Part shown: positions 1 to 37,992 of the stretch, piece by piece
How the letters are laid out: every line of letters starts with the position of its first letter
Numbering within the stretch: the first letter of the stretch is position 1
Source: Leptotrichia sp. oral taxon 879 str. F0557
GTDB lineage: Bacteria > Fusobacteriota > Fusobacteriia > Fusobacteriales > Leptotrichiaceae
Reading direction: 5' to 3'
NCBI RefSeq assembly: GCF_000469385.1
Contig: NZ_KI271291.1
Span: 32,170-70,161, forward strand
DNA length: 37,992 bases
Notes under the pieces: model-generated
Told to the model about the DNA's origin: nothing
The model's database searches: none
The model's input: only the letters and a program-made list of their open reading frames with translations
Program-made: the position numbers and the translations under genes

Positions 1-28
1 ATCCTACAACCTATGGCTAGTCTACGAC

Positions 29-90
29 ATTTTTATGCACTGACAAAAAACTCGCTATACTCAAACAGCTTTGCCAGTGCATAAAAATGC
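29..90. repeat. Long hairpin, 15-bp perfect inverted repeat
   Basis: The arms CATTTTTATGCACTG (29-43) and CAGTGCATAAAAATG (76-90) are exact reverse complements around a 32-nt loop. No T-run follows directly, so this is not a classical intrinsic terminator. The loop holds CTCAAACAG (60-68), whose reverse complement recurs at 37896-37904. It may be the 3' end structure of a gene lying to the left of the window, or a dispersed palindromic element. Confidence 0.6.
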
Positions 91-102
91 TCCGACGGGT
101 TA

Positions 103-228
103 TTTATACTAAACTCTGTTTAAAAAATGAAATTTATATCTTAAATTATTTTTAAAAATATTAGGTTTATTCTCTTTATTAGGAAGGTTTGTAATGATTT
201 CGTTATTTAAAAGCAGTTTAGTATTAAA
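103..228. repeat. Palindromic intergenic repeat, copy A
   Basis: This 126-bp AT-rich element starts with TTTATACTAAACT (103-115) and ends with AGTTTAGTATTAAA (215-228), which is nearly the reverse complement. The 9-nt arms 107-115 and 215-223 pair perfectly. A related element lies at 27959-28079 and a fragment of one end at 27692-27720. It has the layout of a small non-coding mobile or palindromic element, with no coding capacity, and lies in the leader of gyrA. Confidence 0.65.
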
Positions 229-282
229 TTGTGTAATTTTAAGAAGATGGATTGTAAAGAAAGAGAAGAAAAGAGGTGCAGG

Positions 283-2847
283 ATGTCAGACGATTTTAGA
301 GATGACGATGAAAGAGAAGAAGAGATAACAGAAATGGATGAGAACGATGATAGGGAAATCATTGTGGAGGGATTGCCTAAGGCTACGGATTTATCAAATG
401 AATCTAATGTTTATATTGAGGATGAGATAAAGGCGGCTTATTTGGATTATTCGATGAGTGTAATTGTTAGCCGTGCGTTGCCTGATGTGCGTGATGGATT
501 AAAACCTGTGCATAGAAGAATTTTGTTTTCCATGAGTGAAATGGGAATGAGCCACAAGACTCCGTTTAAAAAATCGGCAAGGATTGTCGGGGATGTACTG
601 GGGAAATACCATCCACATGGAGATTCTTCGGTTTATGGTGCTATGGTTAGAATGGCACAGGACTTTAATATGAGATATGAACTTATTGACGGACATGGGA
701 ACTTTGGTTCGATTGATGGGGATGAAGCGGCGGCAATGCGGTATACGGAAGCTAGAATGGCTAAAATTACTGAAGAGCTGCTTGCGGATATTAACAAGGA
801 TACAATAGACTATCGTAAAAACTTTGATGAAAGTTTGGACGAGCCAGTTGTACTGCCTGCTAAACTTCCAAATTTACTGCTAAATGGAGCAAATGGTATT
901 GCTGTCGGAATGGCTACAAATATTCCGCCACATAATCTAGGAGAAGTCGTTGATGGAATTGTCGCATTGATTGATAATCCTGAAATTTCAATTGATGAAC
1001 TGATTACATACATAAAAGGTCCAGATTTTCCAACTGGAGGTATAATTAACGGAAAACAAGGGATTTATGATGCGTATAGAACTGGACGTGGAAAGCTAAG
1101 AGTTGCAGGACGTGTGGAAGTTGAAACTTCAAAAACTGGAAAAGAGTCAATTATTGTTACAGAATTACCATATCAGGTAAATAAAGCCAGACTTATTGAA
1201 AAAATTGCTGATTTGGTAAGACAGAAGAAAATTACTGGAATATCTGATTTGCGGGATGAAACTGACAGGGATGGTATTAGAATTGTAATTGAACTGAAAA
1301 AAGGTGAAGAAAGTGAATTAATTCTGAACAGTCTTTATAAGTTTACCGATTTGCAAAATACATTTGGTGTAATTATGCTTGCACTTGTGGATAATGCACC
1401 AAGAGTGTTGAATTTAAAGCAGGTTCTTCAAAAATATCTAGAACATAGATTTGAAGTAATTACAAGAAGAACTGAATTCGAGTTGAAAAAGGCTAAAAAT
1501 AGAGCTCATATTTTGGAAGGATTCAAAATTGCACTTGATAACATTGAGGAAGTAATTAGAATTATACGTGCTTCAAAGGATGCAAATGTTGCACGAACTG
1601 AATTAATTGCAAAATTTGGATTCTCAGAAATTCAGGCAAAAGCAATTCTGGATATGAGATTGCAAAGGCTTACTGGACTTGAAAGAGATAAAATTAATCA
1701 GGAATATAACGAACTTATGCTATTAATTGAAGAATTAACTGGAATTTTATCTGACGATTTAAAAATATATGGTATAATTAAAGAGGAGGCACTTAAATTA
1801 AAAGAAGATTTTGGTGATGAACGTAGAACTGAAATCAGAAATGCAAGAGCCGAAATTAGCATAGAAGACTTAATTAAGGACGAAGAAGTTGTTGTAACAC
1901 TTACAGAAAAAGGTTACGTAAAACGTGTAGCAATCGACACTTACCGTTCTCAAAAACGTGGTGGAATCGGTGTAAATGCTACAAATACAATAGAAGACGA
2001 TGTAGTAAAAGATATGTATATAGCAAAAACTCTTGACACATTGCTTATTTTCACAACAAAAGGAAAAGTATTCAGCATAAAAGTGTACGAAATCCCTGAA
2101 ACTGGAAAACAGGCACGTGGAAAACTGATTGGAAACATTATAAATCTAGATACTGATGAAAAAGTCAGCACAATAATAAGAGTTCGGGAATTTGAAAAAA
2201 ATAAAAACTTATTCTTTGTAACACGAAACGGAGTTGTTAAAAAATCTGAACTTACATTGTTTGACAATATTAAAAAAGCTGGAAAACGTGCAATTAAGTT
2301 AAATGATGACGATGAAGTTATGTATATTGGGCTTACAAGCGGAACTGGCGAGGATGAAGTATTTGCCGCTACAAGAAACGGTATTGCGATTAGATTCTCT
2401 GAAAAAGATGTAAGAAGTATGGGAACTGGGGCAGCAGGAGTAAAAGGTATAACTCTTAGAGATAAGGACAAAATTGTAGGTGCTGCAATTATTAATTCAG
2501 AAATGAATAATGATGAAATGAGAATTCTTACAATAACTGAGGAAGGATATGGAAAACGTACTAAGTTATTAGAATATAGACTTACATCTAGAGGAGGAAA
2601 AGGAATTATCAATGCAAAACTTAATGATAAAACTGGAAAAATCGTAGATGTAAAAATTGTAACACAAAATGATGAGATTATGCTTATTACGTCAGAAGGA
2701 ACATTGATTAGAACGAGCGTTAATAACGTGTCGGTAATAGGGCGTTCGGCATCTGGTGTGCGAATAATGAAAGTTAGAAATAATGAAAAAATTGCTTCAG
2801 TGGTAAAAATTACAGAAGAGCCTGAATTGAGTGAAGATGAACAATAA
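283..2847 (+). CDS. gyrA: DNA gyrase subunit A
   Basis: This is the breakage-reunion subunit of DNA gyrase, which with GyrB introduces negative supercoils. It is 854 aa from the ATG at 283, chosen because an AGAGGTG-type ribosome binding site precedes it; the frame is open upstream to a TTG at 229 and an ATG at 247. The catalytic tyrosine sits in AMRYTEAR at Tyr154. The quinolone-determining region [10 protein letters not shown] covers about residues 112-119. The C-terminal beta-pinwheel carries a GyrA box, QKRGGIG, which has isoleucine where lysine or arginine is usual. The box favours GyrA over ParC. Compared with E. coli GyrA the N-terminus is about 32 residues longer and very acidic. The C-terminus also ends in an acidic tail. 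No gyrB is visible, so it may lie to the left. Identity is near certain. Confidence 0.96.
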
Positions 2848-2888
2848 ATAGGATAAAAAAAATTATCATATAGAAGGAAGTGGTTAAA

Positions 2889-3650
2889 ATGTTACAAAAA
2901 AAAGCATTATTTTTAGTTACGGCGGAAAACGAAATACAGCCATTGGTTAATTTTGCAAAAGTTTTCAAGCAAAAATATAACGCTGATGTTGACGTTATTT
3001 ATATTAAGGATGTCTTGAAATATGAGGTATTTCCTGTAAGTATCGAAGGAATGGGACTAAATATTGGAGCAAATTACGCTTTTAAGGAATACAGGGAACT
3101 TGAGGAAAAAACTGTAAAAAAATTAAAGGAAAAAATGACTTCTGATATTTCGAACTTTTACACAAAAGACGGAGAGACATCTGAAATTGTACTGGAAGAG
3201 TTAAAAAAATATGATTTGCTTGTTCTTGTAAAAAGTGAAAAAGTAACTTCAGTACTAAAGGAAATTTTAAGAAGTATTTTCAAACCATTAATTATTTTAC
3301 CAAATGTGGAAGATTTCAAATTAGAAAATTTAATGCTGCTTGACGATGGAGCTTATAATGCAAATAAAACATTATTTACTTTCTTCCATATATTTGGGGA
3401 GCAAAAAGTGGATGTATTACGTGTAAATGTTGAAGAAGAGGATGAAAATAGCCTAGCTGAACGTTTTGGGGACAATTACAACCTTATCCACAAAAAAGGA
3501 GATACATTCAAGACAATTATGAATGAAGCACAAAACTATGACCTAGTCTTAATGGGTGATTTGAGATACACAGTAATGGTGGAAAGAATTACTGGTAAAC
3601 TGGGAGTTAGAATACTAGAAAATCTTCAAAAGCCGATTTTTATAGTATAA
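2889..3650 (+). CDS. UspA-like (universal stress protein fold) protein
   Basis: This 253-aa soluble protein resembles two tandem Usp-like Rossmann-type units. Each unit begins with a beta strand (ALFLVTAENE near the N-terminus, NLMLLDDG near residue 152). Each ends in a hydrophobic strand typical of Usp proteins (KPLIILPN and KPIFIV). I do not see the canonical glycine-rich ATP-binding motif (G-2x-G-9x-G-S/T), so ATP binding is doubtful. The ATG at 2889 is preferred over the GTG at 2880, because AGAAGGAAG ends exactly at 2880 and is well spaced only for 2889. It lies 41 nt downstream of gyrA and is probably cotranscribed with it; a terminator follows. Its specific role is unknown. Confidence 0.6.
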   Translation: MLQKKALFLVTAENEIQPLVNFAKVFKQKYNADVDVIYIKDVLKYEVFPVSIEGMGLNIGANYAFKEYRELEEKTVKKLKEKMTSDISNFYTKDGETSEIVLEELKKYDLLVLVKSEKVTSVLKEILRSIFKPLIILPNVEDFKLENLMLLDDGAYNANKTLFTFFHIFGEQKVDVLRVNVEEEDENSLAERFGDNYNLIHKKGDTFKTIMNEAQNYDLVLMGDLRYTVMVERITGKLGVRILENLQKPIFIV

Positions 3651-3677
3651 TCTCATAAAATTTAAGAATATTTAACA

Positions 3678-3722
3678 AAAATACTCAGGCAACTTTCTGA
3701 CGCTGTCTGAGTATATTTTTTA
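3678..3722. terminator. Intrinsic terminator between convergent genes
   Basis: ATACTCAG (3681-3688) pairs with CTGAGTAT (3707-3714). The stem is flanked by an A-run on the left and by T-rich sequence on the right, so it can act on both strands. It ends the rightward gyrA/UspA-like transcript and lies at the stop codon of the leftward kinase gene. Confidence 0.8.
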
Positions 3723-4394
3723 TTTTCTATTTAAAATTTTTTTAGTCATTTCCAAATCTTTTTTTCTCGAAACAACGCCATACTGCTTTTTAATCTCTTC
3801 TAGTCTATCAATAATCTTGTGATTCTCTTCCTTTGAAAAGTTTTTTACCGATAAAAAGAATTTCATTGAGCCTTCAAAACTTCTGATGGATTTTGTCAAA
3901 TAGAGACGTTTTCTAAAAAAGGGCGGCTTTCTTACAATATCGTCAAAATCAATAAAGGCAATTTTACCATTTTCTTTATCTATAAAAAAATTTCCTAAAC
4001 TAAAATCCATATGATAATATTCCTTTTCAAAAAAATTTTTTTCAAAATTAAGCCATAAATCAAGTGTTTTATACGTAAGACGAAAATCATTTTTTTCGAT
4101 TAGATAATTGTAATAAGATATAAAGTTACTGTTAAATGTCTTATTTATATTTTCTGATACAGTTTCTATCTTTATGTGAAAGGGAGTATATTTTATAACT
4201 TTATATTCTGTTATCTTCATGAAATTAAGTTCTGGAAAATCATTTTTTAAGTGTTTTGCAATTTCGAAAGAATTTTTTCCTTTTTCCCTTGTAAATCCCA
4301 AAAATATTTTTAGAGCTTTTGTATTTTTGTATTCATAAGTTTTATAAAAAAAATTTTTTTCATTATCTATATTTAAATTTTTAGTTTCCTGCAT
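3720..4394 (-). CDS. RfaY/WaaY-type lipopolysaccharide core kinase-like protein
   Basis: This 224-aa protein has a protein-kinase-like fold of the LPS core (heptose) kinase type. The catalytic loop is visible as HMDFSLGNFF (about residues 128-137), which has the H-x-D-x(4)-N pattern. The metal-binding acidic motif follows as FIDFDD. Family knowledge suggests that it phosphorylates a sugar of the LPS inner core in the cytoplasm. The N-terminal lobe is short and lysine-rich, with no obvious glycine loop, as is common in this family. It is transcribed away from the large rightward glycan locus, and the shared 214-bp spacer holds a promoter for each direction. The substrate is not deducible; another aminoglycoside-phosphotransferase-like kinase is the main alternative. 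Confidence 0.7.
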   Translation of the reverse strand: MQETKNLNIDNEKNFFYKTYEYKNTKALKIFLGFTREKGKNSFEIAKHLKNDFPELNFMKITEYKVIKYTPFHIKIETVSENINKTFNSNFISYYNYLIEKNDFRLTYKTLDLWLNFEKNFFEKEYYHMDFSLGNFFIDKENGKIAFIDFDDIVRKPPFFRKRLYLTKSIRSFEGSMKFFLSVKNFSKEENHKIIDRLEEIKKQYGVVSRKKDLEMTKKILNRK

Positions 4395-4434
4395 TTTCTT
4401 TTTTCCTTTATCTAATTTTTATTTTCTTTTGACA

Positions 4435-4463
4435 ATTCTAACATATTATATTTTTTATTTCAA
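4435..4463 (-). promoter_or_regulatory. Promoter for the RfaY-like kinase gene
   Basis: Read on the minus strand, TTGAAA (4458-4463) and TAGAAT (4435-4440) are separated by 17 nt. A TG one base before the -10 gives an extended -10. It lies about 40 nt upstream of the start codon at 4394. Confidence 0.6.
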
Positions 4464-4479
4464 TATACCTGTTAACCTA

Positions 4480-4508
4480 TGTAAAAAAATACTAAAATAT
4501 GGTATAAT
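4480..4508 (+). promoter_or_regulatory. Extended -10 promoter for the glycan locus
   Basis: TATAAT (4503-4508) is preceded by TGG, giving an extended -10. The -35 candidate TGTAAA (4480-4485) is weak, with a 17-nt spacer. It is back-to-back with the minus-strand promoter, with only 16 nt between the two -35 positions. It would drive the heptosyltransferase-like gene starting at 4609. Confidence 0.5.
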
Positions 4509-4608
4509 AACTCTGTATATAAAGATAAATGAAATATTTATAAAAAAGCTTAAAAATAGGATGTTTTAGAAGATTTTGGATTAATGGGGTTTTGAAAAAG
4601 GAGAAGAA

Positions 4609-5625
4609 ATGAAAATATTGGTAATACATACAGCATTTATTGGAGATATTGTATTGTCTACGCCTTTGATACAAAGGTTAAAGGACATGTATCCTGAATC
4701 AGAAATTGATTATTTGACATTGCCGACAAATAAAAGTGTGATAAGTAACAATCCAAATTTAAATGAAATAATTCTTTATGACAAAAAAGGGCAAGATAAA
4801 GGGATAAAAGGTTTTTTGAGAGTTCTAAAGATTTTAAAACAAAAAAAATACGACTATGCGGTAATTCCACATAGATTTATAAAATCCATATTACTTGCAA
4901 AATTAGCAAAAATTCCTAATATTGTAGGATTTGATGTAGCGACAGGCTCATTCCTGCTAAATAAGAAAGTTCATTATGATATGAAAAAGCATGAAGTGGA
5001 AAGATTGCTTGATTTAGTGGAATATAAAGGAGAAAAAATTCCAATTAGAATTTATCCTGCAAAAGAAAATTTTACTAAAATTAATAAAATTCTGGAACAT
5101 CACGGCTACTTTGGAAATGAGGGACAAAAACTCATATTAGTTGCACCAGGTAGCCAAAGAGCAGAAAAAATGTGGCCAATAGAAAAATATCGTGAGATTA
5201 TTGAAAGATTGAAAAAAAATAAAAATTATTTTATTGGTATAACTGGCTCAAAAGCCGAAAAAAAATTATCTCTAAATTTCCCAAATGATAAAAATGTTAT
5301 TGATTTTCGTGGAGAAATTAATCTTGTAGAATTTGGAGCTTTGATTTCAAAGGCAAATATTGTCGTTGGAAATGACAGTTCTCCAATTCATATTGCAAGT
5401 GGATTTGAAAAACCGTTTGTGATTGGGATTTTTGGTCCAGGAAAACGAGATTTGGGTTTTTTTCCGTATACTGAAAAAAGTAATGTTATTGAGGATAATG
5501 AATTTTATGAAAATAACATTGTGAAAATTCCTGAGAAAAGACACGAATATAAAAAAGACTACTATAAAGGAATTCCTTTAATTAGTGTGGATAGAGTCTT
5601 TAAAGAAATTATGAATCGGATTTAA
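4609..5625 (+). CDS. Glycosyltransferase family 9 (heptosyltransferase-like)
   Basis: This 338-aa GT-B protein is of the ADP-heptose:LPS heptosyltransferase (WaaC/WaaF) family, which adds a heptose to the inner core on the cytoplasmic face of the inner membrane. The N-terminal motif HTAFIGDIVLSTP contains Asp13, which matches the proposed catalytic base of the family. The C-terminal half has VAPGSQRAEKMWP (about residue 177) and the nucleotide-sugar motif GNDSSPIHIASG (about residues 253-264). The length is typical. The start is preceded by AAAAAGGAGAAGAA, a strong ribosome binding site. It is the first rightward gene of the locus, 46 nt before the ligase-like gene. Of the three GT9 proteins here it is closest to classical WaaF/WaaC, but which heptose position it serves cannot be read from the sequence. 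Confidence 0.85.
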   Translation: MKILVIHTAFIGDIVLSTPLIQRLKDMYPESEIDYLTLPTNKSVISNNPNLNEIILYDKKGQDKGIKGFLRVLKILKQKKYDYAVIPHRFIKSILLAKLAKIPNIVGFDVATGSFLLNKKVHYDMKKHEVERLLDLVEYKGEKIPIRIYPAKENFTKINKILEHHGYFGNEGQKLILVAPGSQRAEKMWPIEKYREIIERLKKNKNYFIGITGSKAEKKLSLNFPNDKNVIDFRGEINLVEFGALISKANIVVGNDSSPIHIASGFEKPFVIGIFGPGKRDLGFFPYTEKSNVIEDNEFYENNIVKIPEKRHEYKKDYYKGIPLISVDRVFKEIMNRI

Positions 5626-5671
5626 GATAAAGTTATCATTTTAAAAATAAAAAAGAAAGAGAACTTATATT

Positions 5672-6958
5672 ATGAATAAAAAAATTAATTTAATTATAAA
5701 TAGGATAGGATTTATTTTTTGTATATTAGTGGGAATGGCCTTATTTTTATCAGAAAAATTTGAAAACAATGTTGCAATACGTGTCTTGTCATTAATATTT
5801 ATAATTGCCATGATTTCAAGAGAAAATAGGAAAACGCTATTTAAATCTCTGGATATTGAATTTTCAATAGAATTGCTGCTTTTTATTTTTGTTCCATTTA
5901 TAATAGCATATTTTGATGGCGGAATAGATACTCGTCTAGATAACTATATTCTTCGTTATCTTATTTTCTTTCCATTTATCTTTTTTGTAAAGGATATGAA
6001 AAAAGTTATGATTCTTCTAAAAGCTACGCTTTTTAGTGCCGTAATAGTTATGATTCTTGCTACTTTCAATTTTATAAAAGACTATAAAGAATGGGCAAAT
6101 CCAGTAGGCATGTATTATCCAAGAATTACTGCTATTTTGACTGTCCAGGATTTTGCAAATATAATGTGTATAATTTTGCTATTTCTGATGTCTTTTTTAT
6201 TTTTCTATAAAAATGAAAATAATAAAAAGAATAAAATAATAAAAATCTTTTTATTTATAATGACAACATTAACATTTTTCCTGGTTATTGTAAACAGATC
6301 GAAAATGGTATATATCTGTCTATTACCAACAGTTTTCTACATTATATTCAAAAAAAAGAAAAAATATGTTCTAGCTGCAATCCTTATCTGTTTAGGCGGA
6401 TACTTCGTTCTTCCAAACTCAATTACAGATAGACTACAGTATATTGTAAATTATGAAAAAGATCCTTCCAGCAACCTGAGAGTCATCTTTTGGAAAACAG
6501 GACTTGAGGCCTTTAGACAAAAACCTATACTGGGCTGGCAATGGGAAGATAGGAAAGAATTTAATCTTGAATATTACAAAAAAACTGGTGTTAGCAATTA
6601 TGTCCATCAAAATTTTCTTGATAAGCTAAGCGAGTGGCCGATTTATTATGTGCATACACACAGTACTTATCTTCAGTTCCTGCTGGATTTTGGAATTGTG
6701 GGAATTCTGTTCTTTGTGATATTTTTTGTAAGTACTTTCATGAAGGCAGCCTCTATAAACTTTTCTAAAAATAAGGAAAATATTGATAGCAGGCTAGTTG
6801 CTCTTGAAATTGGTACAAAAGCGGCTCTTGCGGCATGGGCAATACAAGGGATTACTGATATAAACCTAAATAATAAATATATGATTATAACTTCAGTAAT
6901 ATTGTTGTTTTTACTGAATTATCTATGGAGAGAAAAAATAAAACTGGAAAAGGGATAA
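5672..6958 (+). CDS. waaL: O-antigen ligase/polymerase family membrane protein
   Basis: This 428-aa polytopic protein has about ten hydrophobic segments. A large periplasmic-type loop lies at roughly residues 250-325, followed by VHTHSTYLQFLLDFGIVG (about residues 325-342). That arrangement is the signature of the Wzy_C/WaaL superfamily, where a histidine in this region is functionally important in characterised ligases. It would join undecaprenyl-linked O-polysaccharide to lipid A-core at the periplasmic face, or polymerise O-units. Ligase and polymerase members cannot be separated by eye. Its place between an inner-core-type GT9 and further transferases favours the ligase. The next gene starts 2 nt after its stop, so the two are translationally close. 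Confidence 0.75.
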   Translation: MNKKINLIINRIGFIFCILVGMALFLSEKFENNVAIRVLSLIFIIAMISRENRKTLFKSLDIEFSIELLLFIFVPFIIAYFDGGIDTRLDNYILRYLIFFPFIFFVKDMKKVMILLKATLFSAVIVMILATFNFIKDYKEWANPVGMYYPRITAILTVQDFANIMCIILLFLMSFLFFYKNENNKKNKIIKIFLFIMTTLTFFLVIVNRSKMVYICLLPTVFYIIFKKKKKYVLAAILICLGGYFVLPNSITDRLQYIVNYEKDPSSNLRVIFWKTGLEAFRQKPILGWQWEDRKEFNLEYYKKTGVSNYVHQNFLDKLSEWPIYYVHTHSTYLQFLLDFGIVGILFFVIFFVSTFMKAASINFSKNKENIDSRLVALEIGTKAALAAWAIQGITDINLNNKYMIITSVILLFLLNYLWREKIKLEKG

Positions 6959-6959
6959 G

Positions 6960-7976
6960 ATGAGAATGAATAATTACAAATTTAATATTTCAAAACTTGA
7001 TAGGCTTAACAAAAAGTTAAGGCAAAAACCATATAAATATATATACAAGGAAATGATGCCAAAAAAATTATTTAATAAAATCCAAAACAGAGTTTACCTT
7101 ATAACTCAAAAAATGGTTGGAGAAGACTGGAATGAGCTTTTAAATGAATATTTTACAAAAGGTATCAAAGCAGAGCAAATTAAGCCTAAAAAATCATTTG
7201 AGAATGAAAAAATTATATGGCAGTTCTGGGGACAAGGATGGGATTTTGAAAAATTGCCTGATGTAGTGAAGATAAGCTATAAATCTGTACAAAAATATAA
7301 AAAGGACTACACAGTAATACACTTGGATATGAATAATATAAACGATTATCTTGAAATACCAGAATATATTTTACAAAAGCTTGAAGCCAAAAAAATAAAT
7401 TTTGCACATTTTACAGATATAATAAGACTCGCTTTGCTAATTAACTATGGTGGAGTGTGGATTGATGCGACAATCTTGCTTACAGACTATTTGCCACAGG
7501 AATATTTTGAAATGGACTATTTTATGTTCCAAAGAGATGACAGCCTTAGTTTAGAAGAGAAAAAAGACTGGGAAGAATATGATGATTTTTATTTTTCGTG
7601 GAATGAAGAAATGAAAGTCAGAGTATTAAATAGCGTAATTTTTGCAAAGAAAAACAATGAAGTATTGAAAGTTTTGCTAGATATGCTGCTAATCTTTTGG
7701 AAGTATAACGATTTAGCTCCAAACTACTTTTTCTTTCAAGTGTTGTATACTGAGTTAATCGAAAATTATTACAAAGATAAAAAATGTAAAGTTGTCTCAG
7801 ATACATTGACACACGAAATGATAAGAGTCTGGTTTGATAAATTTTCACAGCAAAAGCTGGATGAAATAACTAAAAGAATCAATATTCACAAACTTACATA
7901 TAAAATTGACGCTGGAAAACGGGATACAGCAGGAAGTTTTCTGGAACATTTTAAAAAAATGTATGAAATAGACTAA
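6960..7976 (+). CDS. Capsular polysaccharide synthesis-type glycosyltransferase (Gly_transf_sug/Caps_synth)
   Basis: This 338-aa protein has the features of the DXD-type sugar transferases that include capsule biosynthesis and OCH1-like proteins. IIWQFWGQGWD opens the catalytic domain at about residue 82. HFTDIIRLALLINYGGVWID (about residues 150-169) contains the D-x(n)-GG-x-W-x-D acidic motif that binds the metal and nucleotide sugar. A second in-frame ATG lies at 6966; the AAGGGA just before 6956 is better spaced for 6960. The first 80 residues are basic and rich in lysine and tyrosine and may contact the membrane. It follows the ligase gene after 1 nt. The donor and acceptor sugars are unknown. 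Confidence 0.72.
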   Translation: MRMNNYKFNISKLDRLNKKLRQKPYKYIYKEMMPKKLFNKIQNRVYLITQKMVGEDWNELLNEYFTKGIKAEQIKPKKSFENEKIIWQFWGQGWDFEKLPDVVKISYKSVQKYKKDYTVIHLDMNNINDYLEIPEYILQKLEAKKINFAHFTDIIRLALLINYGGVWIDATILLTDYLPQEYFEMDYFMFQRDDSLSLEEKKDWEEYDDFYFSWNEEMKVRVLNSVIFAKKNNEVLKVLLDMLLIFWKYNDLAPNYFFFQVLYTELIENYYKDKKCKVVSDTLTHEMIRVWFDKFSQQKLDEITKRINIHKLTYKIDAGKRDTAGSFLEHFKKMYEID

Positions 7977-8009
7977 AATAGCTGTATAAAGTGATTAAAA
8001 TAATGTTTT

Positions 8010-8039
8010 TTACAATATTTCTTTTGAAAAATTTATAAT
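8010..8039 (+). promoter_or_regulatory. Possible promoter for the GT4 gene
   Basis: TTACAA (8010-8015) and TATAAT (8034-8039) are 18 nt apart, in the only sizeable gap (143 nt) of this part of the glycan locus. The whole gap is very AT-rich, so chance matches are likely. Confidence 0.35.
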
Positions 8040-8119
8040 AATATAAATTTTAAATTTTTAGAGTATTGTAGATTAATATAAAAAAGAAGATTTTTATAGT
8101 AATTAAGAATGGGGAAAAA

Positions 8120-9283
8120 ATGAAAGTATTGGTATTGCACGGACATCTTAGTATGGGTGGCGAAGAAAGGGTTTTACTTAGCGTTTTAAAAAACCTGGTG
8201 GAACTGAATTACGATGTTGATTTACTTATAACTTGGAATCATGGAGAAAATAACTTATTTGAAAATGAAATTCCTGAAAAGGTAAATTATAAATTCTTAT
8301 TTGATAACTATAATGGCAAAAATAAACTTATTAAAGAAATTTATCGGATAAGGGCAAAGACAACTTATTTGAAAAAGGTTGAAAAAATAATAAAAGAAAA
8401 TAAATATGATGTTATTATAGATTATTCTTCAAATTTATTGAAATATAATAATTTTGATATAAAAGTTCCAGTATTTGCCTGGATTCATTTCTCACTTACT
8501 TTTGGAGAGAAACTAAGTGCAGACAAAATAGAAAAATATAGAAAACAATATAAAAAATATGATAAGATACTGGTAATCTGTGATACAATGAGAGATGAAT
8601 TTTTGGAAATTTTAGGAATGGATAAAAACAAAGTGGAACTTGTCTACAATCCGATAGATTTGGAAGCTATTCGTAAAAAAGCTGAAAATATTGATAAAAA
8701 GTATGAAAATTATTTAGAGCAGGACTATTTCCTGCAAGTTTCACGTTTGACAGAACAAAAGCAGCCTGAACATCTTGTCGATATTTACTATAAATTAAAA
8801 CAGCGTGGAATAAAAGAGAAGCTTTATTTCATTGGAAATGGTGAAAAAGTGGAGCTGATTAAACAAAAAATTAAAGAATATAAGCTAGAAAACGATGTAA
8901 TTTTGCTCGGACAAATTGAAAATCCGTATCCATTTTTTAAAAATGCTAAATTATTTGTACATACTGCAAAATATGAAGGTTTGCCAACTGTATTGCTGGA
9001 AAGCCTTGCTTTTGGAACACCTGTTGTGGCATATGACTGCCCTACTGGACCAAAAGATATATTAGGAAAAAATAGTGAATATGGGAAACTGATTCCTTTA
9101 AACGATAAAGATGTATTCGTAGAAAAAGTTTGCGAATTGATGAATGATGATGAAAAATATAAAAATTATAGAAAAATATCATTAGTTAGAGCTGATGATT
9201 TTTCAATGAAAAATAATAGAGAAAAACTCAAAAAATTAATAGAAAATATAAAAACTCTAAAAAATATTAATAACTATTTATAA
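8120..9283 (+). CDS. Glycosyltransferase family 4 (GT-B)
   Basis: This 387-aa retaining glycosyltransferase has a GT4 layout. HGHLSMGGEERVLL is the N-terminal glycine-rich acceptor-side loop. QVSRLTEQKQPEHLVD (about residue 210) starts the C-terminal Rossmann domain. YEGLPTVLLESLAFGTPVVA (about residues 287-306) contains the E-x(7)-E donor-binding motif. Family members commonly use UDP- or GDP-activated hexoses for LPS core, O-antigen or capsule chains on the cytoplasmic side. The start has a GGGGAAAAAA leader and is the first ATG of the frame. It is followed after 23 nt by a GT9 gene. The sugar specificity cannot be inferred. Confidence 0.85.
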   Translation: MKVLVLHGHLSMGGEERVLLSVLKNLVELNYDVDLLITWNHGENNLFENEIPEKVNYKFLFDNYNGKNKLIKEIYRIRAKTTYLKKVEKIIKENKYDVIIDYSSNLLKYNNFDIKVPVFAWIHFSLTFGEKLSADKIEKYRKQYKKYDKILVICDTMRDEFLEILGMDKNKVELVYNPIDLEAIRKKAENIDKKYENYLEQDYFLQVSRLTEQKQPEHLVDIYYKLKQRGIKEKLYFIGNGEKVELIKQKIKEYKLENDVILLGQIENPYPFFKNAKLFVHTAKYEGLPTVLLESLAFGTPVVAYDCPTGPKDILGKNSEYGKLIPLNDKDVFVEKVCELMNDDEKYKNYRKISLVRADDFSMKNNREKLKKLIENIKTLKNINNYL

Positions 9284-9306
9284 TTTAATGTAAAGAAAGG
9301 GTTCAC

Positions 9307-10401
9307 ATGAGTATAATAAACAGTATAAAATCCAAGATAATAATATGGCTGTTTGGCACTAAAAAAAAGCATAAGGATATCAATTTAAAAAACATAAGAA
9401 CCATTCTTCTTAATCCAAAAGATTCAATTGGAGATACTTTAATGTCTTTTTCCTATGCCAGACAATTAAGAAAAATATATCCTGATATTAAGCTTGGAAT
9501 GGTCGTAACAGACAGAAATATAGAATTTGCCAAATTAAGTAATGAGAACGAACATATAATTGATGTTATCGTAAACCGTAAAGATGTACTTAGAAATTCT
9601 AAAAAATGGGATGTATTACTGGACTTTCTAAGCAAGGAAAATACGAAAAGAATGATTTGGAAAAAAATATTGAATCCGAAAATTACAATAATTTTTGGAG
9701 AAAATTATGAAGGACATCACTACAATAAAGAAATTCTAAAAAACTATGACTTTGATTGTACTCCTCCAATGGAAACTCATATTATAGATTATTTAATTGA
9801 TTCAGAATTTTCAAAATATTTTAAGATAGAAAAGCAAAAGCCACATATTGAACTTTTACAGCAGGACATTAATAAAATGGAAGAATTTTGGAATTTCAGT
9901 TTAGAAAATTCATATAAAAAAGTAAAAATTCTATTAGTTCCACAGGGAAGCGATAGAGAGATGAATCCTGGCGAAGTTTCACAGCTTCTCAATAACATTT
10001 CTGAAGAGAAAATGAAAAAGGTAAAGATTATTATGGGCAATACAAACGGAAGTGATGAATACTTTAAAAAGCTAAAGCCTCTAGTAAACAAGAAACTTGA
10101 TATTTCCTTATCGCCACAATTTGATATTAGAAAATATGTTTTGTTTATGGCTACATCTGATATAGTTGTAGGAGTTGATGGAGGAGGCATTCATATAGCA
10201 ACTTCATTAAACAAGCCGTTACTTAGCTTTTATGCAAATAATAAATATAATTTATGCAGGTGGTCTCCTAAAACAACTGCCGATAGTCTCCAAACAATTT
10301 CAAGAACTGCTGGGAACCATAATCAGACCTATAATTTTTCACTATCAAAACCAATACAATGGTTAAATACTCAAATTGAAAAAATATCTGAAACTAAATA
10401 A
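9307..10401 (+). CDS. Glycosyltransferase family 9 protein (second in the locus)
   Basis: This 364-aa protein is heptosyltransferase-like. An amphipathic basic N-terminal extension of about 30 residues precedes the GT9 N-terminal motif ILLNPKDSIGDTLMSF (about residues 34-49), with the GD aspartate retained. The C-terminal sugar-nucleotide motif GVDGGGIHIATSLNKPLL (about residues 291-308) is present but diverges from the usual N-D-(S/T)-G pattern. KILLVPQGSDREMNPGE corresponds to the central PGS loop. It lies 23 nt after the GT4 gene and is probably cotranscribed. The extension and divergence from the first GT9 suggest a different acceptor or donor, possibly not heptose. Confidence 0.78.
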   Translation: MSIINSIKSKIIIWLFGTKKKHKDINLKNIRTILLNPKDSIGDTLMSFSYARQLRKIYPDIKLGMVVTDRNIEFAKLSNENEHIIDVIVNRKDVLRNSKKWDVLLDFLSKENTKRMIWKKILNPKITIIFGENYEGHHYNKEILKNYDFDCTPPMETHIIDYLIDSEFSKYFKIEKQKPHIELLQQDINKMEEFWNFSLENSYKKVKILLVPQGSDREMNPGEVSQLLNNISEEKMKKVKIIMGNTNGSDEYFKKLKPLVNKKLDISLSPQFDIRKYVLFMATSDIVVGVDGGGIHIATSLNKPLLSFYANNKYNLCRWSPKTTADSLQTISRTAGNHNQTYNFSLSKPIQWLNTQIEKISETK

Positions 10402-10461
10402 ATTTATTTAAACATCTATTCAAACTTTAATATTTCTTAATAAATATGAATAAAGCTTGGA

Positions 10462-10510
10462 TATAATACAAAACTACAAAGGAATTATACGTTATCCTCA
10501 AACTAACGTA
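10462..10510 (+). promoter_or_regulatory. Possible -10 box and leader stem-loop before the third GT9 gene
   Basis: TATAAT (10462-10467) sits in a 140-nt gap. It is followed by a perfect 7-bp inverted repeat, TACGTTA (10488-10494) and TAACGTA (10504-10510), with a 9-nt loop. No T-run follows, so it is not a terminator. It may be a 5' leader hairpin. No convincing -35 is visible. Confidence 0.3.
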
Positions 10511-10541
10511 AATAAATATATCTGTATAAGGAATAAAAGGA

Positions 10542-11636
10542 ATGAATAAAATAAACTGGAAATTTTATAGACCATATAGGGATAAATTGGTGGACAAAAA
10601 AAATAAGATGCTAAGTCACATATTTGATAAAAAGAAAAAGAATATTAATCTTATACCTTCAAATATAAAGCGTATTTTATTTCTAAGAACAGATGGAAAA
10701 ATTGGAGATTACATAATAAGCTCCTTCATCTTTAGGGAAATAAGAAAAAATTATCCCAACATAAAAATTGATGTTGTTGCAGATAAATCCCTCGAAAATT
10801 TGTTAAAGCTAAACAAAAACATTAATAAATATTACATTCTTGACAGGAAAAAGATGCAGGAGTGGAGAAGTATTGCAAAAACACTTGGGAAAAATAACTA
10901 TGATGTCCTTTTTGATTCAACTGAAGGGCTAAAATACAAGCAAGTTTACCTTCTAAACAGGGTAAATGCAACCGTAAACGTTGGATACAACAAGGATGGA
11001 TACCATATTTACAATAAAAACATAAAGCAGAATAACACTTTAAAAATGATTCAAATTTATAAGCAAATGGTGGAAAGTGTAAATATTGAAATAAAAGACA
11101 CAAAATATGATGTTCCTGTTTCCGAAGAATCTGAAAAAAATGTAGCCAAATTTCTTGAAGAAAATAATGTGAAAGATAAAATAATAGCATTAAACTTTTT
11201 TGGAGCATCAAGAGGAAGAAAGATAAACGAGGAAAATGCACTTATTATAATAAAAAGATTGGGAGAAATGTACAAGGATTACACAATTATAATTCTAGAT
11301 TCACCAAATGACAGGGAAACAATACATAATATCCTAAAAAAAACGGATAATAAAAATATTTTATTTTTTGAAAAATCTAAAACAATCTTGGATTCTATAT
11401 CAATAATTAATAGCAGTGACTTAGTAGTGTCGCTTGATACTTCGATTTTACATATTGCTGAAGGGCTGGATAAGAAAATAATGGCTTTTTATGGTCCAAA
11501 GATCAATAAAAATAAATGGCGTATAAAGGAAGAAGGCAATATATTAATTGATTATCCTGAAAATCGTATTAATGATGTAAATTTTGAAAAAATGTTTGAT
11601 GAATTATGTCAAAAGAATGCTTTGCCTGCTGTTTAG
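10542..11636 (+). CDS. Glycosyltransferase family 9 protein (third in the locus)
   Basis: This 364-aa heptosyltransferase-like protein has the same layout as the preceding GT9 gene. A basic N-terminal extension of about 40 residues comes before RILFLRTDGKIGDYIISS (about residues 44-61), which keeps the GD aspartate. The C-terminal motif is SLDTSILHIAEGLDKKIMAF (about residues 296-315), a good match to the D-(T/S)-x-x-x-H-x-A pattern. A conserved-looking AAxNFFGASRGRKI segment replaces the usual PG-S loop. The equal length and shared extension suggest that it and its neighbour at 9307 are paralogues that diverged after duplication. It is followed 31 nt later by the double-GT2 gene. Confidence 0.78.
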   Translation: MNKINWKFYRPYRDKLVDKKNKMLSHIFDKKKKNINLIPSNIKRILFLRTDGKIGDYIISSFIFREIRKNYPNIKIDVVADKSLENLLKLNKNINKYYILDRKKMQEWRSIAKTLGKNNYDVLFDSTEGLKYKQVYLLNRVNATVNVGYNKDGYHIYNKNIKQNNTLKMIQIYKQMVESVNIEIKDTKYDVPVSEESEKNVAKFLEENNVKDKIIALNFFGASRGRKINEENALIIIKRLGEMYKDYTIIILDSPNDRETIHNILKKTDNKNILFFEKSKTILDSISIINSSDLVVSLDTSILHIAEGLDKKIMAFYGPKINKNKWRIKEEGNILIDYPENRINDVNFEKMFDELCQKNALPAV

Positions 11637-11667
11637 AAATTAAAAAATATGAAATAGGAGAATGCTG

Positions 11668-13224
11668 ATGAAATTATCCGTAGGAATAATAACTTTTAAT
11701 GAGGAAAACAGAATTGGGAAAACTTTAGATTCAGTAAGAGAAATAGCTGATGAAGTAATAGTTGTAGACAGCGGAAGTAACGACAGAACTGTGGAAATTG
11801 CACTTGCGAAGGGAGCAAAAGTTTTTGTAGAAAAGTGGAAAGGATACGGTCCTCAAAAAAATGCTGTTTTAAAAAAATGCAAGAGTGAATGGATTTTGTT
11901 AATAGATGCTGACGAAGTAATATCGCCACAACTGAAGGAAAAAATAAAATCAATTATAAACAGTGAAAATCCATCAGGTGATGTTTACAAAATTAAACTG
12001 CGAAATATAGCTTTTAAAAAAGAAATAAAATTTGGCGGATGGGATGACTATGTAATCAGGTTATGGAAAAATGGAAAAGTAAAAATAAATAGCCGTGAAG
12101 TTCATGAACAATATCAAACTGATAGTCAAATAAAAAAAATAAAGGAAATGATAATCCACTATACTTACGATAGTATAGAAGAGTTCCTTGAAAAATTAAA
12201 TAGATATACTTCCCAAAGTGCTAAAGAATATATAAAAAAAGGTAAAAACCCAAGTTTTATAAAAATATATTCCAAAATGCTGTTCAGGTTTATAAAGATG
12301 TATATTTTGCAACTGGGGTTTCTGGATGGCTATGAAGGGTATTTGCTTGCTAAATATAGTTCCATCTATACAATGACAAAATATACAAAATTACGTGAAG
12401 AATATTATAATAACTTAGGAAACGATACTTCCCTTGTTATTACTACATACAATTGGCCAAAAGCTTTGGAAGCTTGTTTAAATAGTGTATTAGATCAAAC
12501 TGTTACACCGAAGGAAATTATAATTGCTGATGATGGCTCAAAGCAGGAAACAATAGATTTAGTAAAAAGATTTCAGCAAAGTTATCCTCAAAGCAATATT
12601 ATTCATTCGTGGCAGGAAGATAAGGGATTTCGTGCTGGAATGTCTAGAAATAGGGCGATAAGCAAGGCAACAGGTAATTATATAATAATAATTGATGGTG
12701 ATTTGATATTAAATAGGCATTTTGTTGAAGACCATATAAAAAATATGGAAAGAGGTTGTTTTATTCAAGGTTCACGAGTTATAACTTCACCAGCTGTGGC
12801 AAAGAAAATAATGGAAGGCAAAAAAATAAATCTTTTTACAAAAGGACTTAGAAACAATATGAATATGGTAAGAAGCAAACTTCTTTCAAAAATTTTTACA
12901 AAAGTAGATAGAAATTTACGTGGAGTAAGATCTTGCAACATGTCCTTCTTTAAAGATGATTTAATTAGAGTAAATGGTTTTGAAGAAGAAATAGAAGGCT
13001 GGGGAAGAGAGGATAGTGAACTTGCTGTAAGGCTGTTTAATATTGGATGTAAAAAGAAAAAACTCAAGTTTGAGGCTTTGACTTGCCATTTATATCATAA
13101 TGAAAATGACAGAAGCAGGTTGAAAAAAAATGATGAATATTTGGCAAATGCAATAGAGAATAAAAAAACAAAAGCTAAGAAAGGGCTTGATAGATATGAA
13201 AGAAGTAACGCTGGTAATAACTAG
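11668..13224 (+). CDS. Bifunctional glycosyltransferase: two fused GT2 domains
   Basis: This 518-aa protein carries two complete GT-A domains. Domain 1 (about residues 1-235) resembles WaaE/KdtX-type LPS core transferases: GIITFNEENRIGKTLDS, VVDSGSNDRT and the donor-binding DAD at residues 80-82. Domain 2 (about residues 253-510) is a second GT2 unit: VITTYNWPKALEACLNSVLD, IADDGS, an IIDGDLI motif with Asp343 and Asp345, and the catalytic-type GWGREDSELA with Glu448 and Asp449. The ATG at 11668 is chosen over the ATG at 11662 because AGGAG at 11656-11660 is spaced only for the later one. It overlaps the next gene by 29 nt. Two sequential sugar additions to one acceptor are inferred; each domain may use a different sugar. 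Confidence 0.85.
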   Translation: MKLSVGIITFNEENRIGKTLDSVREIADEVIVVDSGSNDRTVEIALAKGAKVFVEKWKGYGPQKNAVLKKCKSEWILLIDADEVISPQLKEKIKSIINSENPSGDVYKIKLRNIAFKKEIKFGGWDDYVIRLWKNGKVKINSREVHEQYQTDSQIKKIKEMIIHYTYDSIEEFLEKLNRYTSQSAKEYIKKGKNPSFIKIYSKMLFRFIKMYILQLGFLDGYEGYLLAKYSSIYTMTKYTKLREEYYNNLGNDTSLVITTYNWPKALEACLNSVLDQTVTPKEIIIADDGSKQETIDLVKRFQQSYPQSNIIHSWQEDKGFRAGMSRNRAISKATGNYIIIIDGDLILNRHFVEDHIKNMERGCFIQGSRVITSPAVAKKIMEGKKINLFTKGLRNNMNMVRSKLLSKIFTKVDRNLRGVRSCNMSFFKDDLIRVNGFEEEIEGWGREDSELAVRLFNIGCKKKKLKFEALTCHLYHNENDRSRLKKNDEYLANAIENKKTKAKKGLDRYERSNAGNN

Positions 13225-13930
13225 CTGTGGAAGATTCGATCTGCTGGAAGAAACGCTTGACAGCTTTTTTGAATGCAATACTTATCCAATTAAAAAGATA
13301 ATAATTACAGAAGACAGTACTGAAGGGAAAAAATTGGAGAGATTAATTTCAAAATATAACGATAAAAATAATAATTTCAAGCTTATAGTTAATGAAACAC
13401 GGCTGGGGCAATTAAAGTCAATTGATAAGGCTTACCGTGAGGTTGATACTAAGTATATTTTTCACTGTGAAGATGACTGGAAATTTTTGAAAAAAGGTTT
13501 TATTGAAAAATCAATGGAACTGATGGAGGAAGATGAAAAAATTCTAGTTGTTGGACTACGTGATAAAAAAGATTTTGCAAAAGATTTTTTTTATGACGAA
13601 GACTATATTTCAAAAAATGGCGAAAAATATTATAGTGTAAAAGGTGAAATATTTACTTATAATCCAGCCTTAAGAAGAAAAAAAGATATGGACTTATTTG
13701 GGCTTCACGAAAAATTGGAAAATCAGAGATATGAGGAAGCTTTATCTGATTTTTATAAAGAACATGGGTTTAAAACAGTATTTTTTAAGGAACCATATGT
13801 AACACATATTGGAAATAAAAGACACGTTCATTTTAGTAAAAATCGTAAAAATACTGTATTAAGCTTTAAAATTGATAGATTTATAAAAAAAATCAGAGCA
13901 AAAATCTTAAAGTTGAAAGGAAAATTATAA
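13196..13930 (+). CDS. GT2-like glycosyltransferase
   Basis: This 244-aa GT-A protein starts VTLVITSCGRFDLLEETLDS, the usual opening strand and helix of GT2 transferases. It has a CEDDW motif near residue 92, in the position of the metal/donor-binding DXD. The C-terminus ends in a strongly basic stretch (residues about 225-244) that may bind membrane lipids. The ATG at 13196 is chosen over the TTG at 13187 because AAGAAAGGG lies about 10 nt upstream of it. The gene begins inside the last 29 nt of the double-GT2 gene, in another frame, so translational coupling is likely. It is shorter than typical GT2 proteins, but the fold core seems complete. The sugar is unknown. Confidence 0.75.
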   Translation: MKEVTLVITSCGRFDLLEETLDSFFECNTYPIKKIIITEDSTEGKKLERLISKYNDKNNNFKLIVNETRLGQLKSIDKAYREVDTKYIFHCEDDWKFLKKGFIEKSMELMEEDEKILVVGLRDKKDFAKDFFYDEDYISKNGEKYYSVKGEIFTYNPALRRKKDMDLFGLHEKLENQRYEEALSDFYKEHGFKTVFFKEPYVTHIGNKRHVHFSKNRKNTVLSFKIDRFIKKIRAKILKLKGKL

Positions 13931-14253
13931 TTATATTTTAATGAATATTTTTCTTATTTTTTAGTTGTTATTTTTTTATGTTTCGTATAAAATATAGATA
14001 TAAATGGTTATAATAATTCCATTTTACATTTAATATCAAACTTGTATATCAAACAATCTTAGGTTTGGCTTAAATATTTATAATTTTTGAATTTGTTTTT
14101 AAAATAATATAAAATTAAAAAGAATAAATATAAAAACCTTTAATTTATGTTGAAGTATAAAATTAATATCTATTAAAATAAAAAATATTTACTAAAGTAA
14201 TTATTTTTCAGTATTTAGAATAATTTTACTATTTGTAAATAAAGGATGGAAAA
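13931..14253. other. AT-rich spacer without a recognisable gene
   Basis: This 323-nt gap separates the GT2 gene from the deacetylase gene. It is almost entirely A and T and has no reading frame of note. There is no clear intrinsic terminator. Candidate -10 boxes are too numerous in such sequence to choose one. It probably contains the end of the preceding transcript and a promoter for the next gene. Confidence 0.5.
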
Positions 14254-15321
14254 ATGATATATTTATTTTTAATAATAATTCTACTATTTTTTATATTTGT
14301 CATTTATAACAAAACTAGAAAAAATTTTGTTTTATGTCTTATGTATCATAGTGTTGACAGTGAAAAAGGAAAAGGTGGAATTTTTGTAGATGAATTTGAA
14401 GAACATATAAAATGGATAAAAGATAAAAAAACTTTTAAAATGGAGGAACTAAAGGGATTAAATTATACATTGCCACAAAATTCAATATTAATAACTTTTG
14501 ATGATGGTTATAAAAATAATTACACTTTAGCTTTTCCAATTTTGAAAAAGTATAATATGAAAGCTACAATATTTTTGAATACAAAATTTATTGAAAAAGA
14601 TGAAGCGTATTTAAACTGGGATGAAATAAGAGAAATGTATGAAAGCGGACTGGTTGATTTTCAGCTTCACACACATTCTCATCAGTTAACAGTAAAGGAT
14701 ATTGAAGTGCTTGCTTTTTATGATAATGAAAGTTCGTCATACTTCAAAAGAGAAAGCTATAATTTATTTTTTGAAGGAAATTATGATGAAAAAAAAGATA
14801 TGGAAAAATTAAATGGACTTCCAGTATTTAAATTAAGAAGTAAAATTTCAATTCCTGGATACAAACCAAAGAAAGATTTTGTAGAAAAATATCGAAATAT
14901 CGCAGAACTTCAAAAAAATAATAAACCAGAAAAAGAAAAAAAAGAATTTTTAAATAAATTATTTAAAGAAAATCAAAAAGAATTTTTTGATAAAGTTAGT
15001 GAAGAAGAGTTTAGAAAGATTGTAGAATTTGAAATTCTGGAAAATAAAAAAATTATTGAAGAAAAACTTGGAAAAACTCCAGATTGCCTTGCATATCCTT
15101 GGGGTCACCGATACAAAGGGAACCGAGAAGATATAAGAAAATTGGGAGTTGATGTATTTATTACTACAAGAAAAGGTGTAAATTCATTGAAACTTAATAA
15201 AAACTGGATTTATCGTGTAAGTGGAGACGATTTTGAAAGTTTTGATGAATTTAAAAATGAACTGACTGATGGAAGCAGTCCATATTATAGAAAATTACAA
15301 AAAATTTTCATAAAAAAATAA
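14254..15321 (+). CDS. Membrane-anchored polysaccharide deacetylase (NodB/CE4 domain)
   Basis: This 355-aa protein begins with an uncleaved hydrophobic anchor (residues about 2-20). The anchor is followed by a CE4 deacetylase domain: YHSVD (about residue 31), ITFDDGY with Asp83 and Asp84, the metal-binding pair in HTHSH (residues 139-143), and the active-site strand AYPWGH (residues 280-285). CE4 enzymes remove N- or O-acetyl groups from glycans using a metal ion, here presumably on a surface or periplasmic glycan. A lysine/glutamate-rich insertion of roughly 110-120 residues separates the HTHSH and AYPWGH motifs, longer than in the compact NodB fold. The gene follows the transferases and is 44 nt ahead of the ABC exporter, so LPS modification is the natural guess. 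Confidence 0.82.
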   Translation: MIYLFLIIILLFFIFVIYNKTRKNFVLCLMYHSVDSEKGKGGIFVDEFEEHIKWIKDKKTFKMEELKGLNYTLPQNSILITFDDGYKNNYTLAFPILKKYNMKATIFLNTKFIEKDEAYLNWDEIREMYESGLVDFQLHTHSHQLTVKDIEVLAFYDNESSSYFKRESYNLFFEGNYDEKKDMEKLNGLPVFKLRSKISIPGYKPKKDFVEKYRNIAELQKNNKPEKEKKEFLNKLFKENQKEFFDKVSEEEFRKIVEFEILENKKIIEEKLGKTPDCLAYPWGHRYKGNREDIRKLGVDVFITTRKGVNSLKLNKNWIYRVSGDDFESFDEFKNELTDGSSPYYRKLQKIFIKK

Positions 15322-15365
15322 CTGTGGAGAGGTGTTAAAACAATAATTATACGAAAGGTAAATAT

Positions 15366-17123
15366 ATGAAAAAAATAGAACTAGATTTTGGAGTAATTCA
15401 AAAATTAAAAAAATATATAAAAAAATATTATATATTAATCATACTAAATCTTTTACTTGCAACAATATCATCTCTTGTTTCTTCGGCTCCAATAGCTTTG
15501 GTAAAAAGGTTATTTGATAGGGGTATTGCGGGAAAAAGCGAAAAGGATATTTTGTATGCGGCAGGAGCAATGATAATGCTTGCAGTAATTGGTGCAGTTC
15601 TTATGTATTGGAATACAATTTTTTCAACTGTAATCTCATCTTCTATCTATAAGGATATAGTTACTGATATTTATAATAAAATACAGACTTTAGATATAGA
15701 ATATTTTTCAAGCAAAAAAATAGGAGATATAATGACACGTGTAATGACAGATCCTAGTAACATAAATTCTATTATATTAGAAATTTTTGATATGATTTCT
15801 GAAATAATAAAAGTGATATTTTTTTTAGGAATAGCATTTTACATAGATTTTGATTTGACTTTAGGAGTTATGATTGTTACTCCAATCCTTGTAATTACAG
15901 TAAGAAGATATGCAAAAAGACTAAAACGTTCAGGAAAACAGCGTCAAGAAGCATTAGATGGACTAAATTCCAAATTACAGGAAACATTGTCAGGAATTAG
16001 GATTATACGGGCATTTGCTACAGAAGAGTATGAAATAAATAATTTTAAGAAAAAAAATAATAATTTAAAAAAAATTGCTGTAAGATCTGCTAGATACAAT
16101 GCAAAAGCTAACTCCATTATGGAAGCTTTAAATTATATAATAATAGCACTTCTATTAATGTTTAGTGGATATCGTGTTTTGAGGGCAAAAAGTTTTACGC
16201 CTGGAGACTTTATTACAATAATAGGTGCTATCTCATCAATGTACACACCTGCAAGACGCGCCATAACAAGATTTAATGCAATAAATGTAAATTTATCCTC
16301 AATTACAAGAGTTTCTGAAATTCTGGAAGAAATTCCAAGTATTGTGAATCGACCAGACTGTGTGAAATTTAAATATTTTGCAGATAATATAAACTTTGAA
16401 AATGTAGATTTTCATTATAAAGATAATCCTGAAAAAATATTAAAAAATATCAATTTAAATGTAAAAAAAGGAGAAACTGTAGCTTTTGTCGGAAATTCAG
16501 GTGGTGGAAAATCCACACTTGTAAATTTAATACCAAGATTTTTTGATGTATCGGATGGTTCAATAAAGATTGATGGAATCGACATCAGAAATTATGATAT
16601 TAAAAGCCTTAGAAAAGCGATAGGAATTGTGCCACAGGAGACGTTCCTATTCGCAGGAACAATTCTTAGTAACATAAGATATGGCCGCCAGGACGCCACC
16701 AAAGAAGAAATTATAAAAGCTGCTATTCAAGCTAATGCACATGAATTTATTGAAAATCTGCCTGATGGATATGATACAGAAATTGGAGAACGTGGAGTAA
16801 AATTGTCAGGTGGACAGAAACAAAGAATTGCAATTGCACGTGCAATCTTAGAAAACCCTCAAATATTAATTTTGGATGAAGCGACTTCAGCTCTTGATAA
16901 TGAATCTGAAAAGCTAGTTCAGGACGCACTTGAAAAACTTATGAAAGGAAAAACTACATTTATTATCGCTCATAGGTTGACAACAATCGAAAATAGTAAT
17001 AAAATAGTGGTAATACAAAAAGGAGAAATAAAAGAGGTAGGAAATCATAATGAATTAATAAGCAAAAATGGAATTTACAAAGCGTTATATAATAAAAACT
17101 TTGATATTTCTAATAAAAATTAA
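15366..17123 (+). CDS. msbA: MsbA-like lipid/LPS ABC exporter (fused TMD-NBD)
   Basis: This 585-aa half-transporter has six transmembrane helices in the first 310 residues, followed by an ATPase domain. The ATPase shows Walker A GNSGGGKST (376-384), a Q-loop in VPQETFLFAG, the signature LSGGQKQR (from 480), Walker B ILILDEATSALD (about 500-511) and the H-loop IIAHRLTTI. The length and order match MsbA and related multidrug-type exporters, which act as homodimers. At the end of an LPS locus the likely task is flipping lipid A-core across the inner membrane. A general multidrug ABC exporter would look the same by motif. AAAGGTAAATAT precedes the ATG. No terminator is obvious after it. Confidence 0.8.
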   Translation: MKKIELDFGVIQKLKKYIKKYYILIILNLLLATISSLVSSAPIALVKRLFDRGIAGKSEKDILYAAGAMIMLAVIGAVLMYWNTIFSTVISSSIYKDIVTDIYNKIQTLDIEYFSSKKIGDIMTRVMTDPSNINSIILEIFDMISEIIKVIFFLGIAFYIDFDLTLGVMIVTPILVITVRRYAKRLKRSGKQRQEALDGLNSKLQETLSGIRIIRAFATEEYEINNFKKKNNNLKKIAVRSARYNAKANSIMEALNYIIIALLLMFSGYRVLRAKSFTPGDFITIIGAISSMYTPARRAITRFNAINVNLSSITRVSEILEEIPSIVNRPDCVKFKYFADNINFENVDFHYKDNPEKILKNINLNVKKGETVAFVGNSGGGKSTLVNLIPRFFDVSDGSIKIDGIDIRNYDIKSLRKAIGIVPQETFLFAGTILSNIRYGRQDATKEEIIKAAIQANAHEFIENLPDGYDTEIGERGVKLSGGQKQRIAIARAILENPQILILDEATSALDNESEKLVQDALEKLMKGKTTFIIAHRLTTIENSNKIVVIQKGEIKEVGNHNELISKNGIYKALYNKNFDISNKN

Positions 17124-17195
17124 CAAAAAATTATTGTGATTCATTTATATAAATTATATCTTATTTAAATAAATAAAAAGTTAGGAGAAAGAAAT

Positions 17196-17801
17196 ATGAA
17201 GCAAGTCAAAAGTGTCATTTTATTCCTATTGTCAGTTGTATTAGTGGCATTTGGAAGTCAAGATTCAAAAAATCCCAAAAATATAATTAAACAACTGGGA
17301 GATGAAACCAAAAAAGTTGGTGACAAAATAAAAGAAGTTAAAAAAGATGATAAAACTGATGCCAAGAAGAATGATTCAAAACAGCAGCCTACGCAACAGC
17401 AACCTACCGCAGTAGTAAATCCTGCACAGCCTCAGCAGCCTGCACCAAATATGCCGCAACAACAAGCAGCACCACAACAGCCTGTAGTAACTGATCCAAA
17501 TGCACAAAATCAAATGCCAGGTGTACCAAATGAAAACGGACTTAATGGAAAAAGAGGTAACAAAAAAAATAGAAAAAATAATAATGGCTTGTATAAAGTA
17601 CCTAAACATAGCCGTCTAAAAAACAATAATTCTTCTGCGGAAGTAGCGCCACAGGAAAAACCATCAAAAGTTAAATCACAAGATTCTGCTCCGAAATCAA
17701 CCGGAGGAAGCAGTAGCGGATCTGGAAGCGGAAGTAGCGGAGGAGGAAATAATTCCGGAGGTTCATCGTCTGGTGGTGGAGATTCAAGCTCGTCAGAATA
17801 G
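17196..17801 (+). CDS. Low-complexity exported protein, unknown function
   Basis: This 201-aa protein has an N-terminal signal-like segment (KQVKSVILFLLSVVLVAFGS, residues 2-21). There is no cysteine at the end of that segment, so it is not a lipoprotein by the lipobox rule; cleavage after AFG is plausible. The mature part has three zones: lysine/aspartate-rich (about 22-63), glutamine/proline-rich (about 64-107), and glycine/serine-rich to the C-terminus (about 166-201). No catalytic motif is visible and I do not recognise a family. AGGAGAAAG precedes the start. A 7-bp hairpin starts at the stop codon. It lies between the LPS exporter and the RnfD-like gene; a cell-surface or periplasmic linker or adhesin-like role is only a guess. 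Confidence 0.55.
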   Translation: MKQVKSVILFLLSVVLVAFGSQDSKNPKNIIKQLGDETKKVGDKIKEVKKDDKTDAKKNDSKQQPTQQQPTAVVNPAQPQQPAPNMPQQQAAPQQPVVTDPNAQNQMPGVPNENGLNGKRGNKKNRKNNNGLYKVPKHSRLKNNNSSAEVAPQEKPSKVKSQDSAPKSTGGSSSGSGSGSSGGGNNSGGSSSGGGDSSSSE

Positions 17802-17825
17802 ACAATTATATCAGAAGTTTGTCTA
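17799..17825 (+). terminator. Weak hairpin at the stop codon of the low-complexity gene
   Basis: TAGACAA (17799-17805) pairs with TTGTCTA (17819-17825), followed by ACAACTTTTTACT. The stem is short and the T-run is offset, so any termination would be partial and the RnfD-like gene may still be cotranscribed. Confidence 0.35.
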
Positions 17826-17892
17826 ACAACTTTTTACTGGGGTTAAGCAAAAATAAAATTAAATTATAAAAGAAAGGTAGTGAAATTTTAAT

Positions 17893-18927
17893 ATGTTTAG
17901 AAAGAAAAAGGAATTACAGGAAAATATAACAAAGACAAATATAGATATTTTAGTGTCTCTGCTTCCTATGTTGTTTGTTGCATTCTTTATTTATGAAACA
18001 ACACCACTTCTAGTAATTTTATCAGCAGTAGGAGCTTCAGAAGCGGTAGACATAATATTTTCATTAATAATACAGAAAAATAAAGGAACATTAAAGGATC
18101 TTTCGGGAATTACAATAGGAGCTTTGACAGGGCTTGTTCTTGCTCCATTTACTCCACTTTATGTAGCAGCATTTGCAGGAGGGACAGCGACATTATTTGG
18201 AAAAGCTGTATATAGAGGGACAGATAAAAAGATTTTTAATCCAGTAATATTAGGAAAATTATTCGTATTGACGTTTTTCCCAGCTATTTTAGCTCCAAAT
18301 TCACAAGCGTGGACTAATTCAGAAGTGTTAAAAATTTCAGGGCAGAACATGACAGGATTAGCTTCATTTATTCTAGTAGATAGAGGGATTATTGGTGAAC
18401 TTTCAATAGTTGCCATGGTTATAGGAGCAATATATCTAATCTTTAGAACAAAGATAACATGGCATATTCCTGTATCATTCTTTGTTACAATCTTCTTTGG
18501 ATACTATATTACAGCAGCTTATAATATTAATGTAGTAACTACTCTTGGAGAAATTATTTTTATGGGAATTTTTGTATTAACAGATAGCTTTACTACCCCT
18601 AGACATGGACTTGGAAAAGTATTTTTTGGATTTTTAGCTGGACTTTCTACAATAATATTCTGGTTTTTAGGAATTCATACTGAAGCAATTATTTATTCCG
18701 TATTAATTTTAAATCCTTTCACAAAACCTATAAATACAATATTCAAGCCAAATGTATTTGGTGTTGAATCTGTTTCTTTTGCTGAAATAATACAAGGGAT
18801 TGGTTTTGCAATTATTGTAGTTTTAATTGTATTTGCAACATCTTACCTGCATACTTATGGATTTATTCCATATATTGTTTATATTTATGTTGTATACGGA
18901 ATATGGCGATTATATAACAACAGATAA
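17893..18927 (+). CDS. RnfD/NqrB-family membrane protein, orphan
   Basis: This 344-aa polytopic protein of about ten helices has the length of RnfD. It shares its landmarks: a D-x-S-G-I-T-I-G-A-L-T-G-L helix early on, IGELSIVAMVIGAIYLIF and KITWHIPVSF in the middle, and GIFVLTDSFTTPR, which corresponds to the ATDPVTSP-type motif. In Rnf and Nqr complexes this subunit carries a covalently bound FMN on a threonine of an S-G-A-T-type motif. At the matching place this protein reads NMTGLASF (residues 152-159), so the threonine appears to be replaced by Ala157 (or Ser158). No other rnf/nqr gene or apbE is in the window. GAAAGG precedes the start by about 15 nt. It is 17 nt upstream of mfd. Electron-transport activity is doubtful. 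Confidence 0.75.
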   Translation: MFRKKKELQENITKTNIDILVSLLPMLFVAFFIYETTPLLVILSAVGASEAVDIIFSLIIQKNKGTLKDLSGITIGALTGLVLAPFTPLYVAAFAGGTATLFGKAVYRGTDKKIFNPVILGKLFVLTFFPAILAPNSQAWTNSEVLKISGQNMTGLASFILVDRGIIGELSIVAMVIGAIYLIFRTKITWHIPVSFFVTIFFGYYITAAYNINVVTTLGEIIFMGIFVLTDSFTTPRHGLGKVFFGFLAGLSTIIFWFLGIHTEAIIYSVLILNPFTKPINTIFKPNVFGVESVSFAEIIQGIGFAIIVVLIVFATSYLHTYGFIPYIVYIYVVYGIWRLYNNR

Positions 18928-18944
18928 AAAAGGGAAGGCTTTTT

Positions 18945-21900
18945 ATGAACTTTAACTTAAGTTTTTTAGATAAAATAGAAAAAATAAAAGATAAAAAAAT
19001 AGATATTTTACAATCTGAAAATAATTTTTACCGCGGTGCAATTCCGTGGTTTTTATTATGTTCGGAAAAGAAAAAGATAATTTATATTTCCACATCCAAC
19101 AGAAATTTGGAAAATTATCATGCAATGCTGGAAAATTACTATGAAATGTCAGAAAAACAAAAAGATATTTTAATGAAAAAATCTAAAACTGATAAAAAAA
19201 ATATTAAAGAAAGTAAAAATAAACTGGAAGATAAAAAAATAATTGATATTTTTGAAAATATCTCACAAAATAAGGAAGATATTACAGGAATAAATATAAG
19301 ACTGCTGGATATTTTAAAAAATCAGGAAAAATTTATTTTATTTGTAAATTTACAGATTACTTTGGATATTTTTTTTGAAAAAGTTAAGTTTTTTTCTTTT
19401 GAGATTGGAAAAGAATATAGTTTTACGAAAATTGTAGAATTTCTTGTGGAAAATGGGTATGAAAATTCATATTTGATTGAAAAAAAGGGGCAGTACAGCA
19501 GACGTGGGGATATTCTTGATATTTTCCCGCCAGATTTGGAACATCCTGTTAGACTCGAGTTTTTTGGTGATGAACTGGAAAGTATAAGAGTTTTTGATAT
19601 TGATAGCCAGATTTCTGTGGAAAAGGTGGAAGAAATAAAAGTTTTTGGAAATTTGCTTTCTGGAAATAATTATGAATTGATAGAGCTTATTGATGAATTA
19701 AGGGCAGAAGACGTAACGATTGTTGTTGAAAATGAGGAATTGCTGGACTATAAAATGGAAGAGTTTATTTTGCTTGACAGAAGCCGTGAGGAAATTTATC
19801 GAAAAAGATATGAAAATCTGAAGAAAAAAAGTATTTTTGTGCAGACTAAAAATTTCTCGCAGGAACAGATTGAGACTTTCAGGGATAAAAATAGGCTTGA
19901 AAAATTGTCAAAAATTGAAGATGTTTATATTTTTACGAATAACTATGAGAAGAAAATGGCTGAATTTGGACAAATTCTGACTGAAAAGGAAAACAATCTG
20001 GAAATTGAAAAATATGAGCTGTTTGAAGGATTTATCTTTAATGACAGTTCAGAAAATCTAGATACTAAAAATAGAAAAAATAATTTTATTGTGCTTACAG
20101 ACAGGGAGCTTGACGGATATATTTACGAGCGAAAGAAAAAAACAGCAAAAGCTATAAAATATAAAAAAGTCAATCAGATAATCGAAGGTGACTATGTAAT
20201 CCACGTTCAATATGGTGTTGGAATTTATAAAGGAATTCAGACAATGGAAGAGCGGGATTATTTGAAAATCAAGTATGCTGATGAGGATATTTTGTATATT
20301 CCTGTGGAAAAGCTGGACAGACTTGAAAAATATGTGTCAAATGATACGGAACCGCAATTATTCAGGCTAGGAACACGTGGATTCAAGCGAAAAAGGAAAA
20401 AACTCGAAGAAGATATTCAGAAATTTGCGGCAGAACTTATCAAAATACAGGCACGACGGCAAAGTCAGAATGGTTTTGTATATCAGAAGGATACTGTATG
20501 GCAGGAGGAATTTGAAGCAAATTTTCCATTTGAGGAAACAGAAGATCAGAGAAATGCCATAAATGATGTGAAAAAGGATATGGAAAGTCCGCAAATAATG
20601 GACAGGATTGTCTGTGGAGATGTTGGATATGGGAAAACGGAAGTTGCAATGAGAGCCGCATTTAAAGCGATTGACAATGGAAAGCAGGTTGTTATGGTGG
20701 CTCCAACTACCGTACTTGCAGAACAGCATTTTGAGCGGTTTAAAAGAAGATTTGAAAATTATCCGATTACAATTGAGAATTTATCACGGCTTACAAAAAA
20801 TAAATCAAAGGACATTTTAAAAAATCTGAAAAGTGGAATTATTGACTTAGTTATTGGAACTCACAGGCTTCTAAGTGATGACGTGCAGTTTAAGAACTTA
20901 GGGCTTTTAATTATTGATGAGGAGCAGAAATTTGGAGTTAAGGCTAAAGAAAAGTTAAAATCTCAAAGGGAAAAGCTGGATGTGCTGACATTAACTGCGA
21001 CTCCGATTCCACGTACTCTAAACCTTGCGATGCTTGGAATCCGTGAAATTTCCATAATTGACACTCCGCCAACGAACAGACTTCCTATTATAACAGATAT
21101 TCTCGATTGGGATGAGGAAACAATAAAAATGGCGATACTGCGTGAACTGTCACGTGATGGGCAAGTTTTCTATATTTATAATGATGTAAAAAATATGAAG
21201 GAAAAATTGAAGGAACTGAAGGAAATGCTTCCAGACTTTGTAAAAATCGAATTTATAAATGGGCAGCTTCCGCCAAAGGAAATTAAGGATAAGTTATTGC
21301 GTTTTGAAAACGGGCAGTTTGACATTCTAATTGCTTCAACAATCATTGAAAATGGAATTGACGTGGGAAATGCCAATACCATCCTGATTGAAAACTTTAC
21401 TGGCTTGGGATTATCTCAAGTTTACCAGCTAAAAGGGCGTGTAGGACGTAGCAACAGACAAGGTTACTGTTATTTATTAAAAACGAGAAATATTACAAAG
21501 CAGGGGCGACAGAAGGAAGAAAGCATGCTAAAGGTGGAAGGTATAAAATCAGGCGGTTTTCAAATTTCGATGGAAGACTTGAAAATACGTGGTGCTGGCG
21601 AAATTTTGGGAGATAAGCAGCACGGAACGATTGAAACTTTTGGATATGATTTATATATAAAAATGCTAAATGAGGAAATTCGTAAGCAAAAGGGCGAGTT
21701 TATCGAAAAAATTGAAAATGTGGAAATTATTCTGGATGAAAGAGGATTTATTCCAGAAACATATATTGAAAAGAATGAGAGACTGAATATCTATAAACGT
21801 TTTGCAATGCTGGAAACAAATGACGAATTGACGGAACTGCTGGATGAAGTGAGAGATAGGTTCGGGAAAATTCCAGAGCAGATGAAAAAATTTATTTTAA

Positions 21901-22154
21901 GCATTAAATTAAAATTATTTGCTGAAAAACATAAAATTCAGAGAATTTTTGAAACAAGAAATTATTTTGAACTGTACTTTTTGGAAAATGCACAGAAAGA
22001 GCAGGCAGAATTAAATGAAAAATTTGAAATGAAGAAAGTTGTAAAAACTATTGATGCAGTAAGTCCGAAAGGGAAAAATAAAGAGGAGGATACAGTTGAT
22101 AATCTTGTTGTAATGAAAGTAAGAAAATCAGATTTTTTAACTGTTGTGGAATAA
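18945..22154 (+). CDS. mfd: Transcription-repair coupling factor
   Basis: Mfd displaces RNA polymerase stalled at DNA lesions and recruits UvrA. The 1069-aa protein has a UvrB-like N-terminal region with YSRRGDILDIFPP (about residues 182-194). It also has an RNA-polymerase-interacting domain starting near GDYVIHVQYGVGIYKG (about 415). The RecG-like helicase has Walker A GDVGYGKTEVA (about 560), an IIDEEQKFG motif, TATPIPRTL and the GRVGRSNRQGYCYLL motif VI. The UvrA-masking C-terminal domain follows (about 930-1069). It is somewhat shorter than the roughly 1150 aa of typical Mfd, mainly in the N-terminal part. AGGGAAGG precedes the ATG. The gene is close behind the RnfD-like gene, which makes cotranscription possible. 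Confidence 0.96.
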   Translation: MNFNLSFLDKIEKIKDKKIDILQSENNFYRGAIPWFLLCSEKKKIIYISTSNRNLENYHAMLENYYEMSEKQKDILMKKSKTDKKNIKESKNKLEDKKIIDIFENISQNKEDITGINIRLLDILKNQEKFILFVNLQITLDIFFEKVKFFSFEIGKEYSFTKIVEFLVENGYENSYLIEKKGQYSRRGDILDIFPPDLEHPVRLEFFGDELESIRVFDIDSQISVEKVEEIKVFGNLLSGNNYELIELIDELRAEDVTIVVENEELLDYKMEEFILLDRSREEIYRKRYENLKKKSIFVQTKNFSQEQIETFRDKNRLEKLSKIEDVYIFTNNYEKKMAEFGQILTEKENNLEIEKYELFEGFIFNDSSENLDTKNRKNNFIVLTDRELDGYIYERKKKTAKAIKYKKVNQIIEGDYVIHVQYGVGIYKGIQTMEERDYLKIKYADEDILYIPVEKLDRLEKYVSNDTEPQLFRLGTRGFKRKRKKLEEDIQKFAAELIKIQARRQSQNGFVYQKDTVWQEEFEANFPFEETEDQRNAINDVKKDMESPQIMDRIVCGDVGYGKTEVAMRAAFKAIDNGKQVVMVAPTTVLAEQHFERFKRRFENYPITIENLSRLTKNKSKDILKNLKSGIIDLVIGTHRLLSDDVQFKNLGLLIIDEEQKFGVKAKEKLKSQREKLDVLTLTATPIPRTLNLAMLGIREISIIDTPPTNRLPIITDILDWDEETIKMAILRELSRDGQVFYIYNDVKNMKEKLKELKEMLPDFVKIEFINGQLPPKEIKDKLLRFENGQFDILIASTIIENGIDVGNANTILIENFTGLGLSQVYQLKGRVGRSNRQGYCYLLKTRNITKQGRQKEESMLKVEGIKSGGFQISMEDLKIRGAGEILGDKQHGTIETFGYDLYIKMLNEEIRKQKGEFIEKIENVEIILDERGFIPETYIEKNERLNIYKRFAMLETNDELTELLDEVRDRFGKIPEQMKKFILSIKLKLFAEKHKIQRIFETRNYFELYFLENAQKEQAELNEKFEMKKVVKTIDAVSPKGKNKEEDTVDNLVVMKVRKSDFLTVVE

Positions 22155-22200
22155 ATTCAAAAGGTATTCATAAACAGAAATTAGTTTTTATTTTAAAATT

Positions 22201-22228
22201 TTGAAATATATAAAAATTGTGGTAAAAT
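22201..22228 (+). promoter_or_regulatory. Promoter for the exported esterase gene
   Basis: TTGAAA (22201-22206) and TAAAAT (22223-22228) are 16 nt apart. TGG before the -10 gives an extended -10. It lies about 50 nt upstream of the start at 22280, in the 125-nt gap after mfd. Confidence 0.5.
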
Positions 22229-22279
22229 TTATAAAAGGGTTTATTTAATTGAATAAAAATTGAGAAGGAGAAAGTGTAT

Positions 22280-23581
22280 ATGAAAAAAGTATTATTATTT
22301 CTAGCAATATTTGGTATGTTATTGTCAACTGGTATTATTTCAGCAGAAACTACCACTACATTAAAAACAGAAAAGATAAAATATCCAAAAGGAATAAAAA
22401 ATGTAACATCTGTAACAGAAGTCTTTGGAAATGGACAGCAGATTACACATATTATTATAGAATTTAATGAAAAAGTAGTAAATTCACAGCTTTCAAGGGA
22501 TACCTTCGCCGTATCAGGCAGAACTGTGGAAAGAGTTTATTCAAATACTCAGCCTGAAAAAACAAATATTGTTAAAGATGGAAAATATATAATTATTGAA
22601 CTAAATCCAAAAGACAAGGAAGCTTCTTTGCGTATAGAAGGCGGAGCTGAAATAGGTTTTCAAATGAGAAAGGCAACTTCCAAAATAACACAAAAAGAAG
22701 ATATTTTATTCACAAATGGAAAAAAAATGGAAAAAAGCATTGCAATATTTGAAAATAACAAAACAAAAAATTTAGTTGTAGAAAATTTTAAGCAATTTGT
22801 ATTTAAAGATCCAAGAACTGGAACAAGTGTTAAATATAATTTATATATTCCAAAAAATTATGACAGAAATAAAAAATATCCACTTGTACTGTTTATGCAC
22901 GACATGGGTGTTTTAAGTGAAGATACGAAAACTACACTTCTACAGGGAAATGGAGCAATTTCTTTTGCGACACCTGAAGAACAGGCAAAACATGAGGCAT
23001 TTGTACTAGCTCCACAATATTCTAGACAAGTTGTTGATGACAATGGTGATATTACAAGTGATCTGGAAGCAACTGTCAATCTAGTAAGAGAATATCTTCC
23101 TTCCAGATATAACATTGATACTAAGAGAATTTACGCCACTGGACAGTCAATGGGTGGAATGATGGCAATTGTTATGAATTCCAAATATCCTGATTTGTTT
23201 GCCGCTTCATATCTAGTCGCATGCCAATGGGATGACAAGGAAACCGCGCCAATGGCAAAAAATAACTTATGGATTTTAGTTTCTACGGGAGATGCAAAAG
23301 CTTATCCTGGAATGAATGCCATAACAAATGAACTTACAAAAATGGGAGGAACTGTGACAAAAGAAACATGGAAGGCTGACTATACAGAAGGACAGTTTCT
23401 AGAAAGTACAAGAATACTTGCCGCACAAAAATCAAATATAAAATATACAACACTTGAAAAAGGGACAAATCCATACTTGCCAAAAGATGCCAATCCAGGC
23501 TCTGAACATTCAGGAACTTGGAAAGTAGCTTATAGCATACCTGGCATTAAAGACTGGATGTTTTCTCAAACGAAGCAGTGA
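22280..23581 (+). CDS. Exported alpha/beta-hydrolase (esterase/peptidase-like)
   Basis: This 433-aa protein has a cleavable signal peptide (MKKVLLFLAIFGMLL, cleavage near ISA-ET at residue 22). An N-terminal beta-rich, Ig-like domain runs to about residue 155. The alpha/beta-hydrolase domain begins at the strand KYPLVLFMHD. The catalytic triad is readable as Ser290 in GQSMGG, Asp338 in STGDAK and His410 in SEHSGTW. This layout matches secreted esterases and prolyl-oligopeptidase-like enzymes of the feruloyl-esterase/PHB-depolymerase group. The ATG at 22280 is chosen over GTG 22274 because GAAGGAG is spaced about 9 nt from it and the signal peptide starts there. It has its own promoter after mfd. 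The substrate is unknown; an ester or peptide hydrolase acting in the periplasm or outside is inferred. Confidence 0.78.
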   Translation: MKKVLLFLAIFGMLLSTGIISAETTTTLKTEKIKYPKGIKNVTSVTEVFGNGQQITHIIIEFNEKVVNSQLSRDTFAVSGRTVERVYSNTQPEKTNIVKDGKYIIIELNPKDKEASLRIEGGAEIGFQMRKATSKITQKEDILFTNGKKMEKSIAIFENNKTKNLVVENFKQFVFKDPRTGTSVKYNLYIPKNYDRNKKYPLVLFMHDMGVLSEDTKTTLLQGNGAISFATPEEQAKHEAFVLAPQYSRQVVDDNGDITSDLEATVNLVREYLPSRYNIDTKRIYATGQSMGGMMAIVMNSKYPDLFAASYLVACQWDDKETAPMAKNNLWILVSTGDAKAYPGMNAITNELTKMGGTVTKETWKADYTEGQFLESTRILAAQKSNIKYTTLEKGTNPYLPKDANPGSEHSGTWKVAYSIPGIKDWMFSQTKQ

Positions 23582-23629
23582 ACAGCGTTAAAGAATTTTA
23601 AATAAAAATTTGAAAGCGAGAAATAAAAA

Positions 23630-24358
23630 GTGGAAGAATTAAGAGAAGTATTGAAAACTGAAGATTTAACACAAACTGAATATCAAGGCAGAACTTTTGA
23701 AGTATTAATAAAATCATTTAAAACACATAAAAAGTTTTTATTTCTAGCTTTTGTATTATTTGGAATTAATGGATATGTATTAAAAAACTTTATTGTGTTT
23801 CAAACAATCAGCAAAGAAGAACTAATTACAAGCTTTTTAATTACAGTGGCAACTGAGTTTATACTAAGTTTATTTCAAAATAGTGTTATAAGCAAAATTA
23901 GAGAGAAAAATGAACTGGATAAAACTAATTTAATATTTAAGTCCATTGTTCTAAGTATAATAATGACTTCAATAAATTTTAGTATTCTTATGATGAGCAA
24001 CAACTTGGCATCCTCTACAATTATAATTGTGCTTGCACTCTGTTTTTCATATTTCAGACAAGTTTATCTGTCTAGAGACTTTAATTTTTTTGAATCTATT
24101 GAAGAAAATTTTAAACTTCTAGATGGAAATAGAAAAAGGATTATCATCCCTTTTATTGTTGTTAATATAATTTTTTATATTTTATCTTTCATTTTTCTCG
24201 TATTTGCTGTAATAATTGGAAATTATTCAACAGACGCTAGTTCAGAGCTGATGGTAATAGTCATTTTAGTTCTGTTTAAACTGGCAGATGGAATAAATGA
24301 ATTTTACAGAAAAATTTTAGCAGGTATAATTTTCTTAAATGTAGAAAATAATCAATAA
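23630..24358 (+). CDS. Integral membrane protein of unknown function
   Basis: This 242-aa protein has a cytoplasmic-looking N-terminal stretch of about 33 residues and then about six hydrophobic segments (near residues 35-52, 65-85, 100-118, 122-140, 170-195 and 203-222). I do not recognise a family and see no catalytic motif. The start is a GTG; the upstream GAAAGCGAG is a mediocre ribosome binding site, but no better start is in frame. It follows the esterase gene by 48 nt and precedes another membrane protein gene by 31 nt, so the three may form one transcript. The gene is clearly coding: an uninterrupted frame with hydrophobic helices. Confidence 0.6.
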   Translation: MEELREVLKTEDLTQTEYQGRTFEVLIKSFKTHKKFLFLAFVLFGINGYVLKNFIVFQTISKEELITSFLITVATEFILSLFQNSVISKIREKNELDKTNLIFKSIVLSIIMTSINFSILMMSNNLASSTIIIVLALCFSYFRQVYLSRDFNFFESIEENFKLLDGNRKRIIIPFIVVNIIFYILSFIFLVFAVIIGNYSTDASSELMVIVILVLFKLADGINEFYRKILAGIIFLNVENNQ

Positions 24359-24389
24359 ATCAAATGAAAAATTTAGAAAGGAGACGCTA

Positions 24390-25058
24390 TTGACTTTTAG
24401 TTATTTTAGCCCTATTCATATAGAAACTTTTATTGTTTCAATTTTATTTTGCATATTTTTATTCTATATTCCAAAATTTTTTAAGAATATAGATATAAAG
24501 AAATATTCAACATTTTTAGGATATTTTTTGTTAATATTTAAAATAGTTGATTCGATTTATAGGCTGATGTATCAGAATGAACCTATAACCAATGTTACAC
24601 CTGTGCATCTTTGTAATTTTGCAGCAATTTTTGCAGGATTGTATTTAATTTTTAGAACAAAATTTTTATATAATGTAGTTTATTATTTAACTTTTGGGCC
24701 AGTATTGGCACTAATTCTGCCCGGGATAATTTACTATCATGACAACTATTATGTCTATATTTTTATGATAATGCATGCACTTATTGTATTTACAGTTTTT
24801 TTTGGATATGAATATCTAGATGAAAGACCTACAAAAAAAGGATTTATTCAATCAATAATCGCATTACTTCTTATATTTCTTTATGCGTTTATCTACAACT
24901 TTATCTTTAAGGAAATAAATGCAATGTTTTTAAAAAGCCACATTATCCCACAAGTGAAGTTTATAAATCCTATCTGGTTATATGATATTGTTCTGATTTC
25001 TACAATGATTTTTTTAGAATTTTTGTTATATTTGCCAGTTATGAAAAGAAAGGTTTAA
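24390..25058 (+). CDS. YwaF/TMEM164-family (TIGR02206-like) membrane protein
   Basis: This 222-aa protein has about seven membrane helices. It resembles the bacterial YwaF family, which is related to eukaryotic TMEM164. The diagnostic segment TPVHLCNFAAIFAGLYLIF places His73 and Cys75 at the start of a helix. YLTFGPVLALILPG and MIMHALIVF (His130) follow. In TMEM164 the equivalent region has been linked to acyl transfer on ether phospholipids; whether bacterial YwaF proteins do this is not established. The TTG start at 24390 is supported by AGAAAGGAG 6 nt upstream. It is the last long gene before the terminator at 25102. Function should be treated as unknown. Confidence 0.65.
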   Translation: MTFSYFSPIHIETFIVSILFCIFLFYIPKFFKNIDIKKYSTFLGYFLLIFKIVDSIYRLMYQNEPITNVTPVHLCNFAAIFAGLYLIFRTKFLYNVVYYLTFGPVLALILPGIIYYHDNYYVYIFMIMHALIVFTVFFGYEYLDERPTKKGFIQSIIALLLIFLYAFIYNFIFKEINAMFLKSHIIPQVKFINPIWLYDIVLISTMIFLEFLLYLPVMKRKV

Positions 25059-25059
25059 T

Positions 25060-25116
25060 ATGAATCTTTGGAAAAGTTTTAAAAAAAAAGAAGAAGAAAG
25101 AAAAGTACACCACTGA
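25060..25116 (+). CDS. Possible 18-aa micro-ORF
   Basis: An ATG at 25060 opens 18 codons (MNLWKSFKKKEEERKVHH) directly after the YwaF-like gene. AGAAAGG lies 6 nt upstream, a good spacing. The last four codons and the stop run through the left arm of the terminator stem. The peptide would be highly charged. It could be a real small protein, a translated spacer that affects termination, or chance. Confidence 0.25.
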   Translation: MNLWKSFKKKEEERKVHH

Positions 25117-25169
25117 TATTAGTATTATTATGTATTTATAATTTTAGTATTTTAGGTGTACTTTTTTAT
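25102..25169. terminator. Terminator with 11-bp stem and 42-nt loop, bidirectional
   Basis: AAAAGTACACC (25102-25112) pairs perfectly with GGTGTACTTTT (25155-25165), with T-runs on both strands. It separates the rightward membrane-protein genes from leftward spoVG. The loop is unusually long and AT-rich. Confidence 0.75.
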
Positions 25170-25178
25170 TAAAAAATT

Positions 25179-25463
25179 TTATTCAGTTTCAGATTGAGCT
25201 GCACTTTCCTGCTCAAATTTTTCCAGAATAACTTTTGTTATTTCAGTACGAAGTTCAGGTTTAATTGGATGAACTATGTCCTTAAATTCTCCATTCGGCA
25301 TTCTTCTTGATGGCATTGCCACAAACAATCCGTTTTGTCCATCGATTATTTTTAATCCATGAATTACAAAACTTTCATCAAATGTGATGTCAGCATAAGC
25401 TCTTAATCTCTCGTTGTTCTCTGTTTGTTTTCCAATTCTAATACGAATATCAGTTACTTTCAT
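25179..25463 (-). CDS. spoVG: SpoVG family regulator
   Basis: SpoVG is a small RNA/DNA-binding regulator. It is known from sporulation and septation in Bacillus, and from cell-surface and virulence regulation in Staphylococcus, Listeria and Borrelia. The protein is 94 aa from the ATG at 25463, beginning KVTDIRIRIG, with the typical DESFVIHGLKIIDGQNGLFV and AMPSRRMPNGEFKDIVHPI motifs near residues 29-68. The longer frame to 25499 is rejected because AGGAGAAG sits 6 nt before 25463 and family members begin at MKVTD. No sporulation gene is in the window, so a general RNA-binding role is more likely. It has its own promoter and shares the terminator at 25102-25169. Confidence 0.93.
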   Translation of the reverse strand: MKVTDIRIRIGKQTENNERLRAYADITFDESFVIHGLKIIDGQNGLFVAMPSRRMPNGEFKDIVHPIKPELRTEITKVILEKFEQESAAQSETE

Positions 25464-25503
25464 AAGTCTTCTCCTTGTTTGTATAAATTTATCTTCCACT
25501 ATA

Positions 25504-25531
25504 ATTATACCCTATTTATCCTAAAAAACAA
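25504..25531 (-). promoter_or_regulatory. Promoter for spoVG
   Basis: On the minus strand TTGTTT (25526-25531) and TATAAT (25504-25509) are separated by 16 nt. The -10 lies 40 nt upstream of the spoVG start, inside the 93-nt gap after the S4-domain gene. Confidence 0.6.
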
Positions 25532-25556
25532 GAGATAAAACAATATTTCCTCATAA

Positions 25557-25802
25557 TTATCCAATTATTTCAATATATTCGTCAATAAGTTCTTTTTTAA
25601 GGCTTTCAGGCGGTAGATCCAGTACTTTTACCTTTATATTCTTGTTAAAATACTTTATGTCAAAAATATCGCCTTTTTTTACATCATAAGAAGATTTCTT
25701 CTGTTCTCCATTTACGGCAATATTTCCGTTATCTGCCAGCTCCTTTGCCACAGTTCTTCTTTTTATGATTCTTGTTACTTTTAAAAATTTGTCTAAACGC
25801 AT
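25557..25802 (-). CDS. rqcP: S4-domain RNA-binding protein, RqcP/Hsp15-like
   Basis: This 81-aa protein consists of one S4 domain: RLDKFLKVTRIIKRRTVAKELAD at the N-terminus, then GNIAVNGEQKKSSYDVKKGD (about residues 26-45). This is the RqcP (YabO)/Hsp15 type, which binds stalled 50S subunits carrying peptidyl-tRNA and supports C-terminal alanine tailing with RqcH. GAGGGG precedes the ATG. It lies 18 nt downstream of the PhnD-like gene and is probably in the same transcript. No rqcH is visible here. The assignment to RqcP rather than another small S4 protein rests on length and opening motif. Confidence 0.82.
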   Translation of the reverse strand: MRLDKFLKVTRIIKRRTVAKELADNGNIAVNGEQKKSSYDVKKGDIFDIKYFNKNIKVKVLDLPPESLKKELIDEYIEIIG

Positions 25803-25820
25803 TTTTCCCCTCTATTTTTA

Positions 25821-26813
25821 TTATTTTATATTCTTCATTCCTTCATACCAGGCTGTATTTGTTTCTACAAATCCAACATTGTCGTTTTCCTTTAGGAATA
25901 ATCCTCTTACCTTGCTTTTCTTGTTACTAAAGATATGAGGGTTATCAGTTGTTGACTTAGACAAAAGAGCTTTCTTGATTTTTTCCTGATCTTCTTTTGC
26001 CAAAGTTTTTGTATTAAATACGATTGGTCCGTTATAAACTGGAATTGACTTTATGACTGTAAAACTTTTTCCTGCATAATCTCCAAATGGTGCAACCGCT
26101 CCCTTTTTCACTTTGTATGTGGCTCCTGAATTAAAGTCCTGTCCGGCAGTCAGCTCATAAATTGTAAATGATTTTGGAATGGCAAATGTTGCAACATCAA
26201 CATCTCCTTTAAATAATAGAACTTGTGCTCCAGGATGCGAATTTCCAAACATAACTTTTGAAAATACTTTATTTCCAAGCACTTCATCCGTATTTTTTAA
26301 TCCAAATTCTTTTACAATGAAATTAGCTGGTATCTTAAATCCAGATGTTGAGCTGTTTGTAACAAATCCCATAGACTTACCTTTTAACTTCTTCAAGTCA
26401 AATCCATCTCCAGAACGGTACTGATTGGCATCTTCTGCTCTAACTGCAATAAAGCTGTAATAACGTGCATCTTCTAACGTTCCGCTCTCTCCAGCATTTG
26501 TAAGCACAGCCTCAATATCCTTTGTTCTCTGTCTAGCATTCAAATACGCTTCAGCTCCTATATATGCAATCTGCGACTGTCCAGAAACAATATTCTCAAC
26601 TGTAATATTATAGTCAGTCGTTGTAACAATTTCAACTTTTTTCCCAGTTGCTTCCTGCACAACTCGTGCAAACTCTTCACGTGATTTTTTCAGTGAATCA
26701 TTAGTTTCATTTGGTAAAAATACAATTTTGATTGTATCATTTTTCTTGCCACAGCTAATAGTAAACAGCAAGATTGCTAATAATAATAAACTTCTTAAAA
26801 TATTTTTTTTCAT
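25821..26813 (-). CDS. PhnD-like phosphate/phosphonate-binding lipoprotein
   Basis: This 330-aa periplasmic-binding protein has a lipoprotein signal (LLLLAILLFTISC, acylated Cys21) followed by KIVFLPNE. It has further features of the PhnD/phosphite-phosphonate binding family: TDYNITVENIVSGQSQIAYIGAEAY (about residues 65-89), GFVTNSSTSGFKIPANFIV, and GDVDVATFA. In PhnD the ligand is a phosphonate or phosphite, delivered to a PhnC/PhnE ABC transporter. No permease or ATPase gene is adjacent, so the partner must be elsewhere or the protein has another role. The ribosome binding site AGGAGGT is ideal and a strong promoter lies just upstream. The S4-domain gene follows after 18 nt. Confidence 0.85.
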   Translation of the reverse strand: MKKNILRSLLLLAILLFTISCGKKNDTIKIVFLPNETNDSLKKSREEFARVVQEATGKKVEIVTTTDYNITVENIVSGQSQIAYIGAEAYLNARQRTKDIEAVLTNAGESGTLEDARYYSFIAVRAEDANQYRSGDGFDLKKLKGKSMGFVTNSSTSGFKIPANFIVKEFGLKNTDEVLGNKVFSKVMFGNSHPGAQVLLFKGDVDVATFAIPKSFTIYELTAGQDFNSGATYKVKKGAVAPFGDYAGKSFTVIKSIPVYNGPIVFNTKTLAKEDQEKIKKALLSKSTTDNPHIFSNKKSKVRGLFLKENDNVGFVETNTAWYEGMKNIK

Positions 26814-26849
26814 AAATACCTCCTAAATAGTACAAATAAAATATAGTTT

Positions 26850-26878
26850 ATTATAACATTTGTCATTTGCATAGTCAA
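26850..26878 (-). promoter_or_regulatory. Strong promoter for the PhnD-like gene
   Basis: On the minus strand TTGACT (26873-26878) and TATAAT (26850-26855) are exactly 17 nt apart. TG one base before the -10 gives an extended -10. It is one of the best sigma-70-type promoters in the window and starts the PhnD-like/S4-domain transcript. Confidence 0.75.
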
Positions 26879-26893
26879 TTCTCTATAAAAATA

Positions 26894-26922
26894 AGTTTAA
26901 TAATTTAGTCTAATAATAAACT
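26894..26922 (-). terminator. Weak AT-rich hairpin at the end of birA
   Basis: Read on the minus strand, AGTTTA (26917-26922) pairs with TAAACT (26894-26899). TATTTTTATAG follows. It overlaps the birA stop codon. The stem has no G-C-rich core, so efficiency is doubtful. Confidence 0.35.
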
Positions 26923-27656
26923 ATCTTTTCAAAAATCTCCCCAACCGAAAAACTCCTAACTTCCCTTTCTCCAGCCTCATTTTGTTCCATTAAAACTTCG
27001 ATTTCTCCATCTTTATTAATATTATGTGCAATTCCTGAAACAACTTCATTTCCAAATTTTAACTCAATTCTTTTGCCTTTCAGATAGTTTATTTTATTTA
27101 TTTTATCCAAAATATTTTCCCATAATCCATTTTCCAGCTGTTTACATAATATTTGAAACTCTGAAACAATACTTTTTATAACTTCATCAATTTGATATTT
27201 CTTATTTGTTAATTGTGTCAATGAAATTGCCTTATTTTGTAAGTTTTCTGGCAATATGTTATTCACATTTATCCCAATTCCAACAATATAGACATTTTCT
27301 GTTTTTTCCAGCAAAATACCGCATAATTTCTTGTTTTCCAAATAAACATCGTTTGTCCATTTAAATTTATATTCTAAATTTTCAATTTTCTTTAATCCAT
27401 TTATTGTTGCAAGACCGGCAATCAAAGGTAATTTTAAATAATTCTCGATTTCCCAGTCATCCCTTTCCTTCAAGAAAAAGCTAAAGATAGCCATTCCATC
27501 CATAGATACCCAGTCATTCTGTCTGCGTGCCTTCCCATGAGTCTGCGTTCTAGCAGAAATAACATCAAATTCTTCATGACTTTTGTGATTTCTTCGTAAA
27601 TAATCGTTTGTCGAATCAAGTTCATCAAATTTATATAGATTTATATTTTCTTTCAT
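26910..27656 (-). CDS. birA: Biotin-[biotin carboxyl carrier protein] ligase
   Basis: This enzyme activates biotin with ATP and attaches it to a lysine of biotin-dependent carboxylases and decarboxylases. The protein is 248 aa from the ATG at 27656, chosen for the AGGAG just upstream over the frame's extension to 27692. It is the class I form without the N-terminal DNA-binding domain: it starts directly with ELDSTNDYLRR. The ATP/biotin loop reads SARTQTHGKARRQNDWVS (about 33-50). KWTNDVYLENKKLCGILLE (about 98-116) is the catalytic lysine region, with T in place of the usual P. The nearest visible substrate is the carrier protein encoded at 29325-29699. A weak hairpin marks its 3' end. Confidence 0.92.
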   Translation of the reverse strand: MKENINLYKFDELDSTNDYLRRNHKSHEEFDVISARTQTHGKARRQNDWVSMDGMAIFSFFLKERDDWEIENYLKLPLIAGLATINGLKKIENLEYKFKWTNDVYLENKKLCGILLEKTENVYIVGIGINVNNILPENLQNKAISLTQLTNKKYQIDEVIKSIVSEFQILCKQLENGLWENILDKINKINYLKGKRIELKFGNEVVSGIAHNINKDGEIEVLMEQNEAGEREVRSFSVGEIFEKIVYY

Positions 27657-27691
27657 TTTTTCTCCTAGATTTATTCTAATACCATTTCCCA

Positions 27692-27720
27692 TTTATCCTA
27701 AACTCCGTTTAAAATAGAAA
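27692..27720. repeat. End fragment of the palindromic intergenic repeat
   Basis: TTTATCCTAAACTCCGTTTAAAA matches positions 103-125 (TTTATACTAAACTCTGTTTAAAA) at 21 of 23 bases. Only this end is present. It lies immediately upstream of birA. Confidence 0.5.
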
Positions 27721-27824
27721 TAATTTTTTATAATATAGTTGTTTAACAGCTAATTTATAATCATTCAATTAAATTGTTTTTTTTATTTTTTATATATCTT
27801 GATTAATAAATATTTTTTCATATT

Positions 27825-27911
27825 ATACTCAAACCTATTTTAAATTAAACTGCTAAAATTATATAAATTAATGGTTTGAGTAAAATAGTTATAGCTTTTG
27901 AGTATAGTTTT
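27825..27911. repeat. Inverted-repeat element with TACTCAAA arms
   Basis: TACTCAAACC (27826-27835) pairs exactly with GGTTTGAGTA (27873-27882). A second right arm, TTTGAGTAT (27898-27906), can pair with ATACTCAAA (27825-27833). The segment 27882-27911 matches the reverse complement of 35615-35644 at 25 of 30 positions, so part of it is dispersed in this genome. Confidence 0.55.
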
Positions 27912-27958
27912 AAATAAGTTTTACTATACTATGTTTTTTCTTTTTTTCGTAAGATTAG

Positions 27959-28079
27959 TTTATACTAGACCATGTTTAAAAATTGAAAATTATATTTTAA
28001 TTGTTTGAAAATATTAGATTTATATCCTTTATTAAAAAATTTGTAATAAATTTGTTATTTAAATGTGGTTTAGTATTAA
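27959..28079. repeat. Palindromic intergenic repeat, copy B
   Basis: This 121-bp relative of the element at 103-228 is in the same orientation and of similar length, with strong similarity along most of it. Its arms TACTAGACC (27963-27971) and GGTTTAGTA (28067-28075) pair with one G-T wobble. The T-A pair 115/215 of copy A is a C-G pair here (27971/28067), a compensatory difference. Confidence 0.65.
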
Positions 28080-28099
28080 TTATTTAAAAATACATATAA

Positions 28100-28142
28100 A
28101 AAATCACTCTCACTAAGTATAAAATTTTAGATTAATGAGAGT
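28100..28142 (-). terminator. Terminator of the oxaloacetate decarboxylase operon
   Basis: On the minus strand ACTCTCA (28136-28142) pairs with TGAGAGT (28106-28112). The right arm is followed by GATTTTTTATATG. It lies 9 nt after the oadB stop codon. Confidence 0.7.
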
Positions 28143-28151
28143 AATAATTTT

Positions 28152-29270
28152 TTATCTGAATATTATTAAAAGAACTCCAGCGGCAACGGCTGATCCAATT
28201 ACACCTGCTATATTTGGTCCCATTGCATGCATTAACAGAAAGTTTTTGGGATTTTCTTCCTGCCCTAGTTTCTGTACAACTCTTGCCGCCATTGGAACTG
28301 CTGAAACTCCTGCTGCTCCAATCATAGGATTTACTTTTCCTTTAGTCAGTTTGTACATTATTTTCCCAAACAGTACCCCTCCTACTGTCCCAAAAGAAAA
28401 TGCAATTAACCCAAGAATAATAATTTTTATTGTTACCAGACTTAAAAAATGCTCTCCGTCAGCAGTTGCTCCAACAGTCATTCCAAGCACTATTGTAATG
28501 CAGTATAACAAGGCTCCTCTTGCATGTTCAACTAAATTTGAAACAACTCCAGCCTCCTTTATAAGATTTCCAAGCATTAACATTCCGATTAATGGAGCTG
28601 ATGACGGAACTAGAAGAATAACAATAATTGTTACTGCAATTGGAAAAATTATTTTTTCTCTTTGACTTACGAATCTGAGTTGCGTCATTTCCACCGTTCT
28701 TTCCTTTTTTGTTGTCAAAAGTTTTATAATTGGAGGTTGAATTACAGGAACTAAAGCCATATACGAATAGGCTGCAATAGCGATTGACCCTAGTAAATGT
28801 GGTGCCAGTTTTGTTGTCAAGTAAATGGCTGTAGGTCCGTCAGCTCCTCCAATAATTCCAATTGAAGCTGCCTCTTTCCCAGTCAACCCTAGCAAAATTG
28901 CTCCAATAAACGCTATAAAAATTCCAAGTTGGGCAGCAGCTCCTAGTAGCAGACTTTTGGGATTTGCAATTAGCGGTCCAAAATCAGTACTTGCTCCTAT
29001 TGCCAAAAATATTAGAGGTGGATAAATACCTAATTTTACTCCTTGATATAAATAGTATAAAAGTCCGCCTTTTTCCATAAGTCCTTCATTTGCAACAGCA
29101 GGCAAATTTGCGAGCAGCATCCCAAAGGAAATCGGAAGCAATAGATAAGGTTCATATTGTTTTTTTATCGCCAGATACAACAAAATTAGCGAAATTATTA
29201 TCATTATAATCTGTCTTCCAGTTATCATTGATATTCCTGTTGTTCCATAAAGAATTTTTAGTAATTCCAT
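28152..29270 (-). CDS. oadB: Na+-transporting oxaloacetate decarboxylase, beta subunit
   Basis: OadB is the membrane subunit that decarboxylates carboxybiotin and couples this to Na+ export. The 372-aa protein has about nine membrane segments. GIIGGADGPTAIYLTTKLAP (about 138-157) contains the conserved aspartate (Asp144) of the GADGPT motif implicated in Na+ binding. PLIFLAIGASTDFGPLIANP and the C-terminal NFLLMHAMGPNIAGVIGSA are also family signatures. The beta subunits of methylmalonyl-CoA and glutaconyl-CoA decarboxylases are very similar; the oxaloacetate assignment comes from the alpha subunit in the same operon. It is the last gene of the operon, 54 nt after the carrier gene, with a terminator right behind it. 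Confidence 0.93.
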   Translation of the reverse strand: MELLKILYGTTGISMITGRQIIMIIISLILLYLAIKKQYEPYLLLPISFGMLLANLPAVANEGLMEKGGLLYYLYQGVKLGIYPPLIFLAIGASTDFGPLIANPKSLLLGAAAQLGIFIAFIGAILLGLTGKEAASIGIIGGADGPTAIYLTTKLAPHLLGSIAIAAYSYMALVPVIQPPIIKLLTTKKERTVEMTQLRFVSQREKIIFPIAVTIIVILLVPSSAPLIGMLMLGNLIKEAGVVSNLVEHARGALLYCITIVLGMTVGATADGEHFLSLVTIKIIILGLIAFSFGTVGGVLFGKIMYKLTKGKVNPMIGAAGVSAVPMAARVVQKLGQEENPKNFLLMHAMGPNIAGVIGSAVAAGVLLIIFR

Positions 29271-29324
29271 TTGAAAACCATTCCTTTCTTTAAGGTTTTT
29301 AGTAATTTATTAGATTTTTATATT

Positions 29325-29699
29325 TTAAGACAATACCACTAAAATATCATCAGTATTTACTGTATCACCCTTTGCCACTCTAATTTCGCTTATAGTTCCA
29401 TCGCAAGGCGCTACAATTGGATTTTCCATTTTCATAGCTTCTAATACCACAACTTCATCTCCAGCTTTTACCTTTTGTCCAGATTTTACTTTGACATCTA
29501 CTATAAGTCCTTGCATAGGGGCTTTTATTACTTCACTTCCTTCAGTTTCCTTTTGTAAAGGTGGATTTTCATTCTTGCTTACGTCTTGCTTGCTGTCTGA
29601 ACTGGCTGAAGTTTCAATAGTTCCTTCTTTTTCTGAAACATCTTCCACTTCTACTTCGTAAACTTTTTCTCCGATTCTAATTTTATACAGTTTAATCAT
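29325..29699 (-). CDS. Biotin carboxyl carrier protein of the decarboxylase
   Basis: This 124-aa protein carries the carboxyl group as carboxybiotin between the carboxyltransferase and the membrane beta subunit. An N-terminal beta segment ([18 protein letters not shown]) is followed by a serine/glutamate-rich flexible linker (about 24-55) and a biotinyl domain (about 57-124). The biotin-accepting lysine is Lys90 in EAMKMENP. In many OadA proteins this domain is fused to the C-terminus of the alpha subunit; here it is a separate gene, as in glutaconyl-CoA and methylmalonyl-CoA decarboxylases (GcdC/MmdC). AAAGGAG lies upstream at rather long spacing. BirA, encoded about 1.7 kb further along the same strand, would modify it. 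Confidence 0.93.
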
Positions 29700-29728
29700 T
29701 TTTTCTGTACTCCTTTGTATTTCAGATT

Positions 29729-30079
29729 TTATTTTATTTCCCTAATATTTTTTATTCTTATACGACTATCCTTGTTATCTCCAGCTGCTTCAATCAAAGC
29801 TGCCATCATTGCCGCCAGCATAGTTTCATCTTTTATTTTTTCCATATTAAATTTTTGTTCACTATCTAGTTTTTGTTGCTTTTCCAGAATTTTACTGTCA
29901 TTTCTTTTTTTATTTTCAATATCTACATTTTTTTCCTCATAAGCTGAAAAGTATTTAAAAAATGACAATACAAATGAAATCAAAAATAATATAAAAAATA
30001 CAATCAGCATACTGACAACAGTTATATAAATGGCATCTGAAAAAGTTACAGCCGAACTTCCAAATAAAATACTTTTCAT
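29729..30079 (-). CDS. oadG: Oxaloacetate decarboxylase gamma/delta-type small subunit
   Basis: This 116-aa protein has a single N-terminal membrane helix (about residues 16-41). A charged, lysine/glutamate-rich cytoplasmic linker and a conserved C-terminal segment [14 protein letters not shown]...[10 protein letters not shown] follow. This is the layout of OadG and the delta subunits (GcdD/MmdD), which hold the carboxyltransferase and beta subunit together. The first 15 residues would be periplasmic. The AAAGGAA ribosome binding site is about 12 nt from the ATG. It sits between the unknown 88-aa gene and the carrier protein gene. Confidence 0.85.
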
Positions 30080-30138
30080 ATTTTAAATTATTCCTTTCAA
30101 GTTTTTTTGAATTGCTAAATTTAAACAGTTTCTGCATG

Positions 30139-30405
30139 TCACTTTATTTCGTAATAACTATCAAATCTTTCCTTTTGCGAGAGTTTCATTTTATTTCTCA
30201 AATGAACCATATCACTTACAATTCTTTCTTCTATATGGCTTAAATTGTCCCAATCTATAAGATTTTCTGCATCACGTGTCTTATTTATTTCCATATCAAG
30301 TTCCGATATTTTTTCAAGCAATGCTTTTTTGTTCCATCTTGTATTTTCATACCATTCCGTTATTTCCTTTAATTTTGTCTTGAAGTAATCTATATCTAAG
30401 TTCAT
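30139..30405 (-). CDS. Small unknown protein within the decarboxylase operon
   Basis: This 88-aa protein is predicted to be almost wholly helical and highly charged (NLDIDYFKTKLKEITEWYEN at the N-terminus, many K/E pairs after). It has no membrane segment, cysteine or recognisable motif. The ATG at 30405 is chosen over the GTG at 30414 because AGAGAGGTG is about 8 nt upstream of it. It lies in the operon between oadA (64 nt away) and oadG (59 nt away) on the same strand, so it should be made together with the Na+-pumping decarboxylase. I know no subunit of this complex that it matches. An accessory or regulatory partner is possible, as is an unrelated passenger gene. Confidence 0.6.
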   Translation of the reverse strand: MNLDIDYFKTKLKEITEWYENTRWNKKALLEKISELDMEINKTRDAENLIDWDNLSHIEERIVSDMVHLRNKMKLSQKERFDSYYEIK

Positions 30406-30469
30406 TTTTTTCACCTCTCTTTTTAAACTGCCTATTCTATTATATTTTAATTTTTATTTCTAAAAACTT

Positions 30470-31861
30470 TTAAAAAACGACATCAATATTCTGAATACTA
30501 ATTTTCTCTTCCGAGTTTTTTTCTTCGTACTTTTCTTTCAGGTAATCTTTTGCAATCTGTGGAAAACATGCGTATGTTAGAACATCTTCATCAGATTTTG
30601 CCAGACTTCCTATTTCATTCTTCATTGTGTCATATTCATTTTGTAGTAAATCGGCAGGCCTTCCAGTAAATATTTCATCATTTCCAATTATAACCGCCTT
30701 AATTTCATCCGAAATTTTTACAGGTGATTTTCCATACATTCCTTTTACATAATCTTTAATTTCCTTTGGAATCATCTTGTATCTCTGTCCTGTCAAGACA
30801 TTAAATACTGACTGTGTCCCAACCATCTGGCTCATCGGCGTTACTAAAGGCGGATAACCTAGGTCTTTTCGGACTTTTGGAATTTCACGAAGCACATCTT
30901 CATATTTATCTTCCGCTCCTTGCGCCTTCAACTGCGATAAAAGGTTTGAGAGCATTCCGCCAGGAAGCTGATATTCTACAATGCTTGGCTCTACAGCAAG
31001 AGCTTTAGGATTCATTGTTCCATTATCAATATATTTTTTTCTTATAGGTTTAAAATACTCTGCGACTTCCTTTAAAAGTTCAAGATTTAACCCTGTATCG
31101 TATTTCGAGCCTTGCAAGGTTCTAACAAGCGATTCTGTAGGTGGCTGTGAAGTTCCGCTTCCAAAAGGTGAAATTGCCGTATCCACAATATCCACTCCAG
31201 CTTCAATCGCTTTTAAGGTACTCATTCCAGCTAGTCCCGCTGTTGCGTGAGTATGCAGTTCAAGTGGTATATTCAAAATCTCTTTCAATTCACTTACAAG
31301 TTCATAAGCCGCATTTGGAAGCAAGATTCCTGACATATCCTTTATAGCAATAGAATCCGCCCCCATGCTCTGCATTTCCAAAGCCAGTTTTTTATAGTAT
31401 TCTATCGTATGAACAGGACTAATTGTATAACAGATAGCAAGCTGGCTATGTCCTCCATATTTTTTTGTACTTTCTGATGCCTGCCTTATATTTCTTGTGT
31501 CATTCAAAGCATCAAATGTACGAATTATATCAATTCCATTTTTTATCGAAAGCTCAACGAACCTGTCCACAATATCATCTGCATAATGGCGATAACCAAG
31601 CAAATTCTGTCCTCTCAGCAGCATCTGAAGTTTTGTATTTTTAGCCCTTTTCCTAATTTCTCTTAATCTTTCCCATGGATCTTCATGCAAAAATCTGATT
31701 GCCGCATCATAAGTTGCTCCACCCCAGACTTCCATTGCGTAATATCCGACTTTATCCATAGTTTCTATTATTGGAAGCATTTCGGCAGTAGTCATTCTTG
31801 TCGCCATAAGTGATTGATGTCCGTCCCTTAACGATGTTTCCGTTATTTTTACCTTTCCCAT
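30470..31861 (-). CDS. oadA: Oxaloacetate decarboxylase alpha subunit (carboxyltransferase only)
   Basis: This cytoplasmic subunit transfers the carboxyl group from oxaloacetate to biotin, releasing pyruvate. The 463-aa protein contains the HMGL-like TIM barrel and the PycB-type carboxyltransferase domain. Visible features are ETSLRDGHQSLMATR at the N-terminus (metal-binding Asp), MLLRGQNLLGYRHYADD (about 86-102), AIKDMSG with the lysine carboxylated in homologues, and the metal-ligand pair in LHTHATAG (about 203-210). It lacks the C-terminal biotinyl domain of classical OadA of about 590 aa; that domain is encoded separately at 29325-29699. The ATG at 31861 follows an ideal GGAGGT, so the ATG at 31873 is rejected. 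It starts 141 nt downstream of pckA. A PycB subunit of pyruvate carboxylase is the alternative, but OadB and OadG nearby argue against it. Confidence 0.92.
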   Translation of the reverse strand: MGKVKITETSLRDGHQSLMATRMTTAEMLPIIETMDKVGYYAMEVWGGATYDAAIRFLHEDPWERLREIRKRAKNTKLQMLLRGQNLLGYRHYADDIVDRFVELSIKNGIDIIRTFDALNDTRNIRQASESTKKYGGHSQLAICYTISPVHTIEYYKKLALEMQSMGADSIAIKDMSGILLPNAAYELVSELKEILNIPLELHTHATAGLAGMSTLKAIEAGVDIVDTAISPFGSGTSQPPTESLVRTLQGSKYDTGLNLELLKEVAEYFKPIRKKYIDNGTMNPKALAVEPSIVEYQLPGGMLSNLLSQLKAQGAEDKYEDVLREIPKVRKDLGYPPLVTPMSQMVGTQSVFNVLTGQRYKMIPKEIKDYVKGMYGKSPVKISDEIKAVIIGNDEIFTGRPADLLQNEYDTMKNEIGSLAKSDEDVLTYACFPQIAKDYLKEKYEEKNSEEKISIQNIDVVF

Positions 31862-31904
31862 AAAAACCTCCATATTTTAGTAAACATTTAAAAATTGTTA
31901 TAAA

Positions 31905-31994
31905 ATAGACAGTTAAGCATTTCCCAAAACTTTTAAAATTGACTGAAAATTAAATAATTAATATTCGTTGTTTGAACATTACTGAACTGTCTAT
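31905..31994 (-). other. Long-range 10-bp inverted repeat between pckA and oadA
   Basis: ATAGACAGTT (31905-31914) and AACTGTCTAT (31985-31994) are perfect reverse complements 70 nt apart. They span almost the whole gap between the pckA stop and the oadA ribosome binding site. On the minus strand the second arm is followed by TTTATAAC, a weak T-run. It may terminate pckA transcripts, act as a 5' leader structure of the oad mRNA, or be a pair of protein-binding sites. Confidence 0.5.
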
Positions 31995-32002
31995 CGCTGT
32001 AT

Positions 32003-33598
32003 TTATTCAAAACACATTGGACCTGCATTTACAATATGTTCTGGCATATTCGGATATTTTGCTGCAAAATTTTCTCTAAACATTTTTGCCAGCTTTCTTG
32101 CAGCCGCTCCATAAGCTTCCTTGTTTGCCCAAGTGTCTATTGGATTTAGAAGTTCACTTGGAACATTTGGGCAATATTGTGGAATTTCTAGATTGAAAAT
32201 ATCATCGTGTCTGTATTCAACTTCATCCAGTTCTCCATTTAACGCTGCAGTTACCATTGCCCTTGTGTATTTTAAGTTCATACGGTTTCCAACACCGTAA
32301 GGTCCGCCAGACCATCCTGTATTTATTAAAAATACCTTTGTATTGTGAAGTTCTATTTTTTTACCTAGCATTTCTGCATAAACTAACGGATCTAATGGCA
32401 TAAACGGTTCTCCGAAGCAAGTTGAGAATGTAGGCTGCGGTTCTGTAATTCCACGTTCTGTTCCAGCAAGCTTAGAAGTAAATCCTGTCACAAAATGGTA
32501 AATTGCCGCATCTTTTGAAAGTCTTGAAACAGGCGGTAAAACTCCAAATGCATCTGCTGTAAGAAATATTACAACGCTTGGAATTCCTCCAATTCCTGGA
32601 ATTTGTGCATTTTTTATATGATTAATCGGATAGCCAACTCTCGTATTTTCTGTCAAGCTCTTGTCATAAAAGTCAAATTCACGTGTTTTAGGATTCATTA
32701 CAACATTTTCCACAAGGCTTCCAAATTTTATTGCATTGTAAATATCAGGCTCATGTTCTGGATCAAGATTTATACATTTAGCATAGCATCCTCCCTCAAA
32801 GTTGAAAATGCTGTGATCAGACCATCCGTGTTCATCATCTCCAATTAACTTACGGTTAGGATCTGTTGAAAGTGTAGTCTTCCCAGTTCCAGAAAGTCCA
32901 AAGAATACCGCAGTATGTCCAGTTCTTGGATCCATATTAGCAGAACAGTGCATAGGAAGTACATCAATTTCTGGCATTACAAAGTTCATTATTGAAAATA
33001 CGCTTTTCTTAATTTCTCCAGAATACTCTGTTCCACAAATAATACCGACTCTTGCTTCGTAATCAATAATTATTGCAGCCGAAGAGTTTATACCGTCAAT
33101 TTTGGCATTACATTTAAATCCTGGTGCTGCAATTATTGTAAAGTCAGAATGCCCATAATCCTTTAGCTCTTCTTCTGTTGGACGGATTAAAAGCTGATGT
33201 ATAAATAAATTTTGGCTAGCACGTTCATTTATTATTCTAAATTTTCGTCTGCAAGTTGGATCTGCTCCTGCCATTCCATCAAATATGAAAATTTCACGAT
33301 TTTGCAAATATGCAATCAGCTTGTTATAAATAGAATCAAATTTTTCTTTTTCAATAGACTTATTTACATTTCCCCAGGCAATTCTATCATGAATACCAGC
33401 GGTATCAACAATATATTTGTCTTTAGGTGAACGCCCTGTATATTTCCCTGTTGTTACAACTAAAGCTCCTGTTTCAGATAGTGTTCCTTCCTTACGGCTT
33501 AATGCATGTTCGATAAGCTCAGAAGGCGTTAAATTCCTGTAGATTTTTGCCACATTTACAATTCCTAATTTCTCAAGATCCTTTGTCAATTTTTTCAT
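32003..33598 (-). CDS. pckA: Phosphoenolpyruvate carboxykinase (ATP)
   Basis: PckA interconverts oxaloacetate + ATP and PEP + CO2 + ADP. In anaerobic fermenters it often runs toward oxaloacetate, conserving ATP. The 531-aa protein has the full ATP-type layout: TGRSPKDKYIVD (about 53-64), the P-loop GLSGTGKTTLSTDP (about 237-250), DDEHGW, and the adenine-binding region ENTRVGYPI. The length is typical. The ribosome binding site GGAGGAAG precedes the ATG, and a promoter lies 50-80 nt upstream. Its product oxaloacetate is the substrate of the decarboxylase encoded just downstream. PEP could thus be turned into pyruvate with both ATP gain and Na+ export. Confidence 0.97.
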   Translation of the reverse strand: MKKLTKDLEKLGIVNVAKIYRNLTPSELIEHALSRKEGTLSETGALVVTTGKYTGRSPKDKYIVDTAGIHDRIAWGNVNKSIEKEKFDSIYNKLIAYLQNREIFIFDGMAGADPTCRRKFRIINERASQNLFIHQLLIRPTEEELKDYGHSDFTIIAAPGFKCNAKIDGINSSAAIIIDYEARVGIICGTEYSGEIKKSVFSIMNFVMPEIDVLPMHCSANMDPRTGHTAVFFGLSGTGKTTLSTDPNRKLIGDDEHGWSDHSIFNFEGGCYAKCINLDPEHEPDIYNAIKFGSLVENVVMNPKTREFDFYDKSLTENTRVGYPINHIKNAQIPGIGGIPSVVIFLTADAFGVLPPVSRLSKDAAIYHFVTGFTSKLAGTERGITEPQPTFSTCFGEPFMPLDPLVYAEMLGKKIELHNTKVFLINTGWSGGPYGVGNRMNLKYTRAMVTAALNGELDEVEYRHDDIFNLEIPQYCPNVPSELLNPIDTWANKEAYGAAARKLAKMFRENFAAKYPNMPEHIVNAGPMCFE

Positions 33599-33646
33599 AT
33601 TGCTTCCTCCATATTTCAGAAAATTTTAGTAATATTTTTATCATAA

Positions 33647-33676
33647 ATTATAATATTAATTGCGACATTTTTCCAA
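33647..33676 (-). promoter_or_regulatory. Promoter for pckA
   Basis: On the minus strand TTGGAA (33671-33676) and TATAAT (33647-33652) are 18 nt apart. The -10 lies about 50 nt before the start codon and just downstream of the terminator at 33688-33720, so pckA is insulated from upstream transcription. Confidence 0.55.
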
Positions 33677-33687
33677 GATTCTTTTAT

Positions 33688-33720
33688 AAAAAACAAAAAA
33701 TCCCTACTATAGCAGTAGGG
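33688..33720 (-). terminator. Strong intrinsic terminator upstream of pckA
   Basis: On the minus strand CCCTACT (33714-33720), a 5-nt loop and AGTAGGG (33702-33708) are followed by ATTTTTTGTTTTTTAT. It has the best G-C clamp and T-run in the window. It ends leftward transcription arriving from the MATE gene or from something in the 443-nt gap before it. Confidence 0.85.
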
Positions 33721-34163
33721 AAATACAAAATAATATTAGTTTTAAATATTTAAATTTTGAATTTATCGGGATAATATTAAAATTTTAACAATATTTTCTA
33801 AAACAATTTCAATAAAGCTAAAAATATATCAAAAAATTACAATTTATAGCTTATATTTTTTAAAAATATACAACAAATATTGAATTTGTCATACATGACT
33901 TTTATTATTTTACTATATAATTGTCTCAAATTGTATTCAACATTATTTTCTCCCTACATTAATATTATCCCACATTTTTCCTAAAAGTCAATAATTTTTA
34001 TAAATTTTTAATTAAAAGATTATTCTACGAAAGATTAAATTTGTTATAAAGATAAAATATAATTGAATCTTTTTCTATCATAAAATTCTGTTTAAATATA
34101 ACAATTACAATTTTAGGTTATACTTTAAAAAGGTGTTATAATATTCTTCAAGAAGTCAATAAA
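33721..34163. other. Long AT-rich gap between MATE gene and terminator
   Basis: This 443-nt gap has no convincing reading frame. The strong leftward terminator stands at its far end instead of next to the MATE stop codon. It therefore holds either a long 3' untranslated region or an untranslated RNA. A weak AT hairpin with CTTCAAGAAG lies just after the MATE stop (about 34134-34170). Confidence 0.45.
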
Positions 34164-35570
34164 TTATAAAGTATCCTCATCCAATTTAGGAATTTTTTTC
34201 ATTTCCTTTTTCAAAATGATTACCGATACAATAAATGCTACCAAATCCGCTATTGGAAAAGCGAACATAATTCCATCAACTCCCATAAAGTACGGTAAAA
34301 TTATAAGTAGCGGCAATAATGATATAATCTGTCTTACAAGCGATAGGACAGCCCCTTGGAATGCCCTTCCAATTGATGTTAAGAACAATGTAATTGCACC
34401 TTGAATACCATTTAAAAATATGAAAAATAAAAATATTCTCATATATTTTGTTCCGTATTTAAAGTAAAGTTCGCTTCCACTTCCAAATACAGAAATTATC
34501 TGTACCGGGAAAATTTGGAATATCGCAAATGCTACTATTGAAATAACAAAAGCGGCTTTTAATGTCAATTTTAATATTTCACGGACTCTCGTATATTTCC
34601 TTGCTCCATAGTTGTATCCTGCAATAGGCTGTGCTCCCTGAGTAAGTCCCAATACAATCGCTATAAATATAACATTTATTTTCATAACAATTCCAGCAAC
34701 AGCAATTGGAATTTCACTTCCATAAATGGATTTTGCCCCGTATATCTTTAGCAGATTATTTGTTACAATTTGAATAACTAAAGCAGAACATTGAAAAATA
34801 AAAGGCGATGTCCCCAATGCAAATAAAATCCCTATTTCTCGTATTCTTATCTTAAAATCCCTTAACTCAAATTTCACGCTTTTAAATCTGAAAAAATACA
34901 AAGCTAGCATAACTGCTGATACAAACTGCCCAATTACAGTTGCCCAAGCCGCACCATCCATTCCCATATCAAATCCAAACATAAATAACGGATCTAATAT
35001 AGTATTTACAAGCGATCCAACAACTATCGCAAGCATCGAATAAAAGGCATTTCCATCAGCTCTTACCAAAGGGTTTGCCCCTATTGAAAATAATAAAAAT
35101 GGTATCCCTAAAGATGTAATTTGAGTATATTCAATCGCATAGTCAAAAATCTGATTTGTCGCCCCAAATGCTGTTAACATAGGCTTTAAAAAGATATTAA
35201 TTAATATGCATAATATAATCCCGCCTAAAAGAAGCATTGTTACCGCTGTTCCTGCTACACTTTTTGCTCTTTTTGGACGCTTTCTGCCTAATTCCAAATT
35301 AAAGTTCGTCGCCGCCCCGACTCCCGTCATAAGTCCAATCGCAAGACAAATTGTCGTAAGCGGAAAAGCTACATTCGTAGCTGCATTTCCTAGAAATCCA
35401 ATTTTCTGTCCAATAAAAATCTGATCCACAATATTATAAAGTGCATTTACAAGATTAGCAATAATTGCTGGCACTGCAAGTGAAACTAACAATTTTGGGA
35501 TTGATTCTGTGCCAAATCTCATTTTTTTGTTATCTTCTAAGCTGTTTTTTATCTTTATACTTTCTTCCAT
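34164..35570 (-). CDS. MATE family efflux transporter
   Basis: This 468-aa membrane protein has about twelve helices in two similar halves, typical of multidrug and toxic-compound extrusion transporters (DinF/NorM superfamily). They exchange Na+ or H+ for cationic drugs or metabolites. Family features include IPKLLVSLAVPAIIANLVNALYNIVDQIFIG at residues about 24-54. In the second half, QGAQPIAGYNYGARKY (about 310-325) is the classic MATE motif. AGGAAGG precedes the ATG. It lies 102 nt downstream of mnmG on the same strand and may be cotranscribed with it. The substrate cannot be told from the sequence. Confidence 0.92.
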   Translation of the reverse strand: MEESIKIKNSLEDNKKMRFGTESIPKLLVSLAVPAIIANLVNALYNIVDQIFIGQKIGFLGNAATNVAFPLTTICLAIGLMTGVGAATNFNLELGRKRPKRAKSVAGTAVTMLLLGGIILCILINIFLKPMLTAFGATNQIFDYAIEYTQITSLGIPFLLFSIGANPLVRADGNAFYSMLAIVVGSLVNTILDPLFMFGFDMGMDGAAWATVIGQFVSAVMLALYFFRFKSVKFELRDFKIRIREIGILFALGTSPFIFQCSALVIQIVTNNLLKIYGAKSIYGSEIPIAVAGIVMKINVIFIAIVLGLTQGAQPIAGYNYGARKYTRVREILKLTLKAAFVISIVAFAIFQIFPVQIISVFGSGSELYFKYGTKYMRIFLFFIFLNGIQGAITLFLTSIGRAFQGAVLSLVRQIISLLPLLIILPYFMGVDGIMFAFPIADLVAFIVSVIILKKEMKKIPKLDEDTL

Positions 35571-35614
35571 TCTTTTTCCTTCCTAAATTTTCAAACATTT
35601 CAATAAAATTTATT

Positions 35615-35644
35615 AAAACTGAACTCAAAAACTATAACTATACT
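35615..35644. repeat. Dispersed 30-nt motif, second copy
   Basis: The reverse complement of this segment matches 27882-27911 at 25 of 30 positions, including TAGTTATAG and TTTTGAGT. It lies in the 102-nt spacer between mnmG and the MATE gene. Confidence 0.45.
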
Positions 35645-35672
35645 TTCTAGACCCCAGTATTATTTAATTTTA

Positions 35673-37565
35673 TCAATTCTTCAAAATCGCAATTAAAAGC
35701 GAAATATCATTATAAGTAACTCCACTAATTCTGCTAGCCTGCCCAATCGTTTCAGGCTGTCCATATATAAGCCCAGAAATAGCGATATTGCTAAGTCCTT
35801 TTACGCTTTCATAGTCAAAATCCTTTGGAATTATCATTTTTTCCAGTTTTTTAAATTTCTCAATCTGTGCCTTTTCCCTTTCAATAAATACGTTATATTT
35901 CGCATTTATTTCCACTTGCTCCTTCGCTAAATCCGACAATTTCACAGTTTCCACAAATTCACTTAAATTATTATAGTTAATTTCTTTTCTCGCAAGAAAT
36001 TCAAAAGCTGAAACAGGGCTGTTCATGCTATTTTTACTAGTTTTTTCAATTTCCGTACTTTCAGATTGATTTTGTTTTTCTACAATTTCAAGTAATTTTT
36101 CATTATTTTCCTTAGTCGGATAAACCGTAATTCCTTTCAATCTTTCAACTTCATTTTCAATTTCCTGACACGTATTTTCAAGTTCGGCTAATTTTTCAGC
36201 ATTTAATAACCCAATTTCCTTCGATTTTTCCAAAAGTCTTATAAAAATGTTGTCTTGACGCAAAGTCAGTCTGTATTCAGCTCTTGAAGGCAGTACACGA
36301 TAAGGCTCTGGTGTTTTTTTATTTATTATATCGTCTATCAAAACACCGATATATCCCTCAATTCTGTCAATCACAATTTCCTTTTTCCCTAAAATTTTTC
36401 TCGCAGCATTCACTCCCGCCATAAATCCTTGACAGGCTGCTTCTTCATATCCACTCGTTCCATTAATCGTTCCCGCTGTGTAAAGTCCATCCAGAACTTT
36501 TGTTTCAAGAGTTAATTTTAATTGATACGCAGGTACAAAGTTATATTCCACAGCATACCCGTAACGCACAATTTTAGCATTTTCTAGCCCACTAATCGTT
36601 TTTAACATTGCTTCCTGTGCAAATGGAGGCATTGCTGTCGTAAATCCGTTTATGTAAATTTCATCTGATTCCACAGATTCCTGCTCCAAAAATATCTGAT
36701 GATTCGTTTTTTCTGGAAAGTTCATAATCTTTCTATCAAGTGAAGGACAATGTCGTGGACCCTTCGTACTTACAATTCCTGTAACAATCGGTGAATATTT
36801 AAGCATTTCCTGTCCCACTCTTATTGTTTCAGGTGTTGTGAATGTAAGCCAAGTTGGTAAAGTCGAATTATATTCTTTTTTTGTTTCGTAAGAAAAATAT
36901 CGTGGCTTGTCCTCTCCCTTTAATTCCTCTGTTTTTGAAAAATCAATTGAAGATTTGGCAATTCTCGGAGGAGTGGCTGTCTGGTATCTATCCAGCTCAA
37001 AGCCATATTCCACAAGCTTATCAGGCAAATCCACACTCGCAGGCTCTCCTTGCCGTCCTGATGAATATTTTACATCCCCCATAACATATTCTCCGCCTAA
37101 GAACGTTCCTGTACATAAAACAACAGCCTTTGCCCCATATTTTATCCCAAGATTGTCTTTAACTCCCATAACCTTTTTATTTTTCACAATCAAATCCACA
37201 ACAATTCCCTGCACTAAATCGAGATTTTCCTGCTTTTCGATAATCTCCCTCATCTTAACCCTGTACCAGTATTTATCGGCTTGAGCCCGTGTAATCCGAG
37301 AGGCTAGTCCCTTTGTATGATTCAAGTTCTTTAACTGCAAATTGTAATTGTCAATATGCCTTGCCATTTCTCCGCCAAGCATTCCAAGTTCCGACACCAG
37401 ATGGCTTTTTCCTGGTCCTCCAACCGAAGGATTACAAGACATCATCGCAATATTGTCAAGATATATTGTAAACAACGCTGTTTTCAGTCCATGTCTTGCC
37501 GATGCAAGAGCAGCTTCCACCCCAGCATGACCCGCTCCAACAACAATTATGTCATAATTTTTCAT
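35673..37565 (-). CDS. mnmG: tRNA uridine-5-carboxymethylaminomethyl(34) synthesis protein
   Basis: MnmG (GidA) together with MnmE modifies the wobble uridine of several tRNAs using FAD, NADH and methylene-tetrahydrofolate. The 630-aa protein begins YDIIVVGAGHAGVEAALASAR, the FAD-binding Rossmann motif. It has MSCNPSVGGPGKSHL (about 43-57), GTFLGGEYVMGD, GPRHCPSLDRK and the C-terminal helical MnmE-binding domain ending in SRISGVTYNDISLL. The length matches the family. AAAGGAAAA precedes the ATG, and a promoter lies about 90-120 nt upstream. mnmE is not in view. Confidence 0.97.
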   Translation of the reverse strand: MKNYDIIVVGAGHAGVEAALASARHGLKTALFTIYLDNIAMMSCNPSVGGPGKSHLVSELGMLGGEMARHIDNYNLQLKNLNHTKGLASRITRAQADKYWYRVKMREIIEKQENLDLVQGIVVDLIVKNKKVMGVKDNLGIKYGAKAVVLCTGTFLGGEYVMGDVKYSSGRQGEPASVDLPDKLVEYGFELDRYQTATPPRIAKSSIDFSKTEELKGEDKPRYFSYETKKEYNSTLPTWLTFTTPETIRVGQEMLKYSPIVTGIVSTKGPRHCPSLDRKIMNFPEKTNHQIFLEQESVESDEIYINGFTTAMPPFAQEAMLKTISGLENAKIVRYGYAVEYNFVPAYQLKLTLETKVLDGLYTAGTINGTSGYEEAACQGFMAGVNAARKILGKKEIVIDRIEGYIGVLIDDIINKKTPEPYRVLPSRAEYRLTLRQDNIFIRLLEKSKEIGLLNAEKLAELENTCQEIENEVERLKGITVYPTKENNEKLLEIVEKQNQSESTEIEKTSKNSMNSPVSAFEFLARKEINYNNLSEFVETVKLSDLAKEQVEINAKYNVFIEREKAQIEKFKKLEKMIIPKDFDYESVKGLSNIAISGLIYGQPETIGQASRISGVTYNDISLLIAILKN

Positions 37566-37992
37566 TTTTTAAATTTTCCTTTCAATTTAATCTATTTTTT
37601 TACTATTCTTATTTGATAACTTTATCCAAAAATTTAATTTTAACTCTAAGTATTTATCTTAATAATTGTATTTAAAATTGACAAAGATTATTTTTTATTA
37701 ATATTTATTTTTTTGTTTATCTCAATACTTTTATTTTTTCTAAACGTAAAGAGGATCAGTCGCCATCCCCTTTTATTTCGCAATATTAGTTATTTCAATT
37801 TCATTCAAAAAAAATCACGACAATTTTAATTTAATTAATAATAAATTATTTAACAAAAACAAATATTAAGCAAAATTTCGTTAAAGAAAAAATAACTGTT
37901 TGAGATTTTGAAGTAAATTTTAAACTATATTCAATTATTTGTGTTGAAATAACCTTAATTCAAAATCGAGTTTTATTTTTTCTTTATAAGAA
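37566..37992. other. Gene-free right end of the window
   Basis: These 427 nt upstream of mnmG have no credible reading frame. They hold the mnmG promoter and two potential stem-loops. AAAGGGGAT/ATCCTCTTT on the minus strand (about 37747-37773) pairs with one G-T wobble and an 8-nt loop. GATTTTGAA (37904-37912) and TTCAAAATC (37959-37967) are exact complements, and the right arm is followed by GAGTTTTATTTTTTC. The second may end a rightward-reading RNA or belong to a dispersed element. A neighbouring gene may begin beyond the window. Confidence 0.45.
37656..37684 (-). promoter_or_regulatory. Promoter for mnmG
   Basis: On the minus strand TTGTCA (37679-37684) and TAAGAT (37656-37661) are exactly 17 nt apart, about 90 nt before the start codon. 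The -10 is imperfect. Confidence 0.45.

Follow-up and report, generated by a model that had tools for sequence, protein, structure and literature searches.

The stretch of DNA analysed here, referred to below as the window, comprises 37,992 nucleotides of the Leptotrichia sp. oral taxon 879 str. F0557 genome and carries one gene for a protein of the RnfD/NqrB family, whose reading frame is open and intact on translation (Table 1). PF03116 is the only Pfam domain matched by the protein (E 3e-47, 161.9 bits against a cut-off of 27.7), with no fused PF00175 domain, and the LTDSFTTP motif is present, in agreement with an earlier sequence-only reading of the window that had assigned the membrane core and this motif to RnfD/NqrB. 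The matches to the NCBIfam rnfD model TIGR01946 (118.3 bits) and to the NqrB equivalog TIGR01937 (45 bits) lie under the respective cut-offs of 207.05 and 349.9. The genes around it (deacetylase, ABC transporter, small protein, RnfD-like protein, mfd) are neighbours in other genera too, and promoter-like sites before the gene are at chance level (29 in 15200-19200 against 23.2, sd 5.3, in shuffles).

Table 1. Genes and residues of the window discussed in the text (window coordinates)
Feature	Position	Strand	Basis
ABC transporter, conserved upstream neighbour	15366..17123	+	Synteny, Pfam
Small exported/membrane-anchored low-complexity protein, 201 aa	17196..17801	+	Tail-protein relative by HMM; no motif
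RnfD*-type membrane protein, window type, 344 aa	17893..18927	+	PF03116; predicted 12 helices of at least 10 residues
N-terminus, residues 1-16, where RnfD has the RnfC-docking arm; P-[HYF]-[IV]-[RK] absent	17893..17940	+	Motif count
Asn116, equivalent to riboflavin-binding Asn124 of C. tetanomorphum RnfD	18238..18240	+	38/38 site-less family proteins; 52/52 in wider set
Lys122, replacing FMN-pocket Arg130	18256..18258	+	Lys in 14/14 window-type, 2/2 'third'-type proteins
W140-V145 (WTNSEV), place of the canonical RnfD flavinylation motif	18310..18327	+	phmmer to 7zc6_D, MAFFT
TGLAS, residues 154-158, decoy (site named by the sequence-only reading)	18352..18366	+	Starts 11 residues past Thr153 of 7zc6_D
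Glu220, replacing FMN-contacting Gly237	18550..18552	+	Glu in 14/14 window-type, 2/2 'third'-type proteins
Asp231, equivalent to riboflavin-binding Asp248	18583..18585	+	38/38 site-less family proteins; 52/52 in wider set
Extra C-terminal two-helix hairpin (residues 296-343) with His320	18778..18921	+	AF2 helices 296-321, 325-343
mfd, conserved downstream neighbour	18945..22154	+	TIGR00580 874 bits, synteny

The AF2 model of the protein (pLDDT 87.9, pTM 0.87) has a poorly predicted linker at about residues 131-165, and its top structural match is the RnfD 9eri_D (Z 30.7, with 277 residues aligned within 1-293), followed by NqrB (Z about 28). Comparison with six orthologues gives dN/dS values of 0.08 to 0.20 and the gene is open in 13/13 genomes of the genus as well as in one further genome, G066; judged by these values, the gene is under purifying selection in Leptotrichia. 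Its closest named relative among the matches listed is from Leptotrichia hongkongensis (82% identical). A haem held by His191 and His320 was considered and dropped, as the usual RnfD topology would be expected to place the two residues on opposite membrane faces.

Profile searches of the whole 2.4 Mb assembly bear out the description of the protein as an orphan with no other rnf/nqr subunit or flavin transferase nearby: no other match to PF03116, ApbE, FMN_bind, RnfA/E or RnfC_N falls within the window, and the genome as a whole yields no RnfA/E (PF02508, 0 matches), no FMN_bind protein (PF04205, 0 matches) and no RnfC. Elsewhere it does encode one ApbE and a second RnfD-like protein that, in common with the first, lacks the flavin site.

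Thr153 carries the covalently bound FMN of C. tetanomorphum RnfD (PMC9588780). A phmmer alignment of the window protein to this structure (7zc6_D), counted by hand, pairs Thr153 with Glu144; a MAFFT alignment likewise places no threonine at the site. Owing to gaps in the linker, the residue opposite Thr153 is either Glu144 or Ser149, depending on the alignment. A motif search also found no D-x-x-[ST]-G-A-[ST]-like motif in the protein. The sequence-only reading was thus right that the flavin-bearing threonine is absent, and the letters that it gave for the site, TGLAS, are correct, but it set the site about ten residues downstream of where it belongs: by hand count on the phmmer alignment, TGLAS aligns with the ATGAA region of 7zc6_D. 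Judged from these alignments, loss of the covalent flavin is well supported. The suggestion that the protein is flavin-free outright fares less well and total loss of flavin is not supported on sequence grounds, as the two riboflavin-binding residues are kept in all 38 site-less proteins of the family Leptotrichiaceae, including 14/14 of the window type. In A. woodii, changes at the equivalents of these residues, Asn124 and Asp248, abolished activity (PMC11889175). Asp248 is also a proposed Na+ site (PMC9588780), and the ligand behind the retention of Asn and Asp may be an ion rather than riboflavin.

The full ApbE-like motif is found in 0/38 of the site-less family proteins; four loose matches lie elsewhere in these proteins, none of them in the window protein, and one is an SGAT at residue 223 of L052. 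Separately, a threonine stands in the Thr153 column, without the motif, in one protein of 11 (L068) and in one of 35 listed Bacteroidota/Oxalobacter proteins.

How far does this loss extend? PF03116 proteins are found in 85/98 Fusobacteriota genomes. The 33 genomes of the Leptotrichiaceae encode 42 of them, 38 without the flavin threonine, whilst FMN_bind proteins and RnfA/E are confined to the same four of the 33 genomes, where RnfD has the threonine (4/4). Orthologues of the window type number fourteen, 13 in the genus plus the one in G066. A scan of named genomes, using as query an alignment of site-less proteins and two short peptide patterns, gave at least 79 loci, 39 of them site-less (L142-L180) and 40 canonical (L181-L220), the loci listed giving no measure of prevalence. 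Site-less loci among the matches listed come from Leptotrichiaceae, many Bacteroidota, three Oxalobacter and one metagenome-assembled genome titled Thalassovita, and the C-terminal hairpin extension is present in 39/39 site-less and 0/40 canonical loci among these matches. In a tree of 88 proteins, built with the linker and the extension excluded and with a chosen subset of family rows, a single branch (SH-aLRT 99) separates the 63 site-less rows from all others, requiring one change of state, and the window type groups with a small third type (SH-aLRT 87). Read from this tree, absence of the flavin threonine is ancestral and marks a subfamily found in three phyla, here called RnfD*, rather than being peculiar to the window gene.

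In the listed Bacteroidota and Oxalobacter RnfD* proteins, Arg130, Glu185 and Ser284 of the outer FMN pocket are found in 35/35 and Gly237 in 34/35, and RnfD* proteins linked to RnfC keep the pocket Arg, Gly and Ser. A DMPSSAS-like ApbE-type string occurs in RnfD* itself at 13/39 site-less loci among the matches listed, at the TD motif that holds Asp248; not being conserved across the 39 listed loci, it is taken for a chance occurrence, though it is still a possible rival target for ApbE.

Most RnfD* genes among the matches listed lie in an operon that usually encodes, in order, a small membrane-anchored protein (here the tail protein), ApbE, RnfC and RnfD*. Among the matches listed, site-less loci have RnfC in 36/39 cases and ApbE in 34/39, whereas canonical loci have RnfC in 32/40 and ApbE in just 1/40 (ApbE being called by blastp with two reference ApbEs at 50 bits, so that distant ApbEs may be missed, and some loci being short contigs). 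In other words, the RnfDs without a flavin site are those beside a flavin transferase. No FMN_bind protein is encoded in 8/10 of the operon-bearing genomes tested (the other two do have such proteins), and in those eight ApbE needs another target.

The best candidate is the tail protein. It opens with an N-terminal helix (LFLFGIxLIxFGN) and runs on through a mostly charged stretch of variable sequence to a strictly kept C-terminal end: the motif E-x-[AS]-[STHA]-[GADSE]-[ST]-x stands at the extreme C-terminus of 29/29 listed tail proteins compared (24 distinct ends), with Glu fixed at -7, Ala/Ser at -5 and Ser/Thr at -2, against an average of 0.01 of 29 in shuffles. Across the 79 listed loci the motif ends 31/4973 ORFs, all of them tail proteins or pieces thereof, and it ends 0/2544 ORFs of the canonical loci listed. 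Thirty of the 34 listed site-less loci with ApbE passed the tail-ORF filter, L180 then being removed by eye before the comparison of 29; its tail protein is recognised by HMM (3.4e-6) but has EKASAS internally rather than at the terminus. The four loci without a filtered tail ORF are L144, where the contig starts, L149, where the ORF is split in two frames with the second piece ending in the motif, L170, with a 51-aa helix-plus-motif tail protein that ends in the motif and was not used to define it, and L173, with a 58-aa tail protein lacking it. Taking all tail proteins beside ApbE at the listed loci L143-L180, 31/33 end in the motif, including the one split in two frames, and those of L173 and L180 do not. 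L147, which has no ApbE, encodes a tail-type protein ending EKSGGSQ. In the genus Leptotrichia itself, the ApbE-linked tail proteins are not motif-ended and mostly hold one to four internal EKATSS-like strings; that of the window genome holds only EKAAAS.

The tail motif departs from the classical ApbE motif D-x-x-[ST]-G-A-[ST], which the tail proteins lack, in having the variant E-x-[AS]-[STHA]-[GADSE]-[ST] instead; in one ApbE substrate, changing the Asp had minor effects (PMC12052999). Flavin-tags for ApbE work best at a protein terminus and resemble the tail protein in presenting a short Ser/Thr motif there (PMC12052999); the tail motif differs in being a natural C-terminal one, with Glu and variable small residues, and is a putative target. 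From these features we infer, as an unproven step, that the flavin lost from RnfD* has moved to the Ser/Thr motif of the tail protein. The topology is in conflict on one point: net charge around the tail-protein helix is +2.3 before and -0.1 after it, which by the charge rule puts the tail outside, whilst no N-terminal signal or anchor was seen by eye in the operon ApbEs. Cytosolic ApbEs are known, from Klebsiella (PMC12052999).

Exported proteins encoded downstream of RnfD* point, by their predicted location, to electron delivery outside the cytosol. At 12 listed Bacteroidota loci an exported, mostly lipoprotein-like protein of nitroreductase type (neighbours being named by eye, and PF00881 checked for L159 only) starts no more than 25 bases after RnfD*, and at L174 and L178 the gene after RnfD* encodes an exported protein with a classical DAISGAS, PNPOx-like by Pfam in L174.

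These features invite comparison with the Nqr/Rnf-like two-subunit systems, in which an NqrB/RnfD membrane domain without a flavinylation site has been proposed to carry out one-way electron transfer, the covalent flavin being on the partner (Meheust 2021, PMC8238504; Huang 2024, PMC11334425). The window protein is likewise an NqrB/RnfD-type membrane domain without a flavinylation site of its own. Those systems, however, fuse an NqrF-type NAD domain (PF00175) to the membrane domain and pair it with an extracytosolic FMN_bind protein. In the RnfD* operon RnfC is a separate protein, a low-complexity tail protein is encoded with it, and most of the operon-bearing genomes tested encode no FMN_bind protein; near the window copy, partners of either kind are absent. 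For the Nqr/Rnf-like complexes it has been proposed that flavin is brought to the pocket from outside (Huang 2024, PMC11334425), and an FMN pocket kept without its own threonine, as in RnfD*, fits such an arrangement. PMC9973259 and PMC12174285 provide general background.

The window type has gone further than the rest of the subfamily. Set against RnfD proper (TIGR01946, PF03116), it shares the ten-helix core, the riboflavin Asn and Asp and TD..T[ST]P, but has no FMN threonine, a rebuilt FMN pocket, no RnfC-arm motif and two extra helices, in a genome without other Rnf subunits apart from the second RnfD*-like gene; with NqrB of Na+-NQR (TIGR01937) it shares the fold, although its score is far below the cut-off of that model and the genome lacks the PF02508 and FMN_bind subunits. 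Within the pocket, Lys122 and Glu220 occur together in 16/16 proteins of the window and third types and Ser284 has become Ile, Val or Leu in 14/14 window-type proteins. Arg130, by contrast with the window type, is kept in 9/10 proteins of the type that we call long, 11/11 of the other RnfC-type proteins, the single G087 protein and 34/34 canonical Fusobacteriota proteins, and Gly237 in 21/21 long and other proteins and 34/34 canonical ones, with Ala in G087. Two observations do not fit the overall picture: Glu185 is kept in 10/14 window-type proteins and lost from the long type (8 Ser, 1 Ala and 1 Leu of 10), which is mostly RnfC-linked, and the third type, found in two genomes, combines the Lys-Glu pair with a neighbouring RnfC gene.

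The N-terminal arm of RnfD is buried in RnfC (PMC9588780). The arm motif P-[HYF]-[IV]-[RK] is found in 0/14 window-type, 9/10 long, 10/11 other RnfC-type and 0/2 third-type site-less proteins, and in canonical proteins in 30/30 outside the Leptotrichiaceae and 0/4 within. Since the four canonical Leptotrichiaceae RnfDs and both third-type proteins lack it despite an adjoining RnfC gene (including an RnfC on the short contig of L072), its absence is no proof of RnfC loss. Among the 21 long and other proteins it is missing only from L037 (TSHIN for TPYIR) and L066 (TPCLR), which belong to the two genomes of the genus without RnfC: the window's own genome (G000) and G075. G075 is also without ApbE and its tail protein is without the motif, and G066 has the window-type pair alone, with no ApbE or RnfC. 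(RnfC_N does match partially in each of G000, G075 and G066, within frames of 166-174 aa, and these matches were not counted as RnfC; the one in G000, a 174-aa frame that reaches the cut-off only with its neighbours, is taken for a biotinyl-type domain.) These co-losses make the window-type protein seem independent of RnfC and ApbE. The intact ApbE of G000, in a genome from which RnfC has gone, sits awkwardly with the pattern of joint loss.

At the window locus, ApbE and RnfC appear from the gene order to have been lost from between their neighbours, leaving the small protein and RnfD*. The sequence-only reading had suggested a link between the RnfD-like protein and the exported protein encoded upstream, and the comparative data lend it weight: a small exported-type gene lies before RnfD* at 14/14 window-type loci, and an HMM built from the N-termini of tail proteins, with the window type, L175 and L180 kept out of its training set, recognises the window's 201-aa protein with E 3.1e-6 among 1226 ORFs (the next match below the family scores 0.14) and detects 12/14 window-type small proteins, those of L046 and L051 going undetected. 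The tail motif ends 0/14 of these proteins; in each of two of them a Ser-rich run includes a single loose match. A match of the 201-aa protein to TatA (21.4 bits against a cut-off of 72) was rejected as a composition effect, and the weak Pfam and NCBIfam matches of the tail proteins were likewise put down to composition.

How might these proteins work? We suggest that the RnfD* subfamily lost its own FMN threonine and gained two C-terminal helices. In the usual module, RnfC would take electrons from NADH and RnfD* would pass them through the membrane via a non-covalent riboflavin, its outer FMN pocket being served by a flavin unattached to the pocket's own threonine, most likely one attached by ApbE to the Ser/Thr-tipped tail of the operon's first small protein. 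The window gene would have arisen by duplication of RnfD* and then lost more: its FMN pocket is rebuilt round the Lys-Glu pair, it no longer has the RnfC-arm motif, and the tail protein that partners it does not carry the tail motif. With the inner riboflavin residues still in place, the protein would no longer wire electrons across the membrane; it probably holds one riboflavin in its inner half and partners the upstream protein in the membrane, with a flavin-sensing or ion-conducting role on the old RnfD scaffold. The clade, the losses, the retained residues, the operon and the co-losses can all be read directly from the sequences compared. Taken as a whole, from the RnfC/ApbE/tail module to a further-stripped, single-riboflavin partner of the upstream protein, the proposal is one that we judge to be evenly poised between right and wrong.

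The alternative that survives best would have the window protein still serving as a transmembrane electron conduit, with riboflavin inside, a loose flavin outside, a cytosolic donor other than RnfC and the exported protein as acceptor. Nqr/Rnf-like membrane domains without a flavinylation site have been proposed as conduits (PMC11334425), and invariant riboflavin residues and a conserved small exported-type gene upstream are what such a role would predict. Replacement of the FMN-pocket Arg, Gly and Ser in 14/14 proteins, the missing arm motif and a genome with no FMN_bind protein, in which no candidate donor was found, make a conduit unlikely, if a serious competitor.

Somewhat less probable again is that the RnfD scaffold now serves as a channel for ions or small solutes, in which the Lys-Glu pair would line a polar path at the former place of FMN. 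The RnfD fold is said to resemble those of urea and ammonium transporters (PMC9588780), and the AF2 model matches AmtB and urea transporters with Z about 11, a value within the range that helical models reach by chance. The joint presence of Lys122 and Glu220 throughout two grouped types and the proposed Na+ site at Asp248 would suit a channel; A. woodii RnfD has, however, been argued to be non-conducting for Na+ (PMC11889175).

A riboflavin or FMN transporter would account for the retained riboflavin residues and for the fact that its relatives share an operon with genes for ApbE and the tail protein, but the distribution of FMN riboswitches runs the other way. All 23 family genomes with PF03116 have one. 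It adjoins riboflavin-synthesis genes (named by eye) in the window's genome and at 10 of the 11 loci inspected; at the remaining locus, L128, which is in a genome without PF03116, a transporter-like gene stands by the riboswitch. Nine of the ten genomes without PF03116 also lack the riboswitch, the opposite of what an importer predicts, and there is no Rfam match at gathering scores near the window gene (window 13000-26000). We consider this role improbable.

Two further possibilities can be dealt with briefly. Flavinylation of an otherwise ordinary RnfD at a different position, such as the nearby Ser143 or Thr141, is very hard to sustain, neither residue being conserved among orthologues and the full ApbE-like motif being absent throughout the family's site-less proteins. 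Least credible of all is the idea that the gene is decaying after the loss of an Rnf complex, which would suit the piecemeal loss of ApbE and RnfC in Leptotrichia but not a gene held open at such low dN/dS.

Returning to the module and its stripped derivative, a bolder version, which we put forward tentatively and with appreciably less confidence than the outline above, is that of a flavin on a leash: a signal-less ApbE would attach FMN to the penultimate residue of a disordered tail tethered to the membrane, this mobile flavin would plug into the vacated pocket of RnfD*, and Leptotrichia would then have duplicated RnfD* and tail and stripped the window copy to a single-flavin membrane protein. 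The proposed NADH-driven module of RnfC, RnfD*, ApbE and tail spans Fusobacteriota, Bacteroidota and Oxalobacter; we could not find it described in the titles and abstract openings of the open-access papers listed and, as far as these go, it appears to be new.

What emerges is a core subunit of the Rnf/Nqr type without its covalent flavin and, in one branch, apparently without the flavin pocket and the electron donor as well, the rest being maintained by selection. The RnfC-RnfD*-ApbE-tail module is small and testable and may reveal a new kind of ApbE substrate, a C-terminal tail; it would also offer a route to asking which features RnfD requires to transfer electrons, and what the fold is capable of in the absence of electron transfer.

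Possible flavin motifs were found at the C-terminus of RnfD-like proteins themselves. The membrane domains of two 442-aa proteins (loci L092 and L093) lack a flavin site, and NAGATKYIE, the last residues of both proteins, may be a flavin motif that RnfD itself carries at its C-terminus; a search of the L092 protein detected no FMN_bind domain. In three further loci (L081, L083 and L090), RnfD is fused to FMN_bind (by Pfam in L081 and L090, putatively in L083), with C-terminal motifs of the GGAT or AGA[TS] type, and an RnfC-like gene adjoins each fusion gene.

Coordinates of RnfD-like proteins and of one further window gene
Feature	Location	Basis
RnfD-like protein, Fusobacteriaceae type, 442 aa	L092:4941-6269	
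RnfD-like protein, Fusobacteriaceae type, 442 aa	L093:4720-6048	
RnfD-FMN_bind fusion	L081:5024-6703	Pfam
RnfD-FMN_bind fusion	L090:4778-6304	Pfam
RnfD-FMN_bind fusion	L083:4272-6044	Putative
Membrane protein, TMEM164 family	Window 24390-25058	PF14808, E 4e-30

Within RnfD*, the site-less subfamily, strings resembling the ApbE target motif (DMPSSAS, DMPTSAT and similar) lie at the TD motif in 13 loci (L148, L149, L151, L153, L154, L156-L158, L161, L167, L168, L171 and L180). An exported nitroreductase-like protein, identified by Pfam in L159, is encoded immediately 3' of RnfD* in 12 (L159, L160, L162, L165, L166, L169, L172, L173, L175-L177 and L179).

Elsewhere in the window, a gene at 24390-25058 encodes a membrane protein of the TMEM164 family, which takes its name from a eukaryotic protein. 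GC skew goes from positive to negative at about 24000-26000, where the main coding strand probably changes.

Among 33 Leptotrichiaceae genomes, an FMN riboswitch was found in 23/23 bearing PF03116 (the RnfD family) versus 1/10 without it, a difference confounded with genome reduction. The match to ApbE, the flavin transferase, is split into two pieces in three genomes (G073, G074 and G080), where RnfC and RnfD* matches are still present. ApbE-linked Leptotrichia tail proteins, the small membrane-anchored proteins of the operon, each contain two to four EKATSS-like strings in L105, L106, L110 and L111 and might be multi-flavinylated.
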